NCBI GenBank assembly: GCA_020629315.1
Contig: JAHDDO010000023.1
Location: 1-63,916 of the forward strand
Reading direction: 5' to 3'
Source: Saprospiraceae bacterium
Lineage (GTDB): Bacteria > Bacteroidota > Bacteroidia > Chitinophagales > Saprospiraceae
Length of the DNA stretch: 63,916 bases
Within the stretch, counting starts at the first letter, position 1; the number at the start of each line of letters is the position of its first letter. Positions 1 through 63,916 of the stretch are shown here, piece by piece. The notes beneath the pieces are model-generated. The model did not search any database and had not been told where the DNA came from. It worked only from the letters and a program-made list of their open reading frames with translations. Made by a program: the position numbers and the translations under genes.

Positions 1-992
1 ACTGGATTTGATAATGCAAAACAACCTTGCAAGTTAGCGGCATTATTGCCGGCTGAGAGCCCAATGAGACCATCTTCATATTGAAGATCCCAAACCAAGC
101 AAGTACCTGGAGGTGCATCATCAAAATTTACTACGGAAAAATGCGGAGGTAATCCTAAGATATTTCCTTGATCATCGGTTACGACCCATTGTTGATTAGT
201 TCCATTGCCGCCACTGACACTTATACCATCCTCTGGAATAGTATCTGATGTACCATCATTAACGCAGAACTGAAATTCTTCAGCCGTTAAAGTAGCTGCT
301 TCCAATGAATTACAATTGGCAACGGCCACAAATTCATCTATATCCCATACGGCAATTTCGGCGCCATTGCCAATCGGGCAATAGGCTAAAATTTTTATTT
401 CAAATACGCTAGTTTCTTCAACAGTAAAGTTGGGTTCATTGCTGAGGTCTATCGTATGCAATCGCCATTCTTGATAAGTTGGAATATCTGTTTCCTCATA
501 AACTACTGTAGTGCCCAGACTAATTTGGATGCCAAAAAACTCAGCATAATTATTAGGTCCTGAGGCACCATCAATCCAATCAAACATGGCAGGTGCCATA
601 TGATAAAAACTGATAGAAGACAAACTAGCACTTTCATCTTGTGCGCTTAGTTGAAGGTCGATTCGTATCGCTCTATCGCTATCAAAATTAAGATCACAAC
701 CCGGTAAATAACTGACACACATGGCTTCCGAACCGTCTATGCCGGGAGTACATGAGTGCCTGTTAGATGCCGGATTCTCTCTGTAGAGATGATCATTCAA
801 GATCGAAAGGACGTCAGTGTCTCCTGTAACCGTTCCTGTAAATTCTGAATAATCAATATTTGTTTCTGTGTTGAAATAGGCATCGCAATCATCAAAATGG
901 ATATGAAGATTGGATTGACCTATGACTTGAAAACTGAGTAAAAGGATTAGCGGGATGAATAGTGTTTTGTTTAGCGTCAATAGGTTAATCAT
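1..992 (-). CDS. Secreted protein, N-terminal part (runs off the left edge)
   Basis: The minus-strand frame stays open from an ATG at 992 to the window edge, giving about 330 residues with no stop. Residues 1-25 form a signal peptide (MINLLTLNKTLFIPLILLLS, then ending near VIGQ). The mature part is rich in Asp, Asn and Cys and looks like a beta-sandwich extracellular protein. Near the cut end it has a pattern of the form LQGCFALSNP that recurs in large Saprospiraceae-type cell-surface proteins, usually ahead of more repeats and a C-terminal sorting domain. The C-terminus is not visible, so neither length nor sorting signal can be judged. I see no catalytic motif. It is probably a secreted adhesin or other surface protein; its function is unknown. 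Confidence 0.75.
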   Translation of the reverse strand, partial: MINLLTLNKTLFIPLILLLSFQVIGQSNLHIHFDDCDAYFNTETNIDYSEFTGTVTGDTDVLSILNDHLYRENPASNRHSCTPGIDGSEAMCVSYLPGCDLNFDSDRAIRIDLQLSAQDESASLSSISFYHMAPAMFDWIDGASGPNNYAEFFGIQISLGTTVVYEETDIPTYQEWRLHTIDLSNEPNFTVEETSVFEIKILAYCPIGNGAEIAVWDIDEFVAVANCNSLEAATLTAEEFQFCVNDGTSDTIPEDGISVSGGNGTNQQWVVTDDQGNILGLPPHFSVVNFDDAPPGTCLVWDLQYEDGLIGLSAGNNAANLQGCFALSNP

Positions 993-1102
993 TTGTAATT
1001 TTTATTGATGCTATGCAGCTCCTTTTGTAAGGGTTGCTGTATTGCAGCCCCTAGTTTGCAAAAGTGTAGTGGCTACGACAGAATTAAATGCTTTGCCCGG
1101 AC

Positions 1103-1224
1103 AAGGGGACGTAAGGGTAGTCGCGCAGCCAGCATAGCTGGATGAGGGACCAAACGAATAGTGGCGCCTGTAGTGACCTGGTCCTGATGCGAACAAAGCC
1201 AAAGGCTTGCATCAGGAGTCCGCC
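1103..1224 (-). repeat. Structured intergenic repeat, copy A
   Basis: Read on the minus strand, the element begins about 10 nt after the stop of the gluconate permease gene. It opens with GGCGGACTCC, folds into a hairpin CCTGATGC...GCATCAGG (with inner AAGCC/GGCTT), continues with a CGCC...ATTCG.TTGGTC block, forms a second hairpin around CCAGC.TATGCTGG, and ends with ...CTTACGTCCCC. The order is the same as in copies B, C and D. It may act as a 3' UTR or terminator-like structure; the 63-residue frame in this stretch is not a convincing gene. Confidence 0.6.
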
Positions 1225-1234
1225 AAAAAAGTAA

Positions 1235-2566
1235 TTATACAATTAGATAAAGAAGTAGGGATATACTAAAACCCATGAGTGCTAGAATGGTAGTCATCAT
1301 GGTCCATGACCTGAATGTTTGTTCCTCAGTAAGTCCTAAATATTCTTTAACTAACCAAAAACCGCTATCATTTACATGAGAAAAAATGGACGCACCTGAA
1401 GAGATCGCAATTACCAAAACGGCCGTCGCGGCGCTACTGAGATTTGCGTTGGTAATGAGTGGTGCCAGCAGACCGGCAGCTGTTATCATAGCCACGGTAG
1501 CCGAACCTTGAAGAACTCTCACGATAGCTGCTGCTATGAAGGCGAGGATTATAAATGGGAAACCCATTTCTACAAAAGTATTAGCCAGAAATTCGCCTAC
1601 TTGAGTATCCACTAAAACTTGTTTGAAAACACCTCCTGCTCCAGTTAATAGTATAATAACCCCAGCCGGACCTAATGATTGGCTTGTGATAGTAAAAAGC
1701 GCCTTTGGACTCATCCCTCTGTTAATACCCAAGATATACCAAACCAGAAGGTTAGCGATAATCAAAGCGGCAAATGGATGTCCGATAAAATGAATGAATT
1801 CTTTAACGGACGCTGATCTAAGAGGGATCAAGCCTGATGTAACAAAGGTGTTACATAGAATCAAAAGTATCGGCACTAGAATTATGGACAAGATGATGCC
1901 AAATGGAGGTAGTGCTGTATCATCCAGATCAGAGTCCAGCGTCGGTGCGGTAATGAAAATTTTGTTGCCGATAAAACGTCCAAAGATTAGCCCACTGATT
2001 ATAGCCGTCGGTAATCCAACGATAGCTCCCATCAATATGACCCAGCCAAGATCGGCACCCATAATTTCGCATACAGCCACTGGACCGGGTGTGGGCGGAA
2101 TGAAGGCATGGGTAACGGCTAATCCGGCTAATAATGGAATAGCAAACCGTAATAAAGAGGCGCCCGTTTTTTTCTGAAGAGCATAAATGATAGGCACTAA
2201 AATAATAAAGGCAACATCAAAGAATACGGGTATTGCCACAATGAATCCAGTAAGCAATAAACTAGCAGGAGCTCTGTCTGTGCCCATTCGATTCAATAAG
2301 AATTTGGCGATACTTTTAGCGCCTCCAGAAGCTTCTAGGATAGCCCCAAACATAGCACCAAGCCCTACGACAACAGCTACAAAACCCAAAGTGGAGCCCA
2401 TACCTTTTTGAATCGTTTCAATCATTTCGGTGCCGCTGAGGCCAGCCCCTAATCCTGCTATAATACTAGCAATCAATAAAGCGATGAAGGCGGGAATCTT
2501 AAAACGTAAGATCAAGAGTAGTAAAACAACAATCCCTAATACTATGCTCAAAAGAGGTCCTACCAT
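1235..2566 (-). CDS. gntP: Gluconate:H+ symporter, GntP family
   Basis: The 443-residue protein has 12 or more hydrophobic segments and matches the usual GntP length of about 440-450. Family signatures include an N-terminal GPLLSIVLGIVVLL segment, GLGAMFGAILEASGGA near residue 70, IPVFFDVAFIILVPI near residue 112, the THAFIPPTPGPVAV motif near residue 152, and the C-terminal SSGASIFSHVNDSGFWLVKE motif. Members carry gluconate or related sugar acids across the inner membrane with protons. It starts 5 bp after the stop of the gluconokinase/6-phosphogluconate dehydrogenase gene, so the two are very likely co-transcribed as a gluconate-use operon. The substrate assignment rests on that neighbour. 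Confidence 0.93.
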   Translation of the reverse strand: MVGPLLSIVLGIVVLLLLILRFKIPAFIALLIASIIAGLGAGLSGTEMIETIQKGMGSTLGFVAVVVGLGAMFGAILEASGGAKSIAKFLLNRMGTDRAPASLLLTGFIVAIPVFFDVAFIILVPIIYALQKKTGASLLRFAIPLLAGLAVTHAFIPPTPGPVAVCEIMGADLGWVILMGAIVGLPTAIISGLIFGRFIGNKIFITAPTLDSDLDDTALPPFGIILSIILVPILLILCNTFVTSGLIPLRSASVKEFIHFIGHPFAALIIANLLVWYILGINRGMSPKALFTITSQSLGPAGVIILLTGAGGVFKQVLVDTQVGEFLANTFVEMGFPFIILAFIAAAIVRVLQGSATVAMITAAGLLAPLITNANLSSAATAVLVIAISSGASIFSHVNDSGFWLVKEYLGLTEEQTFRSWTMMTTILALMGFSISLLLYLIV

Positions 2567-2571
2567 ACTTA

Positions 2572-4437
2572 TTACGTTCTATGGTTTTGCCAATTTGTAT
2601 GTAGGCTATCACCATCTGGATCGTTGATGTGCTTATAGGTATGTGCGCCAAAATAATCTCGTTGCGCTTGAATAATATTAGCCGATGATTGCTGTTGGAC
2701 TGTCGCTAGGAAATAATGCCAACTAGCTGAAAAACATGGAATAGCAAGCTGGCTATTTGTAGCGAGCATTACCCATTCTTTGAGTGCATGGACATCTTGT
2801 ACTAGCTGTGATCTTATTTTCGACACCTCAAGTAGTGACTGATGAGTACCTAAATAATCCACTAATTCATTCATTAAGTTGGATCGGATGATACAACCAT
2901 TGGACCAGACTTGAGCAACGGCATGTAATGGTATATGCCACCCATATTTTACTGAGGCTGCTTGGATAAGGCGGATGCCTTGGTCGTGATTCAAAATCCT
3001 GGCTGCGCGATACGCTTTTTGTAATACAGACACATCAACGCTCTGTTCTACCGAATCTATATTGTACTCAGCAGCATGGCTAATTCGATCTTTTTTAAAG
3101 GCCGAACTATACCTAGCAAATAAAGCCGCACTGATTGTTGGAATAGGAATACCCAGTTCACAAGCAGCGATGGTTGTCCAACTGCCCGTGCCTTTATTTC
3201 CGGCTTGATCCAAGATGGTATCCAGAATGTATGTTTCTCCTTCTTTAGTTCTAAGAATATCAATCGAAATTTCTAAAAGGTAGCTGCTCAGATCTGTTTC
3301 TAACCAAGACTCAAGAAGTGTCGCAATGGCCTCCGGTTCCATCTGTTGAGCATAGCGAAGGAAATGAATCATTTCAGCGAGAAACTGCATTTCTGCGTAT
3401 TCTATCCCGTTATGGACCATTTTTACAAAGTGTCCAGCACCTTCTGGGCCCATCCATTGACAACAAGGGATGGCCTTGTATCCTATCGCCGAGATCCGTT
3501 CAAGATATTTTTGAATAAACGGGTAGCTTTCTTTGGGTCCACCCACCATAATGGCAGGACCTTTTAAAGCCCCTTCTTCACCGCCAGATACACCTATACC
3601 AAAGAAGTGAATGCCATGTGTCTGCGCCTTTTTCGTTCTGCGTTTTGTAGCCGAATAATGGGCATTGGCGCCATCCATAATAATATCTCCGGGTGCCAAT
3701 AGTGGGATCAATTCTTCGATACATTGATCAATCGCTTCTCCTGCCGTAATCATCAAAAAAATACGGCGTGGCTGTTCCAAAGAATCAACGAATGAGGACA
3801 AGTCATCAAATGCAGATACATCATCTAGATCATACTGAGAGGTAAAGTCGACAGCGATATTTTCTTCTTTCCCTTCTACATGCCTATTGTAGACAGATAG
3901 GCGAATATCTTTACTCGCTATATTTCTACTGATACTTTTTCCCATAACCCCCAAGCCGATCAATCCAAATTCGTTTTTCACGGTTATTTTTTCTTTAATA
4001 GTTGTAATAATGGATTCTACAGATTCTGAAACCTTGAATGTCCAAGCGTTCTGTGGTTCTTCTAAGGTATCGAATTGCGATTGGAGTAAAGAAGCCGGCA
4101 TAAAATGATTTCTTGCAGTGGCTCTTTTATGGATGATTTCGAAGCTTCCTTTTAGATAAATGAATTGACATTCCAAGCCTTGACGTATTATTTGTCTATA
4201 CGAGGATCGCAATGCGGAACACGCCATAACAGCACCTGTGTTTCGCCCTTTATTTTTTAATGCTGTATTGAGGGCTTGCAGCCAAGGAAGGCGATCGGCG
4301 TCCGTAAGCGGTGTGCCTGCTTTCATCTTTGCAATATTAGCCTCAGGATGAAAATCATCGCCTTCGATAAAGGGCATATTCAGTTGTTTGGCAAGCGCTC
4401 TCCCTACAGTGGATTTTCCAGAGGCTGAAACACCCAT
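2572..4437 (-). CDS. Gluconokinase / 6-phosphogluconate dehydrogenase fusion
   Basis: This is one continuous 621-residue frame holding two enzymes. Residues 1-150 are a GntK-type gluconokinase with the P-loop MGVSASGKSTVG, GDDFHPEANIAKM and ACSALRSSYR motifs. Residues 153-621 are a full decarboxylating 6-phosphogluconate dehydrogenase: NAD(P) motif GLIGLGVMGKSISRN, GVSGGEEGALKGPAIM, the catalytic GHFVKMVHNGIEY segment, and the C-terminal QAQRDYFGAHTY. The fusion would take gluconate to 6-phosphogluconate and then to ribulose 5-phosphate. Kinases of this family usually have a beta strand before the P-loop. That strand (KKTIAYII) is encoded in frame just upstream of the first ATG, with only ATA or ATT codons as starts after the in-frame stop at 4486-4488, so translation may begin at a rare codon near 4464 or 4440. 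Confidence 0.93.
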   Translation of the reverse strand: MGVSASGKSTVGRALAKQLNMPFIEGDDFHPEANIAKMKAGTPLTDADRLPWLQALNTALKNKGRNTGAVMACSALRSSYRQIIRQGLECQFIYLKGSFEIIHKRATARNHFMPASLLQSQFDTLEEPQNAWTFKVSESVESIITTIKEKITVKNEFGLIGLGVMGKSISRNIASKDIRLSVYNRHVEGKEENIAVDFTSQYDLDDVSAFDDLSSFVDSLEQPRRIFLMITAGEAIDQCIEELIPLLAPGDIIMDGANAHYSATKRRTKKAQTHGIHFFGIGVSGGEEGALKGPAIMVGGPKESYPFIQKYLERISAIGYKAIPCCQWMGPEGAGHFVKMVHNGIEYAEMQFLAEMIHFLRYAQQMEPEAIATLLESWLETDLSSYLLEISIDILRTKEGETYILDTILDQAGNKGTGSWTTIAACELGIPIPTISAALFARYSSAFKKDRISHAAEYNIDSVEQSVDVSVLQKAYRAARILNHDQGIRLIQAASVKYGWHIPLHAVAQVWSNGCIIRSNLMNELVDYLGTHQSLLEVSKIRSQLVQDVHALKEWVMLATNSQLAIPCFSASWHYFLATVQQQSSANIIQAQRDYFGAHTYKHINDPDGDSLHTNWQNHRT

Positions 4438-4602
4438 AATTATATATGCGATTGTCTTTTTTATTTTTTTGGAGTTTTGCTTAGGCTATACCGGAGTTTG
4501 ATCCCATGAGGAGCAACTGTTTTTCTTTTTGAAATCGTTTTGCTAAGATGATAAATATTCAGAGTAATCTTCGAAAAAGTTGTATTTTACTCAATAGCTA
4601 AC

Positions 4603-4616
4603 GCTACCTAGGTAGC
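4603..4616. repeat. Perfect 14-bp palindrome in a divergent intergenic region
   Basis: GCTACCTAGGTAGC is its own reverse complement and is followed by AACCCC. It lies 39 bp upstream of the subtilase gene, in the 217-bp gap between two divergent genes. A close relative, GCTACCTAGGCAAC, lies at 39973-39986 in another divergent gap. It could be an operator; no regulator can be assigned from sequence. Confidence 0.4.
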
Positions 4617-4654
4617 AACCCCAAGTATATATTAAACGTCCAAATATTGAAGGA

Positions 4655-7078
4655 ATGAGATTTTTGATCCTACTAGTCCTAGTGTGCATGTATGCAAGTA
4701 GCGCTGCACAAGAGCTGCTTTCAAAGGCCCAAATCAATGAAAAGGTGATTAGTTATTTGCATACAGAGAACCAAGTATTTGATTGGAATGAAGCAAGCGA
4801 TGCTATGGTAGCTAGTGCCTTACTTGTTGGTGATTCTATTGCTGCTATTGGATATAAGCCTGCTGACATTGGGGATATCAGAGGCTTTATGCATACGATA
4901 GACATCACGGATCCAGCTTGGTTAGGCGCCAAGGAAAAAATACAAAATGTAATACTGGAGGAAACCAATACATTATTAGGGACTGAATTAAAATTAAATG
5001 CCTTACTTCCTTATGAGGAAAATGAGACCTTACCGTATTTTTTCATAAAGATCATGCATCCGGAGTTAGTAACTACTATACGAGCACTAGATGAAATAAG
5101 ATATTTTGAACCAGCGGGGTATACGGGCTTAGAGGATGAGAATCGAAGTGACGAAGGATGTGCAGATTATAGTGAATCTTTGGATGGGTCAGACTACACT
5201 ATCATAACGCCGAGCGCCATCCAATCTTGGCATCAACTGGAACATGACGTTGATGCCGCTTGGACCAAATGTGATAAAGGGGAAGGCATTTGGGTTTCAC
5301 TCATGGATACAGGTATTTCAGAAGATAACCCAAAATACAATGGTGAGTTTGACGAAGAGGATTCCAATGGTAGAACCTTAGAAAAGAATGGCTACTATCA
5401 AAATGATGGTTGGGCTGATCAATGTGGGCATGGAACCGCCATGGGTGGCCTTATAGCAGCACCCAGAGGTACTAGCGATTCTCCTGCTGGAGTAGCGTAT
5501 CGAGCCAACTTAATTTCTAATAGAGTTACGAATAATGTAGTCATCAACGCGTCGGATGAAATCAATGGATTGGGAGATGCATTAGACGTAGCGGCGGATG
5601 ATAATCGTGTTAGTATAATTAGCATCTCATTGGGCGATGTATTTAGTCATGGTCCAGTAGAAGATGGAATTATAAATGCCTATAATCAAGAGAAGCTCAT
5701 TTTTGCAGCTGCTGGAACCTCAACCACGTTTACCAATTGGTATGGCGTTATTTTTCCGGCTAATATGCCAGAAGCCGTGGCTGTTACAGGCGCCATCGAA
5801 GGGACCTCTTTTGATGAATGTGATGTATGTCATAAAGGAAATGAAGTCTTATTTACTGTCTATATGGAACGATCAGGATCTGGTAACAAAGCGGTCACTA
5901 CTACGAATGATAATGTGAATGATGCCGCCTATAGAGGATATGTGGGTGGTTCTTCCGCGGCTACAGCCACCATGGCTGGTATTGCGGCTATGGCTTGGGG
6001 TAATAATCAGGATTTGAGCCGAGATCAGCTATTAGATCGATTAATTCAGACCTCTAGTTTGTATCCAAATAAAGATGATGATTTCGGTTGGGGAGCTATA
6101 AACGCTTGTGATGCAGTAGACTCCACTTTTAGTTTACCTTGTGCTTCTTCCTTAAGTAATGAGGTAACGATGCAGTTAACATCTATCACCTTTCCTCCCG
6201 TTGATGATACTGGAGACGAGGCAGAATGGGTATTAAAAATCGCAGGTAAATCTTATTACTTTGACGTGCCAGAGAGTGGCGCATCGGGTCATCCTACGGT
6301 TTATTTAAATGAAGGCGCTTGTGATAATGCGCCTGTGGAATTTGACTTGGGTGTCACAACTTGTGGTCAAGGCACCATTAGTATTGAGGTAGAAACGCAT
6401 GAAGACGATGGGACAGGCAGTGATTGCGATTGGAGCTCCTTTTTTGACAGTGATCAAACCATTACTACTGAGGTCGTTGATCTCGGACAAAATGAGTTTA
6501 TTCAATCCACTAGCAATGGAGATTTTGTGTTCCAATATACTTTGTATTGTGCTCCGACCTTTATAGCTGGATTGAGTGATGATACACCAAAGTGTCCTGG
6601 TGATGTGATCCATTTTGAAGCGACGCCGGCGGGTGAAAGCAATTATGAATTCTTTAATGATTTAGATAAGAGCGGCACTATTGATCCAGGTGAACAGTTG
6701 CAAAATGGGCCGTCTAATACCTACTCAAGTAGTGCCATTCTAGACGGTGACATTATTGGAGTAGTCATTACTGCTAGCAATGGATGTATCGACACAACAA
6801 GTGCAGCAATAGCACTCACAGACCCTATGTATAGTGGAACCAATAAGTTGGTAGGCATCGAATCGGGCAATGCGGATTATGAATCAAATTTGCTTATAGA
6901 ATCTGAACAACTTATTGAAGCTACGGCTATTGTTGACTATGACTCCCAGGATACTATTTCGATGGAAGCTGGATTTGAAGTGCAGCAAGGAGCTCAATTT
7001 GAAGCTTTTATAGACGGGTGTAATGATGGTAATGGTGGCCAGAATATTGAGGAAACCAGCGATCCAGAAGATAACTAA
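4655..7078 (+). CDS. Secreted subtilisin-like serine protease (S8 family)
   Basis: The 807-residue protein starts with a signal peptide (MRFLILLVLVCMYASSAAQ). The S8 triad is readable: Asp218 in SLMDTG, His259 in QCGHGTAMGG, and Ser434 in GGSSAATATMAG. The Asn normally found in the oxyanion-hole AAGN motif is replaced by Thr in AAAGTS (residue 355). Residues from about 505 to 700 look like beta-sandwich modules. The last 70 residues form the repeat-like tail common in Bacteroidota (IEATAIVDYDSQDTISMEAG, then FEV..GAQFEAFIDGC), but I see no canonical T9SS type A sorting domain after it. The next gene starts on the last base of the stop codon. The likely role is extracellular or cell-surface proteolysis. 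Confidence 0.88.
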   Translation: MRFLILLVLVCMYASSAAQELLSKAQINEKVISYLHTENQVFDWNEASDAMVASALLVGDSIAAIGYKPADIGDIRGFMHTIDITDPAWLGAKEKIQNVILEETNTLLGTELKLNALLPYEENETLPYFFIKIMHPELVTTIRALDEIRYFEPAGYTGLEDENRSDEGCADYSESLDGSDYTIITPSAIQSWHQLEHDVDAAWTKCDKGEGIWVSLMDTGISEDNPKYNGEFDEEDSNGRTLEKNGYYQNDGWADQCGHGTAMGGLIAAPRGTSDSPAGVAYRANLISNRVTNNVVINASDEINGLGDALDVAADDNRVSIISISLGDVFSHGPVEDGIINAYNQEKLIFAAAGTSTTFTNWYGVIFPANMPEAVAVTGAIEGTSFDECDVCHKGNEVLFTVYMERSGSGNKAVTTTNDNVNDAAYRGYVGGSSAATATMAGIAAMAWGNNQDLSRDQLLDRLIQTSSLYPNKDDDFGWGAINACDAVDSTFSLPCASSLSNEVTMQLTSITFPPVDDTGDEAEWVLKIAGKSYYFDVPESGASGHPTVYLNEGACDNAPVEFDLGVTTCGQGTISIEVETHEDDGTGSDCDWSSFFDSDQTITTEVVDLGQNEFIQSTSNGDFVFQYTLYCAPTFIAGLSDDTPKCPGDVIHFEATPAGESNYEFFNDLDKSGTIDPGEQLQNGPSNTYSSSAILDGDIIGVVITASNGCIDTTSAAIALTDPMYSGTNKLVGIESGNADYESNLLIESEQLIEATAIVDYDSQDTISMEAGFEVQQGAQFEAFIDGCNDGNGGQNIEETSDPEDN

Positions 7079-7605
7079 TGGCGAGTTCTATAGGTCACGG
7101 TGTTTCGGCTATTGCATTTTCTGCTCTTTTACCTAAGACACTACGCACACCCCTTATCGTAACCATAGGCATATTTCTGTCTATTTGTCCAGACTTTGAC
7201 GTCTTCGGCTATTATGCGGGCATACCCTATGAAAGTTTTTGGGGGCACAGAGGATTTACGCATTCTATAGTTTTTGGCTGCGCATTAGGTACCCTGGTTT
7301 CTATCCTTTTTTATAGGAAGTATCATAAAAGGAATCAACGATTGATCTTAGCGATTTACTTTAGCGTTTGTACATTTTCTCACGGCTTGATCGATGCTAT
7401 GACTAATGGAGGTAGAGGCATTGCTATTTTATCTCCATTTAACAATGATCGATTGTTTTTCCCATGGCGTCCTATACAGGTTTCCCCGATGAGTATAAAA
7501 CGATTTATAAGCGAATGGGGATTGGAAGTCCTTGCCAGTGAAGCGATCTGGATAGGGATTCCAAGTTTAGTATTTTATCTATGTGTTCGTTTGATTAGAC
7601 GGTAG
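7078..7605 (+). CDS. YdjM-like membrane-bound metal-dependent hydrolase (DUF457)
   Basis: This is a 175-residue protein with four or five hydrophobic segments. The family pattern is visible: an N-terminal SIGHGVSAIAFS segment, the acidic CPDFDVFGY motif, and WGHRGFTHSIVFG, which carries the conserved His-Arg-Gly-x-Thr-His group. A second histidine motif, SHGLIDAMTNGGRG, lies near residue 100. These residues are thought to bind metal; the biochemical role of the family is poorly known. Its ATG overlaps the stop of the protease gene by one base (taATG), so the two are translationally coupled. Confidence 0.85.
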   Translation: MASSIGHGVSAIAFSALLPKTLRTPLIVTIGIFLSICPDFDVFGYYAGIPYESFWGHRGFTHSIVFGCALGTLVSILFYRKYHKRNQRLILAIYFSVCTFSHGLIDAMTNGGRGIAILSPFNNDRLFFPWRPIQVSPMSIKRFISEWGLEVLASEAIWIGIPSLVFYLCVRLIRR

Positions 7606-7612
7606 CTACTTT

Positions 7613-9679
7613 TTATTGTTTTATGACTTTTTGTGTGGTCCAATGTCCTTGTGAATGGAGTAAAATAGTATATAATCCTGCATTCCATGATTCAGTGTTC
7701 ACTTCAAATTGATAATCAGAAATAGACTTTTGTTGGAAAATCAAGCGGCCGGTAGCATCTACAACTTTACATTCATCAATACGACCTTGTGACTGAATTG
7801 TCATGGCATCATTGATGGGATTAGGTGTTATGACCCATTGTCTAGGATGGGAGTCTGCCGTGCTGCTGAAGATAAAATCACCTTGGGTAAAGATCCCTTG
7901 ACTGGGGTGTAGAAATGTACCAGAACCAGAACTAAGTGAAGCAATTGCGCGCACCATATACCAATCGCCAGTAGTATAATTTAGGTCTTCGAATGACGTA
8001 CCGCTAATAGGCATATCGCCACTGATTCGTTCGAAAATGCCGAATTCATCATCGCTTTTATATACATGATAACCGATTAGGCTTTCGTCTATAGAGGCTG
8101 TCCATTGCAGCGTTGGCACGCCATTTTCCAAAGCTATACTAAGCTCAGATGCAGGATAGGTTTGGAAAAGGCGTAGGGTGGGGTCACCATAAAAATTGAA
8201 GTGGGTTCGGTTCCACCAGTCTCTAGTATCCCAAGGGGCTTCTGGCTTTTGATAATTGTTGTTTATTTCATTATGATCCATGATGTATTTGCAGGCTACG
8301 CCCAGCGGCTCGCCAACACCCACTTGATGAAAAACATTAATGGCAGAAGTGGTCCACAAGGCGATCAAACATTCAGTATCATAACTTAGAATTCTTCGAA
8401 TCGTACTTGCCTGCCAATCATTAGCTGCACCAGTATTAGGAATATCTCCATATCCCCAGTTGCTTTGGTCACTGCTATATACTAAAGCATCCATGCCTAT
8501 GCTTTCCCACTGACTAGTATTGGGAACATGTCTATTAGACATATACCATTTCATAGGGCCATTATTAGCTACCCATGGATTATGATCGGATTCTACATTT
8601 GCATTGCTATTAAATATATTTTCTCCACCGGTAAGGGCGGGCAAACTTCGATATGAAGCATCTTTTGAATTGGAGTAACCATTGCCATTAACACCTGCTA
8701 TATTCGGTACCTTGGCTCCTGATAGAACATGACGATAGCTATGTAATCTATCCAGGTAGTTTTTCATCATAGTGGTTTCACTTTCTTCAATGCCATTTGT
8801 AACTCTTCTAAAGTTTATTCTACCAAAAGCGAGTTCAAGTGTTGAAGGTATTTTATCTTGATCCCATTTAAAGTCACCTGGATTATTTCTAATAATATCT
8901 AAATTTTGAACGGGAAGATCATAACTAGCTGTATCCGTAAATACACCATCTACATCCGCATAAAAACTATCCGAACCTCTTGCTCCTGTTGATTCTGGAT
9001 GTCCATCTGGCGCTTGCAATCCTTGCCCCGATCTGGGTAGAGGGACATGACCTAAGGTAAAGAGCACGCGGGGTTTATCATTCTCAGGGGCATTAAAATA
9101 TACTTCTTGGATCTGCTCTTTAATAGCGATCGTTGCAGCCCCATCATCAAATAGTTCCGTCCCTTTTTCTACCAAAATTTCATTGACAAACCATCCATCT
9201 CCGGTAAGATCTCTTTTTAATCGTAGGACTTCCTCCGGCAGTCTTTCAATAAGATCATAGGTGCTTACTAGTATCATTTGACCTTGATAGTCAGACTGGT
9301 CATACAGTACAGCAGCACACGTGTAACCATAAGCAATACCATTTGCATTATACCTTCGGAGCTGGTATTCCCATACATCACCTGTGGCCACATTATTATC
9401 TATCCAAGCCACAGCTTCCGGGCCCATTTTTTCTTGAACCAATTGCCAATCGTCTCCGGAGCCATACATTTGCCGCCTGTAAATTTCAGTGGAATCTGAG
9501 GTATTAAAAGTGTTATCCAATAGATATAATGTCACTTTTGCAGGGTTAAGCTCTACGGATACATCAACCAGACATACTCGTTGGCCATCATCATTGTAAT
9601 TAAAAAATGAAGTTACCTGAGCTTTCGCATCAACGAATAAGAAAACAAGTATGCAGAAAGTAGCTATTTGGGTGCGCAT
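7613..9679 (-). CDS. Secreted protein with T9SS type A sorting domain, C25 peptidase-like layout
   Basis: This 688-residue protein has a signal peptide (MRTQIATFCILVFLFVDAKA). Around residue 200 the segment LFTLGHVPLPRSGQG leads into a region whose layout (GHVP...DGHP...YADVDG.FTD) I associate with a Bacteroidota family distantly related to gingipain/caspase-fold C25 proteases. I cannot place the catalytic His-Cys pair with certainty. A fibronectin type III-like module follows at about 520-600 (WTASIDESLIGYHVYK). Residues from about 615 to the end are a type IX secretion sorting domain (WVITPNPINDAMTI, ATGRLIFQQ, WNAGLYTILL, QKVIKQ). It should be exported to the cell surface or medium. It converges with the YdjM-like gene, 7 bp apart. 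Confidence 0.72.
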   Translation of the reverse strand: MRTQIATFCILVFLFVDAKAQVTSFFNYNDDGQRVCLVDVSVELNPAKVTLYLLDNTFNTSDSTEIYRRQMYGSGDDWQLVQEKMGPEAVAWIDNNVATGDVWEYQLRRYNANGIAYGYTCAAVLYDQSDYQGQMILVSTYDLIERLPEEVLRLKRDLTGDGWFVNEILVEKGTELFDDGAATIAIKEQIQEVYFNAPENDKPRVLFTLGHVPLPRSGQGLQAPDGHPESTGARGSDSFYADVDGVFTDTASYDLPVQNLDIIRNNPGDFKWDQDKIPSTLELAFGRINFRRVTNGIEESETTMMKNYLDRLHSYRHVLSGAKVPNIAGVNGNGYSNSKDASYRSLPALTGGENIFNSNANVESDHNPWVANNGPMKWYMSNRHVPNTSQWESIGMDALVYSSDQSNWGYGDIPNTGAANDWQASTIRRILSYDTECLIALWTTSAINVFHQVGVGEPLGVACKYIMDHNEINNNYQKPEAPWDTRDWWNRTHFNFYGDPTLRLFQTYPASELSIALENGVPTLQWTASIDESLIGYHVYKSDDEFGIFERISGDMPISGTSFEDLNYTTGDWYMVRAIASLSSGSGTFLHPSQGIFTQGDFIFSSTADSHPRQWVITPNPINDAMTIQSQGRIDECKVVDATGRLIFQQKSISDYQFEVNTESWNAGLYTILLHSQGHWTTQKVIKQ

Positions 9680-9760
9680 AATGGAATTGATTTTAGACTG
9701 AGGAAATTACAAATTGCAATGTCACTTTCCTAACTAAAACCAATGATTATTTGCCGAATT

Positions 9761-11284
9761 TTATTCAGGACATTCTATGAAAATAGTCTGCAGTGTTCCA
9801 TCATTAGCCACCGTAATCATCCAGCAATTTCCATCCGGCGACTGGACGATCAAGCCTGAGTAGGTTTGATTTATATAGATATTTCCTTCGACAGTTTGGA
9901 AGATGTCTACTTCGTTATCTGGATCACAGACATTGCCTATACCGTCGTCATCAATATCTTCTTGAAATGGATTATAGATTTCAGGACAATTATCTACACT
10001 ATTTTCAATACCATCCCCATCATCATCATCATTATCTTGAATCTCAAGACTGAAACTCTCTATGTCTCCTATTATGCCATTATACCCACCATATACATCG
10101 CTAATATCAAACTTGGCTATCTCGGTAGCTTCCACAAGATTATCATCTGAAATAATAATTTCAAAGCATTGTTGATCTTCACTACCTGCTGGAAATGTCA
10201 AGGTAAAAGTGGGATCCAAACTTTCGAAATCTAGGTTATTTTCTGCTGTGCTCGTTGCTTCATCAAAGGTGATATCTACATAGCTATCTTGATCTGGATG
10301 TGGACCGGTTATTTCTAAACAAACGTCTAAAGTAATGTCTCCTTCTACTTCCGTCTGACCACTATTTACAAACGAAATCGACGATTCTAGCAGTAGGATA
10401 GAAAAGGAATAAGAACCTGATGAAAAACCGCAGTCGTCTTCAACATAGGCAAAAAAGCTAGCTGATTGTCCACAAGTAAAGTCATAATTCAATGGATCTG
10501 GAGAAACGTGCAATGTGTATGGCTCCCCTGAACAAAGTGAACTTCCAACATCGAAGTAATAGTCTAATGCAGCAAGATCATTTAAATCATCTAGATTACC
10601 ATTCCCGTCGCATATAAAAACATGCTCGTCTACACTCGGCGGTGACAAGACAGGATCTTCAGGGTAGATTTCAAAACTGGCATATTCAATATGCTCATTG
10701 CAACCATCCGATATCATGAATTCTACATCTAAAATACCATAGCAATGCCAATCCTCGAATGGCGGGCATTCAGGTATGCAATAATGACTAATGCTCAAGT
10801 CGTCTCCGCTAGCGCAATTGTCGGTAATGTCTAAGGATAGATTTCCATTCAACCAATCAGTAAAGGCGGCATCCATATCTTGAATACCATCACATTCGAA
10901 AAAACCATTCTCTGGTAGCGTTACAAAACTAGGGGGCTCGGTGTCATTAATTTCGACAAAACCATCTACGCTAGCACTATCCCCACAATCATCGGTGGCC
11001 GTAAACGTTACGGTCAAATTACCATTGCAATTATCACCTACTATTTCACTTTCAGAGGTGTAGCTATGCGTCCAGGTGATGTTCGAACCATCTGGGCAAT
11101 CGGTAGTAGCATTGTTTTCTGCTATATAATTATTGATCCAATCGGTAATGGCGGTTTCATCAGATGCACATTCGATAAACAAATCTTCCGGGCCCATGGT
11201 AATCATTAATTGACCCATATTAGTGCTGATAAAACTACATTGGAAAATAAGCGATAAGAGGACTAATGAAGTTGATTTTTTCAT
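9761..11284 (-). CDS. Secreted repeat protein (HYR-like, Calx-beta, thrombospondin-3)
   Basis: The 507-residue protein has an N-terminal signal peptide. It then has HYR-like immunoglobulin-fold repeats rich in Cys and acidic residues (FTATDDCGDSASVDGFVEIN, NDTEPPSFVTLP). Residues from about 300 to 410 look like a Calx-beta module (TEVEGDITLDVCLEI, TEIAKFDISDVYGG). A calcium-binding thrombospondin type 3 stretch follows (DDDDGDGIENSVDNCPEIYN and DIDDDGIGNVCDPDN). The last 45 residues (GNIYINQTYSGLIVQSPDG, then CWMITVANDGTLQT) form a short tail module seen in other Bacteroidota secreted proteins. There is no clear T9SS sorting domain and no catalytic motif. It is probably a calcium-stabilised surface or adhesion protein. 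Confidence 0.75.
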   Translation of the reverse strand: MKKSTSLVLLSLIFQCSFISTNMGQLMITMGPEDLFIECASDETAITDWINNYIAENNATTDCPDGSNITWTHSYTSESEIVGDNCNGNLTVTFTATDDCGDSASVDGFVEINDTEPPSFVTLPENGFFECDGIQDMDAAFTDWLNGNLSLDITDNCASGDDLSISHYCIPECPPFEDWHCYGILDVEFMISDGCNEHIEYASFEIYPEDPVLSPPSVDEHVFICDGNGNLDDLNDLAALDYYFDVGSSLCSGEPYTLHVSPDPLNYDFTCGQSASFFAYVEDDCGFSSGSYSFSILLLESSISFVNSGQTEVEGDITLDVCLEITGPHPDQDSYVDITFDEATSTAENNLDFESLDPTFTLTFPAGSEDQQCFEIIISDDNLVEATEIAKFDISDVYGGYNGIIGDIESFSLEIQDNDDDDGDGIENSVDNCPEIYNPFQEDIDDDGIGNVCDPDNEVDIFQTVEGNIYINQTYSGLIVQSPDGNCWMITVANDGTLQTIFIECPE

Positions 11285-11429
11285 GATAATGATTACTTGT
11301 TAGTAGGGTAACGAGATAAAGCATGGAAAAGTCCCAGCCAACATCGTTTTTTTTTGTTCTTTTATAATCTCCCCAATATTCAAGCCAATTCGTTTTGGCA
11401 CATTTCAACTAAGTTTTAAAACACATGAT

Positions 11430-12737
11430 GTGAATAGATTTAATTATCTCATAGCTGTGTCTTGCCTCTTTTTGTTTTCCTGTAAAAAGGACATTGGACC
11501 GAAAAATAAGCAGGCATTACATCCACTACATAGCACACTGGATACGTATTTTTCAGCGCTGACTGCCTTAGATAAATTCAATGGCGTCCTCTTATGTAAG
11601 GAGAATGATACACTCGTTTTATTTAAAAGTTATAATATAGATACAACTGGCCAATCTCCATTATTTGTGGGTCGGAGCAGTCAATTTGATATCCATTCTA
11701 TTTCAAAACTGATGGCTAGGTACCAATTATATAAACTGGAAAAAGAGGGCAAGCTTTCTATGAAACAAAAGCTCAGTCAGTTTATTGCTGATTTCCCAAG
11801 AGGGGATGAAATACCTTTGGAACTGTTAGCTCAACATCGTTCGGGACTACCAAGAGAATTAAGCCATGCACCTGAAAATCTATTGGAATTAGGACCTAAA
11901 GAAGTCATTGAATGCGCAATGAAAGAGTCATTATTATTTGAACCAGGATCAGATACGCAGTACTCTAATATTGGCTATCAACTCTTGTATGCCATTATAG
12001 GTATGCAACAGAAAACTGATTATGCTAGGACTATTGTAACGGATTTATTTGATCCAATACACATGGAACACTCGGGCTCGCATTTTGGTCCATCAAAAAA
12101 TAAGCTCAAGCGGCTCGCATCAAACCACGAACTAACAGATACTGGATTCACCCAAGTAGCTAATATATCTAATGATGAGTTTCGGCAAGCCCGTATTTTC
12201 TCGACGGCTCAAGATCTTATGTACTTTTTGGATGCCATTCAAGTTGATACTGGTTTTGTTGAAATGATGGGGGAAGCTAGTATTGGTCATAGTGGAGGTT
12301 CAGATGGTATCAGAGTTCATGTTCAATTAGATGTGCATTCAGGTATGAAATATGTGTTGCTGTGTAATATTGATGCCATACCCTTTACTAAAACACTCGA
12401 CGACGTAAAGAAAATCCTAGCCTATCAAGAGGTGGAGATACCAAGAAAACTAAACAGAACGTCTATTGTCATTCCTTCCAAACAACTCGAAAAATTTATT
12501 GGATCCTATTTATTTCCTGATCTGGGTAATACTATTTTATCAACTGAAGTAAAACGGGATAGTCTTTTAGTGTATCAAGATGGAGAGTGGATCGCGACAT
12601 TGAAACCAGAAAGTGATGCTATCTTTTTTGTGGATGCTAGTGATGCCTCTTCTTTCGAATTTGTAAAAAACGGCGAAGGCTCTTACGACTTGTTGATGGA
12701 TTTTAGAGGGGCTCAGCTCAGAGGTCGTCCGCAGTAA
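11430..12737 (+). CDS. Lipoprotein serine hydrolase, beta-lactamase/PBP fold
   Basis: This 435-residue protein starts at a GTG; the ATG four bases upstream is out of frame and stops at once. The lipobox LFLFSC near residue 18 predicts a lipid anchor. Serine beta-lactamase/penicillin-binding-protein motifs are present: Ser-x-x-Lys in SISKLMARYQ (about residue 91), Tyr-Ser-Asn in TQYSNIGYQLL, and HSGGSDG in place of the KTG triad. The C-terminal 100 residues look like a lipocalin-type extension seen in class C-like esterases. Substrate unknown: a D-Ala-D-Ala peptidase, esterase or amidase are all possible. It converges with another serine hydrolase gene, 1 bp apart. Confidence 0.8.
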   Translation: MNRFNYLIAVSCLFLFSCKKDIGPKNKQALHPLHSTLDTYFSALTALDKFNGVLLCKENDTLVLFKSYNIDTTGQSPLFVGRSSQFDIHSISKLMARYQLYKLEKEGKLSMKQKLSQFIADFPRGDEIPLELLAQHRSGLPRELSHAPENLLELGPKEVIECAMKESLLFEPGSDTQYSNIGYQLLYAIIGMQQKTDYARTIVTDLFDPIHMEHSGSHFGPSKNKLKRLASNHELTDTGFTQVANISNDEFRQARIFSTAQDLMYFLDAIQVDTGFVEMMGEASIGHSGGSDGIRVHVQLDVHSGMKYVLLCNIDAIPFTKTLDDVKKILAYQEVEIPRKLNRTSIVIPSKQLEKFIGSYLFPDLGNTILSTEVKRDSLLVYQDGEWIATLKPESDAIFFVDASDASSFEFVKNGEGSYDLLMDFRGAQLRGRPQ

Positions 12738-12738
12738 A

Positions 12739-13821
12739 TTAGTCTATCTCGTTGAGCAGAGCCCAAAGGTCATTCATGAATCCTAAAGGTACCAAGGACT
12801 GATCTGGATTGTCTCCCATGCGGACAATGACTAGGTTTTGAGACGGAATAATCATAAGGTATTGCCCATTTTTTCCAATCGCACTCAACATTTCTTTTGG
12901 GGCATTGGGGACTAAATTTCCGTTAAACTGTAGTTGACTGCCAGGTAACATATAGCTGTCCGTGTCATTGAGCCACCATAAATAGCCATAGGCTGGATTA
13001 AGGGACTGTGAACTTTCCAAGCTGGCGCCAATAAAGTCTTGATCAATGATTACTTCTTCACCATTCCATTGACCGGCGTTCAGCATTAAAAGGCCAAACC
13101 TCGCCATATCCCTAGCCGTACTAAAATACACATGGTCCTCACCAATCCAATTCCAGAAGCCACTCATGCCGATCTTACTAGCTAAGGTTTCATCAAAAAA
13201 GTCAGTAAAGTCGCGTTGAGTAGCCTCACTAATAATGCTTTCTAGCAAGGTGTACGGCGCATTATGATAGGCCCAGCGCGTACCTACCTCTGCTTTGTAC
13301 AATAATGAACCGGGATCTAATGTGTTGTCTGTAATGGCATCATCCAAACCTGTCGTCATCGTAAGATGGTGCCAAATATTTATGGCTGCTTCTTTATTCT
13401 CTTCCAATGAAGTCCATCCTTTACCCAGATAGTTAGAAGACGCATCCTCAATCCGTAAGAGATCTCGCTCTTGCGCCAAACCGACCGTCGCGTTAACCAA
13501 TGTTTTTGCTGCGGAGGCCCAATACCAATACGAACTTTCATCAAAATCTTGTTGACCATTAATCGTCTTCCCGTTGTAATGTTCAACTACTATACGACCA
13601 TCTTTAATAATCAAAAAGCCGCGAGTGCCACTATTGTCAAGTGCTTCTAGTAAAACATCTATTTTGTCTAGCTGCCAACCTAGTGTAGCGGGAGCTATAG
13701 TATCCCAACTTCCTTCGCTGGGGAAGTAGGTTTCTTCTATGCTTGGGTCTATGTCTGAATCGTCCATTAGTCGACTACATGAACACAGAAGTAATACACA
13801 AAATAGGAGTTGTAATTTCAT
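12739..13821 (-). CDS. Lipoprotein serine hydrolase, class C beta-lactamase-like
   Basis: This 360-residue protein has a lipobox (LLLCSC near residue 15). The nucleophile motif is Ser-Ala-Ala-Lys in WASAAKTLVNATVG (about residue 105). The second motif is Tyr-His-Asn in RWAYHNAPYTLLESI. The closing segment SAIGKNGQYLMIIPSQNLV matches the 6-aminohexanoate-dimer hydrolase/EstB branch better than true beta-lactamases. It is likely a periplasmic or outer-membrane esterase or amidase. It shares its fold, but little obvious sequence, with the convergent neighbour. Confidence 0.82.
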   Translation of the reverse strand: MKLQLLFCVLLLCSCSRLMDDSDIDPSIEETYFPSEGSWDTIAPATLGWQLDKIDVLLEALDNSGTRGFLIIKDGRIVVEHYNGKTINGQQDFDESSYWYWASAAKTLVNATVGLAQERDLLRIEDASSNYLGKGWTSLEENKEAAINIWHHLTMTTGLDDAITDNTLDPGSLLYKAEVGTRWAYHNAPYTLLESIISEATQRDFTDFFDETLASKIGMSGFWNWIGEDHVYFSTARDMARFGLLMLNAGQWNGEEVIIDQDFIGASLESSQSLNPAYGYLWWLNDTDSYMLPGSQLQFNGNLVPNAPKEMLSAIGKNGQYLMIIPSQNLVIVRMGDNPDQSLVPLGFMNDLWALLNEID

Positions 13822-13926
13822 TCCTTTATTTGACAGTGCGAAATAAGAAAAAGTTTAAACAAGTTCATGAAAATTTTAATTGTTTAGCAATGTCCAAATC
13901 TTAGCAAATGTCTGCCATTTGCCAAT

Positions 13927-13934
13927 TACCTTTG
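13927..13934 (+). promoter_or_regulatory. Possible -7 element (TAccTTTG) directly before mnmE
   Basis: TACCTTTG fits the Bacteroidota -7 consensus TAnnTTTG and ends 4 bases before the mnmE ATG. If used, transcription would start at or next to the start codon and the message would have almost no leader. No clear -33 TTG lies at the usual spacing, so a chance match is possible. Confidence 0.35.
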
Positions 13935-13938
13935 TGAC

Positions 13939-15312
13939 ATGAGTGATACAATTATTGCGATTTCCACCCCTGAAGGAGAAGGTGCCATAGGTATAATACG
14001 TTTAAGTGGACCTGCCGCCATAGAGTTGGTTGATACTTTTTTCTTTGGCAAGAACCTATCCAAAGTAGAAGGAAACACGGTTCACTACGGTAAAATAAAA
14101 GATGAGCAAGGCACCCTTTTAGATGAGTGTGTGGCGACTGTGTTTAAAGCGCCACGTTCGTACACTAAGGAAGATGTTGTAGAATTGAGTTGCCATGGTT
14201 CGCCTTATATTTTACGCAGTATCATCCAATTATTTTTAAGGCAAAAGGTAAGACTGGCCAAGGCTGGTGAATTTACGCAGCGCGCTTTTTTAAATGGCCA
14301 GATGGATCTAAGTCAAGCTGAGGGTGTAGCGGATCTAATTGCGTCCACATCCGCTAGGCAGCATGAAATCGCGATGCAACAAATGAGAGGTGGTGTAACA
14401 AAGGTTATAGCAGAACTCCGAGAAAAGTTGATTGAGTTTGCTTCTTTGATCGAACTCGAAAATGATTTTTCAGAAGAAGATGTCGAATTTGCAAATCGCG
14501 ATCAATTAAGCAAAATGGTTACGGCAAGCTTATCCACTATCCGAGAGCTCAAAATGTCCTTTAGCTATGGTAATGCGATAAAGCATGGGATCCCAGTGGC
14601 TATAATTGGTAAACCCAATGTTGGTAAATCGACGTTGCTCAATGCGCTATTGAAAGAAGATAAAGCGATCATAAGTGATATCCCGGGCACCACAAGAGAT
14701 GTCATAGAAGATGAAGTACAGCTGGGAGGCTTACCCTTTCGCTTTATAGATACTGCGGGTATCCGAGAGACAGCGGATAGTATTGAAAGTATGGGGATTG
14801 AGCGCTCCAGAGCCCAAATTGAAAAAGCAGAATTGGTTTTATACATAACTGAAATTGTTGAAGATCACCTGGCTATTGTCGATGAATTCAAGGCTATGGG
14901 TATAGAGAAAGATTGCATCATCATTCTAAATAAAAAAGATACTTTCCACGCTTGCCACAGTTATGATGTGGAAGAGGCCGTGTCCACCTTGTTACAGCGC
15001 AAACCAGTTGTAGCTATGTCCGCCAAAACGAATGAAGGCCTAGATCGATTGATACAAGAGATTCTTAATTATCAACAAAATAAGGGTAAGCAGATGATGA
15101 CGGTGGTAAGTAGTCTTCGGCATTTTGAAGCCTTGGAACAAGCGGATATATCATTGAGTAAAGTGCTTGAAGGAATCCAAGCGAGTACCCCTTCTGATTT
15201 TGTGGCTATGGATATTCGTCACGCGCTACATCATTTAGGTGAGATATCTGGAGAGATTTGTACGGATGATTTATTGGATTCGATCTTTAGTAATTTCTGT
15301 ATTGGAAAATAG
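13939..15312 (+). CDS. mnmE: tRNA uridine-5-carboxymethylaminomethyl modification GTPase MnmE
   Basis: This 457-residue protein aligns with MnmE along its whole length. The N-terminus SDTIIAISTPEGEGAIGIIR is the folate-binding domain. A G domain from about residue 215 to 375 carries the P-loop GKPNVGKST, G3 DTAGI and G4 NKKD. The C-terminus ends in the diagnostic Cys-Ile-Gly-Lys. With MnmG it modifies the wobble uridine of several tRNAs. The start is supported by the canonical N-terminus. A structured repeat (copy B) begins 5 nt after the stop. Confidence 0.98.
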   Translation: MSDTIIAISTPEGEGAIGIIRLSGPAAIELVDTFFFGKNLSKVEGNTVHYGKIKDEQGTLLDECVATVFKAPRSYTKEDVVELSCHGSPYILRSIIQLFLRQKVRLAKAGEFTQRAFLNGQMDLSQAEGVADLIASTSARQHEIAMQQMRGGVTKVIAELREKLIEFASLIELENDFSEEDVEFANRDQLSKMVTASLSTIRELKMSFSYGNAIKHGIPVAIIGKPNVGKSTLLNALLKEDKAIISDIPGTTRDVIEDEVQLGGLPFRFIDTAGIRETADSIESMGIERSRAQIEKAELVLYITEIVEDHLAIVDEFKAMGIEKDCIIILNKKDTFHACHSYDVEEAVSTLLQRKPVVAMSAKTNEGLDRLIQEILNYQQNKGKQMMTVVSSLRHFEALEQADISLSKVLEGIQASTPSDFVAMDIRHALHHLGEISGEICTDDLLDSIFSNFCIGK

Positions 15313-15317
15313 GATTT

Positions 15318-15444
15318 GGGTGATGCCAGACGCTGTCTATTGCATAGACAGGTCAGGCCAGGCCCCTCCGGACTCGCCATTCGGCTCGGTCCCCATCCAT
15401 CTTCGATGGCATCGGGACTTCTATCCTGCGGACCCTTATCACGG
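15318..15444 (+). repeat. Structured intergenic repeat, copy B
   Basis: The element starts 5 nt after the mnmE stop on the same strand. GTGAT at 15320-15324 can pair with ATCAC at 15438-15442 to close it. Inside are a hairpin (CTGTCTATTGCATAGACAG), a linker CAGGCC...CTCGCCATTCGGCTCGGTC and a second hairpin (CCCATCCATCTTCGATGG, with CATCGGG). This matches the layout of copies A, C and D. Confidence 0.6.
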
Positions 15445-15555
15445 GAGTCATTACTTACTTAATTCTAAAATCAGGTTATGTAGCGCTGACTATCAGTGTT
15501 TAAAAGAAAAATTGCTTTAAACCCACAAAAAAAACACTACTTTACATTTAATTTA

Positions 15556-15945
15556 ATGCTCTTCAAATTCAATAAATACAAGATTTCCATTTTTGCTATT
15601 CTATGGATAGCTTTTCTATTGAGCATGCTCACAGGTGGTTTGAAGGACACTACACACCTATTACTTCACCTTGATGATGTACTGGCTGGAACCTTTGAAG
15701 TACATCACCATGGAGATAATTATGAAGATGATCATACCCATGCAAAACATATTGATGAAACGGATAGTGAAACAAACGATCATTCATACCTTTTGAAAAT
15801 AAACCAGATAGATAAGATATCTTTCAAAAAAATCTTGCCATTAGTTCTTGCTATTTATGAAGAAGAAACCATAAGTAACTTTTCGTATAAAGCTTTGCAG
15901 TCAAGTCTATTTATAAGACTGCCTTTTTCTCCTCCGAAGTATTAG
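15556..15945 (+). CDS. Small His-rich membrane-anchored protein upstream of TonB receptor
   Basis: I place the start at the ATG at 15556, giving 129 residues, because the hydrophobic segment begins just after it; an earlier in-frame ATG at 15496 would add 20 unlikely residues. Residues about 9-27 are a membrane or signal-anchor segment (ISIFAILWIAFLLSMLTGG). A loop of some 30 residues follows, rich in His, Asp and Glu (EVHHHGDNYEDDHTHAKH), which is well suited to bind divalent metal. The gene ends 61 bp before the TonB-dependent receptor gene and is likely co-transcribed with it. I do not recognise a named family. A metal-binding accessory to receptor-mediated uptake is an inference from composition and position. 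Confidence 0.65.
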   Translation: MLFKFNKYKISIFAILWIAFLLSMLTGGLKDTTHLLLHLDDVLAGTFEVHHHGDNYEDDHTHAKHIDETDSETNDHSYLLKINQIDKISFKKILPLVLAIYEEETISNFSYKALQSSLFIRLPFSPPKY

Positions 15946-16006
15946 TTCATGTATTGAGTACTATTTTTTATCACGTTGGGAAATTATTCTCAACTAAATT
16001 TCAATT

Positions 16007-18229
16007 ATGAACAAATTTTTATTTTTCATGGCACTCATTGTATTGCCATGCAGCCTTAGCGGGCAAAAAGTCTACGGAAAAATTACAGATGATCTTGGTT
16101 CAGCTTTGCCACAAGCCTTAATATATACCTCAGATCAACATAGTCATAGTGATAATTTTGGATCCTTTGAATTAAATAATATTAGCATTGGAGATACTAT
16201 TATTGTCAAGTATTTAGGTTATGAAGAATATGTGAAAGAAATTTCTGCTGACGATATGAAGTCGGCATTACGAATAGCTTTGGAGCCTAAAGATTTTGCA
16301 CTAAATCAAGTAAATATTTCAAACGCACTTAAATCAACGAATGTCATAGCATCCATTGACCTAGCTATAAATCCGGTGAGTTCTTCACAAGAAGTAATGA
16401 GACGTGTGCCAGGCGTGCTGATTGGTCAGCATGCGGGTGGCGGCAAAGCCGAACAAATATTTCTGCGAGGTTTTGATATTGACCATGGTACTGATATTGC
16501 ATTAAGCGTTGATGGGATTCCTGTAAATCTAGTATCACATGCACATGGTCAAGGGTATGCAGATATGCACTTTATCATCCCGGAAACTATTGATAAAATT
16601 GATTTTGGTAAAGGACCGTATTACACAGATAAAGGAAATTTTAATACAGCAGGTTATATTGATTTTGAAACTAAAGATGAGCTGGACAATAGCCAAATAA
16701 ACCTGGAGTACGGAAGATTTAATACAGCTCGTTATTTAGGGATGTTTGACCTACTCAAATCATCTGAAAATCAAAGTGCCTACATTGCGACAGAATTTCA
16801 GCGATCAGATGGACCTTTTGAATCACCGCAAAATTTCAATAGGCTAAACGTAATGGCCAAATACAATATTGATCTAAATAATGGGGATAGATTATCAGTA
16901 TTGTTTTCTAAAATGCAAAGTAGATGGGAAGCTTCTGGTCAGATACCTCAACGGCTTGTTGATGATGGCACTATTACTCGATTTGGAGCAGTAGATGATA
17001 CAGAAGGAGGTAACACGAGCCGTACCAATATTGCAATTGATCACTCTACCTTGATCAATGACCATTTATTCTTGAAGACTAATGCTTTTTATAGCAAATA
17101 TGACTTTGAATTATTTTCAAACTTTACCTTCTTTCTTGAAGATCCAGAAAATGGCGATCAAATTCGCCAGTACGAGGATAGGGATATCTATGGCTTTAAT
17201 ACAGGATTATTTCAGACGGTTAAGTATGATGTATTCGATCTAGAATTAAGTTATCACCTAGGCTTACGTTATGATGATGTTAATGAAAATACATTAGCAC
17301 GAACAGCCAACCGGAAAACAACATTGGAGAACCTAGCCTTTGGCGATGTTGATGAGACAAACGCAAATGCAGGCATAAATGCGGAATTCGATTTTGGCGA
17401 GTGGTTAGTCAATACTGGATTGCGCTTGGATCACTTTAATTATCAGTATGAGAATAGACTAAGCCAAGCGTATAATGTTCAATCCGTTGGAAAAGGTATT
17501 GTTTCTCCTAATCTTAGTGTTATTTACAACCCAAGTCCTCGTTGGCAATTTTACTTGAAATCCGGCAAAGGATTTCATTCCAATGATAGTCGGGTTGTTA
17601 TAGATGGTTCTTCAGCTGTAGTACTTCCATCCGCTTATGGGGCGGACCTAGGTACCATATTTAAGCCAAATGAAAAACTATGGGTAAATGCGGCGGCATG
17701 GTATTTATTTCTTGAACAAGAGTTCGTTTATGTAGGAGACGCCGGAATTGTTGAACCAAGTGGAAAAACGGAAAGGAAAGGTATTGACTTATCTTTGCGG
17801 TATCAACTTTTACCAAAAGTATTTTTTAATGCCGATGTGACATATACTGATGCCGTGGCAACGGAAGAGAGTGAAGGCAATAATTTCATACCCCTTGCAG
17901 TGGATTTAATGAGTGCCGGAGGGATTAGTATAAAAGACTGGAATAGGTTTTCTGGTGGGCTAAGATATCGGTATGTAAAAGATAGACCTGCCAACGAGGA
18001 TAATAGTATTATAGCAGAGGGTTATTTTGTGAATGATCTTAATGTAAATTATAGCTATAAGAAGCTTGTGTTTGGTTTCGTGATCGAAAACCTATTTAAT
18101 GTCGACTGGAACGAAGCTCAATTTGCTACAGAATCCCAATTATTAAATGAAAGTGAATCTGTAGAAGAATTACATTTTACTCCGGGCGTGCCATTTTTCG
18201 TAAAAAGCAGTATTTCATATAAGTTTTAA
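16007..18229 (+). CDS. TonB-dependent outer-membrane receptor
   Basis: This 740-residue protein has a signal peptide. Residues about 20-100 are a carboxypeptidase-regulatory-like domain (GKITDDLGSALPQALIYT, DNFGSFELNNI). The plug domain follows (VMRRVPGVLIGQHAGGGKAE, FLRGFDIDHGTDIALSVDGI, VNLVSHAHGQGYAD). The rest is a beta-barrel of the smaller receptor type, ending in the terminal aromatic SSISYKF. It lacks a SusD partner, so it is more like a metal-complex or small-molecule receptor than a glycan importer. A His-rich small protein lies upstream, and a HupE/UreJ gene of the NRPS operon converges from downstream. I infer uptake of a metal or metallophore. Confidence 0.92.
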   Translation: MNKFLFFMALIVLPCSLSGQKVYGKITDDLGSALPQALIYTSDQHSHSDNFGSFELNNISIGDTIIVKYLGYEEYVKEISADDMKSALRIALEPKDFALNQVNISNALKSTNVIASIDLAINPVSSSQEVMRRVPGVLIGQHAGGGKAEQIFLRGFDIDHGTDIALSVDGIPVNLVSHAHGQGYADMHFIIPETIDKIDFGKGPYYTDKGNFNTAGYIDFETKDELDNSQINLEYGRFNTARYLGMFDLLKSSENQSAYIATEFQRSDGPFESPQNFNRLNVMAKYNIDLNNGDRLSVLFSKMQSRWEASGQIPQRLVDDGTITRFGAVDDTEGGNTSRTNIAIDHSTLINDHLFLKTNAFYSKYDFELFSNFTFFLEDPENGDQIRQYEDRDIYGFNTGLFQTVKYDVFDLELSYHLGLRYDDVNENTLARTANRKTTLENLAFGDVDETNANAGINAEFDFGEWLVNTGLRLDHFNYQYENRLSQAYNVQSVGKGIVSPNLSVIYNPSPRWQFYLKSGKGFHSNDSRVVIDGSSAVVLPSAYGADLGTIFKPNEKLWVNAAAWYLFLEQEFVYVGDAGIVEPSGKTERKGIDLSLRYQLLPKVFFNADVTYTDAVATEESEGNNFIPLAVDLMSAGGISIKDWNRFSGGLRYRYVKDRPANEDNSIIAEGYFVNDLNVNYSYKKLVFGFVIENLFNVDWNEAQFATESQLLNESESVEELHFTPGVPFFVKSSISYKF

Positions 18230-18247
18230 TAAGAAAAAACCTTGGAT

Positions 18248-18279
18248 TTTCAATGGTCATACTTTAATGGCCATTGAAA
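18248..18279. terminator. Bidirectional hairpin between convergent genes
   Basis: TTTCAATGG (18248-18256) pairs with CCATTGAAA (18271-18279) around a 14-nt loop. It sits between the stop of the TonB receptor gene and the end of the HupE-like gene and covers the latter's stop codon. A role as a terminator for both is likely. Confidence 0.5.
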
Positions 18280-18944
18280 TATCCATACATCTGGAAAATA
18301 AATAAGGCAATACCTGCTAAAACTAAAAATAGGTTAGTATATCTGTAAAGAGGTTTGAAGAAGGCACTGTTTCTAAACTTGGTAATTAGAAATACAATAG
18401 GGATAAGTGCTAAAACTTGACCTAGCTCCACACCAACATTAAAGCAAATGATCTTTTGTAAAAACTGATCGCTTCCCAGATCAAATGCTTGTAATCGAGT
18501 AGATAAGCCAAATCCGTGGATAAGACCAAAAATCCAGACCATGAAAAGTAAGTTTGGTGAGTTGATATTAAACCAACTTTTAAAACCTCCCAAATTTTCG
18601 AAGCCCTTATATAATACACTTAAGGCAATTACAGCATCTATCAAATGCTCGTCTGCTTTAATCCCTAAATAGGTAGCAAAAATGAGTGTGATACTATGAC
18701 CTATTGTAAATACTGTGATAAACTTTAAAATATCTCTAAATCCGGTGAGGTAAAAAATAACACCTACTAAAAAAAGCAGATGGTCATAGCCAGTAAGCAT
18801 ATGCTTGGCACCCACAATGATATAAGCTATTAGCCCTCCATTTTCCAAGGTTTGCTGATCGGCCTCGCTAACACCATGTCCTAATAGTAACATAGGAAGT
18901 AAGAGGCAAGGTATAATTGATAGATATTTCTTAGTGATTTTCAT
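18264..18944 (-). CDS. HupE/UreJ-family membrane protein (last gene of the NRPS operon)
   Basis: This 226-residue protein has a signal-like N-terminus and about six membrane segments. It shows HupE/UreJ signatures: GAKHMLTGYDHLLFLVGVIF, FTIGHSITLIFA, FGLIHGFGLS and FNVGVELGQVLALIP. The conserved His and Asp residues in these motifs are thought to line a nickel or cobalt route across the membrane. It follows the phosphopantetheinyl transferase gene by 21 bp, in line with membership of the five-gene operon that begins at 29608. A second, longer family member lies in the same operon. Metal specificity cannot be read from sequence. Confidence 0.88.
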   Translation of the reverse strand: MKITKKYLSIIPCLLLPMLLLGHGVSEADQQTLENGGLIAYIIVGAKHMLTGYDHLLFLVGVIFYLTGFRDILKFITVFTIGHSITLIFATYLGIKADEHLIDAVIALSVLYKGFENLGGFKSWFNINSPNLLFMVWIFGLIHGFGLSTRLQAFDLGSDQFLQKIICFNVGVELGQVLALIPIVFLITKFRNSAFFKPLYRYTNLFLVLAGIALFIFQMYGYFNGH

Positions 18945-18965
18945 ATACTATATATAAGTTTAAAG

Positions 18966-19733
18966 TCATTTGAAGCTTTCTTTAATTGCCAAACTAGCAT
19001 CTAAGAAATGTAATTTTTTAATATGCTTTTGCATTGTTACTGCTGCACTATAGTCTTTTTTTATTGGAATTCGTATCGAAGACAAACTATCTAATAAACT
19101 AGGTTTCCAGGCAACGGAAGAAATACAATTTTGATAAGGCTTATCTGTAAAAGCCATAGTAAACGAATCCAAAGGCAGTTGTAGCCCAAGACCCTCTTCT
19201 TTAATAAATGACTCCTTTAGGCTCCAGAAGTGATAAAATACTTTTTGCTTGTCTTGCTTAGAAGCTTGTCTTAAATATCGTTGCTCTTCTAATGAAAATA
19301 CAGATTGAGCAATATCATCAAATTCAATATTTGGATGCCACTTTTCTACATCAACACCTAATTCATAGTTATGGCCTAAACCGATTAAAATCAGATCTCC
19401 AGAATGCGAAATATTAAACTGGATATTAGTAGAATTATTGATGAAAAATGGCTTGCCATAGGCATTATAATCAAATTGGATTTGACTAGCATCAATGGCG
19501 GTTAGATCGGACAAAACATGCTTTGTGAAGTATCGACTAATAGCAAAGGAAATTCTATCTTTTTTAAATCTGAACTGTTGGCATCGCTTAGCCTCTTCAT
19601 CATTTAAAGAAGGAATAAGACAAGGATTCGATAGTGTTGGTTTTATATACTCAAGGTCTATTTTTAGCAGATAAACTTCATCTGCTTGAATGCTTTCGAT
19701 TGGCTGATATGTAATCCATGGATTATGATTCAT
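18966..19733 (-). CDS. 4'-phosphopantetheinyl transferase, Sfp type
   Basis: This 255-residue protein has the Sfp motifs in order: YGKPFF, FNISHSGDLI, GVDVEKWHPN (Mg-binding Asp and Glu), and FWSLKESFIKEEGLGL near residue 165. It moves phosphopantetheine from CoA to the conserved Ser of carrier proteins. Its 5' end overlaps the 3' end of the 2273-residue NRPS gene by 11 bp, so it is translationally coupled to it. The obvious targets are the four carrier domains of this locus: the stand-alone PCP, one in the 1358-residue NRPS and two in the 2273-residue NRPS. Confidence 0.93.
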   Translation of the reverse strand: MNHNPWITYQPIESIQADEVYLLKIDLEYIKPTLSNPCLIPSLNDEEAKRCQQFRFKKDRISFAISRYFTKHVLSDLTAIDASQIQFDYNAYGKPFFINNSTNIQFNISHSGDLILIGLGHNYELGVDVEKWHPNIEFDDIAQSVFSLEEQRYLRQASKQDKQKVFYHFWSLKESFIKEEGLGLQLPLDSFTMAFTDKPYQNCISSVAWKPSLLDSLSSIRIPIKKDYSAAVTMQKHIKKLHFLDASLAIKESFK

Positions 19734-22700
19734 TTTTGGCCATCAGCTCATGTACCACTTGCGCCATTTCAAGCGCCGAATCACCTTCAAATATACTAGT
19801 ATGTTCACCAGAAATCGTTCGAATTTGAAGTCCTTTTTTTGAAAGCTTTTGCCAATTTATAAAATGATAAGCTTTATATGGGTCAGTGTCATTTTGACTA
19901 CTACGAATTAATGTTACTTGCACATCCTGGGGAAGCCAGCTATAGTTAGACATAATCTTTCGTAGGTGTTTAGCTGTATTAAATAAGTGAGCCGCTTGCT
20001 TATCTTGAGGTTTTCTAAAACCAACATACTTAAAAAGACTGCTAAAAGCTTCCCAAAGTTTTGGAATATTGAACGTAATAAGCCAATGCATCCACTTACT
20101 TAATTTTGATAATTCATTGTAATAAGGGGGTGGTGAGTCAATAATAAATACCTCACCAATTTCATGCTTTAATTTCTTTGCAATTTCAAAGGTGACGGCA
20201 TTGCTAAAACAAGTGCCTAGCACGTGATAGGGCCCTTTTGGAAATTGTTTTTTAATTTCTGTAATATAAAAGTTAGCCATATCTTCTATACTATCAAAGT
20301 TTATATCTTTTCCATCTAAGCCCATAGGTTGAATGCCATAGACGGGTCTGTCCACATTCATATTTGAAGCTAAATCATTATAAAACATAATGTGCCCATC
20401 GCCAGAATGAAAACAAAATAAAGGGGGATATTTTCCAGCTTCCTTTAGCGGATAAACAGACTGCCAACTTTTTGATGCATTTTCAGTATTCAATGCGCTG
20501 GCTAATTTTTCTACAGTTCGATTTTTCAAAAGGAGGATTGGAGAAGCATTAATATTGGCTTGCTTATGCAAAGCATTAAATATACGCACGGCTATGAGTG
20601 ACGTTCCCCCAACATCAAAAAAGTCATCAGTAATACTCAGTGTTTGAGTTGGCAAGTAAGCAGACCAAATCTGCAATAATTTTTGTTCGAGAGTGCCTTC
20701 ATACATAATTGATGAGTGCTCAATCTTATGAGATATAACTTGACTCTTATGCTCACCTTGTTGTTCATTACTATAAAACGGTTGATATGAAAGACCTAAA
20801 GCATCCTCATTTTCTAATAATTGAGAAAGAGTACATGTAATATCTTTCATAATTTTATGTATCTCATCTTTCGAAAATAACTGACTTTCATACCTTAATT
20901 GGATTTTCACTGTATCATCTGGAATAAACACTACGCACAAAGGCATTAAACTGATTAAGTCACTTGAAAAACTAGCTACATATGGGCTTGCTTTTTTATC
21001 TGACAAAAAGAAATTTTCAACCACTAATAAAGTATTGTATAAGGCACTTACATGCTGTAGAGAGGTGTTTTCAATATCATCGATACTTACGGCATCATTA
21101 GATAATAATTCAGTAAGCTTTTTTGAGATGGCCGTAAAGTTTAGTTTATTGGCAACTTCTTTTTTTGTAACAAATGGCAAGACATTACTAAACATACCCA
21201 CCGCTTTGTCAATATTAGGTACTAGCAAAGAACGACCCGAAAAAGTAATCCCGAAAATGGCATCTCTATCGGTGTATTTAGTTAATAAATAAGACCAAAC
21301 GCCTGCAAAAATACTAGTTAGACTTATTTGTTTTTGTTGTGCAAATGTTCTAAGATTCGCTGAAATGTTTATATCCAGACTTTCAGAAATAGATTCGAAA
21401 TGAGCTTGTCTAGGTGTTATCTCTGATTTAAGTATACATGGCTGCAAAGCCTTCATTTCTTTATGCCAGTAGAGATTTAAAGATGTTTTTTTGGCTTCCT
21501 TGGAGTAGGCATTTGACCAATCACTAAGGGACATGGTCTCCATAGAAAACGATGAGTTTGTGCATATACTGCGGTAAGCAGATATTAATTCATTTAGTAA
21601 AATACTGGTGCTCCAACCATCCAGATTAATATGATGGCAAAGGAAAACTATTGTGTATGATTGCTTATTTTTTTGAACACACAAGATGTTATGTGTTGGT
21701 CCTTTGTCAAGTCGAAATTGACTCTTTTGTTCAGCAAGCCATTCTTCGACATTTTTTCCATTTCGTTGCGATTCTTCATTCCCTAGGTACCTTAATGAGC
21801 TCTTTACTTTTGATAGAGTTATTTGAGCAGGAGTGCTTACATTCTCCCAAACATAATACGATCGCAAGGCATCGTACTTTTGTACCGTTTTTTGCCATGC
21901 AACACGAAGTGTTGCTAAATCTAAAGCGCCTTCAATATTTGCAAACGCTGTGATTAATCCTTGATCTTTTTCACTATCATTTACATGGTGAAATAAGAAG
22001 GCATTTTGTGTAGCCGTTAATGTATTTATTGAAAGGATATCTTCGCTGATACTCTGGCTTTTCGTTAGAATATCAATGTCCTTTTCAGTAAAGAGAAAAT
22101 TAAAGTCAGAAGGACTATAATATTTGCTACTACCTTCTAAATCCATAGAAAGAGCTTCAAGTTGACTTTGCATAGTCATGAGGCAAGCAGTCATCTCTTC
22201 CTTGTCAAATTGAATGGAATCAAATCTCATATTGATTTCCAATTGGCCCTTATTGATGATGGAGTTTATTTCAATCAAGGTATCACGATTCGCATTAGCA
22301 GCTCTCATGCCGTCTGTTAAAACAGTTACTTCTGCAATATTTTCAGATGAGATATCAAAGCTATCACCTAGGTGATTTATAGTTACATATGAGCTAATAT
22401 GATCAGGAAGCTTGTTGCTGAGATACTTTAGAACACCATAAGAAAGACCACTATCAGGTACTGCGCGGAGTTGATCCTTTACGTTAATAAGTGAGTTAAG
22501 TAAAGTATCGTCAGGGCTTACTGTAAAGTGTACAGGGAAATAGTTTGTGTGCCATCCAATAGATTCGCTTATGTCAATAAATTCTATATCTCGTCCGTGC
22601 CGTTCTATATTAATTATGCACTCGGATTCTTGACTTATGGTGTTAAAGCTTCGTAAAAAAGCACAGATAATTAATTCATGAATTTTGATGTCTGCCACAT

Positions 22701-25700
22701 GTAGCGCTTGCATCCTTAGTGTAGTGCTAGTGGCCTTATCTAATGCTGTGGTGATGGTTTGTGTTGTTTTTTCAACAGCTTTAGTTTTTCCAGCAAAATA
22801 AGAAGATGAAACTTCAGATAAAGAGGCCCAATACGGGACACTAAGATCAAAGACATTCGTAGAAGCTAAGCGTTGCAAATGATGTACCCAATTATAGTAT
22901 TCAAATTTCTTTTTGATCAATTGTCTTTTGGGGTTAGACAATAAGCTGTCTAGATGCTGAATTAGAAGATGCCAGGATACAGCATCCATTATTAAATGGT
23001 GAGCAACGATTTGTATTTTATGAAACTTTTCGTCTTTAGTGAAAAAATAAAAACGGATCAGCGGACCTTCGGTTATTGAAATGGTAGTATAATCTACAGG
23101 ACTACTTGGATCAAAATGAATAAAATGATCTATGTCAAATTGTGTCCGTTTTATAAAATATCTATTGTAAAAACGTTCAATTTTAGTGTTTAGAATTTCA
23201 TAAGCATCAACTAGTTTTTTTACTATTTGCTTACCCTCTTCTTTTCCGATCGATATGCCAAGTGTAATTTCTATCCCTAGATGCCAATGATCGGGGGCGC
23301 TTTGGTGATGCTCGAAAAACCATGATTGTATAGGACTTAAGGGCACATAATCCCAGATAATGTTTTGAACAACTTCATCCGGTTTAAACTCCAATGAATT
23401 TGCAAATAACTTGTCAATGGTTTGGTGTTGGTAGATATCATTAACAGAAAGCATAAGCCCTTCTTTTCGAGCTTTAGCAATAACTCGAATTATTTGAATA
23501 GAATCGCCTCCAGAAGCAAAAAAGTTATCCTGTGTACTCAATGAAGGATTTTGCAAAATATCTCGCCATATGTTTAGAAGTATTTTTGCAGATTCATTAT
23601 TTGGTCCCTGAACTTTAATTTCATTGGGTTCTATGCCAATGTTATCTTCTAGTGCCTTGATATCTATTTTGCCATTAGGCATTAATGGAAAACTCGAAAG
23701 TTGTCTATAATTATCAGGCCAATACTGTTTTGGTAGATGATTGCAGACATGCTCCTTAATAGCTGAAATATCTTCTTCTTTATCGCTGCATATAAAACTT
23801 AATAATTGTTTGCTATTCGATTTATAAATAGTTTTAGATTGAATGCCAGCTTTATAATTTTGGATTATATGATCTACTTCATCTAGTTCAATTCTGTATC
23901 CTCTTACTTTTATTTGGTGGTCTCTTCTTCCCAGGAATAATAAGTTATTATTGTTGTCCCATTGTACCCAATCACCCGTCTTATATAGCCGATATTCTTC
24001 CCCCTTTATTTTGGCATTAATAAACTTTCTTGAGTTGCTTTCCGTTTGACTCAAATATCCTAAAGCTACTGATTCACCAGCGATATATAGTTCACCAGCT
24101 ATACCCCTAGGCACGAGTTGAAGATATTCGTCGAGAATGAACAATTGGTTATTAATGATTGATTTGCCAATAGGAATTTTCTCTAGCTCACATTCACCAG
24201 TAATCTCATATGCACTAATCCATACTGATGCTTCAGTTGGACCATATTCATTGTATAAACGAACAGTGGGCAGGCATTTTAAATGCTTATTAGCCAGCGA
24301 GACTGGCAGTGCTTCCCCGGCCAGAATAACCACTTTAAGCTGACTTAATATTTCTCCAGGGATGTGATCTAGATATACCTTGTATAGACTGGGTATAAGT
24401 AATGTATGGCTAATAGCCTCTCGGTTAATATAGGCTGAAACGGTTTCAACATCTTGAATAGCTTTTTTAGGTGCTATAACCAGTTTTCCACCATTTACAA
24501 GAGTCCAATAAATACCAGCAACGGAGCTGTCAAATGAGAACGAAGAGCAAAGAAGAAAAGCACTAGGATGGGTATCGTAGTATGCAAATCTCGCTTTTGT
24601 AGATACCAATAAATTTTCATGTGTAATCACAACACCATTTGGCTTTCCCGTACTACCTGAGGTGAAAATTATATAAGCTGGGTCATTAGGGTGTATGAAT
24701 ACATTAGGATCTTTTGAGTTTGTCGATAACTCGTTTAGATATACTCTTGTTACATTATTTACATTGGATATTTTAGTTTCTGATTCATATATTAAATATG
24801 AAATATTTGCCGCTTCTATAGCATGCTGAATATGCTTTTTAGGGTAGCTTATATCAAGAGGAACATACGTGCATCCTGCTTTTAAAACGCCTATCATGGA
24901 TGCAACAAAATCTATACTTTGGCCTAGAAAAATACCTACTGTTGCCTTTTTACACCCTAGTTCTAATATTGTATTTGCAATTCTATTTGAACGTATTGCT
25001 AAGTCAGCATAGCTTATCGCCCTTTTTTCATCCTGCAAGGCAATATCACTAGAATGATTGTGTTCATTTATTAAATCAATGATTAGTTGATTTTTACTTA
25101 TCGCTAAAGGGTTCCCTTTGCCTAGTTCAATGATTGTACTTTGTTCTTGTTCCGTTAAATAATGTAGTTGGTTTATAGCTGACTCAGGATGAGTCAATAC
25201 TTGACTAGAAAGAGTGTCTAAATGACCTAAAAATCGCAATACATAAGATTCATCATATCTATCTGTTGCATACTCTATAGTCGCTTCAAAGTTGTGCTCT
25301 GATTCTTCTATATAAAGTGTAAAATCAAATTTTGAAACCCCCATATCGAAGTTTTGCACACTTAGGTGGAGATTTTTACTGAATGGTTCTTCTACCACCT
25401 TTTTATGGAACAAAAACATCATTTGGAATAATGGATTTTGTTCAGCTCGATCAGGATTAAGCTTCGTTATAATATTATGAAAACCTATATCCTTGTGCTC
25501 AAAAGCTTCAAGAGTAGTTACGTTTACTTCTTGGAAAAATTGTATCGCCGTTTTATGTTGATTTACTGTATTTCTGAGCAGTAAAGTATCATTAAAGAAG
25601 CCAATAATTTGTTCGAAATCCGCATTGAAACGTGTAGAAATAGGGGTGCCAATTATGAGATCGGTTTGTTGAGTATACTTACTAATGAGTATTTTGAAAA

Positions 25701-26544
25701 GACTTAGAAAATAGACAAAAGGTGTAATTTTTTGTTGCTTACAAAAGACTAACACAGAATGTCCTTGCGACAATTTTCTTGTTGCATATTTTCCAATTTT
25801 ACTAGGTTTGCTTGATGGTGTTTCAGTATAAGGGAGTGTAGTTTTTTCTATAGGTTCTGTGAGCTTCTTCGTCCAATATGCTAAGGATTCAGTCTTATTT
25901 TGTTTTTCTTTTTGTTTACTAACATAGCTTGAAAATTGTGCTTTCAGCGGTGAAATGGGAGTTGAACTTTCTTTAGTTAGATATTTGTATTGCTCTGATA
26001 TTTCCTTTCTGAAAATACGCATAGACCATTTATCACTGATGATGTGATGTATATTGATTATAACAAGAAAATCATCAAGGGCCATTTTGCAAATACAGGC
26101 TATCAATAAGGGGCCAGTTTCTAGATTGAACGCACGTTGTGAAATGTCTTTGGCTAGTTCATGCGCCTTGTTTTCTTTATTTATATCTATGCTTAAATCA
26201 TGGATTTCATATGTCCATTTGAAGCTTGAACTGGTGTCGCAAATTATTTGATCATCTGACAGCGTAAACCTAGCACGTAAAATATCTTGCCTTTCCCCAA
26301 CCTTGTTTATGGCTTCAATAAATACGCTTTCATCAAGAGGGCCATTGAACCGCCATAACTCAACCAAATTATAAGTCTGTATTTCAGGATCTAGCTTTTG
26401 TATAAAGAATAGCCTTTGCTGCCCTTCTGAAGCACTGAATGTTTGAGCAAACGATTGATTATTCGATTGTTCTTCAGTTTGATCCTTTTTTCGAGCTGCC
26501 CACTGGTCTAGGATTGATTTTGACTTATCCTTGGAAAGACTCAT
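19723..26544 (-). CDS. Nonribosomal peptide synthetase C-A-PCP-E-C-PCP-TE
   Basis: This 2273-residue protein has readable domains. Condensation 38-470 has HHIISD at 166-171. Adenylation 485-965 has TSGSTGKPNG, NEYGPTE, YKTGD and PNGKID. Carrier 1 has Ser1015 in GGDS. Epimerisation 1063-1500 has HHLIMD at 1182-1187 and the NIERHGRD and SIGWHTNYFPV motifs. A second condensation domain at 1505-1935 has HHINLDGWS. Carrier 2 has Ser1982 in GGTS. The thioesterase at 2035-2273 has the probable triad Cys2112 (LGTCFS), Asp2136 and His2248. By alignment to PheA I read the A-domain pocket as D-S-A-L-I-A-E-V-W plus the A10 Lys, for which I recall no firm substrate. The second C-PCP module has no A domain. 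It likely acts after the 1358-residue NRPS and releases the product. Confidence 0.95.
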   Translation of the reverse strand: MSLSKDKSKSILDQWAARKKDQTEEQSNNQSFAQTFSASEGQQRLFFIQKLDPEIQTYNLVELWRFNGPLDESVFIEAINKVGERQDILRARFTLSDDQIICDTSSSFKWTYEIHDLSIDINKENKAHELAKDISQRAFNLETGPLLIACICKMALDDFLVIINIHHIISDKWSMRIFRKEISEQYKYLTKESSTPISPLKAQFSSYVSKQKEKQNKTESLAYWTKKLTEPIEKTTLPYTETPSSKPSKIGKYATRKLSQGHSVLVFCKQQKITPFVYFLSLFKILISKYTQQTDLIIGTPISTRFNADFEQIIGFFNDTLLLRNTVNQHKTAIQFFQEVNVTTLEAFEHKDIGFHNIITKLNPDRAEQNPLFQMMFLFHKKVVEEPFSKNLHLSVQNFDMGVSKFDFTLYIEESEHNFEATIEYATDRYDESYVLRFLGHLDTLSSQVLTHPESAINQLHYLTEQEQSTIIELGKGNPLAISKNQLIIDLINEHNHSSDIALQDEKRAISYADLAIRSNRIANTILELGCKKATVGIFLGQSIDFVASMIGVLKAGCTYVPLDISYPKKHIQHAIEAANISYLIYESETKISNVNNVTRVYLNELSTNSKDPNVFIHPNDPAYIIFTSGSTGKPNGVVITHENLLVSTKARFAYYDTHPSAFLLCSSFSFDSSVAGIYWTLVNGGKLVIAPKKAIQDVETVSAYINREAISHTLLIPSLYKVYLDHIPGEILSQLKVVILAGEALPVSLANKHLKCLPTVRLYNEYGPTEASVWISAYEITGECELEKIPIGKSIINNQLFILDEYLQLVPRGIAGELYIAGESVALGYLSQTESNSRKFINAKIKGEEYRLYKTGDWVQWDNNNNLLFLGRRDHQIKVRGYRIELDEVDHIIQNYKAGIQSKTIYKSNSKQLLSFICSDKEEDISAIKEHVCNHLPKQYWPDNYRQLSSFPLMPNGKIDIKALEDNIGIEPNEIKVQGPNNESAKILLNIWRDILQNPSLSTQDNFFASGGDSIQIIRVIAKARKEGLMLSVNDIYQHQTIDKLFANSLEFKPDEVVQNIIWDYVPLSPIQSWFFEHHQSAPDHWHLGIEITLGISIGKEEGKQIVKKLVDAYEILNTKIERFYNRYFIKRTQFDIDHFIHFDPSSPVDYTTISITEGPLIRFYFFTKDEKFHKIQIVAHHLIMDAVSWHLLIQHLDSLLSNPKRQLIKKKFEYYNWVHHLQRLASTNVFDLSVPYWASLSEVSSSYFAGKTKAVEKTTQTITTALDKATSTTLRMQALHVADIKIHELIICAFLRSFNTISQESECIINIERHGRDIEFIDISESIGWHTNYFPVHFTVSPDDTLLNSLINVKDQLRAVPDSGLSYGVLKYLSNKLPDHISSYVTINHLGDSFDISSENIAEVTVLTDGMRAANANRDTLIEINSIINKGQLEINMRFDSIQFDKEEMTACLMTMQSQLEALSMDLEGSSKYYSPSDFNFLFTEKDIDILTKSQSISEDILSINTLTATQNAFLFHHVNDSEKDQGLITAFANIEGALDLATLRVAWQKTVQKYDALRSYYVWENVSTPAQITLSKVKSSLRYLGNEESQRNGKNVEEWLAEQKSQFRLDKGPTHNILCVQKNKQSYTIVFLCHHINLDGWSTSILLNELISAYRSICTNSSFSMETMSLSDWSNAYSKEAKKTSLNLYWHKEMKALQPCILKSEITPRQAHFESISESLDINISANLRTFAQQKQISLTSIFAGVWSYLLTKYTDRDAIFGITFSGRSLLVPNIDKAVGMFSNVLPFVTKKEVANKLNFTAISKKLTELLSNDAVSIDDIENTSLQHVSALYNTLLVVENFFLSDKKASPYVASFSSDLISLMPLCVVFIPDDTVKIQLRYESQLFSKDEIHKIMKDITCTLSQLLENEDALGLSYQPFYSNEQQGEHKSQVISHKIEHSSIMYEGTLEQKLLQIWSAYLPTQTLSITDDFFDVGGTSLIAVRIFNALHKQANINASPILLLKNRTVEKLASALNTENASKSWQSVYPLKEAGKYPPLFCFHSGDGHIMFYNDLASNMNVDRPVYGIQPMGLDGKDINFDSIEDMANFYITEIKKQFPKGPYHVLGTCFSNAVTFEIAKKLKHEIGEVFIIDSPPPYYNELSKLSKWMHWLITFNIPKLWEAFSSLFKYVGFRKPQDKQAAHLFNTAKHLRKIMSNYSWLPQDVQVTLIRSSQNDTDPYKAYHFINWQKLSKKGLQIRTISGEHTSIFEGDSALEMAQVVHELMAKNES

Positions 26545-26551
26545 CTGCCCA

Positions 26552-27817
26552 TTATTTCAAACCAATAATTTTAAATACTTTATTTATAGCCTTACTTATG
26601 TAGTCGTCCAATAAGAAATTTACATCAAAGAAACGCTCTACAAACCAATACAAGGAAGCGACTATTAAGAAAATGGAACCGTATATTAAAATTGGTTTAT
26701 AAATAGGTTTTTTCCTGAGAAAGAAGAGGATTGGAAAAATGGCACACACGATAAGCACTTGACCTATTTCAACACCTATATTAAATCCAAATAAAGAGAT
26801 TGCTAAATATTCTCCTTCAATCCCTTTTTCACCAAGCACACTAGCGAAGCCCATCCCATGGAATAGGCCAAATAAGAAAGTAATGATTCCCTCACTTTTA
26901 CTGAAAAGTGGATATATATTATGAAAAGCAGCTAATCCTATAGATAAAGCGATAATGGACTCCACAATGCGGCTTTCTAACTGGATGTAACCTAGGGCTG
27001 CAAGGCTTAATGTAATACTGTGAGCAATGGTGAATAGCGTAACTATTTTAAGAATATACCAAAGCGCTGATGAAAAGGTTTCTACAGGCTTAATATCTAA
27101 ACGATCAGCACGATTTCGCTTTAGTATAACGGCAGGCAGTATCAAAGCTAATAAGAAAAAGATGTGATCAATACCAATATAAATATGCCACATACCAAGC
27201 TTAACCAATGCGACAAAACCTTGCCACATGGATGAGTCAGTCAAAGAAAGAACTTGAGAAGTATTATTAGGCGAGAAAATTAATGAGCTCATAGACTCAT
27301 TATTTATAATTCCCGCCTTCCAGTTATGGGCTATTATAGTTAGTCCTCTATGAATGTCATTTTTGTCAAAAAGTACATTATAATCAATGCTTAAATTATC
27401 AGGTACTTCTGTAATAGGATTCAGCTTAAAGTGGTACATAATATACACAGACTTGGTCAATCGTAAGATTTCCAAATCGGTGAACTGCATTTGTAAGGCT
27501 TGGTTACCATTTTTAATTTGAATCCTTGAAAGCAGATACTCTTTTAATTGAGGAGCGTACTGTTGCCATTCTTGGGGTAAATTTTCTTTTATAATTTCTT
27601 CATCTTGCAGTTTGAAATATGGGCTTGGATCTATCGTTGTACCTAAAGCCTCATTAATATCTTTTGTAGTCATTTCTACCGTCCCACCTATCTTATCTTG
27701 ATATATCTTAAAGTATAAATAACTTTGGTCGGGTTGATGCGCAAAAACATTCGACAAAATAAATAATAACGCAATTGCTATACTGCTACTTCGCTTAATC
27801 ATCTTTTTCCAATTCAT
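26552..27817 (-). CDS. HupE/UreJ-family membrane protein with N-terminal periplasmic domain
   Basis: The 421-residue protein has a signal peptide (ending near VFAHQPDQ) and an N-terminal soluble domain to about residue 205. About seven membrane segments follow, with the HupE/UreJ motifs MWHIYIGIDHIFFLLALILP, FTIAHSITLSLAALG, FGLFHGMGFASVLG and FNIGVEIGQVLIV. The family includes predicted Ni/Co transport proteins. It is sandwiched between the exporter gene (12 bp upstream) and the NRPS gene (7 bp downstream), so it must be transcribed with the biosynthetic genes. This placement is the best sequence-based hint that the peptide product is tied to metal supply. Confidence 0.87.
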   Translation of the reverse strand: MNWKKMIKRSSSIAIALLFILSNVFAHQPDQSYLYFKIYQDKIGGTVEMTTKDINEALGTTIDPSPYFKLQDEEIIKENLPQEWQQYAPQLKEYLLSRIQIKNGNQALQMQFTDLEILRLTKSVYIMYHFKLNPITEVPDNLSIDYNVLFDKNDIHRGLTIIAHNWKAGIINNESMSSLIFSPNNTSQVLSLTDSSMWQGFVALVKLGMWHIYIGIDHIFFLLALILPAVILKRNRADRLDIKPVETFSSALWYILKIVTLFTIAHSITLSLAALGYIQLESRIVESIIALSIGLAAFHNIYPLFSKSEGIITFLFGLFHGMGFASVLGEKGIEGEYLAISLFGFNIGVEIGQVLIVCAIFPILFFLRKKPIYKPILIYGSIFLIVASLYWFVERFFDVNFLLDDYISKAINKVFKIIGLK

Positions 27818-27829
27818 GTCTTCTTCTAT

Positions 27830-29608
27830 TTATAAGGTGCCCGCTAACACCATCTCTCTAAATAAATCGTTGTCACTTATAATCTGATCAAAGCTTCCTG
27901 AGCCTGTTATTTTACCATTTTCTAAAAAGTAAATAACATCACAGTCTTGCACACTTTTCAATCGATGTGCTACTTTGATAATCGTAAGGTTAGGAAACCC
28001 TTCTCTTACGTTTTCCAATAATTGTCGTTCTGAAATATAGTCTAACGCGCTGGTTGACTCGTCCAATATAAGAATTTCAGGGTTACGATACAGCGCCCTT
28101 ACGAAACCAATTTTTTGTTTTTGACCGCCACTGATTTTCACACCAAGCTCTCCAACTTGTGTTTGAAGACCTTTTGGTAGCTGATCAATGAAGTCTTTAA
28201 CTTGAAGTCTATTGCAGACATTTTCCAGCCAATCAAAATCTATGTCATTATCATGGTCTTCAAAAGTTATATTTCTAAGAATAGTATCGTCAAAGAAAAA
28301 TACATCTTGTGGAATAAATGAAATTAAATTTTGAAAGGCTGGGATTGTTTGCTTATCAAGTAACACATTATCTACTTTTATTTCGCCTTCATCTGTCTGT
28401 AATAATCCGCAGATTATTTCTACCAGCGTGGTTTTGCCAGATCCTGAATATCCAACGATTCCAATTTTTTGCCCTTTTTTAATGGACAAAGAAATATCAG
28501 TCAAGATAGGTTCGCTCTTAATATGTCCAAAACTAAGTTTATTAATGTGTATAGCCTCATTGAAATTTAATGTTTCATCAGTTGCCGCGAGACTAAACGC
28601 CTCTTGATTCTGCATGCCTTTAATAACAGCTTGTAACGAAGGATAATTAAATCGAATGGTTATAACAGCATTTATTATGTTTTGGAAGGTAGGCAATAAT
28701 TTAAATCCAACTAAAACATAGAAGGCTAATGTAGGTAATACATTATTCACATCCTTACCATAAAATGCCATAAGAGCAATCAATAATACAACCCCACCGA
28801 AAAGAAGAATATCCATTGCATACTTAGGGACTGAATTGAGTGTGTTTACAAAAGGCTTTATAGTACTATAGTCCTTCGAAACTTTGAAGAACTTATCTAA
28901 AAAGAATAGTTCTTTAGCGTTAGACTTTACAGTTTTAATTCCAATCACAGACTCTTTAAGCTGTAAAAATCTTGATCGCTCTAAATGCAAACGTCTCTGC
29001 CCTAATCGTTTAAGCTTATTTTTTAAAATAGTAATTAAGCCTAAACCAATTAAAACGCCAACTGTGAAAAGTATGAAACTAACGCTTGGGTGAAGTATGG
29101 TGATCAAGCTAAGAAACAAAATAGCTACAAAGCCATTAGATATAATTTGTGCAATAGGCAGTAAAACACCTCTTACTGTGGCAGAAGTTTCTACAATCAA
29201 ATCTGTTATGATTTCAGCTGAATTTTTCTCTATAAAAAATGAAAAAGGACGAGACAGGATATTTCTATGTTGTTTCGTACTTAATCGATGTGAAAGATCC
29301 CACACAAACTTTTGCTCTTTCCAAGCAAGGAATAATTTCAATATTGAAGAAAGTAAAATTAGTAGGAAAATCACTAGCCCCCCTAAAATAAGTAGCTGAT
29401 TGTGTGATGCTTTTAAAATAGATTCAGGTAATAATTGCGATAAACTATTTATCGAATAGCTACCTTCTGCAAAACGAATAAATGGAAGTACAAGTGCGAT
29501 TCCTGCAAATTCGAGCAAGGAAATAAGGATCATTTGTATGACTAAAAGCAAGAATCGATTTTTCTCCTTTTTCCCAAGTAAGTTGTTAATATTCCTAGTA
29601 GCCAGCAA
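27830..29608 (-). CDS. ABC exporter, fused permease and ATPase
   Basis: This 592-residue half-transporter has an N-terminal six-helix membrane domain (about 15-320) and a C-terminal ATPase. The ATPase has Walker A GYSGSGKTT, Q-loop FIPQDVFFF, signature ISGGQKQKIGFVRAL, Walker B LILDEST and H-loop VAHRL, all intact. The start is a TTG directly after in-frame stops; no upstream ATG exists, and the resulting N-terminus (NNLLGKKEKNRFLLLVI) suits this family. It is the first gene of the left operon. Export of the NRPS product or an intermediate is the likely role. Confidence 0.93.
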   Translation of the reverse strand: MLATRNINNLLGKKEKNRFLLLVIQMILISLLEFAGIALVLPFIRFAEGSYSINSLSQLLPESILKASHNQLLILGGLVIFLLILLSSILKLFLAWKEQKFVWDLSHRLSTKQHRNILSRPFSFFIEKNSAEIITDLIVETSATVRGVLLPIAQIISNGFVAILFLSLITILHPSVSFILFTVGVLIGLGLITILKNKLKRLGQRRLHLERSRFLQLKESVIGIKTVKSNAKELFFLDKFFKVSKDYSTIKPFVNTLNSVPKYAMDILLFGGVVLLIALMAFYGKDVNNVLPTLAFYVLVGFKLLPTFQNIINAVITIRFNYPSLQAVIKGMQNQEAFSLAATDETLNFNEAIHINKLSFGHIKSEPILTDISLSIKKGQKIGIVGYSGSGKTTLVEIICGLLQTDEGEIKVDNVLLDKQTIPAFQNLISFIPQDVFFFDDTILRNITFEDHDNDIDFDWLENVCNRLQVKDFIDQLPKGLQTQVGELGVKISGGQKQKIGFVRALYRNPEILILDESTSALDYISERQLLENVREGFPNLTIIKVAHRLKSVQDCDVIYFLENGKITGSGSFDQIISDNDLFREMVLAGTL

Positions 29609-29723
29609 TTATTAATTCTCTTTTCGCGCACTAAACTTGCATTTGTAAGGTAAGTAAACTAAATGCCAAAGACTACAAATTATCGCAGATCTTTCGTTTA
29701 TTTTTACTCTATAATGACAGAAT
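29609..29723. promoter_or_regulatory. Divergent promoter region of the NRPS locus
   Basis: This 115-bp gap separates the two head-to-head operons and must carry both promoters. I see AT-rich stretches such as TATAATG near the right-hand start but no clean TAnnTTTG element, no riboswitch-like fold and no obvious operator palindrome. Shared control of both arms is likely from the arrangement. Confidence 0.55.
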
Positions 29724-30875
29724 ATGGATTTCAATATTCCTGAGGAATATACCGCCTTTCGATCCAGTATAATCAAATTTGTTAATGAAGAGCTACAAAC
29801 AAACAGTAGTCAAAATGATTATGAGGGCAATTTCTACAAAGAGGGATGGAATAAGTGCGGTAATCAAGGCATCTTAGGTTTAGCTAGTGAGGCAAAATAC
29901 GGAGGTACACACTCGAAAATTGATGTACTTAGGTCTTGTATCGGTATGGAAGGTTTTGGTTATGCATGCGATGATGTAGGTTTAGGACTAGCTATAAATG
30001 CACATTTGTGGACAGTGCAAATGACCATTTCCAAATTTGCTAATGCCAAACAAAAAGAAAAGTTTTTACCAAAGATGTGCACTGGAGAATGGATTGGCTG
30101 TCATGGACTCAGTGAAGATGATTCTGGATCAGATGTCTTTAGTATGAAGACTGTAGCTGAGAAAGTAGATGGAGGATTTGTCTTGAATGGACACAAGCGA
30201 CTGGTTACTCTAGGGCCGGTATGTGATATAGCCTTAATTTTTGCTTCAACCAATCCAACTGTTGGCAAGTGGGGAATAAGCGCTTTTTTAGTTGAATCAT
30301 CTTTTAAAGGCTTTGAACGTAAACCAGTTCAGCATAAAATGGGATTGCGGACTGTACCTATAGGAAGGCTGCATTTTGATAATTGTTTTGTTCCTGAAGA
30401 AAATGTGCTAGGTGCTATAGGTGCAGGCTGGAGTATTTCTACATATTCTCTTGAATATGATCGCTGTTGCATGCTCTCAGCAAAATTAGGTTCTATGGAA
30501 AAGCAATTGGAAAAAACTATAGATTACGCTAAGAATAGAAAACAATTCACTAAAAACATTGGATCTTTTCAGGCTGTTTCTCATCGAATTGCTGATATGA
30601 AATCAAGATTAGAAATAGCAAAGCTGCTCTTGTATAAAAATGCATGGATGAAGGATAATGACATACCTGGTATGTTAGATAGTGCCATTTTAAAGCTCTT
30701 TTTAAGTGAAAGCTATGTTGCGTCTAGCATGGATGCGATTCGAGTGCATGGAGGTAATGGATATTTAACCGAGCATGGTATAGAAAGAGGCTTGCGCGAT
30801 GCAATGGGTAGCGTTATCTATGCAGGGACATCGGATATTCAAAAAAACATAATAGCTAGTCATTTAGGCCTTTAA
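29724..30875 (+). CDS. Acyl-CoA-dehydrogenase-like flavoprotein, probable aminoacyl (prolyl)-PCP dehydrogenase
   Basis: The 383-residue protein has the acyl-CoA dehydrogenase fold throughout (CHGLSEDDSGSD, HKMGLRTVPIGRLHFDN, AKNRKQFTKNIGSFQAV, IRVHGGNGYLTEHGIERGLR, YAGTSDIQKN). The usual catalytic Glu of the YEGT motif is Ala here (YAGT). Instead Glu244 in SLEYDR occupies the alternative base position used by isovaleryl-CoA dehydrogenase and, as I recall, by prolyl-carrier-protein oxidases of the PigA/RedW/PltE type. Those enzymes oxidise prolyl-PCP to pyrrole-2-carboxyl-PCP. The gene heads an operon with a stand-alone A enzyme and PCP, the partners such an oxidase needs. Substrate is inferred, not shown. 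Confidence 0.85.
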   Translation: MDFNIPEEYTAFRSSIIKFVNEELQTNSSQNDYEGNFYKEGWNKCGNQGILGLASEAKYGGTHSKIDVLRSCIGMEGFGYACDDVGLGLAINAHLWTVQMTISKFANAKQKEKFLPKMCTGEWIGCHGLSEDDSGSDVFSMKTVAEKVDGGFVLNGHKRLVTLGPVCDIALIFASTNPTVGKWGISAFLVESSFKGFERKPVQHKMGLRTVPIGRLHFDNCFVPEENVLGAIGAGWSISTYSLEYDRCCMLSAKLGSMEKQLEKTIDYAKNRKQFTKNIGSFQAVSHRIADMKSRLEIAKLLLYKNAWMKDNDIPGMLDSAILKLFLSESYVASSMDAIRVHGGNGYLTEHGIERGLRDAMGSVIYAGTSDIQKNIIASHLGL

Positions 30876-30879
30876 TAAT

Positions 30880-31719
30880 ATGAAACAAGTACTCTTGAGA
30901 AAGGCTAAAAAAATAATTAATTCTGCTAGGAATAAACTTTTACATTCCTGGGGGTATATCCAAAATAGTAAGCGTCAAACGCCTAATTTTTTAATCGTGG
31001 GCACGCAGAAAGGTGGAACCTCTTCCTTATTTTTTTATTTAAAGTTCCATCCTGAAATAATCAGACCTATAAAAAAGGAAATTCATTTTTTTAATATACA
31101 CTATGGAAAGGGCTTAGCTTGGTATAAAGCACATTTTCCATTGCGCTCTAAAAACCATATTACAGGAGAAGCGTCACCAGACTATATGTTTCATCCTGAA
31201 ACGCCTCAACGGGTTAAAGACTTAAATCCGGAAATGAAAATTATCTTCTTGCTTAGGAACCCAATTGATCGAGCTTATTCTGCATACCAAATGAATAGAC
31301 GCATGAAGATAGATCCGCGTGAATCGTTTGAAGAAGCCATCGATTTTGAATTGTCGAATAGAGATAGCATTGGAAATCAATATAATTATGAACGGCATAA
31401 TTATTTTTATTTAGAAAGAGGCTTGTATGGTAGACAACTAAATAATTGGTTGTTGACCTTTACTAAAGATCAGATTTTAGTTATTAAGAGTGAAGACTTT
31501 TTCCAGAAAACAGAAACTGAACTAAAAAGAGTATACAGATTCCTTAATATTGATAGTGTTTTACCAAACCGTCTTACGCCAATGAATGTGGGAAAATATC
31601 CACCCCTTTCAGAAAATGTATATAATACATTGGTTGATTTTTATAAAGAAGATTTGTCTTTGGTTAGGACGCATTTTGACATAGATTTTGACTTGCATGA
31701 AAAGAATTTTGACGGATAA
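30880..31719 (+). CDS. PAPS-dependent sulfotransferase
   Basis: This 279-residue protein has the 5'-phosphosulfate loop VGTQKGGTSSL near residue 40, the 3'-phosphate-binding segment FLLRNPIDRAYSAYQMNRRM near residue 120, and ERGLYGRQLNNWL further on. It resembles the heparan-sulfate/NodH branch of bacterial sulfotransferases. It would move sulfate from PAPS to a hydroxyl or amine of the peptide or of a sugar on it. It lies 4 bp after the flavoprotein gene and overlaps the next gene by 23 bp, so it belongs to the biosynthetic operon. Confidence 0.9.
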   Translation: MKQVLLRKAKKIINSARNKLLHSWGYIQNSKRQTPNFLIVGTQKGGTSSLFFYLKFHPEIIRPIKKEIHFFNIHYGKGLAWYKAHFPLRSKNHITGEASPDYMFHPETPQRVKDLNPEMKIIFLLRNPIDRAYSAYQMNRRMKIDPRESFEEAIDFELSNRDSIGNQYNYERHNYFYLERGLYGRQLNNWLLTFTKDQILVIKSEDFFQKTETELKRVYRFLNIDSVLPNRLTPMNVGKYPPLSENVYNTLVDFYKEDLSLVRTHFDIDFDLHEKNFDG

Positions 31720-33229
31720 TTTAATCCGTTCTACTGATAAATTTCCTGATAGAATTGCGTTTAAGCAATTAAATAAAAGTATTACATATGGCTCATTGCT
31801 TACCTCGTCGGCTCAGCTCGCGAACGTACTTTTAGAATGCGGTGCACGAAAAGGGGATCGGATTGGGATTTTTATGAACAGAACTTTTGAAAGTGCTATA
31901 GCTGTCTATGGTGCTTTACTAGCAGGCGCAGCTTTCGTCCCTATAGATACTAATTTACCACCTCAGCGTGTTAAGCAATTACTAGATGATTGTAATATTG
32001 ACATTTTAATTTCTAGCCCCACGTTTCAAAAAAAGATAGTTTCCTTAGTAGAGGAACAGCCTCCATTACATACAATCATTGGTGCAAAGGAACTCTTTAC
32101 CCAATCTATAAAACACATTAGTTGGGAAAGTGTGTGGACAGCAAGTAGTAAGTTACCAACTATACAATGCAATGAAAGCGATCTTGCATACATAATATAT
32201 ACATCTGGAACCACAGGAAAATCTAAGGGCATTGTGCATACGCATTTCAGTGGGGCAAGCTATGCAAAGTTGTCCGCTGAACTTTATGAAATTACGCATG
32301 AAGATATATTAGGAAATCACTCCCATCTACATTATGATATATCAACCATGGGATATCTAACAATGCCCTATGTAGGTGGCTGCACGTACATAGTGCCTGA
32401 AGCCTACACTATTTTTCCGGTTAATTTGGCAAAACTATTAGCGAATGAAAAATTAACTATTTGGTATTCAGTTCCATTAGCTTTAATACAACTAATAAAT
32501 GTAGGAGATCTAGAGAATAAAGATTTGGATCATTTGCGTTGGGTATTATTTGGGGGAGAATCTTTTTCGCCTGATTATATGAAAAAACTAATGAAGCTCT
32601 TGCCAAATGCCATGTTTAGCAATGTGTATGGTCCGGCTGAAGTAAACCAATGTACTTACTTTAATTTTTCAGCGAATGAGGTAATTTCAAATCCAATACC
32701 TTTAGGGCAAGCTTGGCCAGAGACTATCGTGAAATTGGTGAAAGAACATCCGGAAGATGAGATTGGCGAACTATATGTTTCTTCTTCCACACAGATGCAT
32801 TCTTACTGGAATAAACCTGAAAAAACAAAAGAAGGATTTATCACAATGGAACATACGGATGGAGAGAAGTATAGATTTTATAAAACTGGTGATAAATCAA
32901 AATATGACAATCATGGTAATTTGATATTTCTAGGTAGACAAGATAGGCAGACTAAGTTAAGAGGTTATAGAATTGAACTTGATGAATTAGAATACATTAT
33001 AGTTAAAGAAGCAAGTGTGAAGGATGCAGCCGTTTATATAAAAAAAGAAGAGGAAGAACCATTCTTGTGTGCATCAATTGTTGTGGATCCATCAAGTTTT
33101 TCCTTGACCACTTTTAAAAAACATATAGCGAAACATTTACCAAGCCATGCCATTCCCAGAACAATTAAAATAGTTGAAAAATTGCCTAGAACAAGTGCAG
33201 GTAAAGTTAATTATAAAGCTTTTATATGA
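31697..33229 (+). CDS. Stand-alone amino acid adenylation enzyme, prolyl-AMP ligase type
   Basis: I prefer the ATG at 31697 (510 residues) over an in-frame TTG at 31688. Adenylation motifs are complete: YIIYTSGTTGKSKG (A3), NVYGPAEVNQCTYF (A5), YKTGDKSKYD (A7), DRQTKLRGYRIELDE (A8) and a terminal TSAGKVN (A10 Lys). No carrier domain is fused. The region IWYSVPLALIQL...GPAEVNQCTYF looks much like PltF/RedM-type enzymes that load proline on a separate carrier. Pocket residues by PheA alignment read D-I-M-Y-L-G-V-Q-C. It sits between the sulfotransferase and PCP genes, overlapping both. Proline or a related cyclic amino acid is the likely substrate; D-alanine-ligase-like activity is the main alternative. 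Confidence 0.9.
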   Translation: MKRILTDNLIRSTDKFPDRIAFKQLNKSITYGSLLTSSAQLANVLLECGARKGDRIGIFMNRTFESAIAVYGALLAGAAFVPIDTNLPPQRVKQLLDDCNIDILISSPTFQKKIVSLVEEQPPLHTIIGAKELFTQSIKHISWESVWTASSKLPTIQCNESDLAYIIYTSGTTGKSKGIVHTHFSGASYAKLSAELYEITHEDILGNHSHLHYDISTMGYLTMPYVGGCTYIVPEAYTIFPVNLAKLLANEKLTIWYSVPLALIQLINVGDLENKDLDHLRWVLFGGESFSPDYMKKLMKLLPNAMFSNVYGPAEVNQCTYFNFSANEVISNPIPLGQAWPETIVKLVKEHPEDEIGELYVSSSTQMHSYWNKPEKTKEGFITMEHTDGEKYRFYKTGDKSKYDNHGNLIFLGRQDRQTKLRGYRIELDELEYIIVKEASVKDAAVYIKKEEEEPFLCASIVVDPSSFSLTTFKKHIAKHLPSHAIPRTIKIVEKLPRTSAGKVNYKAFI

Positions 33230-33474
33230 TGAGTATAGGAAACGAGATAATTACGATTTTAAGAGAGGAAATTTTAGAGGATGAAACCTTTGCCATTGAA
33301 ATGGAAGAGGACTTGTTAACGTCAAGCACACTTGATTCGATGGCCTTAATTCGAATGGTTGCCGCAATTGAAAAGAAGTATGAAATTAAGATTCCGCCAA
33401 CTGATTTGGTCATTGAAAATTTTCTTAATATATCAGCAATCGAATCGTATATTAACTCTCGTCTGAAAGAATAA
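33226..33474 (+). CDS. Stand-alone peptidyl carrier protein
   Basis: This 82-residue acidic four-helix protein has a phosphopantetheine site in SSTLDSMALIRMVAAIE (Ser near residue 38), the DSM/DSL pattern of carrier proteins. The start codon overlaps the stop of the adenylation gene (ATGA), and its own stop directly abuts the ATG of the 1358-residue NRPS. The tight coupling to the A enzyme and to the flavoprotein two genes before it indicates a carrier on which the starter amino acid is loaded and oxidised before transfer to the first condensation domain. Confidence 0.93.
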   Translation: MMSIGNEIITILREEILEDETFAIEMEEDLLTSSTLDSMALIRMVAAIEKKYEIKIPPTDLVIENFLNISAIESYINSRLKE

Positions 33475-36400
33475 ATGGCGCAAGATCAATATATATTACC
33501 TCTTACTGAATTCCAATATTCTATTTGGAAAGGTCAAAAGTTAAGACCCGAAGATCCATTATATAATATGGCATTCACCTTTGATATCTTCGGTGATATT
33601 AATGTAGATATATTTAAAGAAGCTTTTGAGCAATTAGCGAGTATAAGTACCAATTTACAGCTTGTAGTGGATGAGACAGAGCCTGAAAATCCGTGTCAGA
33701 AGTTTGTCCACATGCCTCCGCAATTGGTGTTTTTGGATTTAACGAACCATCCTAATTTTAATATTGAACAATGGCTAAATGAAAAGAATACTTTGCTCTT
33801 TAATTTACAGGAGCGATCATATTATTCAGCGATCATAAAAAAAAGTGAAAAGCATTTTATATGGTATCTAAATCAACATCACATTTTTACAGATGCCTAT
33901 TGCTTCCAACTTCTCTTTAATCGATTGGTAAGTATTTATAAATCCAAGATAGAGGGTCAAGCCATTGAACTGAGCCTAGATTTTGAAGATTATGCTGAGA
34001 GCTGTATTAAGAAGTCAAGAAAACTTGCCCCTGTTAAAAGTGACCATTCTGCAGTTTTCCCTACTAATTACAGTATATACGGTGAGGTTTTTAAAAATCC
34101 AAATACCTCGCGTTCTAAACGAATAGAATGGGTACTGCCAACTAACAAACTGGAAGAAATAAAGGCTGCATTACATTCTCTTGGCTTACGAACACTCTCC
34201 TTGAATTTGGATATACTTAGCTACTTAATAAGTACCCTCTTGATTACAATAAAAAAGGTGGGTGTTGAGGACGATACTATTGATATATCGAACATATTTT
34301 CTGAACGAGTAAGCAAAAAAAGTAAGACACTCATTAAACCCCTGTTACGCATTTTGCATGGGAAAATCGATTTTAGTACTTCAACCACATTCGTAAGCTT
34401 GTATAAACAAGTGTATGCATTTTTAATTATGCGCGAGGGGTCAAGTACTACAGAAGCAAACGTTTTGCCCGCTAGTATAATAAACTTTTTCAATCTCGAA
34501 ATAGCGTCTTTTTTAGACTACAAAACCGAATATAAATGGCACCATTGTCATCATATGGATGCACATCATTTTTTGAGATGTCATATTTTTAGATATACCA
34601 AAGATGCCCCTTTTACATTAGCTTTTGATTTGAAAGACATCCAATTTCAAGATAAAATCCTTGCAAAATTACAAAAGCATTATATGCAAGTGATTGACCA
34701 TTTTTTGCTTGAAAAAAATCAACATTCAATCGAAAATCTGTGCCTTCTTAGTCTGCAAGAAAGAGAGGTGTTAAATGATCAAATAGAAGCAGCATCAACG
34801 ATAAAAACTAAAGAAGAGGACCTGTTTATTAATGCTTTTTTGCGTCAAGTGCAGCTAAGCCCTGATGCCATAGCACTCCGCTGCGCATCGGATCAAATAA
34901 GCTATGCGCAGCTCTACGAACGGGCTAAAAACATAGCTATAGAAATACAAAAAATAAAATCGGAAGAACAAATTCGCGTAGCCATTCATTTAGAAAGATC
35001 ATTAGATTTTGTCTACAGCGTTATAGCTTGTTTACTAAGTGGTGCGAGCTTTACCCCTATTCCTATCTCATTGCCGAAACAAAGAAAGAGCTATATGATA
35101 AAAGATATAGCTGCCCATCTGGTATTTTCTAATACTCCTATAGATAACATTGACCTACCAACACACACAGTGGCTAAGGCTTTAGAAAATCCATCTCACA
35201 CCGATTTCGTTGCTCAAGCAGGTGACGTGTTTTATACCTTATATACCTCCGGGTCTACTGGAAAACCAAAAGGCGTGGTAGTTACTCAACAATCGTTTAC
35301 TAGTTATTTAGAAGCGATAAAAGACAAATACTTGCTTCCAGGAAGCTCTTATCACATGCCACTCTTTACAGCGACAGGTTTTGACTTAACGATGACCTCA
35401 TTATTCTTGCCACTTTACACAGGAGGATCTATTAAAATATTTGAAGAAAAAGAAGGACTGGACCTTTCTATACAAGAAGTAATTCAAGACAAGGATATAA
35501 ATTGCCTAAAATGCACCCCTTCTCACCTTAAATTGGTGGCCGGCCTTACTGTTAGCCCTAGTATATCATCCATATTGGTTGGTGGCGAGAATTTTACTCG
35601 AGCAACAGCAATGAACCTGACAAAGGACGCAAATCACGAAATACAAATTTTTAATGAATATGGTCCAACAGAAGCTACAGTAGGCTGCATCGTTCATCCG
35701 TTTAATCGAGATACCTATATTCAAGATAGCAATGTGCCTATTGGTACCTGTTTGTCAAATAGTCACGCTGTAATTGTGGATGCCTTTGATAATCCATTAC
35801 CCCAAGGTGTCATAGGTGAACTCTGTATTGTAGGGGCAGGTTTGGCAAAGCGGTATCAAAACGATGTAGCATTAACCAAGAAAAAATTCCTTGACGCGAA
35901 TCTTCATTTTAAAGGTCGATACTATAAAACAGGGGATTTTGCTCGACGTAATTTCAATGGTGATTTTGAATATTTTGGCCGGAGAGATGATCAGATAAAA
36001 GTGCAAGGAGTCAGGATTGAAAAAGCAGAAATTGAAACGGTAATATCCAAAGTAGATTCAATTAAACAATGTGTAGTTGCTGTAAAAAAGAAAAAAGACC
36101 TGACAACGAGTGATTATATCCATTGTAAAAGTTGTGGATTGCCGTCAAACTATCCAAGCGCAGATTTTGATGATACTAATGTTTGCTCTTATTGCCGGAA
36201 TTACGAAACATATAAGACTAAAGTTGAAAAGTACTTTGAAAGTGAAGCGACCTTTGAACAGATTTTTGAAACTACAAAACCACATGAAGGAACTTATGAT
36301 TGTATCATGCTTTATAGTGGAGGTAAAGACAGCAGCTATGCCTTAGGAAAGCTGATAGAGAAAGGCTATAGAGTGCTCGCTTTTACCTTAGATAATGGAT

Positions 36401-37551
36401 ATATCTCAGCGGAGGCCAAAGCAAACATTAATAGGATTGTATCTCGGCTGGGGGTGGATCACATGTATGGCGAAACAGAAGCCATGAATGAAATTTTTGT
36501 TGACAGTCTACAAACGCATTGCAATGTATGCAATGGTTGTTTTAAAACTATTTATAACCTCAGCCTTAAAATAGCTTACCAGCAAAAAATACCTATCATA
36601 GTTACAGGCTTGTCTCGTGGACAGTTTTTTGAGACTAAATTGTCTGAAGAGATATTTTGGAAACCAATGGAGAATGTGGAAGAGATAGATAGGATACTAT
36701 TCGAGGCACGAGAAGCGTATCATGGAGTAAAAGATGCTGTTTATAAATTAACTGATGGTAAATTTATTGAGGAACATAATGTGTTACAGAAAGTCAAAAT
36801 TGTTGATTTTTATCGTTACCATGATGTCACCTTAGAACAGCTTCTACACTATATCAGTACTAAACTTCCTTGGGTTCGACCAGAAGATACAGGTCGATCA
36901 ACCAACTGTTTAATAAATAAAGCAGGCATTTATATACATAAACAACAAAAAGGCTTTAGTAATTATGCCTTTCCATACAGTTGGGATGTACGGACAGGAC
37001 ACAAAACAATGGAAGAAACTGTTGATGAAATAGAAGAGTATATTGACCCAAAAGAGGTATTGCAAATATTAGATGAAATTGGTTTCGCTAATGAAGAAGC
37101 AACGGACCAGCTAGTACTTTTTTACACTGGACAAAAAACAGATGATCAACTACTCCGGGACTATTGTAACACGGATTTACCTAACTATATGATTCCATCT
37201 AAATTTATTCATATTGACGAGATCCCACTAACTCAAAATGGAAAAGTAGATCTGAAAAAATTACTTGCTGATGAAGCAGCTATTTCAAAAGAGATTATAA
37301 AACCTGCGAATGCCTTAGAAGAAATTCTTGTATCTATTTGGGCAGAAGTGATGAAGCTGCAAACTATAAGTACGGATGATGATTTTTTCCATCTAGGTGG
37401 CACGTCATTAGAAGCGATTCGTATGGTAGCAAGGATCGAGAATGAAATTGATTACAAATTACCCGTAAATTATATTTTTCAATATACGAGTATTCAAAGT
37501 TTGGCAAGTTATATTCTTGAAGACATGCAAGCTCAACTTTCAGCAGAATAA
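33475..37551 (+). CDS. NRPS C-A-PCP with a PP-loop ATPase inserted in the A domain
   Basis: The protein has 1358 residues. Condensation 8-430 has HHIFTD at 135-140. The adenylation core 450-850 has YTSGSTGKPKG (590-600), NEYGPTE (727-733), YKTGD (817-821) and DQIKVQGVRIE (839-849). The A domain resumes at about 1210 and ends with NGKVD (1255-1259). Carrier Ser1311 lies in LGGTS. Between A8 and A10, residues about 878-1208 are a different enzyme: a zinc-ribbon-like C884/C887...C904/C907, a PP-loop YSGGKDSS at 947-954, and a C1016-x2-C1019-x2-C1022 cluster. The start resembles sugar amidotransferases (WbpG/PseA type); the rest is generic PP-loop pyrophosphatase. The pocket code reads D-L-T-K-L-G-E-V-G-K, the known Asn code. 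It probably adds Asn after the starter and modifies it. Confidence 0.93.
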   Translation: MAQDQYILPLTEFQYSIWKGQKLRPEDPLYNMAFTFDIFGDINVDIFKEAFEQLASISTNLQLVVDETEPENPCQKFVHMPPQLVFLDLTNHPNFNIEQWLNEKNTLLFNLQERSYYSAIIKKSEKHFIWYLNQHHIFTDAYCFQLLFNRLVSIYKSKIEGQAIELSLDFEDYAESCIKKSRKLAPVKSDHSAVFPTNYSIYGEVFKNPNTSRSKRIEWVLPTNKLEEIKAALHSLGLRTLSLNLDILSYLISTLLITIKKVGVEDDTIDISNIFSERVSKKSKTLIKPLLRILHGKIDFSTSTTFVSLYKQVYAFLIMREGSSTTEANVLPASIINFFNLEIASFLDYKTEYKWHHCHHMDAHHFLRCHIFRYTKDAPFTLAFDLKDIQFQDKILAKLQKHYMQVIDHFLLEKNQHSIENLCLLSLQEREVLNDQIEAASTIKTKEEDLFINAFLRQVQLSPDAIALRCASDQISYAQLYERAKNIAIEIQKIKSEEQIRVAIHLERSLDFVYSVIACLLSGASFTPIPISLPKQRKSYMIKDIAAHLVFSNTPIDNIDLPTHTVAKALENPSHTDFVAQAGDVFYTLYTSGSTGKPKGVVVTQQSFTSYLEAIKDKYLLPGSSYHMPLFTATGFDLTMTSLFLPLYTGGSIKIFEEKEGLDLSIQEVIQDKDINCLKCTPSHLKLVAGLTVSPSISSILVGGENFTRATAMNLTKDANHEIQIFNEYGPTEATVGCIVHPFNRDTYIQDSNVPIGTCLSNSHAVIVDAFDNPLPQGVIGELCIVGAGLAKRYQNDVALTKKKFLDANLHFKGRYYKTGDFARRNFNGDFEYFGRRDDQIKVQGVRIEKAEIETVISKVDSIKQCVVAVKKKKDLTTSDYIHCKSCGLPSNYPSADFDDTNVCSYCRNYETYKTKVEKYFESEATFEQIFETTKPHEGTYDCIMLYSGGKDSSYALGKLIEKGYRVLAFTLDNGYISAEAKANINRIVSRLGVDHMYGETEAMNEIFVDSLQTHCNVCNGCFKTIYNLSLKIAYQQKIPIIVTGLSRGQFFETKLSEEIFWKPMENVEEIDRILFEAREAYHGVKDAVYKLTDGKFIEEHNVLQKVKIVDFYRYHDVTLEQLLHYISTKLPWVRPEDTGRSTNCLINKAGIYIHKQQKGFSNYAFPYSWDVRTGHKTMEETVDEIEEYIDPKEVLQILDEIGFANEEATDQLVLFYTGQKTDDQLLRDYCNTDLPNYMIPSKFIHIDEIPLTQNGKVDLKKLLADEAAISKEIIKPANALEEILVSIWAEVMKLQTISTDDDFFHLGGTSLEAIRMVARIENEIDYKLPVNYIFQYTSIQSLASYILEDMQAQLSAE
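36106..37098 (+). other. PP-loop ATP-pyrophosphatase domain embedded in the adenylation domain
   Basis: This stretch codes for residues about 878-1208 of the NRPS gene. It has a paired CxxC zinc-ribbon-like region, then a Rossmann-like PP-loop core with SGGKDSS, then HCNVCNGC and a later Cys1145 in RSTNCLINKAG. PP-loop enzymes activate a carbonyl oxygen or base by AMP transfer, and a nucleophile (ammonia or sulfide) then enters. The inserted block falls at a known tolerant site of A domains, where methyltransferase and other auxiliary domains have been found in other NRPSs. Confidence 0.85.
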
Positions 37552-37566
37552 GCTAAGCAAAAAGGT

Positions 37567-38877
37567 GTGGCTAAAATTGTAATTATTCATAGTGGCTTAA
37601 GAGGTATGTCCAATGCTTGTTTGGCTATGGCAGACCAATTAACAAAAGCTGGACATACAATATATTTAGGTTCGCCAGGAAATAAGGGATATACTTCTAC
37701 ACACCCTTTTTTAATGGTTCCTCTTCCAGAAATTCCGCTGAATTATAAAAGGCCATTTCTGGAAAAAATTAAAGGCTTGTTGCATAGAAGCCGATTGTTT
37801 GAATCCCAACTAGCCTCATTAGAGTTAGTGACACTTAAAAAATGGCTTGCTAGTAATGAAGTGGATCTAGTATTAATTGATCAAGAAATGCACGAATTTA
37901 TTTTGGCACTTGATTCATTTTCACAGCCATTTATTCTAATAAGTCAATGGTTTTCTACCTGGCAAACAAAAGGGAATTTGCCGCCTAACTCAAAAAAGAA
38001 ACCGCATTACAATAGATTGGATAAGCTAGCATGGTTAAGATCTAAGTGGATTCGCAAGATTACATATGCTGGACAATTTGCTAAGCAGTTTGGCCATACT
38101 CGACGTGCGTTTTTATACTATATGAGTAAGGCCTTGCACTTTGATCCAAGCCGTTTTCTTTCGTTTCAATTTCCAATGCCCTTCTCATATCAAAATGTAC
38201 CCATTTTATTAACTACGCACCCAGATCTGGAATTTACAACATGTCCATTACCCATGGTAAAATATGCTTTTCCAATGGTCCTTGAAGAAAGGGAGAGTTA
38301 TACTGATGCACACTTTGATGAGCCATTTAAAAAGATACTGCGAGCAAAAGTTGAGTCGAATAAAAAATTAATTTGTGTAACTAAAACATCTATGAAGGGA
38401 GGCGATGTGAAGGCTTTAATTACATTAATTAAAGCCTTGTCGTCTAATGAAAATTGGATAAGTATTTTGGGGGTAGGGGATGCATATGATCAATGTTACA
38501 ATAGAGAAGAAAACCCCTTTGATAACGTTTATATTTTTAAGTCTATTCCTCAGCTGCAAGTACTAAAACATGCAGATCTTTCCATAAATCATGGCGGTAT
38601 CCATACCATTAATGAATGTATTCATTTTGCAGTCCCCATGCTGATAATCAGTGGAAATAAATTTGATCAGAATGGTTGTGCCGCCAGAGTCCATTACCAT
38701 GGATGTGGAGTCAGCCTGTTTACGAAGCAAATAAAAACAGAAGAGATAAAAAAGACCATAGAACAAGTACTGCTAAGCAAAGAATGTAAAAACAAGATTG
38801 CAATGCTTTCTAGAACATATCACGAAGCAAAAGAACGAAATCACCTAGCCTCGATCATTGAAGAGGCACTCCAATGA
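37567..38877 (+). CDS. GT1-type glycosyltransferase
   Basis: This 436-residue protein starts at GTG, 15 bp after the NRPS stop. The N-terminus AKIVIIHSGLRGMSNACLAM is a Rossmann acceptor-binding half. The donor-binding half carries DLSINHGGIHTINECIHFAV and PMLIISGNKFDQNGCAARV, the GT1 signature with the HGG motif. Such enzymes put a sugar from a nucleotide donor on small molecules, and some glycosylate antibiotics to protect the producer. As the last gene of the right operon it probably decorates the peptide. Donor and acceptor are unknown. Confidence 0.86.
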   Translation: MAKIVIIHSGLRGMSNACLAMADQLTKAGHTIYLGSPGNKGYTSTHPFLMVPLPEIPLNYKRPFLEKIKGLLHRSRLFESQLASLELVTLKKWLASNEVDLVLIDQEMHEFILALDSFSQPFILISQWFSTWQTKGNLPPNSKKKPHYNRLDKLAWLRSKWIRKITYAGQFAKQFGHTRRAFLYYMSKALHFDPSRFLSFQFPMPFSYQNVPILLTTHPDLEFTTCPLPMVKYAFPMVLEERESYTDAHFDEPFKKILRAKVESNKKLICVTKTSMKGGDVKALITLIKALSSNENWISILGVGDAYDQCYNREENPFDNVYIFKSIPQLQVLKHADLSINHGGIHTINECIHFAVPMLIISGNKFDQNGCAARVHYHGCGVSLFTKQIKTEEIKKTIEQVLLSKECKNKIAMLSRTYHEAKERNHLASIIEEALQ

Positions 38878-38884
38878 ATGTGTT

Positions 38885-39910
38885 TTACCGGTCTTCTTTC
38901 AGCAGTTGTTTTATTATGTAATCTGTTGTATCAATTTGGGTAGATAGAAAATGCGATTTTCGTTTCATCCAAATGTCAGTAACATTTGGATCAGAAAGCA
39001 AAGTTGTTACTCGCTCAAGAATGACTTCTTTATCTTGAATATTATATAATAGCTGAAATTGATCCTCTAAATAACTCATGTAACCTAATCGTAAAGAATT
39101 CACATAAATAGTTGGGACACCTAAAATAGCCGATTCACAAGCTGTTGTTGCCCCTTCACTAATCACAAAATCAGCATAAAACAATGCATCATGTAGATAG
39201 GAAAAAGGAATTTGAAAAGCCATTGATGTAAATTCATCTTCTAAGGGATATTCGGATGAAATAAATACCTTACCTTTTGTTGAAAGAAATCGTACTAGAG
39301 CTCTTTTAGTATCGAGCGTCAAGCCATATTGATTTTTGTCGTGAGTAGCGTCCCATGCCACAAATCGTAGTATAAAAAAAGGATCGCCGTTATTTAGACC
39401 CAACAAGTTAAAGACATTATCTCTTGGGGTAAAGTGGTTTGGATGTAAGTACGCTAACTCATGGAAGCCATTATATCGAATTTGTTTTTTGCCTATGTCA
39501 GTTGTGAACCAATTTGGCGTATGAATCTCACTTGCGAAGGGCTTGAACAAGGCTATTTGTTTTTTAGCATGTTCAGTATCAGTAAATACAATGGACCGAA
39601 AGCGTAACAATTTGGAAACATGCGAACCTCGAATAGCAACAATACCCAGAATTACATCTGGTTTATTTTTAATACAAAACCAAAGTAATTTGAGATCGTG
39701 TTTTATCAGCTTCCAGAATTTGGCAAATAGCGTTATTCCAATTGAGCCCATGGGGTAATAAGGTAAGTTGTACTCATCTAACAAATCGTAAACCAGCGGC
39801 TTATCACTAGCCACAATATGACAATCATGGCCCCTGGATTGTAAGATTTTATAGGCATTCTTTATGAAGTGCACATGGCCGGCATGATTTACATCGAATA
39901 TTATTCTCAC
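38885..39910 (-). CDS. DUF354 family protein (glycosyltransferase-like fold)
   Basis: The 341-residue protein begins MRIIFDVNHAGHVHFIKNAY and has the PDVILGIVAIRGSHVSKLL and DFVISEGATTACESAILGVP motifs typical of DUF354. The family resembles GT-B glycosyltransferases such as UDP-GlcNAc 2-epimerase or MurG and is common in surface polysaccharide loci. It converges on the GT1 gene 7 bp away and is therefore not in the same transcript. Together with the next two genes it may belong to a polysaccharide or glycolipid set rather than to the NRPS locus. Confidence 0.75.
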   Translation of the reverse strand: MRIIFDVNHAGHVHFIKNAYKILQSRGHDCHIVASDKPLVYDLLDEYNLPYYPMGSIGITLFAKFWKLIKHDLKLLWFCIKNKPDVILGIVAIRGSHVSKLLRFRSIVFTDTEHAKKQIALFKPFASEIHTPNWFTTDIGKKQIRYNGFHELAYLHPNHFTPRDNVFNLLGLNNGDPFFILRFVAWDATHDKNQYGLTLDTKRALVRFLSTKGKVFISSEYPLEDEFTSMAFQIPFSYLHDALFYADFVISEGATTACESAILGVPTIYVNSLRLGYMSYLEDQFQLLYNIQDKEVILERVTTLLSDPNVTDIWMKRKSHFLSTQIDTTDYIIKQLLKEDR

Positions 39911-39972
39911 ATGATAAAGATAGGATTCACATTACGATTTATTTGGACCTGTTACCATTTGTGTCTTTTCAT

Positions 39973-39986
39973 GCTACCTAGGCAAC
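39973..39986. repeat. Second copy of the GCTACCTAGG motif
   Basis: GCTACCTAGGCAAC resembles the palindrome at 4603-4616, sharing its first ten bases and then CAAC. It again lies in a gap of about 216 bp between divergent genes. The rest of this gap (39911-40126) is AT-rich with no other recognisable signal. Confidence 0.35.
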
Positions 39987-40126
39987 AACTTTGATATTCA
40001 ATGCATATAAATACGTATTGTTGAGCTTTACTTCTTATATGTTTAATAATTATTAGCTTTTATCAACAAGCGTTTTGTATATCTGTAAAACTTATCACCT
40101 AATTGGATGTTATCTTAACAGAATAA

Positions 40127-41551
40127 ATGACTGATCAAGAATCCAAAAATGTATCGATTGCTAAAGCGGTATTTGGCATATCATTACTGAGTATTTTATT
40201 TGAGATACTTCATCTCCATAATGGTTTTCCTTTATTATTATCGGATTCAAAAGAGTATATCATGCGTGGTATTTCGATGGAAGAAAATAGCCATTGGTCA
40301 AACACCTACGTATATTTCATTGCAAAGAATATTCAGCTTTTTTCATCGTTACATTGGATTCCAATTTTTCAAAATATTTTTACGGCGAGTATTCTTTTTG
40401 TGTGTATTCAAAAAATCTTTCCGCATAAAACTATTTTATACGCTACCGTAATTTCGATTCTTTTGCTTTGGACTTCATTGCCATGGATGACCAATGTGGT
40501 AATGAGTGATTTTGCAACACCTATTGCATTAGTAATCATCCTGTTGGTCTTCACATTTACCTTTAGATGGTACCAATATATTTTATTAGCTATTTTATTC
40601 TTCTTTACGGCAAGTTGTCATCAAAGTCACATTGCTATTATTCCAGGCTTTGTAGTATGTATGATCTTGCTAAATGTCCTGTTTGAGAAACAGAAGAAGT
40701 ACTTTATTTTATTGGTCAAAGGGCTTTGTGCTCTTGGTATAGTACTCTGTTCTTTTGTGTTTGAAAAAAACATACTTAATCCAAAACAAGTGACCAAGAC
40801 ATTTTCAAAATCTTCACCAGATCGAGATGTTTTTTCAGGGTACTATTTTGTTGCCGTTAGAATGTGGGAAGTTGGTGAACTTGATAATTTACTAGCTTCA
40901 TTTTGTAAAGATTATCCGGGTAATTACTTATGTGATCCAGATAATCCGTATAAAATCAAAGTCAAATTAAATAAAGGGAAAGATAGAAATACACAAGATC
41001 CATATTATCGTAAGTTTTCAAATCATAATAAAGAATTTGTGCTTGCCTGTTTGACAAAGCCACGGTTTTATTATGCCTGTTTTAAAGCTATGGCTAAAAG
41101 AAGTATTATTCTACTTACAAATCCTTCTTTACCAGCATTCCGTCCAATAAGTGGAAAAACACTCGATAGGAATATTCGTAAAGTTTCGCCACTAATGCTA
41201 AAGCATCATAAGCGGTCAAGTCAAATATCCGGGGCTTATAAAAATTATACAAAAGAACATGTAAATATTATAAATGTTATTTGGTGGATTATTCTATTGC
41301 CACTAAGCATCATTTTAATACTATCCCATTATAAAAGGAATGGAACAGTTGACTTTATGTCAAAACGCAATTGGAAGATTATTATAGCTTTGCTATTCGC
41401 ACATTTATGCAATGTTGTAGTTTGTGGTACATTTTCTAATGCCTATAATGTAAGATATGGTTCTCGAACGTTGTGGTTAGTAAATCTAGCCGTTATAATC
41501 ATACTTATTTTCTTTTTTCAATCTAACAATAGGAGAAATATAGAAGCTTGA
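40127..41551 (+). CDS. Polytopic membrane protein of unknown function
   Basis: This 474-residue protein has about nine hydrophobic segments, two large soluble stretches (about 225-300 and 340-375), and an N-terminal acidic motif, LLLSDSKEYIMRG, after the first membrane helix. That layout (membrane helices with an early Asp-bearing loop and a periplasmic region) is reminiscent of GT-C glycosyltransferases or flippase-like proteins, but I cannot assign a family. It lies 4 bp before a GT2 gene and is surely co-transcribed with it, which supports a role in lipid-linked sugar transfer. Confidence 0.7.
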   Translation: MTDQESKNVSIAKAVFGISLLSILFEILHLHNGFPLLLSDSKEYIMRGISMEENSHWSNTYVYFIAKNIQLFSSLHWIPIFQNIFTASILFVCIQKIFPHKTILYATVISILLLWTSLPWMTNVVMSDFATPIALVIILLVFTFTFRWYQYILLAILFFFTASCHQSHIAIIPGFVVCMILLNVLFEKQKKYFILLVKGLCALGIVLCSFVFEKNILNPKQVTKTFSKSSPDRDVFSGYYFVAVRMWEVGELDNLLASFCKDYPGNYLCDPDNPYKIKVKLNKGKDRNTQDPYYRKFSNHNKEFVLACLTKPRFYYACFKAMAKRSIILLTNPSLPAFRPISGKTLDRNIRKVSPLMLKHHKRSSQISGAYKNYTKEHVNIINVIWWIILLPLSIILILSHYKRNGTVDFMSKRNWKIIIALLFAHLCNVVVCGTFSNAYNVRYGSRTLWLVNLAVIIILIFFFQSNNRRNIEA

Positions 41552-41555
41552 TCGA

Positions 41556-42488
41556 ATGAATTTGATGGTACAAATACCTTGCTTGAATGAAGAGAAAACT
41601 CTTGAATCTGTAATTGAGGAAATTCCAAAAGTGATTGATGGTGTTGATTCTATTGAGATTTTAATTATTGATGATGGTAGTTCCGACAAAACGCTTGAAA
41701 TTGCAAAACGCTTAGGTGTTGATCACATAATAAGTAACATTGGGAATCGAGGCCTCGGTATTAGTTTTCAAAAAGGAGTGTCTTTTGCCATAAAACATAA
41801 AACGGATATACTCGTGAATACCGACGGGGATAATCAGTATCCTGGAAAATACATCCCAGACATAATAGCTCCTATTATAAATAAAGAAGCAGATATAGTG
41901 ATTGGCGATAGACGGACTAAAGATGTCTCTCATTTTTCTGCAACGAAAAAAATGTTTCAATGGTTAGGAACGAAAGTGGTGCGCATCTTAAGTGGGGAAA
42001 AGCAAGTGAAAGATGCCGTTTCAGGATTTAGAGCGTATAGTCGACAAGCCCTGCTTGAATTAAATATTACAGAAAAGTTTAGTTATACATTAGATGCAAC
42101 AATTCAGGCTTCAGACAAACGACTTAAGCTAAGCTCCGTACCTATTTCTGTTAATAAACCAACTCGACCTTCTCGATTATTTCGGAATTTGTGGGAACAT
42201 ATTCGTAAAAGTGGTATAGGTGCCATAAGAACGTTCGCCGTATATAAACCACTCCGTGTATTTATTAGTTTAGGTTTGGTGTTTTTTACCCTAGGGATTA
42301 TACCAATCATTCGATTCTTATACGCCTATTGGTTTGTTAACTCGGGTAGTGGTAAAATTCAATCCCTGATCATAGGTGGTGTCCTATTGACTATTTCATT
42401 TAATTTATTCGCCCTTGGCATAATTGGTGACTTAGTGGGTAGAAATAGAAAGCTGATAGAAGATATTCTGAAAAATCAGAAAGAGTAA
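41556..42488 (+). CDS. Family 2 glycosyltransferase, polyprenyl-phosphate sugar synthase type
   Basis: The 310-residue protein has the GT2 start LMVQIPCLNEEKTLESVI, then EILIIDDGSSDKT, the donor-binding NTDGDNQYPGKYI, and AVSGFRAYSRQAL. Two C-terminal membrane helices (about 225-300) anchor it, as in DPM1/ArnC-like enzymes. It probably transfers a sugar from a nucleotide to a polyprenyl phosphate, with the preceding membrane protein as possible user of that lipid-linked sugar. It converges with the ornithine-cyclodeaminase-like gene, 2 bp apart. Confidence 0.88.
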   Translation: MNLMVQIPCLNEEKTLESVIEEIPKVIDGVDSIEILIIDDGSSDKTLEIAKRLGVDHIISNIGNRGLGISFQKGVSFAIKHKTDILVNTDGDNQYPGKYIPDIIAPIINKEADIVIGDRRTKDVSHFSATKKMFQWLGTKVVRILSGEKQVKDAVSGFRAYSRQALLELNITEKFSYTLDATIQASDKRLKLSSVPISVNKPTRPSRLFRNLWEHIRKSGIGAIRTFAVYKPLRVFISLGLVFFTLGIIPIIRFLYAYWFVNSGSGKIQSLIIGGVLLTISFNLFALGIIGDLVGRNRKLIEDILKNQKE

Positions 42489-42490
42489 GC

Positions 42491-43567
42491 TTACTTCTTG
42501 TTGGTTATAGGCTTGACTAAAAAGGAATACGGATTCTTTTCTTCAAGAAGCGTGTTTTCTAATTGTAAATGCATACCTATTCCCAAGCGATTCGCATGTG
42601 AAATAAAAAGATCAGCAACAACCTGGTCTTCAAGCGCCATACCTGTGCTGTCAAATACTGTTTTTTCGCTTTTTAAGTCTTTGTGTGAACTAGCATTTTT
42701 AATAAGAGTAAAGATGTCGTCACCTATTTGCTCTTCTGCAAGCTGTTGACACTCTCCCTCGATGATAGCTTGACCTAATAAATCAGGGCAGACAAAACTA
42801 TCTACCAAAAGCTGTTTTGGCAACTCTGTTTTTCCTGCAAAGTCGGATCCTACAGCATTGATGTGTAACCAAGATTTAGATGTGAGCCCTTGAAAAAGTG
42901 GCCCTTCGCCAATGCCAATCGAAGTGGCTGTACAAAGTATGTCTGAATGGCGCACAATATCTTCTATAGTGCTTGATATAAATTCTATTTCAGTTCCCGT
43001 GAAAGCTGCTCGTGACTTAAAGGAATCTTGAGTCGGACTGTCAATATCGTAATATAAAACTTTGGTTATTTCGAACACCCGACGCAAAGCATGTAATTGC
43101 GTAATGGACTGTGCTCCACAACCAATTAGCCCGATCACCTTACTTTGTTCATGTGCTAATAATTTACTAGCTATAGCAGAGGCGGCGCCAGTGCGCAAGG
43201 CCGTTGGTAAAACCCCATCCATAAGAGCTAGCAAATGACCAGTTCGGGTGTCATATTTGCTAATATTCGAAATTATCGTGGGTAGCTGTTGTTCTTTTGG
43301 ATTTGATGGATGGTAGCCCACCATTTTAAAACTCACCTCCTCAGCTTCGATATCTCGTAATGGCATCCATTCAATAAGCCCTTCATTAGGCGACAAATAA
43401 TTAAATCCAGATCGAATGGGAATTATGGTGTTTTCAGATGAAAAACCTAAAATAGCAGAATACAAATTCTCAATTAATTCATCCATGATTACATGAAGAC
43501 CTACAGCTTCTATTATTTCTTGAATATCTGCCGCAGTTAGTACTAATGAACTATGATCCTTTTTCAT
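42491..43567 (-). CDS. Ornithine cyclodeaminase / mu-crystallin family protein
   Basis: This 358-residue protein has the family pattern: SFKMVGYHP with the substrate-binding Lys, DGVLPTALRTGAASAIASK, the NAD-binding GLIGCGAQSITQLHAL and AVGSDFAGKTELP with the catalytic Asp. Members turn ornithine into proline or lysine into pipecolate, reduce imines, or make diaminopropionate precursors (SbnB type). No SbnA-like partner is present. Because the neighbouring locus has a stand-alone A enzyme and oxidase of the prolyl type, supply of proline is attractive, but the gene is separate from both NRPS operons and the link is only inferred. Confidence 0.85.
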   Translation of the reverse strand: MKKDHSSLVLTAADIQEIIEAVGLHVIMDELIENLYSAILGFSSENTIIPIRSGFNYLSPNEGLIEWMPLRDIEAEEVSFKMVGYHPSNPKEQQLPTIISNISKYDTRTGHLLALMDGVLPTALRTGAASAIASKLLAHEQSKVIGLIGCGAQSITQLHALRRVFEITKVLYYDIDSPTQDSFKSRAAFTGTEIEFISSTIEDIVRHSDILCTATSIGIGEGPLFQGLTSKSWLHINAVGSDFAGKTELPKQLLVDSFVCPDLLGQAIIEGECQQLAEEQIGDDIFTLIKNASSHKDLKSEKTVFDSTGMALEDQVVADLFISHANRLGIGMHLQLENTLLEEKNPYSFLVKPITNKK

Positions 43568-43707
43568 TCTTTATTTTTCATTCCTTCAGCACGATAGCCT
43601 TTCTCATTCAAATGTAAACTAATACAAACAGTTTATGAGTACATATTTTAAATTATACGAAAATTAGTAGCCCGAAGTGTAGCACACATTATTGTGAATC
43701 TTTTTTT

Positions 43708-43910
43708 GGGCGCTCCTTATCGGCTTGTTAAAGAGTTTCTTAAGCTAAAAAAACAACAACGAAAGTGCCAAAAAGCAAAATTTGTTGCCGATAAGGCAGG
43801 CTCTCCATGACGCCGCTTTCGCTTTGGTCTAGATAATGCAAGGCTTTATCTAGACTCTCTGAAGTCTTTATACATAAAGACTACAGAGATCATTACGATC
43901 CTTAGCGCAA
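43708..43910 (+). repeat. Structured intergenic repeat, copy C (longest)
   Basis: GGGCGCT opens and TTAGCGC closes the element (GCGCT 43710-43714 can pair with AGCGC 43904-43908). Hairpin 1 is CCTTATCGGC...GCCGATAAGG with a long A-rich loop. A conserved linker, CAGGCT...CATGACGCCGCTT then TCGCTTTGGTCTA, follows. Hairpin 2 is TCTAGATAA...TTATCTAGA, and hairpin 3 is CTCTGAAGTCTTTA...TAAAGACTACAGAG. The element fills most of the 430-bp gap between the cyclodeaminase-like gene and the next lipoprotein gene; I see no gene in this gap. Confidence 0.65.
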
Positions 43911-43997
43911 CATTTATCTAGACTATTTGCAACAAAATGGTATTTATTTTACACTATATAAGTGACAGTCAAATGTAAACAACATAAAAAATGTAAA

Positions 43998-44630
43998 ATG
44001 AAAAACATCGTAGGACTATTCGTAATTAGTGTTCTCTTATTTTCTTGTACTAAAGATGAGCCTCTCGAAAATGAACCACAAGTTGAAAATGAAACTGAAA
44101 CCGAAATCATCCAAAATGGGGATTTCACTGGCACCTTAAAATGTATTGATAATCATCCATTAGTGGGTGTGGAAATGACCCTAACTGATATTGATGGAAA
44201 TCAGCAAACCGTAACTACAGATGCCAATGGCGATTTCAGCTTCCTTGAATTATCAGAACAAGCGTATACAATAAGCTTTGAAGATCCATCCATATATCCA
44301 TACTCAGATGAAGAGTATGTTGCGGCTTATGAAGACTTACAAGATATAGTCTTAGGCGTACGAGCGATGACTAACATAGATCACTTAGCGTATAATTTGG
44401 TGAACTATGAGGATGGCTTGACTTCTTTCGATATGTTATTTATTGAAAAACTGCGAACGGGTGATTATCAGTTGGAAGATATTGACTTCCCTTGGCGTTA
44501 TGTTTTCTCTCATGATATTAATGACAATGCAGCGATTACAGATCAACTTTCCTTTACCTATGTAGAAGATGTGAACTTGGATATTACAGCCATTTTTATT
44601 GGTGATAATGCCGGGATTGCTTGTCAATAA
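43998..44630 (+). CDS. Lipoprotein with carboxypeptidase-regulatory-like domain, paralogue 1
   Basis: I choose the ATG at 43998 (210 residues) because MKNIVGLFVISVLLFSC forms a proper lipoprotein signal; an ATG at 43962 only adds charged residues. After an acidic linker, residues about 45-100 form a regulatory-like beta-sandwich (TLTDIDGNQQTVTTDANGDF, then SFLELSEQAYTI). The C-terminal half carries YEDGLTSFDMLFIEKL and DIDFPWRYVF, resembling the dockerin-like tail of some Bacteroidota surface proteins. It is followed by a paralogue and then by an ECF sigma factor and its partner, so it may be the sensory or regulated lipoprotein of that system. Confidence 0.78.
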   Translation: MKNIVGLFVISVLLFSCTKDEPLENEPQVENETETEIIQNGDFTGTLKCIDNHPLVGVEMTLTDIDGNQQTVTTDANGDFSFLELSEQAYTISFEDPSIYPYSDEEYVAAYEDLQDIVLGVRAMTNIDHLAYNLVNYEDGLTSFDMLFIEKLRTGDYQLEDIDFPWRYVFSHDINDNAAITDQLSFTYVEDVNLDITAIFIGDNAGIACQ

Positions 44631-44639
44631 AAACCACCC

Positions 44640-44669
44640 GCGGCAAGCGTCGATCAAGATGCTTGCCGC
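44640..44669. repeat. Perfect 9-bp stem hairpin between lipoprotein paralogues
   Basis: GCGGCAAGC (44640-44648) pairs with GCTTGCCGC (44661-44669) around a 12-nt loop. There is no T-run after it, so it is more likely a transcript-processing or stability hairpin between the two lipoprotein genes than a strong terminator. Confidence 0.5.
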
Positions 44670-44685
44670 TCCATAACTAGCTATC

Positions 44686-45348
44686 ATGAACAAACTTCTA
44701 CACCTTCTGGCTTTAGCCTTGCTCGTAGTCTCATGCACCAACAATTGTTGTGAGGATGGAACAACGATCGATCAAGACGAAGCCATCACCATCATCAATA
44801 ATAATGATCTTAATGATCCATTATTTTCCGCAAGGATAGAAGGGGAGATGGTCTGCTCAGAATCGGATTATATTGCGCAAACAAACTTGGCAGCTACTAA
44901 TGAATTTGGTTTTGCCTTCGAAACGCAAATGAGCACAGATGGCAGCTTCGCCTTAGGAACCCTCTTTGCTGGACAATACACACTCCGTTTTGATAATCCA
45001 ATCTTACCTACATATACAACTGAAGAATACGAGACTATAATTGCCCGCATAAATGAAATAGTTCTTGGTATGGATACGGCCACGGACATAGAGGAATTAG
45101 CTTTTAATGTTGTCAATTTTGAAGATGGTATTACCTCCTTTGACATGCTCATCTTTATGAAGTTAAAAGATGGGGAGATGACAGTGGATGAAATACCTTT
45201 TCCATGGCGATTTATTATCGAGGACAGCATTGGAACAACTACAGAAATAAGTGATAGCCTATCCATAGTTCTAGCAGAAGAAGCGGTCTTGGATCTCTTA
45301 GTGCGGCCCATATATATAGGAGACAATCAAGGAAAATTTTGTAACTAA
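44686..45348 (+). CDS. Lipoprotein paralogue 2, coupled to ECF sigma gene
   Basis: The 220-residue protein has the lipobox LLVVSC near residue 17. It shares the C-terminal pattern of the preceding gene (NFEDGITSFDMLIFMKLKDG, then EIPFPWRFII, and YIGDNQGKFCN against FIGDNAGIACQ), so the pair arose by tandem duplication. The middle region (SFALGTLFAGQYTLRFDNP) has the same regulatory-like beta-sandwich look. Its stop overlaps the ATG of the sigma factor gene by one base, which makes a functional link to the sigma system likely. Confidence 0.78.
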   Translation: MNKLLHLLALALLVVSCTNNCCEDGTTIDQDEAITIINNNDLNDPLFSARIEGEMVCSESDYIAQTNLAATNEFGFAFETQMSTDGSFALGTLFAGQYTLRFDNPILPTYTTEEYETIIARINEIVLGMDTATDIEELAFNVVNFEDGITSFDMLIFMKLKDGEMTVDEIPFPWRFIIEDSIGTTTEISDSLSIVLAEEAVLDLLVRPIYIGDNQGKFCN

Positions 45349-45890
45349 TGGATCCACTTCAAGAGCGGAATCTTGAAGCCCTGATCCAGCTCGATCGCAA
45401 GGCTTGCCACGAATTGTATGAGAGGTACAAAAGTACCTTCTTTGGTCTATGTTTACGCTACGCGCGAAATCGTTCAGATGCGCAAGATATGTTACAGGAA
45501 GGCTTTGTTGAGATCTTTAAATCAATGAAGTCGTATCAACAGAAAGGCTCTTTTGAAGGCTGGATGAAACGAATTTTAGTTAGGAGCGCCATAGGCTATA
45601 CTAAGAAAGAATACAAATTCAAATTTTCTGAATTGGATGATCTGGAGCTAGGGATTCCAGCGAGCGTCAACCAAAGCTTAGATAGTGAAGATTTACTATC
45701 TGTTATCCATCAAATCCCTGAGAAGTATGCATTGATTTTCAACCTGATCGCTGTGGAAGAATATAAAAGTAAAGAAGTGGCAACATTGTTAGGACTTACG
45801 GATGCCACCGTACGCTCGCAGTATCATCGAGCTAAGGAAATGATCAAAAAAGAATTGATCAAATTAAAAAACCCAATAAAAGTATACTAA
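45348..45890 (+). CDS. RNA polymerase sigma-70 factor, ECF subfamily
   Basis: This 180-residue protein has region 2 (YARNRSDAQDMLQEGFVEIF, about residues 38-57) and region 4 with a helix-turn-helix (EEYKSKEVATLLGLTDATVR, about 143-162). There is no region 3 and no C-terminal extension. The gene is coupled to the lipoprotein before it and is followed 1 bp later by a gene for a probable membrane-spanning anti-sigma factor, forming a four-gene regulatory operon. Confidence 0.93.
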   Translation: MDPLQERNLEALIQLDRKACHELYERYKSTFFGLCLRYARNRSDAQDMLQEGFVEIFKSMKSYQQKGSFEGWMKRILVRSAIGYTKKEYKFKFSELDDLELGIPASVNQSLDSEDLLSVIHQIPEKYALIFNLIAVEEYKSKEVATLLGLTDATVRSQYHRAKEMIKKELIKLKNPIKVY

Positions 45891-45891
45891 T

Positions 45892-47139
45892 ATGGGTATG
45901 GATCTAAATCAATATATCGCCAAACTTAAGGCCTTTACTTCGCAACCTGATGAAGGGGTGTTTGATGAAATATATAGCACCTTGCGTCCTCGCAAAAGAC
46001 GTAGATTTCCCATTTTCATTTTGGGTATCGGAAGTGTTCTTTTAGCTATAGTTTGCATTGCTATAATAATGGACATTGGGCCAAAAGAAAAAAATGCACT
46101 TACAGGCGATGATAAAGGTATACCTCAAGAAACTGAAAGTACAAATGGGAAAAACGAGGAAGTAAAGTGGATGCCGGATACGCCCCATACTAAAAAGCAA
46201 GAAATAAGAAAAGAACGCTATGAAGATCGAAGTCGATTAGGAGTAGAAACTAACCAAATGCCCCTTGATAAAGAAAAACCAAAGGGTTCGCAACCCAGCG
46301 ATAAAGAAGTCAATAGCCAGGCAAAGAAAGAAGATATACGGCCAATAGAAAAAGAAGTAGTGACACAAAATAATGAGGCTCCAGCAATGAAATCGGCGTA
46401 CCGCACAAACCATGATAGCAGTCCAACGGAACCCATAGTCATTGCGGTAGATAGATTATCTAAGCTAAGAGCACAAGGTATAAAAAACACGTCTGCAGAT
46501 ACAACAAGGGAGATGGACTCAGCTATCGCTGGCAAATCAGAACGAAGGGTACATCGCTTGGGTGTTTCTTATCATTGGAGTCAAAGTCAGTATTGTAGAG
46601 GTCAAGAAGCCCAGCGAAGGTCCATCAGAATTCAATATGCTCATCCAATATCAAAGAAGCTATCTCTAGGACTAGCCGTAGGTCATAATGTACTTAGTTA
46701 TCAACGCGAATTAAATAAAAATGAAATAGACGAATATAGGCATACCGATAAATATCCGGCCTTATTTTTCTTGGGGGATCAAGTATCTTCCATTTCTAAT
46801 GAATTACGTTTTCAATCGTTTTTTACCAGTATTAGCTATACACTATTTTCAAGGCAGAGATGGCAGTTTTCCATCTTAGCTGAACAGAGCTTTATGTTTC
46901 GATCAAAGCAAAAATTGAGTTATGCCTTACTAGGCGATCGTCAATATCTTTATGGTCAAAATATACAAGCCATTCTACTAGATCAGACGGCATTGGGAGC
47001 GGTTCTAGACTTTAATATTGTAGCAAGAATGGATCTGCAGTTTGGGGCTCAGTACGGCTATAATCTCCAATTTATTGGTATTGAGAAAGAAAAGTACTCA
47101 GGAGTTTCCACACATGTTGCTTTGTTTTGGCGGTGGTGA
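45892..47139 (+). CDS. Probable dual-membrane-spanning anti-sigma factor (cytosolic tail plus outer-membrane barrel)
   Basis: This 415-residue protein has no signal peptide. It has a cytosolic segment (1-34), a basic RPRKRRRFP, one membrane helix at about 39-61 (IFILGIGSVLLAIVCIAIIM), a hydrophilic Lys/Glu/Pro-rich linker (about 62-210), and a C-terminal region with alternating beta strands ending in VALFWRW, like an outer-membrane barrel. This is the architecture described for the Dma (dual membrane-spanning anti-sigma) proteins of Bacteroides. The position right after an ECF sigma gene fits. Its cytosolic tail would hold the sigma factor while the barrel senses the outer membrane. Confidence 0.78.
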   Translation: MGMDLNQYIAKLKAFTSQPDEGVFDEIYSTLRPRKRRRFPIFILGIGSVLLAIVCIAIIMDIGPKEKNALTGDDKGIPQETESTNGKNEEVKWMPDTPHTKKQEIRKERYEDRSRLGVETNQMPLDKEKPKGSQPSDKEVNSQAKKEDIRPIEKEVVTQNNEAPAMKSAYRTNHDSSPTEPIVIAVDRLSKLRAQGIKNTSADTTREMDSAIAGKSERRVHRLGVSYHWSQSQYCRGQEAQRRSIRIQYAHPISKKLSLGLAVGHNVLSYQRELNKNEIDEYRHTDKYPALFFLGDQVSSISNELRFQSFFTSISYTLFSRQRWQFSILAEQSFMFRSKQKLSYALLGDRQYLYGQNIQAILLDQTALGAVLDFNIVARMDLQFGAQYGYNLQFIGIEKEKYSGVSTHVALFWRW

Positions 47140-47202
47140 TGATGTGAACAAAAAAAGAAATGGGATTGATATTTACAGCTGAGTTTTTCAGATGTTTTTT
47201 AA

Positions 47203-47210
47203 TAAATTTG
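47203..47210 (+). promoter_or_regulatory. Possible -7 element TAAATTTG before the histidine kinase gene
   Basis: TAAATTTG fits TAnnTTTG and lies 46 bp before the ATG at 47256. No convincing -33 TTG is seen at standard spacing. It may drive the kinase-MscS pair. Confidence 0.3.
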
Positions 47211-47255
47211 GGTAGATGCCTATCAGACTTACTTTTTTAAAGTAATTCTAACTAA

Positions 47256-48239
47256 ATGAATGCAGCAAAACCAAGATTTAATGCCAAAGATCTGGAAATA
47301 CTAATTAGAAACACGCCTGCAGCTGTTGCTATGTTCAATAAGAAAATGCAGTACATGGCATATAGTGATCGTTGGTTAAAAGATTATAAGGTAAAGGAAG
47401 AAAATATTCTTGGCTATTCTCATTATGATGTTTTTCCCGATTTATTAGAAAGATGGAAAGACGATCACAGACGAGTACTTCAGGGTGAAATTATAAAGAA
47501 AGCAGAGGATCATTGGCAAAGAGAAGATGGCACGGACATATATAACAAGTATGAATTGCATCCGTGGCGAGACGAAAAAGGTGACATTCAAGGTCTTATT
47601 ATGTTTACTGAAGTTATTACTGAACAAGTTCAAGCAAGAAAGGAACTTGAAAAGTCTAGGGAAAATATTGCCTTAGCCATTGAACTAGAAAAAAAGTTTC
47701 TTGCGCAAGAATTGCACGATGGATTGGGACAAGAATTGATTTTACTTTCTATGGATCAACGGTTGACCTCAGATGTAAAGGATAGAGTAAAAAACATAAT
47801 CGAAAATTTACGCCATACATGTCGAGGAATGGTTCCTAAACGTCTCATTGATGGTGGCTTAAAGCGAGCCGTTGAGGGTCTTATGGATAACTTGAATTTA
47901 ATAGGAAAAGTATATTACACAGGCATCATAGATAACAAAGTCAATGATTTACCTGATGCCTTATCCATTGACCTATTTAGGGTTGTACAAGAGATAACCA
48001 ATAATATCCTTAAACATTCGGGAGCCATTTCTGCAAGACTTGCCATAGAGGTTTTTGAAGATGAAGTTCGAATTGAACATTTTGATAATGGAAAGGAGTT
48101 TGACTACCATAATAAATTGAATGATGAAAAAAGTTTTGGATTAATTTCTATGCGAAATAGAATACTAAGGCATAATGGAAACATTCAATATAACACTCAT
48201 CCACTAAAAAATGTGTACAATATCGTGTTTAAGCTATAA
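47256..48239 (+). CDS. Cytosolic PAS-domain sensor histidine kinase (HisKA_3 type)
   Basis: This 327-residue protein has no membrane segments. Residues about 15-125 are a PAS/PAC domain (MFNKKMQYMAYSDRWLKDY, REDGTDIYNKYELHPWRDEK). A short coiled coil leads to the dimerisation/phosphoacceptor helix ELHDGLGQELILLS, with His near residue 153. The ATPase follows (FRVVQEITNNILKHSGA N-box, EHFDNGKEFD, KSFGLISMRNRIL). This is the NarL/DesK-type kinase layout. No response regulator gene adjoins it; the next gene, 7 bp on, is an MscS channel. The signal is unknown. Confidence 0.9.
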   Translation: MNAAKPRFNAKDLEILIRNTPAAVAMFNKKMQYMAYSDRWLKDYKVKEENILGYSHYDVFPDLLERWKDDHRRVLQGEIIKKAEDHWQREDGTDIYNKYELHPWRDEKGDIQGLIMFTEVITEQVQARKELEKSRENIALAIELEKKFLAQELHDGLGQELILLSMDQRLTSDVKDRVKNIIENLRHTCRGMVPKRLIDGGLKRAVEGLMDNLNLIGKVYYTGIIDNKVNDLPDALSIDLFRVVQEITNNILKHSGAISARLAIEVFEDEVRIEHFDNGKEFDYHNKLNDEKSFGLISMRNRILRHNGNIQYNTHPLKNVYNIVFKL

Positions 48240-48246
48240 TACATAA

Positions 48247-49101
48247 ATGGAAAAGTATATTGAAATTGTAATACTAGTCGTAGTTAGTTTTTCTCTAGCT
48301 TGGCTGTTCTCCTTTCTGCTGAGACGAATGGTTGATTTCTTTATTAAAAGGAATAGTAAGCAACTAAATGCTGACCCCACTAATTTTATATTCATTAAAA
48401 ACTCCATCAGCTTCATTTGTTACAGCTTTGCTTTATTTTGGGTATTCAGTAAAATACCCTATTTTAAAAACTTGGGTACAGCCCTCTTTGCCAGTGCTGG
48501 TGTTTTAGCAGCGATTATTGGTTTTGCATCACAAAAGGCCTTTTCAAATATTATTGGAGGCATATTCATTCTCATATTTAAACCCTTCAGAGTAGGTGAC
48601 AGAATTGAAATTTCTAATGGCAGAAAAGGAATTGTAGAAGAAATTACACTCAGGCATACTGTAATCAAAGACTATGAGTTTCGAAGAATCGTCATTCCCA
48701 ATAGTCACATGAGTGATGATACCATTATTAATAGCAGCATTACTGATAAAAGGATCCGAAAGCATATTGAATTTGAGCTAGCCTATGATACTGATATAGA
48801 AAAAGCGGAAGAAATTATTAGACGATGTATAACACAACATGCATTATTTATTGATGGTAGAACCAAAGAAGCTATTAAAGAAGGCAATGAAATTGTTCCT
48901 ATAAAATGGGTTAAATTAGGATCATCAGGAATAACACTTCGTGCGTTTGTGTGGACGTCTGATTTTGACACAGCTAATGAGCTAAGTTGGGACGTATTTA
49001 AAGCAGTTAAGTTAGAGTTCGACGAGCATGACATTGAAATTCCATACGCCTACCAGAATGTTATTGTGCATAATGCTACGAATAGTAAGCAGTCGAACTA
49101 A
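48247..49101 (+). CDS. MscS-family mechanosensitive channel 1
   Basis: This 284-residue protein has membrane helices at about 3-28, 52-75 and 80-110. The pore helix region reads ALFASAGVLAAIIGFASQKA, followed by FSNIIGGIFILIFKPFRVGD, then the beta domain (RIEISNGRKGIVEEITLRHT, RIVIPNSHMSDD). Channels of this family open under membrane tension to release solutes after osmotic downshock. It lies 7 bp after the kinase gene. A second MscS gene lies at 52442. Confidence 0.93.
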   Translation: MEKYIEIVILVVVSFSLAWLFSFLLRRMVDFFIKRNSKQLNADPTNFIFIKNSISFICYSFALFWVFSKIPYFKNLGTALFASAGVLAAIIGFASQKAFSNIIGGIFILIFKPFRVGDRIEISNGRKGIVEEITLRHTVIKDYEFRRIVIPNSHMSDDTIINSSITDKRIRKHIEFELAYDTDIEKAEEIIRRCITQHALFIDGRTKEAIKEGNEIVPIKWVKLGSSGITLRAFVWTSDFDTANELSWDVFKAVKLEFDEHDIEIPYAYQNVIVHNATNSKQSN

Positions 49102-49179
49102 AACAATTTGCTTGTCAGGACGTTTTATTTACGTCTGCAATCGTCACTCCGTTTTTTTATTTTCATTAAAATTATACCT

Positions 49180-49698
49180 ATGAAGTATATCATAATAGTA
49201 GCAAGCGTGCTATGCTTATTCTCGTGTGATTCGATTAACAAATTAACTGAATTTGAATATAGTATAAATGATCAAGTGACAATACCATCTTCCATTCCAT
49301 TACAATTACCTTTTAGTATTAATTCGCCTGATGTTGAAACTAATTCAACGGCTACTTTTGAGTCAAACGATACAAGAAAAGATTTAATTAAAGAAATCAA
49401 ACTTATAGAATTAGTTTTATCAGTAGAACAACCCGATGAGCAAGATTTTAGCTTTTTAGAGTCTATTGGGGTTTTTATTTCTGCAGATGATTTACCTGAG
49501 GTCGAACTTGCATCACAACAAACGGTAGACATGAACTCTAGATCAATTCAGTTAGAAACTACCGGCACTGATTTTACAGAATACCTAAGTAAAGAACGAA
49601 TAGATATTAGGGTTAATACAATTACTGATGAACTCATAACGCAAGATATCGGAATTGATATGGATATAACGTTTTTAGTTTCTGCAAGCCCTTTATAG
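49180..49698 (+). CDS. Small lipoprotein of unknown function
   Basis: I choose the ATG at 49180 (172 residues), as MKYIIIVASVLCLFSC is a clear lipoprotein signal. The rest is a beta-rich, acidic protein with no family I recognise. Motifs such as LIKEIKLIELVLSVEQPDEQ and VNTITDELITQDIGIDMDIT suggest a single beta-sandwich domain. It is 78 bp after MscS 1 and ends in a hairpin that overlaps the stop codon, so it probably closes that transcript. Confidence 0.7.
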   Translation: MKYIIIVASVLCLFSCDSINKLTEFEYSINDQVTIPSSIPLQLPFSINSPDVETNSTATFESNDTRKDLIKEIKLIELVLSVEQPDEQDFSFLESIGVFISADDLPEVELASQQTVDMNSRSIQLETTGTDFTEYLSKERIDIRVNTITDELITQDIGIDMDITFLVSASPL

Positions 49699-49703
49699 GG
49701 CTT
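49686..49703 (+). terminator. Hairpin overlapping the stop codon of the small lipoprotein gene
   Basis: AAGCCCT pairs with AGGGCTT around TTAT, followed by GTTTATT. The stop codon lies in the hairpin. It is a likely intrinsic terminator. Confidence 0.55.
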
Positions 49704-49753
49704 GTTTATTAAAAAGCGAAAGCACGTTTTTACCAATGCGTTGATTTCCCTCT

Positions 49754-49784
49754 TGTAGCATCTTTTTAGTAAAAAGATGCTACA
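49754..49784. terminator. Perfect 14-bp stem hairpin upstream of dps
   Basis: TGTAGCATCTTTTT (49754-49767) is the exact inverse of AAAAAGATGCTACA (49771-49784) with a 3-nt loop AGT. It lies in the 246-bp gap between the lipoprotein and Dps genes. The A/T run at the loop end is unusual for a plain terminator. The rest of the gap shows nothing recognisable. Confidence 0.5.
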
Positions 49785-49944
49785 ACTTTGAACCATTATC
49801 CTTCTTTCTATGTTATAAAGGTGTGATTATCAAAGAAATATATTTTTTCTCTCTCCGAGAATTGTCTGTTAATTAAGCGCAGCTAGGGCTATTCTACAAG
49901 CCTTATTGTCTTTTCCCATTTCTTTAATTATTTAAAATCACACT

Positions 49945-50442
49945 ATGAATTATCTAGGTATAGATGTCAAAGAATTGGCATCGGTAGCAACTCAGCTTAA
50001 TAAATTATTAGCAAATTTTAATATCTATTATCAAAACTTGCGCAGTTTTCACTGGCATGTTAGAGGAAGAAGTTTTTTCGATTTACATCAACTATTTGAG
50101 GATTATTACAATAATGCAAAGATTCAAATAGATCAAATCGCAGAACGGATTTTAACAATTGGCCATAAACCTGATGGCAGTTTATATAAATACTTAGCGA
50201 ATGCCAATATTGAAGAATCTAGGGATGTTCTTCAAGATTATGAAATGGCAAGACACATTCTCTATAACCAGTCCGAAATAATCAAGATAATGCGAGTTGT
50301 AATTTCTGAGGCCTCTCAGGCCAATGATGAAGGTACAGTAGACTTGATTTCTAGTATGTTGGCAAGTATAGAAAAAGAAGCATGGTTATTACACACTTGG
50401 CAATTAAGAAGAAAAGAAGGTTTTTTAAAAACGTTAAAATAG
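49945..50442 (+). CDS. dps: Dps/ferritin-like DNA-protecting protein
   Basis: The 165-residue protein has the Dps pattern NIYYQNLRSFHWHVRGRSFF, then DLHQLFEDYYNNAKIQIDQI and AERILTIGHKPDGSL. The His in FHWHV and the Asp and Glu in the following helix build the ferroxidase site between subunits. It forms 12-mers that store iron and guard DNA from peroxide. It starts a run of stress genes; the baeRF-like gene begins 5 bp after its stop. Confidence 0.92.
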   Translation: MNYLGIDVKELASVATQLNKLLANFNIYYQNLRSFHWHVRGRSFFDLHQLFEDYYNNAKIQIDQIAERILTIGHKPDGSLYKYLANANIEESRDVLQDYEMARHILYNQSEIIKIMRVVISEASQANDEGTVDLISSMLASIEKEAWLLHTWQLRRKEGFLKTLK

Positions 50443-50447
50443 AGAAT

Positions 50448-51497
50448 ATGAAAGCAAGTATAAAGAACATTTTAAAATACACAGGATTTCCAGCAATAAG
50501 TATCTATATACCTACTGAAGCAGTAGGCGATCCCAATGTAAATCGCATTAGATGGAAAAACGAAATAGCGAAGGTTAAAACAAAGTTGGTGAATAAAGAT
50601 TTTCTAAAGATGTCCATTTTGAAAGAAGCGGAAAAATTAGAAAATGATATATCATTTTGGCAAAATCAATCTTCAGCTTTGGTTGGGTATTTCAGCCATG
50701 ATATAGCCGAAACATTCGCTCTAGATAATAAAATAACACCTCAGAATTATGTTATGGATTTTTTCGTCATGGCGCCACATTTAGTTGATATATCTCAACG
50801 AAAAGCTTTTTTCTTATTAACCGTAAGCCGTAATCAAGTAAAATTATTTAGAAATGATGATGTAACTGGGGAATTACAAACGATTAAAGATTTTTCCCTA
50901 CCTGACCTAAATGACACCCTTAACCTTGATATTCAAAAGGAGACGCTCCACGGAGCAAAAGGTACACAATCATCGACGAATAATTTTAAAGATAAATTAG
51001 ATGTGAGATTAGTACAGTTCTTTAAAATAATAGACGATCAACTGATAGCCTTTTTAGCTAAAGAAGAAGCACCTTTAATCTTCGCTGGTGTAGAAGGTTA
51101 TTTCGAATTGTTTAAAGAAATTTCATCTTATAAAAATATAGCCAAAGAACACATTTTAGGAAATGTAGATAATTTGACTACACATGAATTGAATGAAAAA
51201 GTAAAAAAGCTAGAAATCGAGAAGCTTGACAATGAATCCAGTACGGAAAATCAATTCTCCAAAATGGATATTGAAAATAGATGGATTGACAAGCTAGCCA
51301 GAGTACAATTGCTTAGTGAAGCACAAGGAGTTGAAACATTGTTTCTAGCAAAAACATTTCATCAAAGTCCAATTACAATGGCTTCAGAAAAAATTATAAG
51401 AAATAGTATAGAGAATAATGTGGAAATAAAACTAAATAATCAGGTTAGTACTTTAGCTTGTAAGACTAAGTACCCGATAAATGAACATGTGTTCTAA
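50448..51497 (+). CDS. baeRF-family protein (archaeo-eukaryotic release-factor-like)
   Basis: I choose the ATG at 50448 (349 residues); an earlier frame start at 50382 overlaps dps. The start FPAISIYIPTEAVGDPNVNR is the typical baeRF opening (phi-SIYLPT). FFLLTVSRNQVKLFRND and LIFAGVEGYFELFKEISSYK also match. Family members share the peptide-release-factor eRF1 domain 2/3 fold and have been proposed to act on stalled ribosomes. The gene sits between dps and a Usp-like gene, a context repeatedly seen for stress operons. Confidence 0.78.
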   Translation: MKASIKNILKYTGFPAISIYIPTEAVGDPNVNRIRWKNEIAKVKTKLVNKDFLKMSILKEAEKLENDISFWQNQSSALVGYFSHDIAETFALDNKITPQNYVMDFFVMAPHLVDISQRKAFFLLTVSRNQVKLFRNDDVTGELQTIKDFSLPDLNDTLNLDIQKETLHGAKGTQSSTNNFKDKLDVRLVQFFKIIDDQLIAFLAKEEAPLIFAGVEGYFELFKEISSYKNIAKEHILGNVDNLTTHELNEKVKKLEIEKLDNESSTENQFSKMDIENRWIDKLARVQLLSEAQGVETLFLAKTFHQSPITMASEKIIRNSIENNVEIKLNNQVSTLACKTKYPINEHVF

Positions 51498-51548
51498 TCT
51501 TTTATAGTAGGAGATCATTTTTGTTTTACTAACTATAAAAAGAATATT

Positions 51549-52370
51549 ATGCACACAAAAAAAATAAAAGTAACACCGCCTGCATTATTTAATAATGCAA
51601 ACACATATTTACAGTTTATCTCTAAACTTTTAAAAGATAAAAATATTGCAGTTGATTTAATACAGTCCATACCTCTATTAGTAAAGAATAATACACCAGC
51701 TGAAGTACTGGGAGAGGGTATTTCTTATCCTCAGTCTTTCATACACGAGAAGATGATTGCAGTACATGAAGAAAACATCATGAAAGTCTTGGATTACCTT
51801 GCCTTACAGGGAATATCTACAGGATATTCAATAAATGTTCATGAAGATCCTAATAGGATACATTCAGGTAAGCAAGATTTAAATGATGCACTTTTATGGA
51901 CTGTCGAAGTTTCAAGTAATTACAATTTATGGAATGAAATTTTTGGAACTGTTGAAACCGAATTAGCCAAAGATATAGACATTCCTTGTCTGTGTATTCC
52001 TTCTGATTATATCTACAAAAAGCCCGAAACACTACTCATTTTTTGTCAAAATTATAATTCAATTGTGGATCATATTCCCATTACTATCCTAAATGAGTTT
52101 AATATAAAACCAATCCTAATTTGTGAAGATCAACAAATTAGCGACCATAGTATAAAAGCAAGTCTGAATCTATTACCACTACATAATCGGGCTGATTTTA
52201 TTCGTTTTAGTGATTTTGATGATGAAGTAGCGATAAAATCAATGATTGATAAAATAAATCCTACTTGGATTGCTTACAAGAATTTTGATAAAGGGCTATT
52301 TGATCGTCCATTCACTTTTAACACAAATCAATGTATTCTTGAATCCGACAGACCTATTTTAATTCTATAA
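51549..52370 (+). CDS. Possible tandem universal-stress-protein-like protein
   Basis: The 273-residue protein has no strong motif. Two alpha/beta halves can be made out, the second with PETLLIFCQNYNSIVDHIPI and INPTWIAYKNFDKGLFDRPF, the latter like the ATP-loop end of UspA repeats. Position after dps and baeRF and before MscS 2 and TrkH fits a stress role. I give it as a divergent UspA-like protein with low certainty. It has no membrane segment or signal peptide. Confidence 0.45.
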   Translation: MHTKKIKVTPPALFNNANTYLQFISKLLKDKNIAVDLIQSIPLLVKNNTPAEVLGEGISYPQSFIHEKMIAVHEENIMKVLDYLALQGISTGYSINVHEDPNRIHSGKQDLNDALLWTVEVSSNYNLWNEIFGTVETELAKDIDIPCLCIPSDYIYKKPETLLIFCQNYNSIVDHIPITILNEFNIKPILICEDQQISDHSIKASLNLLPLHNRADFIRFSDFDDEVAIKSMIDKINPTWIAYKNFDKGLFDRPFTFNTNQCILESDRPILIL

Positions 52371-52441
52371 TATTCGAATGCTTTAGATTTTATTTAATTG
52401 GAGATTACTGAAAATCCGGAAAAGAGTAAGTAAAAGTAAAA

Positions 52442-53311
52442 ATGAATATTATGAAAGAACAGATGAATAATGCATGGGCAATAGTAGCGGATAAACTAAA
52501 TGGCTGGTTTGAAAATATAATTATAAATCTACCAAACTTCATCATAGCTATGTTAACTTTTGGGCTAGCCTTTTGGTTGTCAAAAAATATCCAGCGTTAT
52601 CTCGAATCCATCTTTAAAAGACTAATAAAACAAGATTCAATTAGGAGTTTAATAAGTAAGGCAGCATCAGTATTGGTGATTGCAATAGGCCTAATTTTAG
52701 CATTAGCAATATTAAATTTAGATGGTACTTTGAAATCGTTATTGGCGGGTGCTGGTGTCGCTGGTTTAGCAATCAGTTTAGCGCTTCAAGGAACGCTGAG
52801 TAATACATTTTCAGGTGTTTTTATAGCATTAAAAAACGAATTGAATATAGGTGACTTCATTGAGACAAATGGGTATGCAGGTGAAGTAATAGCTGTAGAT
52901 TTACGAAATACAAAAATCAAAGAAGTAGATAATAACGTGGTTGTAATTCCTAATAAACTAATCCTTGAAAAGCCATTTAAAAATTATGGGCTGACCAAAA
53001 CCATTAGAACAACTATTACTTGTGGGGTTTCATATGATTCTGACCTTTATCTTGTTGAACAAGTAGCAATATCCTGTATTAAAAGACACTTTCCCGAAAA
53101 TAAAAATTCGGAAATTGAATTTTATTACACAGACTTTGGTGATAGTTCGATTAATTTCAGATTGCGATTTTGGGTTGAAGGTAAACGGAAATTAAAAGCA
53201 TTAGAGGTGAAAAGTTTAGCCATTAAGGCCTTGAAAGATGACTTTGATGAAAATGATATTTCTATTCCTTACCCGACCACAACACTTGTTGGGCTACAAT
53301 CATTAAATTAA
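52442..53311 (+). CDS. MscS-family mechanosensitive channel 2
   Basis: This 289-residue protein has membrane helices at about 25-45, 70-92 and 95-125. The pore region is LLAGAGVAGLAISLALQGTL, closely matching E. coli MscS TM3, followed by NTFSGVFIALKNELNIGDFI and the beta domain (VVVIPNKLILEKPFKNYG). It diverges from MscS 1 at 48247 in the pore (GAGVAGLA against SAGVLAAI), so they are not recent duplicates. It lies 23 bp before trkH/ktrB and is probably co-transcribed with it, coupling solute release and cation uptake. Confidence 0.94.
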   Translation: MNIMKEQMNNAWAIVADKLNGWFENIIINLPNFIIAMLTFGLAFWLSKNIQRYLESIFKRLIKQDSIRSLISKAASVLVIAIGLILALAILNLDGTLKSLLAGAGVAGLAISLALQGTLSNTFSGVFIALKNELNIGDFIETNGYAGEVIAVDLRNTKIKEVDNNVVVIPNKLILEKPFKNYGLTKTIRTTITCGVSYDSDLYLVEQVAISCIKRHFPENKNSEIEFYYTDFGDSSINFRLRFWVEGKRKLKALEVKSLAIKALKDDFDENDISIPYPTTTLVGLQSLN

Positions 53312-53334
53312 TGCATTGTTATTAGAAGAAGTAT

Positions 53335-54660
53335 ATGCTGACAATTACGGAAAAAGAAAATAAAAAGTCTACCATTCTTTTATTTGTTTTAGGCTACTTC
53401 TCCCTAAGCATCTTATGCATTTTATTGCTGTTACTTCCAGTAAGTCGACATGAAGTTATACCATTTGTCGATCAGTTATTTATGGCTACGTCCATTGTTA
53501 GCACCACTGGTTTAAGTTGTGTTGACTTTGGAAATAGTTATACTCTATTTGGCCATATTATTAGTTTATTATTTATCCAGTTAGGAGGTGTAGGATATAT
53601 GGCATTAGGGTCCTACTTGTTGTTGCATAAAAAAGAAAACCTGCCAAGAATTTCAGCTTCTTTATTACGTGTGGAGTTTGATTTGCCTTCAAGATATCCC
53701 CTGCGCCATTTTATTTATGGTGTTTTTATATTCACCTTGCTTATTGAAATGATTGGTGCTGTTTTTTTATATTTTGGGTTTAAACAATTTGGCTTAGATA
53801 ACTCAGCTTGGCTTGCAATCTTTCACAGTATTTCTGCTTTTTGTACAGCTGGATTTTCACTTTTTGGAGATTCTATGACACCGTTTTCCAACAGCAATTT
53901 AATTACAAATACGATTTTAACCTTAAGTATTCTTGGTTCTGTTGGCTTCATTGTCCTCTTAGATTTTTGGATGAAAATCAGAGGAAGAAGGAAACGAGTA
54001 ACACTGACTAGCAAGATAATTCTAACTAGTACTTTTCTGACCATATTTGGAGGAACCCTTTTATTTTTTATTTCAGATGGGGTGCTTATTAACGAAGGAT
54101 GGAACGGATTTAAAGATGCTTTTTTTCAAGTGGTTTCCGCACACACAACCGTAGGTTTTAATAATTGGGACATTTCAAATAGTAAGCTAGGGGGAATCTT
54201 AGTTTTAATAATCATTATGATTATTGGTGCCTCTCCTGCAGGTACTGGAGGTGGTATAAAGACCACATCAATTACTGCATTAATTGGTTTGTTATATTCC
54301 ATTTTAAGGCAACGTAAGTATGTTACTTTTTTTGGAAAAGAAATTCCAGATAAACGAATATTTCTAGCAATATCCTCGCTTCTAATCTATGCAGTAATTT
54401 TATTAGTAGCAAGTTGGATTATTTTACAAATAGATGGTGATAACTTTAGTTTCGAGAAGTTGATATTTGAAGTATCCTCAGCATTAAGTACCGTTGGTTT
54501 ATCCACGGGCATAACAGCAGAGCTAAGTAGTAGTAGTAAAATACTAATCGCATTTTTAATGTTTGTAGGAAGACTAGGAGTATTAACGTTTGGATTCGTA
54601 TTATTATCCAAGGCACCAACGGTTCGAAGAAAGCCGAAAATTGAGGATTTGGTTGTTTAA
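53335..54660 (+). CDS. TrkH/KtrB-family K+ (or Na+) transporter subunit
   Basis: This 441-residue protein has the four P-loop repeats of the family: IVSTTGLSCVDFG, SAFCTAGFSLFGD, SAHTTVGFNNWD and SALSTVGLSTG, each with the selectivity-filter Gly. About ten membrane helices surround them. Length fits KtrB. The regulatory partner (KtrA/TrkA, RCK domain) is not in this window. The position after MscS 2 suggests osmotic adaptation. Confidence 0.92.
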   Translation: MLTITEKENKKSTILLFVLGYFSLSILCILLLLLPVSRHEVIPFVDQLFMATSIVSTTGLSCVDFGNSYTLFGHIISLLFIQLGGVGYMALGSYLLLHKKENLPRISASLLRVEFDLPSRYPLRHFIYGVFIFTLLIEMIGAVFLYFGFKQFGLDNSAWLAIFHSISAFCTAGFSLFGDSMTPFSNSNLITNTILTLSILGSVGFIVLLDFWMKIRGRRKRVTLTSKIILTSTFLTIFGGTLLFFISDGVLINEGWNGFKDAFFQVVSAHTTVGFNNWDISNSKLGGILVLIIIMIIGASPAGTGGGIKTTSITALIGLLYSILRQRKYVTFFGKEIPDKRIFLAISSLLIYAVILLVASWIILQIDGDNFSFEKLIFEVSSALSTVGLSTGITAELSSSSKILIAFLMFVGRLGVLTFGFVLLSKAPTVRRKPKIEDLVV

Positions 54661-54675
54661 TAAATTTTGAAAATT

Positions 54676-55203
54676 ATGAAGACAATAAGTAAAGGTCTGT
54701 GTATTATCATTAGCGTCATTATAGTATACGCATGTGGAAGTCCAAATCCAAATATGGATGTATCAGGGCAAGACCAACTTAAATCCCATGAAGTAGAGGG
54801 AAGCTTACGCCAGACTGACAAAGCGTTTGAAGATATTATTTACGTGCCTATATATTCAGATATTTACTTGAACAGAACTAACCAAAGTAGTTTGTTGGCT
54901 GCTACATTAAGTATTAGAAATACCAGCCTTACTGATACACTTTTCGTTTCAATGATCGATTACTACAATACTGAAGGCAGCTTAGTGAAACAATACCTAG
55001 ATCAACCCTTATTCCTAAATCCAATGGCTACTATTAATTATGTTATAGAAAAAGAAGATACTTCTGGTGGCCCAGGTGCAAACTTTATTGTTAAACTCAA
55101 TTCTAATAATAAAAATATAAAACCGATTATAGAAGCTGTTATGGTCGGCACTGATGGTAATAAAGCGTTTTCTTTTCTGTCTCAAGGCTATTCAATTAAA
55201 TAG
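54676..55203 (+). CDS. DUF3124 lipoprotein
   Basis: I choose the ATG at 54676 over a TTG nine bases upstream (175 residues). A lipobox ends in VYAC. The DUF3124 pattern follows: IIYVPIYSDIYLN, LLAATLSIRNTSLTDTLFVS, MIDYYNTEGSLVKQYLDQPL, and GGPGANFIVKL. The function of the family is not known. A structured repeat (copy D) begins 5 nt after the stop. Confidence 0.85.
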   Translation: MKTISKGLCIIISVIIVYACGSPNPNMDVSGQDQLKSHEVEGSLRQTDKAFEDIIYVPIYSDIYLNRTNQSSLLAATLSIRNTSLTDTLFVSMIDYYNTEGSLVKQYLDQPLFLNPMATINYVIEKEDTSGGPGANFIVKLNSNNKNIKPIIEAVMVGTDGNKAFSFLSQGYSIK

Positions 55204-55208
55204 ACCTT

Positions 55209-55353
55209 GGGCGCTTCATGAAGTGTACACTTCATGACCAGGCTATACATGACGCCGCTTCGCTTTGGTCTACAAGCTTTGGCCAAGCCAAAATTGTAGA
55301 CTCCTATGGATAGGATGTCCCTACCCATAGGATCATTCCTATCCTTAGCGCAA
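55209..55353 (+). repeat. Structured intergenic repeat, copy D
   Basis: It opens with GGGCGCT and closes with CTTAGCGC, as copy C does. Hairpin 1 is TCATGAAGTGTACACTTCATGA. The conserved linker CAGGCT...CATGACGCCGCTT then TCGCTTTGGTCTA follows. Hairpin 2 is CTACAA...TTGTAG, and hairpin 3 is CCTATGG...CCCATAGG. It starts 5 nt after the DUF3124 stop, and its 3' end overlaps the last codons of the convergent TetR gene, so it may act as terminator for one or both. Confidence 0.65.
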
Positions 55354-56022
55354 TGCAATTGCAGAAAAAGCAATATGATTTACCATCGTTTCCAAATCTT
55401 TCAAGGTATTTTTCTTTTTTAGACTGGTCAGTCGAGGTAGGTGTTCCGCATAATAGATTTGATTATTAATCATTTCAAATAAGGTAGAAGCTAAACTTTT
55501 TGCATACGGATATCGAGGGTTTAATTCTTCTAAGATCTTTGCTACTCGGCCCACTAGTTCTTTGTAAGGAAGAAAGAAACCATACTTATTTTCTTCATCT
55601 ACTCCCGAGATATGATAAGTTTTTGAGCTCTCTTTCATGATTACTTGAAAGAGTACAGCTTCGTTTATGTACTCTGTTAGTGTAGACTCTTTATTAGCAT
55701 AAATTATGCAATGGATCGCACGCTTTAATTTTTCATCGGCTTGAGGCACATTCATAACCTTGAGATCAATCAGGTAGGCTACCCATTCGCAATACCAACA
55801 ATTGAGATACAGTAAGAGTAGGTGCTTGTTTTCAAAATATCGATATATCGACACTTCGGATGAAGACATTCTAGTACCTAACTTTTTAAAGGTAAAAGAC
55901 TCAAAGCCTAATTCATCGATCAGCTCAATGGCATTGGACAGAAGCTTATGCCCATAAGTGGAGGATTGTGGATCCTTTATGTAAAGCTTTTCAGGTAAAC
56001 TAAATCGCAGCTGGAGAGACAT
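55345..56022 (-). CDS. TetR-family regulator, paralogue 1
   Basis: The 225-residue protein has an N-terminal helix-turn-helix domain at about 25-75: LIDELGFESFTFKKLGTRMS, then VSIYRYFENKHLLLLYL. The C-terminal ligand-binding half is not recognisable by family. The DNA-binding part is closely similar to the TetR gene cut by the right edge (shared FKKL, SIYRYFENKH, W-x-x-W). It is divergent from the HPF-like gene, with a pseudo-palindrome between them that is a likely operator. Confidence 0.88.
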   Translation of the reverse strand: MSLQLRFSLPEKLYIKDPQSSTYGHKLLSNAIELIDELGFESFTFKKLGTRMSSSEVSIYRYFENKHLLLLYLNCWYCEWVAYLIDLKVMNVPQADEKLKRAIHCIIYANKESTLTEYINEAVLFQVIMKESSKTYHISGVDEENKYGFFLPYKELVGRVAKILEELNPRYPYAKSLASTLFEMINNQIYYAEHLPRLTSLKKKNTLKDLETMVNHIAFSAIALR

Positions 56023-56082
56023 TTTACGTTTTTTTTACAATATAGTAATAATTAAATGAACAATTAGTAATCCACTTAGTTA

Positions 56083-56101
56083 ATGTAAGTAATACTAACA
56101 T
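56083..56101. promoter_or_regulatory. Candidate TetR operator (19-bp pseudo-palindrome)
   Basis: ATGTAAGTAATACTAACAT is symmetrical at all but three positions (half-site pattern ATGTnAGTA). It lies 61 bp upstream of the TetR start and 17 bp upstream of a TATCTTTG element for the opposite gene, where binding could block RNA polymerase. AGTAATACTA within it recurs at 63099-63108. A second inverted repeat (ATAGTAATAATT / AATTATTACTAT) flanks it in the same gap. Confidence 0.5.
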
Positions 56102-56117
56102 AATTAATAATTATTAC

Positions 56118-56125
56118 TATCTTTG
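56118..56125 (+). promoter_or_regulatory. -7 element TATCTTTG of the HPF-like gene
   Basis: TATCTTTG is a full match to the Bacteroidota TAnnTTTG element, 18 bp before the ATG at 56143. The pseudo-palindrome just upstream covers the place of the -33 element. Confidence 0.5.
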
Positions 56126-56142
56126 TGTAAAATTGAAATGTT

Positions 56143-56436
56143 ATGAACTTTATAATCAGAAATCAAGCGGATATTGCTAATAAGTATATACGATTTGCTA
56201 AATGGAAAATTAGGAAGTTGAGTCGAAAATTTGGGACACTGATATACTCTGAAATTTATGTAAATAAAGTCTCAGCCAAACCAGCCATGTATGATGTAAC
56301 AGTAAAGATGGGCATTCCGGGTCCAGATATTATAGTGTCTGCGAAATCTGACAATCTAAATAAACTTTGGGCAGAATTATCGAGAAAAATGAAACGACAG
56401 CTACGAAAACGTACCGCGAAAAATAGATTTGTTTAA
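56143..56436 (+). CDS. Ribosome hibernation factor-like protein (HPF/RaiA family)
   Basis: This 97-residue basic protein matches the short HPF/RaiA fold: SEIYVNKVSAKPAMYDVTVK, GPDIIVSAKSDNLNKLWAEL and a Lys/Arg-rich tail (SRKMKRQLRKRTAKNRF). Short family members bind the ribosome and keep it inactive in starvation or stress. It is divergent from the TetR gene and probably under its control. The ordinary housekeeping copy of HPF is presumably elsewhere, as this one is divergent. Confidence 0.7.
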   Translation: MNFIIRNQADIANKYIRFAKWKIRKLSRKFGTLIYSEIYVNKVSAKPAMYDVTVKMGIPGPDIIVSAKSDNLNKLWAELSRKMKRQLRKRTAKNRFV

Positions 56437-56452
56437 CCCTAAATTGTATCAC

Positions 56453-57031
56453 ATGAGAACTATCCAAAGAAGATTACCACTAGCCATTTTATTCTTGTTG
56501 TTATTAGCAATCATAGCTATTTTAAGTATTTCTTGTACACAACATCAAAAAACGAATGTCAATTCAAATACGATTACAATTAAAGAATCGGAAGTAGTGA
56601 ATTTCCAAAAGGAATTTCAAATTTCATACAACGCTATTATTCAAGGGAAAGCAAACAATGAAGACATCACAAGATTGACAACAAATCATATTGAAGATCA
56701 TTATGGATTCGATATGGGGAAGGTCATGTTTAAAGCTGGAAATAGAATAGATAGCCCATTTAGATCTACATACGAAGGCCTGCTGTCCTATTATATAGGT
56801 AACAATGCACTTTTTGATGACGAAGGGATTGTAAATTCTAATTTCAGAATTATCGATTTTAAAAATGAAGGTATTATTAATGATGATGGTTTCGCTGTAG
56901 CTATGGGACAAATGAGCTTCGAAAATGATAAAAACAGAAAGCGAACCGAAAACTATACTATGATTTTAAAGAAAGATGATTCAGGTACATTAAAAATGAT
57001 TTCACATAAAATTGCCGAACCCACGAAGTAG
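56453..57031 (+). CDS. Lipoprotein of unknown function
   Basis: I choose the ATG at 56453 (192 residues) over a TTG at 56429, which overlaps the previous gene. A hydrophobic segment and lipobox (LSISC) follow. The rest (EVVNFQKEFQISYNAIIQGK, then FAVAMGQMSFENDKNRKRTE and YTMILKKDDSGTLKMISHKI) looks like an NTF2/SnoaL-like single domain, based on length and the closing beta strands. No family is recognised with confidence. It is 16 bp after the HPF-like gene and probably in its operon. Confidence 0.6.
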   Translation: MRTIQRRLPLAILFLLLLAIIAILSISCTQHQKTNVNSNTITIKESEVVNFQKEFQISYNAIIQGKANNEDITRLTTNHIEDHYGFDMGKVMFKAGNRIDSPFRSTYEGLLSYYIGNNALFDDEGIVNSNFRIIDFKNEGIINDDGFAVAMGQMSFENDKNRKRTENYTMILKKDDSGTLKMISHKIAEPTK

Positions 57032-57104
57032 CAAACAATTATGCCATCGGTTATCATAACAAGACAATTGTCGGATAGAATTTAAATCTATATTAGTAAG
57101 AATA

Positions 57105-57986
57105 ATGGAACCATCTATAATAAGAAAGTACATTATTGAGGCACTTCAAATGGGTATTGCCGTACTTATGGCTAGTATTGGTTTGAAAGCGTTCCTTTTG
57201 CCAAATGGGTTTTTGGATGGAGGCGTTACAGGCGTTGCTATCCTTTTGAGCAATGTGTTTGATATCGATATATCATTTGTATTGCCAATTGTTTCAGCAC
57301 CCTTTTTTTTAATAGCCTATTTCACGGTAACTAAGAAAACGCTTGTAAAGTCTATACTAGCTATTCTTGTTCTGTCTTTAGCTATTTACCTCGAAAATTT
57401 TAGTGCCATAACTGATGATAAGTTAATTATAGCCACATTTGGGGGCGTTTTTTTAGGCTGCGGAATCGGCTTAGCCATTAGATGCGGTTCAGTTTTGGAT
57501 GCGTCTGAATTATTAGGTCTTTACCTAAATGAAAAATATGGGTTTTCAATAGCAAAGATATTTCTTGTTTTTAATGTGATTTTATTTGCCGTGGCAGCCA
57601 TCATTCAAACACCTGAAATAGCTATGTATTCCATTCTTACATATTTGATAACTAGCAAAGCCATTGATTTTACAATTCAAGGATTTGAAAACTATGTAGG
57701 TTTAATTATTGTTTCTTCGAAAAGTCAACATATTCATGAATCATTCATTCAAAATATAGGTCAAGGCATAACTATTTACAAAGGCGTAAAAGGCCATGGA
57801 AAGTCTGGGCCATCAGAAGTAAATGAGATTATTCATGTTGTGGCCAATCGAATCGATGCCCTTAGAATCAACAGCTTAATTAGTGATATAGATAATGATG
57901 CATTCGTTACGGAGTTTGATGTGAACAATGTCAAAGGAGGAAAAATTAGGAAATTATTGAAGAATGAAAAAGCCCTTGTTACTTAA
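57105..57986 (+). CDS. YitT-family membrane protein (DUF161 plus DUF2179)
   Basis: This 293-residue protein has five or six membrane helices. The YitT pattern is visible (LKAFLLPNGFLDGGVTGVAI, then FGGVFLGCGIGLAIRCGSVL and DASELLGLYLNEKYGFSIAK). The C-terminal soluble DUF2179 is at about 205-285 (GITIYKGVKGHGKSGPSEVN, DIDNDAFVTEFDV). The transported substrate, if any, is unknown. It follows the stress block. Confidence 0.9.
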   Translation: MEPSIIRKYIIEALQMGIAVLMASIGLKAFLLPNGFLDGGVTGVAILLSNVFDIDISFVLPIVSAPFFLIAYFTVTKKTLVKSILAILVLSLAIYLENFSAITDDKLIIATFGGVFLGCGIGLAIRCGSVLDASELLGLYLNEKYGFSIAKIFLVFNVILFAVAAIIQTPEIAMYSILTYLITSKAIDFTIQGFENYVGLIIVSSKSQHIHESFIQNIGQGITIYKGVKGHGKSGPSEVNEIIHVVANRIDALRINSLISDIDNDAFVTEFDVNNVKGGKIRKLLKNEKALVT

Positions 57987-58037
57987 CAGGTGAACAAGCG
58001 TGAGAATTGCATTATTAATAGGTAAATCAAAACGAAA

Positions 58038-59711
58038 ATGAGTCGAAGTGCAAGCAGATCAGCTATTTGGCGGTTTAGGCGCCTATTAGCTTTAGAGCGA
58101 AAGGATATTAGCCAAGTATATATTTATGCCTTTTTTAATGGCTTAGTAAACCTGACCTTACCATTGGGTATACAGGCCATTGTCAATCTAATTCAAGGTG
58201 GGCAAGTGACGACCTCCTGGTATGTCTTGGTAACTTTGGTAATTGTGGGCATTGCCATGACAGGTATATTGCAGCTATTACAATTGCGGATCGTGGAGAA
58301 CATTGCGCAACGTGTATTTACCAACGCCTCTTTTGAATTCGCCTTACGGATTCCACGAATTAAATATGCAGCCTTGCGTAATTATTATGGTCCTGATTTA
58401 GCCAATCGATTCTTTGATACATTAACCATTCAAAAAGGATTGCCTAAAATCTTGATTGACTTTTCCTTGGGCTTATTTCAAGTGATCGTAGGATTGATAG
58501 TCTTAAGTCTATATCATCCATTCTTTATCATCTTTAGTGTGATACTGGTAATCATCGTGTATCTGATTATTTCCTTGACGGGTCCAAGAGGACTAAAAAC
58601 CAGTATCCAAGAATCAACATCTAAGTATAAGATCGCATTTTGGTTAGAAGAGATTGCACGTAGTAAGTTGTCATTCAAGCTTGCTAGTGATAATAAATTG
58701 AGCTTGAGTAAAACAGACGAACATGTTTCTGATTACCTCGCATCCAGAGAAGATCATTTCTCAGTGATCATTAATCAGTCGGTGTATTTAATCATATTTA
58801 AAGTTTTAGTAGGTGCTGGTCTCTTAATTACAGGAAGTATGCTTGTCTTCAATGAGCAAATGAACATTGGACAGTTTGTTGCGGCGGAGATCATCATCAT
58901 TTTAATTATTGCATCGGTTGAAAAAATTATCAAAACAATTGACGCTATATATGATGTATTGACGGCATTAGAAAAAATAGGCTTTGTGTTTGACAAGCCA
59001 ATGGATGAGTTTAAAGGGGTTCAATTGAAAAAATCGGATGATTCTTTTTCAATCTCATTAGAAAATTTGAGTTATCGATATGCTGATGCCGTCGCAGATA
59101 CCTTAAATGAGATAAATTTAAATATTCCACAAAATACTTCAACAATTATATCCGGCCCACCAAGCTCTGGTAAGTCAACACTCCTTAAGTTGATAGCAGG
59201 TGTTTTAGAACCGTCTGATGGCATTATAAAGTTTAATGAATTTCCAATACGTTCTTTGGATTTTGAAAACTTGAAGCAAGATATCGGTTTTTGTATCAGT
59301 AGTGGTGAAATATTTCATGGGACGATTCTAGATAACATATCATTAGGTAGGGATTTGGCAAGCCCTGAAAATATAAATACGGCTATTCGGATCACAGGTT
59401 TATCTCCTTATTTGTCAAAAATGCCGTTAGGTTTTAAAACGGTTATCGATCCTGAAGGAAAAAAGACGCCCAAAAATATTCAAAATCGAATTCTACTAGC
59501 CCGGGCTATTGCTACGAATCCAAGGCTTTTAATCTTGGAGGACCCTTTAAATAGTGTAAATACGGAAGAAAAAGAAAAAATCATAAAAGCATTGACGAAT
59601 GAAGACAATAGATGGGAAATATTGGTTTCATCCGTTGATAATATTTGGAAGAAATATATACCCAATATTATAGAAATCTCAGACGGTAAAATTGTAGAAT
59701 CAAATAGCTAA
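58038..59711 (+). CDS. ABC transporter permease/ATPase with degenerate nucleotide-binding domain
   Basis: The 557-residue protein has an exporter-type membrane domain (about 25-310), like type I secretion ABC proteins without the N-terminal peptidase. In the ATPase, Walker A is intact (GPPSSGKST, 373-381). The Q-loop Gln is missing (CISSGEIF), the LSGGQ signature is replaced by KKTPKNIQN, Walker B reads LLILEDPL with Asp in the catalytic Glu place, and the H-loop His is missing (LVSSVDN). It is the first gene of an ABC-HlyD-thioesterase-TolC operon. It may need a second ATPase or may hydrolyse ATP poorly. Confidence 0.87.
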   Translation: MSRSASRSAIWRFRRLLALERKDISQVYIYAFFNGLVNLTLPLGIQAIVNLIQGGQVTTSWYVLVTLVIVGIAMTGILQLLQLRIVENIAQRVFTNASFEFALRIPRIKYAALRNYYGPDLANRFFDTLTIQKGLPKILIDFSLGLFQVIVGLIVLSLYHPFFIIFSVILVIIVYLIISLTGPRGLKTSIQESTSKYKIAFWLEEIARSKLSFKLASDNKLSLSKTDEHVSDYLASREDHFSVIINQSVYLIIFKVLVGAGLLITGSMLVFNEQMNIGQFVAAEIIIILIIASVEKIIKTIDAIYDVLTALEKIGFVFDKPMDEFKGVQLKKSDDSFSISLENLSYRYADAVADTLNEINLNIPQNTSTIISGPPSSGKSTLLKLIAGVLEPSDGIIKFNEFPIRSLDFENLKQDIGFCISSGEIFHGTILDNISLGRDLASPENINTAIRITGLSPYLSKMPLGFKTVIDPEGKKTPKNIQNRILLARAIATNPRLLILEDPLNSVNTEEKEKIIKALTNEDNRWEILVSSVDNIWKKYIPNIIEISDGKIVESNS

Positions 59712-59717
59712 ACAGAT

Positions 59718-61088
59718 ATGTTGAATATAAGTACAAAATCGGTTTCAGGGCTAATTGATAGAAAGCAATTTAACGCCTATTCAAAATTGAAAAAAAGATC
59801 TCATTCTAGATTGTTGCTGCGAATATTGATATTAATTTTTATCCTATTCATTCTTTGTATGTTTTTGCCTTGGACTCAAAACATTCGTTCTAATGGGTAT
59901 GTCACAACATTAAATCCCTATGATAAACCGCAGAATATTCAAGCACAAATAGGAGGTAGTATTAAGGAATGGTATGTCAAGGAAGGGGATGTTGTTCAAG
60001 TAGGGGATACCATAGTAAGATTGACCGAAGCCAAGGCTGATTATTTGGACCCGCAGATTTTAGATAATACTAAAGTCCAACAAGAAGCTAAGGAGCGATC
60101 CGCAGATGCTTATCTTATCAAGCGGAGCTTTTTAGAAGATCAATTAGCAGCATTGATAGAAAATAGAGATTATAAATTAGGTCAACTGGATATAAAGAAT
60201 AGACAAGTAGATCTAAAGCTTGAATCTGCATTGTTAGAACTGGAAGCGGCAAAAGTATATGCTGATAATGCAGCAAAGCAATTTGAACGCATGCAAACAA
60301 TGTATGATCAAGGGATTAAGTCTCTAACAGATTTAGAAACTAAGAAATTAAGTAATCAGGAAGCTAAAGCCAAGCGGATTTCTATTGAAAATAAAATAGC
60401 GGATTTGCAAAATGAAAAGCAAAATATTCAACAGGAAATAGAAATAGTTAATACTGAAGTCCAACAAAAAACGGCCAAAATAGAGAGCGAAATCAATAGT
60501 GCAGATTCATACCGATATTCACTATTGGGCGAATCAAATAAGTTGCAATCGAAATTCAATCAAATCGAGCAGCGACAAAAATCATTTACAATTACCTCGC
60601 CGATAGCGGGTCGGATTACCAAAGTGTTGAAAAATGGGATTGGTGAATTTATTAAAGAACAAGAGAGTATTGCCACTATAGTTCCTGTGGATTATCAAAA
60701 GGCAGTGGAGCTATACATTGATCCTATTGATATGCCTTTAATTCAGGAAGGCAAACAGGTACGACTCCAATTTGATGGATGGCCTGCCATAGTATTTAGT
60801 GGTTGGCCAGATAATTCCTTTGGTACCTACGGGGCGTCCGTTTATGCTATCGATAATGATATCAGCGAGAATGGCAAGTACCGCATTTTGGTTATAGAAG
60901 ATGATAGTGAAAAAGAATGGCCATCATTGATACGCATTGGGTCGGGAGCTAGAGGATTACTGTTGTTAAATGATGTCCGGGTGTATTATGAGATTTGGCG
61001 AAAGCTCAATGGATTTCCGCCTGATTTTTATGACCCTGAGAAACGAAAAGATGTAAAGAATAAAGCACCCTTACGAAAAGTAAAGTAA
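59718..61088 (+). CDS. HlyD-family membrane fusion protein
   Basis: This 456-residue protein has a short cytosolic start and one membrane helix (about 33-52). A biotinyl-lipoyl-like half (GGSIKEWYVKEGDVVQVGDT) is followed by a long coiled coil (about 125-285) and then the second half (SPIAGRITKVLKNGIGEFIK). The C-terminal beta domain ends in PLRKVK. It bridges the ABC protein in the inner membrane to TolC. It starts 6 bp after the ABC gene and overlaps the thioesterase gene by one base. Confidence 0.93.
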   Translation: MLNISTKSVSGLIDRKQFNAYSKLKKRSHSRLLLRILILIFILFILCMFLPWTQNIRSNGYVTTLNPYDKPQNIQAQIGGSIKEWYVKEGDVVQVGDTIVRLTEAKADYLDPQILDNTKVQQEAKERSADAYLIKRSFLEDQLAALIENRDYKLGQLDIKNRQVDLKLESALLELEAAKVYADNAAKQFERMQTMYDQGIKSLTDLETKKLSNQEAKAKRISIENKIADLQNEKQNIQQEIEIVNTEVQQKTAKIESEINSADSYRYSLLGESNKLQSKFNQIEQRQKSFTITSPIAGRITKVLKNGIGEFIKEQESIATIVPVDYQKAVELYIDPIDMPLIQEGKQVRLQFDGWPAIVFSGWPDNSFGTYGASVYAIDNDISENGKYRILVIEDDSEKEWPSLIRIGSGARGLLLLNDVRVYYEIWRKLNGFPPDFYDPEKRKDVKNKAPLRKVK

Positions 61089-61483
61089 TGAAATTTTATA
61101 CACGAAAACTAATTAAACCTGGTGACTTAAACGCCAATAACACCCTATTTGGTGGGGCGCTTCTGAAATGGATCGATGAGGAAGCAGGCATATATGCAAT
61201 GACTAAATTGGATACGCACAAGGTGGTGACAAAGTTTATCTCAGAGATCAATTTTGTCAATTCATCTAAGCAGGGCGATGTTATAGAAATTGGATTGGAA
61301 TTTAAATCTATCGGCAGAACAAGTATTACCTTTTCTTGCATTGTTCGAAATACGTTTTCAAAGAAAACGATCATCTCTATTGATAAAATCGTATTTGTCA
61401 AAATTGATGAAAATGAACGAGCCAGTCCGCATGGAAAAACAATCGATAATCTAGGATTTACAGTTAAAAATAAACCCTTATAA
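61088..61483 (+). CDS. Acyl-CoA thioesterase, hot-dog fold (YciA type)
   Basis: The 131-residue protein has NANNTLFGGALLKWIDEEAG with the catalytic Asp, FVNSSKQGDVIEIG and FKSIGRTSITFSCIVRN, all typical of YciA/BFIT-like thioesterases that cleave acyl-CoA. Its ATG overlaps the HlyD stop (taATG), and the TolC gene starts 2 bp after its stop, so it is firmly inside the export operon. A role in handling an acyl group on an exported lipid or lipopeptide is possible; equally it may be a passenger. Confidence 0.9.
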   Translation: MKFYTRKLIKPGDLNANNTLFGGALLKWIDEEAGIYAMTKLDTHKVVTKFISEINFVNSSKQGDVIEIGLEFKSIGRTSITFSCIVRNTFSKKTIISIDKIVFVKIDENERASPHGKTIDNLGFTVKNKPL

Positions 61484-61485
61484 AC

Positions 61486-62877
61486 GTGAAGTACGTACCG
61501 CTTATATGGCTTTTAGTTTTATGTCTAATCAGTCCATTTGTCGTTGACGGACAGGATACCCTTTACGTGGATGAATTCCTAAATGTGGTCAAACAAAATC
61601 ATCCATTGCTTAAGAAAGCGGCTTTGTTTGAGGAAATAGGAGATGCATACATTCAAAAGGCAAGAGGGACATTGGACCCCAAGCTCAGCTCAGATTATCA
61701 GCGGAAATTTTTTGACAATACTGACTACTTTCGGATCTGGCAAAGTGAGGCTAAAATCCCGACAAAGTATCCGATAGATTTTGCCTTAGGCTACGAAAAT
61801 AACAGTGGTCAATTTTTAAATGAATCCTTGACTGTTCCTGCGAATGGACTGGTCTATGGTACGATTAATATTAGCCTAATTCGTGGTTTACTATTCGATC
61901 AGCAACGTTTCGATTTAGCGTTGGGTAAATTAAATGAGATCAAGAGTACGATAGACGAAGACATTCTAGAAAGGGATGTAACTATCCAAGCATTAGTGAC
62001 TTATCTGGCTTGGTCCATTGGGTATTATGATCGGGACATAAAAGAAGAATTCTTACAACTCATTTTAGCTCGTCACCAAAATATTGTTGATTATGTTTTA
62101 AATGGAGACAAACCAGCGATCGATACTATTGAATCTCAGCTAAATATTAATACAGCTGAAAAGTTAGTATTGGAAAGCATCCAAAATTTAATCACCAAGG
62201 AACAAAAACTTAGTGTGTTTTTATGGAATGATAATGGGCAATTATTAACCATTACAGAGGCGCTAAAACCTATGCGACCCAAACAAGTACTTCAGTTTTT
62301 AAATAGTATGTTGGGCCCTATCGATCGACAATTTATCAATGATCCACTGTTGCAAAAAATTGAAAATCAGAAAGCGGTGTTGGCTCTTTCTAACAAACTG
62401 GAAAAAGAATCTTTAAAACCGAGACTAGATCTAAAATATAACACCTTGCTGAATATGGGCAAGGCAGATTTTGATCCTAGCTTTTCGCTAAATGACTACA
62501 AATATGGAATCGGTTTTGATTATCCTATTTTAAACCGAAAGACTAGAGGCCAGATCCGTCTAAATGAAGCCATGATAGATCAACTGGATTTTGATCAAAA
62601 TCAATATACCCAAGAATTGTATACCAAGTATGATGCGCTGATTCAAAATCGAGAAGTACAAGAAGAAATGCTAAGCGTGCTAAATGAAAAACTCCAGAAC
62701 AGCCAAGCGTTATACAATGCGGAAATTTTAAAATTCAACATTGGGGAATCCTCTGTTTTTCTGCTAAATCAGCGAGAGCGAAAGGTGTTAGAATCACAAA
62801 TCGACCAGCTAAAAGGCTATTATTATTTGGGGAATACATTGACTGATTTGTATTATTTGCGATTGGGGCAGGAATAA
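61486..62877 (+). CDS. TolC-family outer-membrane channel
   Basis: This 463-residue protein has a GTG start, a signal peptide (KYVPLIWLLVLCLISPFV, ending near VDG) and the long helices of the family (FLNVVKQNHPLLKKAALFEE, INTAEKLVLESIQNLITKEQ, FNIGESSVFLLNQRERKVLE). The C-terminal FNIGESS...LNQRE is the family's repeat mark. It completes the export system as outer-membrane duct. A hairpin with T-run follows. Confidence 0.92.
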   Translation: MKYVPLIWLLVLCLISPFVVDGQDTLYVDEFLNVVKQNHPLLKKAALFEEIGDAYIQKARGTLDPKLSSDYQRKFFDNTDYFRIWQSEAKIPTKYPIDFALGYENNSGQFLNESLTVPANGLVYGTINISLIRGLLFDQQRFDLALGKLNEIKSTIDEDILERDVTIQALVTYLAWSIGYYDRDIKEEFLQLILARHQNIVDYVLNGDKPAIDTIESQLNINTAEKLVLESIQNLITKEQKLSVFLWNDNGQLLTITEALKPMRPKQVLQFLNSMLGPIDRQFINDPLLQKIENQKAVLALSNKLEKESLKPRLDLKYNTLLNMGKADFDPSFSLNDYKYGIGFDYPILNRKTRGQIRLNEAMIDQLDFDQNQYTQELYTKYDALIQNREVQEEMLSVLNEKLQNSQALYNAEILKFNIGESSVFLLNQRERKVLESQIDQLKGYYYLGNTLTDLYYLRLGQE

Positions 62878-62881
62878 AAAT

Positions 62882-62904
62882 GGTGCCTAAAGGCCGTTTT
62901 TTTT
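62882..62904 (+). terminator. Intrinsic terminator after the export operon
   Basis: A short GC hairpin (GCC-TAAA-GGC, within GGTGCCTAAAGGCC) is followed by an eight-T run at 62897-62904, directly after the TolC gene. This is a good terminator. The rest of the 254-bp gap is AT-rich. Confidence 0.7.
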
Positions 62905-63093
62905 ATCAACTCGCTTATGCCTTCATAGCAAGATTTCAATTTTAATCAGTACTGATAATTAAGGAAGAATACAAGTGCCGTATTTAGGCTTGTTCGTACT
63001 ATTTGGAATTGTCATTTTTTTGAAAAAAAATCAAAAAAAATATGGTTTTTCTGTAAACAAAAGAGTGTTATAGTCGTTATACTTGTAAATATA

Positions 63094-63109
63094 ATAGTAG
63101 TAATACTAT
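63094..63109. promoter_or_regulatory. Palindrome before the ECF sigma/TetR operon
   Basis: ATAGTAGTAATACTAT has perfect 6-bp arms around GTAA, 22 bp before the sigma factor ATG. It contains the AGTAATACTA string also found in the candidate operator at 56083-56101. Because the downstream operon codes for a TetR protein paralogous to the one at 55345, both sites could be read by either regulator. Confidence 0.45.
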
Positions 63110-63131
63110 CAAACAAAATAGCATTAGTATC

Positions 63132-63638
63132 ATGACGAATTTAGCTTTGTTTCAATATCAAAAAAATGAGCCTTATTTAAAGGCGGTTGCAATGCGATAT
63201 ACACGAGATATAGTAGATGCAGAGGACCTATTACAAGACACAGTATTCAAAATATTTTCAAAGTTTCATCAATTTACGCCTGACACAAACTTTAAGTCTT
63301 GGGCCCATACCATTATGCGCAACATATTTATTAATAAGTATCGTGCAAAGAAGAAAAGGCCTACATTAAATGTGGACAATCAAGGTTTTTTTGAGTCTTT
63401 AGCTATTTCGTTGAATGATGGCGTAAGACGTTTAACAGAGGATGAGATCATGTTGAGCATACAACGTTTACAACCTAAAAGCCAAGAGGTCTTGCAATAT
63501 ATATTGAAAGGATATAGATATGATGAAATCGCAGATGAGCTGGTTCTTCCTCTTGGTACAATAAAGAGTCGTATTTATTTCGCAAGAAAGGAATTGAAGA
63601 CAGAACTAGAAAAGCAAAACAAAATATACCAAAGATGA
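63132..63638 (+). CDS. RNA polymerase sigma-70 factor, ECF subfamily
   Basis: This 168-residue protein has region 2 (YTRDIVDAEDLLQDTVFKIF, then KSWAHTIMRNIFINKYR) and region 4 (LKGYRYDEIADELVLPLGTI, KSRIYFARKEL). It is closer to the general-purpose Bacteroidota ECF factors than to the one at 45348. Its stop overlaps the next ATG (ATGA), which begins a TetR-type regulator, so the two are coupled. No anti-sigma gene is seen in the window. Confidence 0.93.
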   Translation: MTNLALFQYQKNEPYLKAVAMRYTRDIVDAEDLLQDTVFKIFSKFHQFTPDTNFKSWAHTIMRNIFINKYRAKKKRPTLNVDNQGFFESLAISLNDGVRRLTEDEIMLSIQRLQPKSQEVLQYILKGYRYDEIADELVLPLGTIKSRIYFARKELKTELEKQNKIYQR

Positions 63639-63916
63639 TAGGCATTAAGCTCGATATAGAAGTGAAACCATCGATTTATTTGAGGGATCCGTCTATGACT
63701 GATCTTGGCAAACGAATCTTGTCACACGGAATCAAACTATTAGATGAAGTCGGATTAGAAGAATTCAATTTCAAGAAGTTGGCTAATCAAATTAAGTCTA
63801 CGGAATCCAGTATATATCGATATTTCGAGAACAAGCACTACCTATTTATTTACCTTATAAATTGGTATTGGGAATGGACATCAACAAGAATTGATTTAGT
63901 CCTTTTAAACATAAAC
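63635..63916 (+). CDS. TetR-family regulator, paralogue 2 (cut by the right edge)
   Basis: The frame starts at an ATG overlapping the sigma stop and runs open to the window end (94 residues). The helix-turn-helix reads LLDEVGLEEFNFKKLANQIK, then SSIYRYFENKHYLFIYLINW. The same residues occur in the TetR at 55345-56022, so they are paralogues. The ligand-binding half lies beyond the window. Coupling to a sigma factor is uncommon for a TetR protein. Confidence 0.88.
   Translation, partial: MIGIKLDIEVKPSIYLRDPSMTDLGKRILSHGIKLLDEVGLEEFNFKKLANQIKSTESSIYRYFENKHYLFIYLINWYWEWTSTRIDLVLLNIN

Follow-up and report, generated by a model that had tools for sequence, protein, structure and literature searches.

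A PP-loop ATPase domain inside an asparagine-type NRPS adenylation domain, a candidate for thioamide formation on the side chain

The adenylation (A) domains of NRPSs can be interrupted by a further enzyme domain, as in TioS, where this is a methyltransferase, and in indigoidine synthesis, where it is an oxidase; in PchE an epimerase is reportedly inserted in the same way. Among PP-loop enzymes, some N-acetyl sugar amidotransferases (NASATs) have a HisH/HisF-type ammonia partner encoded nearby, ArtA/NitB form a nitrile from a side-chain amide, and TtuA, like LarE, is a [4Fe-4S] sulfur insertase. The inserts named in the accessible part of one account of interrupted A domains are methyltransferase, monooxygenase, oxidase or reductase domains (PMC8949500), and in the sources at hand none of those in TioS, indigoidine or PchE is a PP-loop ATPase. 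LarE of T. maritima is described, in the available part of its source, as inserting sulfur and as holding its [4Fe-4S] cluster with the three cysteines of a CXXC-C motif (PMC9283937). The corresponding part of the paper on closthioamide presents CtaC as the first NRP thioamide synthetase to be reconstituted and calls thioamide nonribosomal peptides exceedingly rare (PMC6772006). It forms thioamides on PCP-bound substrate, acting on the backbone amides of the carrier-bound chain, and has an ATP motif at D77/S78 and cysteines C154/C157/C284 (PMC6772006, same part).

The window is a stretch of 63,916 nucleotides from a Saprospiraceae bacterium, and it encodes a C-A-PCP module of 1358 amino acids (Table 1), in which the Condensation domain occupies residues 6-176 (Pfam). 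The original prediction placed a PP-loop ATPase inside the A domain, between motifs A8 and A10, and the Pfam and TIGR matches agree with this. The A8 region (RRDDQIKVQGVRIE) and A10 (NGKVD) flank an insert of about 331 residues, and the AMP-binding_C profile is matched only from position 26 onward. Both A subdomains are present with the additional domain nested between core motifs, which is the arrangement of an interrupted A domain. The code reads DLTKLGEVGK, which we take to be of the Asn type, so that the module presumably loads asparagine. The same assignment had been predicted, and it extends to the relatives; the Asn-type code is kept in 119/119 aligned insert-bearing proteins among the matches listed, and in all 75 of the more distant insert-bearing proteins with a readable code.

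Table 1. Positions of the features in the window; neighbour conservation is counted over 12 distinct loci.
Feature	Position	Strand	Basis
Interrupted NRPS module C-A(PP-loop)-PCP, 1358 aa	33475..37551	+	Single open frame, Pfam
A-domain core, residues 457-868	34843..36078	+	Pfam AMP-binding 457-794, TIGR01733 476-868, code
Embedded PP-loop domain, residues 878-1208	36106..37098	+	TIGR03573 match, structure model, fold match
Ribbon cysteines C884, C887, C904, C907	36124..36195	+	Cys in 119/119
PP-loop SGGKDS, residues 948-953	36316..36333	+	Conservation in alignments
CxxC, C1019 and C1022, predicted Fe-S ligands	36529..36540	+	168/168, 110/110, aligned with LarE CxxC
C1145, predicted third Fe-S ligand	36907..36909	+	168/168, 110/110
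Rest of A subdomain with A10 NGKVD, residues 1210-1257	37102..37245	+	AMP-binding_C PF13193 positions 26-76
PCP, residues 1284-1347	37324..37515	+	Pfam PP-binding
TonB-dependent receptor	16007..18229	+	In 10/12 distinct loci
HupE/UreJ protein, small	18264..18944	-	
4'-phosphopantetheinyl transferase	18966..19733	-	In 6/12 distinct loci
Second NRPS: one A domain, three C-type domains, two PCPs, thioesterase	19723..26544	-	Code DSALIAEVWK
HupE/UreJ protein, large	26552..27817	-	HupE/UreJ group in 12/12 distinct loci
ABC transporter	27830..29608	-	
Prolyl-carrier dehydrogenase-like protein	29724..30875	+	In 12/12 distinct loci
Sulfotransferase	30880..31719	+	In 5/12 distinct loci
Stand-alone adenylation protein, perhaps for proline	31688..33229	+	PDB matches
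Free carrier protein, 82 aa, LDS motif by eye	33226..33474	+	ORF
Glycosyltransferase	37567..38877	+	In 6/12 distinct loci
Ornithine cyclodeaminase family protein	42491..43567	-	In 11/12 distinct loci

The insert is not singular. A database search for other A domains carrying it, proposed with the original prediction, matched 1932 NRPS-sized proteins at E ≤ 1e-3 (120 of them listed, with Zobellia and Leptobacterium among the sources), and the named relatives span many bacterial phyla. The same domain recurs across these phyla far beyond chance, and since so many NRPS-sized proteins match it an assembly artefact is rejected. A scan of genome contigs took in two close loci.

The layout of the module, its code, the SGGKDS loop, a Cys ribbon and an invariant CxxC-C triad are all features of the sequence itself. 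Structure prediction, another of the checks proposed, gave a model of the embedded domain with a pLDDT of 87.8, for which 8wex is the best fold match. The predicted paired-Cys ribbon is present, with its four positions cysteine throughout the 119 aligned proteins (the window's own protein included), and by analogy with 8WEX these residues are a putative zinc site. The predicted PP-loop is equally clear; each of the six SGGKDS positions reaches at least 97% identity in the 119-protein alignment, and all are invariant across a 74-sequence alignment. A CxxCxxC motif had also been proposed. Its second and third cysteines, C1019 and C1022, are invariant, but the first, C1016, varies, being cysteine in only 63/168 inserts. 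An invariant distant cysteine, C1145, was absent from the motifs listed in the original prediction.

The triad C1019/C1022/C1145 is cysteine in all 168 inserts and in a further 110/110, and both sets show the pattern of the [4Fe-4S] sulfur insertases, in which CxxC and then a distant cysteine come after the PP-loop. The 168 inserts were drawn from 240 listed proteins by keeping those with SGGKDS preceded by at least 75 residues and followed by at least 255 (72 were dropped); the count of SGGKDS in this set is circular because the motif was the selection criterion, but the counts of cysteine are not. We predict a [4Fe-4S] cluster in the domain. When the insert profile is aligned with that of LarE, CxxC falls on CxxC (a single profile pair, with only four LarE sequences; probability 96, E = 4.7e-9), with C1145 lying on the third LarE cysteine in relaxed or global alignment only, as the default run ends before C1145. 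A profile search of the PDB pairs the NVCNGC region of the insert with NRCYNC of 8cnz, a [4Fe-4S] LarE (E = 2.4e-8). LarE, TtuA and NcsA act on nucleotides or tRNA and are not built into an NRPS, and the part in common with the insert is the PP-loop part only.

CtaC, compared here from the accessible part of its published description and not by sequence, resembles the insert in having a PP-loop (AANH), three cysteines, an Fe-S cluster of the kind predicted here, and a carrier-bound substrate (PMC6772006). The spacing is also similar, with 77 residues from D77 to C154 and 127 from C157 to C284 in CtaC, and 67 (D952-C1019) and 123 (C1022-C1145) in the insert. Unlike the insert, CtaC is free-standing and targets backbone beta-alanine amides.

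By whole-domain sequence and by fold, the family nearest to the insert is NASAT/WbuX. The comparison of families bore out the predicted PP-loop kinship, with WbuX nearest, but not membership, as the scores fall below the cut-offs of the TIGR models for WbuX, QueC and LarE. The insert matches positions 3-327 of the 344 of WbuX model TIGR03573 with E = 3.7e-35, scoring 122 bits where the cut-off is 203.2, and reaches 22.3 bits against a cut-off of 150 for the LarE model TIGR00268. For QueC it covers 73 of the 210 positions of PF06508 (23.9 bits for the insert alone, 21.6 in the whole protein, cut-off 22), and gives 23.6 bits with TIGR00364 (cut-off 150.3); these matches are weak and confined to the PP-loop region, and QueC membership is rejected.

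We propose that the Asn-code module, with its predicted [4Fe-4S] cluster in the A-domain insert, likely converts the side-chain amide of asparagine into a thioamide, probably on the carrier. The A domain would load asparagine onto its own PCP, and the PP-loop domain would then adenylate the oxygen of the side-chain amide using ATP. Sulfide bound at the open iron of the three-Cys cluster would attack the activated amide, and departure of AMP would leave thio-Asn (+16 Da). The original prediction left nitrile, amidine and thioamide open. The sequence evidence favours the thioamide, because the CxxC-C triad is that of the [4Fe-4S] sulfur insertases and no HisH/HisF relative was found in the 13 cluster segments searched.

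An amidine synthase in the manner of WbpG and the NASATs, which would use ATP to activate the side-chain amide and let in ammonia to form an amidine (-1 Da), is unlikely, even with the NASATs as nearest kin. The profile alignment with the NASATs has an hhalign E of 4.3e-36, and the whole-domain NASAT fold with PP-loop and Cys ribbon is present in the insert; the PP-loop is common to both, and 11 of the 17 canonical NASATs compared have the full ribbon (from 20 loci, of which two were without an ORF and one had a wrong ORF). Yet the invariant triad would have no role in forming an amidine, and in the aligned columns it is cysteine in 0/17 of these NASATs. Nor were relatives of HisH or HisF found among 288 ORFs of 13 cluster segments (BLAST, one query each), where the best match was a single one of 40 residues with E = 0.53, whereas both lie beside the canonical NASAT of a Roseovarius plasmid. 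Plain membership of the NASATs (WbpG, WbuX, 8WEX) is therefore rejected, on the score below cut-off, the additional Cys triad and the lack of a HisH/HisF partner in those 13 segments.

It is rather improbable that sulfur or nitrogen is inserted into another group, such as the amide bond between starter and asparagine after condensation, or that the thioamide is an intermediate that cyclises. The action of CtaC on backbone amides, as given in the accessible part of its paper (PMC6772006), would be a parallel, and in Streptomyces an A protein that has no insert and carries another code lies next to a free-standing, diverged version of the domain. Against this, the insert is tightly tied to a single A-domain code in the 119/119 and 75/75 readable cases, which argues for asparagine itself as the target and is suggestive of a nested domain that modifies the residue activated by its host module. 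Least probable is a nitrile synthase, in which ATP would activate the side-chain amide and elimination of AMP would give beta-cyanoalanine (-18 Da), since this has no call for the invariant triad and the fold match of ArtA to the model ranks level with those of many other PP-loop enzymes. ArtA/NitB are free-standing, and no kinship of the insert with them was seen above the general PP-loop level.

Returning to thio-Asn, the neighbours that are conserved hint at a small metal-binding peptide without proving one. The best PDB match of the dehydrogenase-like protein is the prolyl-ACP dehydrogenase 4irn (E = 1.1e-100), with the PigA and RedW models below cut-off. Proline is assigned to the stand-alone adenylation protein mainly because of this neighbour; the prolyl ligase 6o6e_B is among its PDB matches (E = 3.1e-56), though not the best, and stand-alone A codes, gapped in most rows of the code alignment, were given little weight. 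A pyrroline- or pyrrole-2-carboxyl starter would come from the dehydrogenase acting with the free A protein and the free carrier, and a small peptide would be completed by the second NRPS. The receptor is best matched by the TonB-siderophore model (92.8 bits, cut-off 223.5); a copper-specific receptor is rejected, TonB-copper giving only a weak tail match (21.9 against 472.45 bits). No NCBIfam model is matched by the two HupE/UreJ proteins, a family often linked to nickel and cobalt in the part of PMC9973294 available. Tentatively, these loci may make a widespread and so far undescribed class of small NRPS metallophores, combining the pyrroline or pyrrole starter, thio-Asn made in cis by the Fe-S domain and a further residue; such a thioamide would chelate copper or nickel and be taken up through a TonB receptor and a HupE/UreJ permease. 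In the accessible part of a paper that deals with metallophores (PMC12914433), neither NRPS or nonribosomal nor HupE or UreJ is mentioned.

The original prediction knew of no NRPS with a PP-loop insertion, and our literature searches, which took in few subscription papers, likewise returned no published description of an NRPS with a PP-loop or NASAT domain inserted. Interrupted A domains and the trans-acting CtaC are already known; their combination was not found in print in the literature searched. If the proposal is true, interrupted A domains would gain a new catalytic type, and the module would provide a tool for installing thioamides at selected side chains. With thioamide formation in cis and 1932 matching NRPS-sized proteins, what has been a rarity would become chemistry that can be mined from genomes.

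The interrupted module comprises 1358 residues with the domain arrangement tabulated below. The insert lies between the A8 region and A10 of the adenylation (A) domain, and matches the N-acetyl sugar amidotransferase (NASAT) model TIGR03573 (WbuX) with E = 3.7e-35 and 122 bits, below the cut-off of 203.2. Both the position and the kind of the insert are as the original prediction had them. The condensation motif is HHIFTDA, compared with HHxxxDG, the family consensus being HHLITDA; the Pfam match is limited to the first portion of the domain.

Coordinates of the interrupted NRPS module and of other features discussed
Feature	Position	Source
ORF of the module (+)	33475-37551	
Condensation domain and motif, DNA	33475-34002	
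Condensation domain	residues 6-176	Pfam
AMP-binding domain	residues 457-794	Pfam
PP-loop insert	residues 878-1208	
AMP-binding_C, matched from profile position 26 on	residues 1210-1257	Pfam
PCP	residues 1284-1347	Pfam
HupE/UreJ protein, first	18264-18944	
HupE/UreJ protein, second	26552-27817	
474-aa protein	40127-41551	
Diverged PP-loop protein, Streptomyces plasmid	16062-20112	NZ_CP108680.1

PchE reportedly contains an inserted epimerase. Nested domains between a8 and a9 are described for methylation, oxidation and reduction (PMC8949500). The claim that no NRPS with this insertion had been described agrees with the literature searched, where no PP-loop domain within an A domain was found. 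Interrupted A domains and the free thioamide synthetase CtaC are already known, and the PP-loop domain inside an A domain appears new against that literature. CtaC is a free enzyme that thioamidates a carrier-bound substrate, whereas the present domain is built into the A domain.

A search for other A domains with the same insert, as had been proposed, shows that it is recurrent. Searching with the insert among proteins between 0.55 and 1.75 times as long as the whole protein yields 1932 matches at E<=1e-3 (120 listed). Shorter proteins gave 439 matches, the 120 listed including Myxococcota, Chloroflexota, Gemmatimonadales, Actinobacteria and Granulosicoccus. A third search, with an acidimicrobial fragment, gave 693; 110 of the 120 listed are new, and those listed include Microvirga, Mesorhizobium, Leptolyngbya, Verrucomicrobiota and Rhodothermia. 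Within the sampled genomes of its own phylum the insert is sparse, occurring at E<=1e-40, with the window's genome counted, in 2/395 (phylum sample), 1/395 (class) and 11/396 (order).

The ten code residues of the A domain are DLTKLGEVGK, which we take to specify Asn. Among the 120 relatives listed in the main search, less one shorter than 800 aa, the code is D-L-T/S-K-I/V/L-G-E-V/I-G in 119/119, the window's protein included. Nine code residues could be read in 75 of the 110 new third-search proteins, and all 75 have DLTK[IV]GEV[GA]; in the other 35 the region is gapped or the sequence too short, and one fragment among them has G in place of K. Insert and code are strictly paired in different phyla, an argument that the PP-loop domain would act on the residue selected by its host A domain.

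Of the predicted CxxCxxC motif, C1019 and C1022 are invariant and C1016 is variable, and the invariant set extends to the distant C1145. The triad is present in 168/168 inserts from the matches listed, and in all 110 new third-search proteins listed. Canonical NASATs, 20 loci above the family cut-off from 99 genomes, were reduced to 17 by omitting two without an ORF and one with the wrong ORF; none of the 17 has Cys at the three aligned columns, that of C1022 being mostly gaps. Four LarE sequences have CxxC and a later Cys. Profile alignment with the inserts (probability 96, E = 4.7e-9) places CxxC on CxxC, and C1145 pairs with the third LarE Cys under relaxed or global alignment. In a PDB profile search the NVCNGC region aligned with NRCYNC in a [4Fe-4S] LarE, 8cnz. 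The VIA alignment with L. plantarum LarE 5udq stops at residue 274 of the model and residue 180 of the chain; C1145 (model 270) would face C176, the sulfur-donating residue of this LarE, if the alignment is gapless, VIA reporting end points only. The [4Fe-4S] cluster of T. maritima LarE is bound by three such Cys and required for sulfur transfer (PMC9283937), and CtaC, a PCP-dependent thioamide synthetase, has the CxxC-C motif at C154/C157/C284 (PMC6772006). Taken whole, the domain is nearer to the amidine-forming NASATs than to sulfur insertases, which is the strongest evidence against thioamide formation. The chemistry of the insert, its cluster, metal and product are what we infer.

Some NASATs have a HisH/HisF-type ammonia partner nearby. 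BLAST to E = 1 with one HisH and one HisF query found no relatives in 288 ORFs of 13 cluster segments (two of these, L001 and G766, are the same contig, which leaves 12 distinct loci); the sole match covers 40 residues at E = 0.53. On a Roseovarius pelagicus plasmid HisF and HisH are adjacent to a canonical NASAT, and an interrupted NRPS, ~12 kb away, has neither beside it. This contrast speaks against such a partner as support, not proof, since the plasmid's HisF and HisH could still serve the NRPS.

Neighbours were counted over the 12 loci as lower bounds, because some segments end early. A HupE/UreJ protein and a prolyl-carrier-type dehydrogenase (best PDB match 4irn, prolyl-ACP dehydrogenase, E = 1.1e-100) both occur in 12/12. 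At least 11 loci have a member of the ornithine cyclodeaminase family and at least 10 a TonB receptor; glycosyltransferases and phosphopantetheinyl transferases are each present in at least six, and sulfotransferases in at least five. In the window two HupE/UreJ proteins, matching no NCBIfam model, bracket the phosphopantetheinyl transferase and second NRPS genes. The 474-aa protein, close to a GT2 and a DUF354 protein, has no match in Pfam (E<=0.01) or NCBIfam (E<=0.001), and is present in 4/13 segments, all close relatives.

On the Streptomyces plasmid (locus L060) a diverged PP-loop domain of 38% identity, by eye with CxxC and a later Cys, starts a protein with a condensation-like part. It adjoins asnB and an A-PCP protein that has no interruption and, by eye, a code other than that for Asn. 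A free A protein, dehydrogenase, carrier and HupE/UreJ protein recur on Rhodobacterales plasmids. Those of Roseovarius (L059) and Pseudohalocynthiibacter (L061) carry identical protein accessions from NASAT to carrier beside the interrupted NRPS; the L061 record lists no gene over the NRPS stretch. As two marine genera have these accessions in common on plasmids, it seems that plasmids spread the cluster. Where readable, the second NRPS code is DSALIAEVWK or near-identical, which may resemble histidine codes. It is a reasonable guess that the product of the cluster binds metal.
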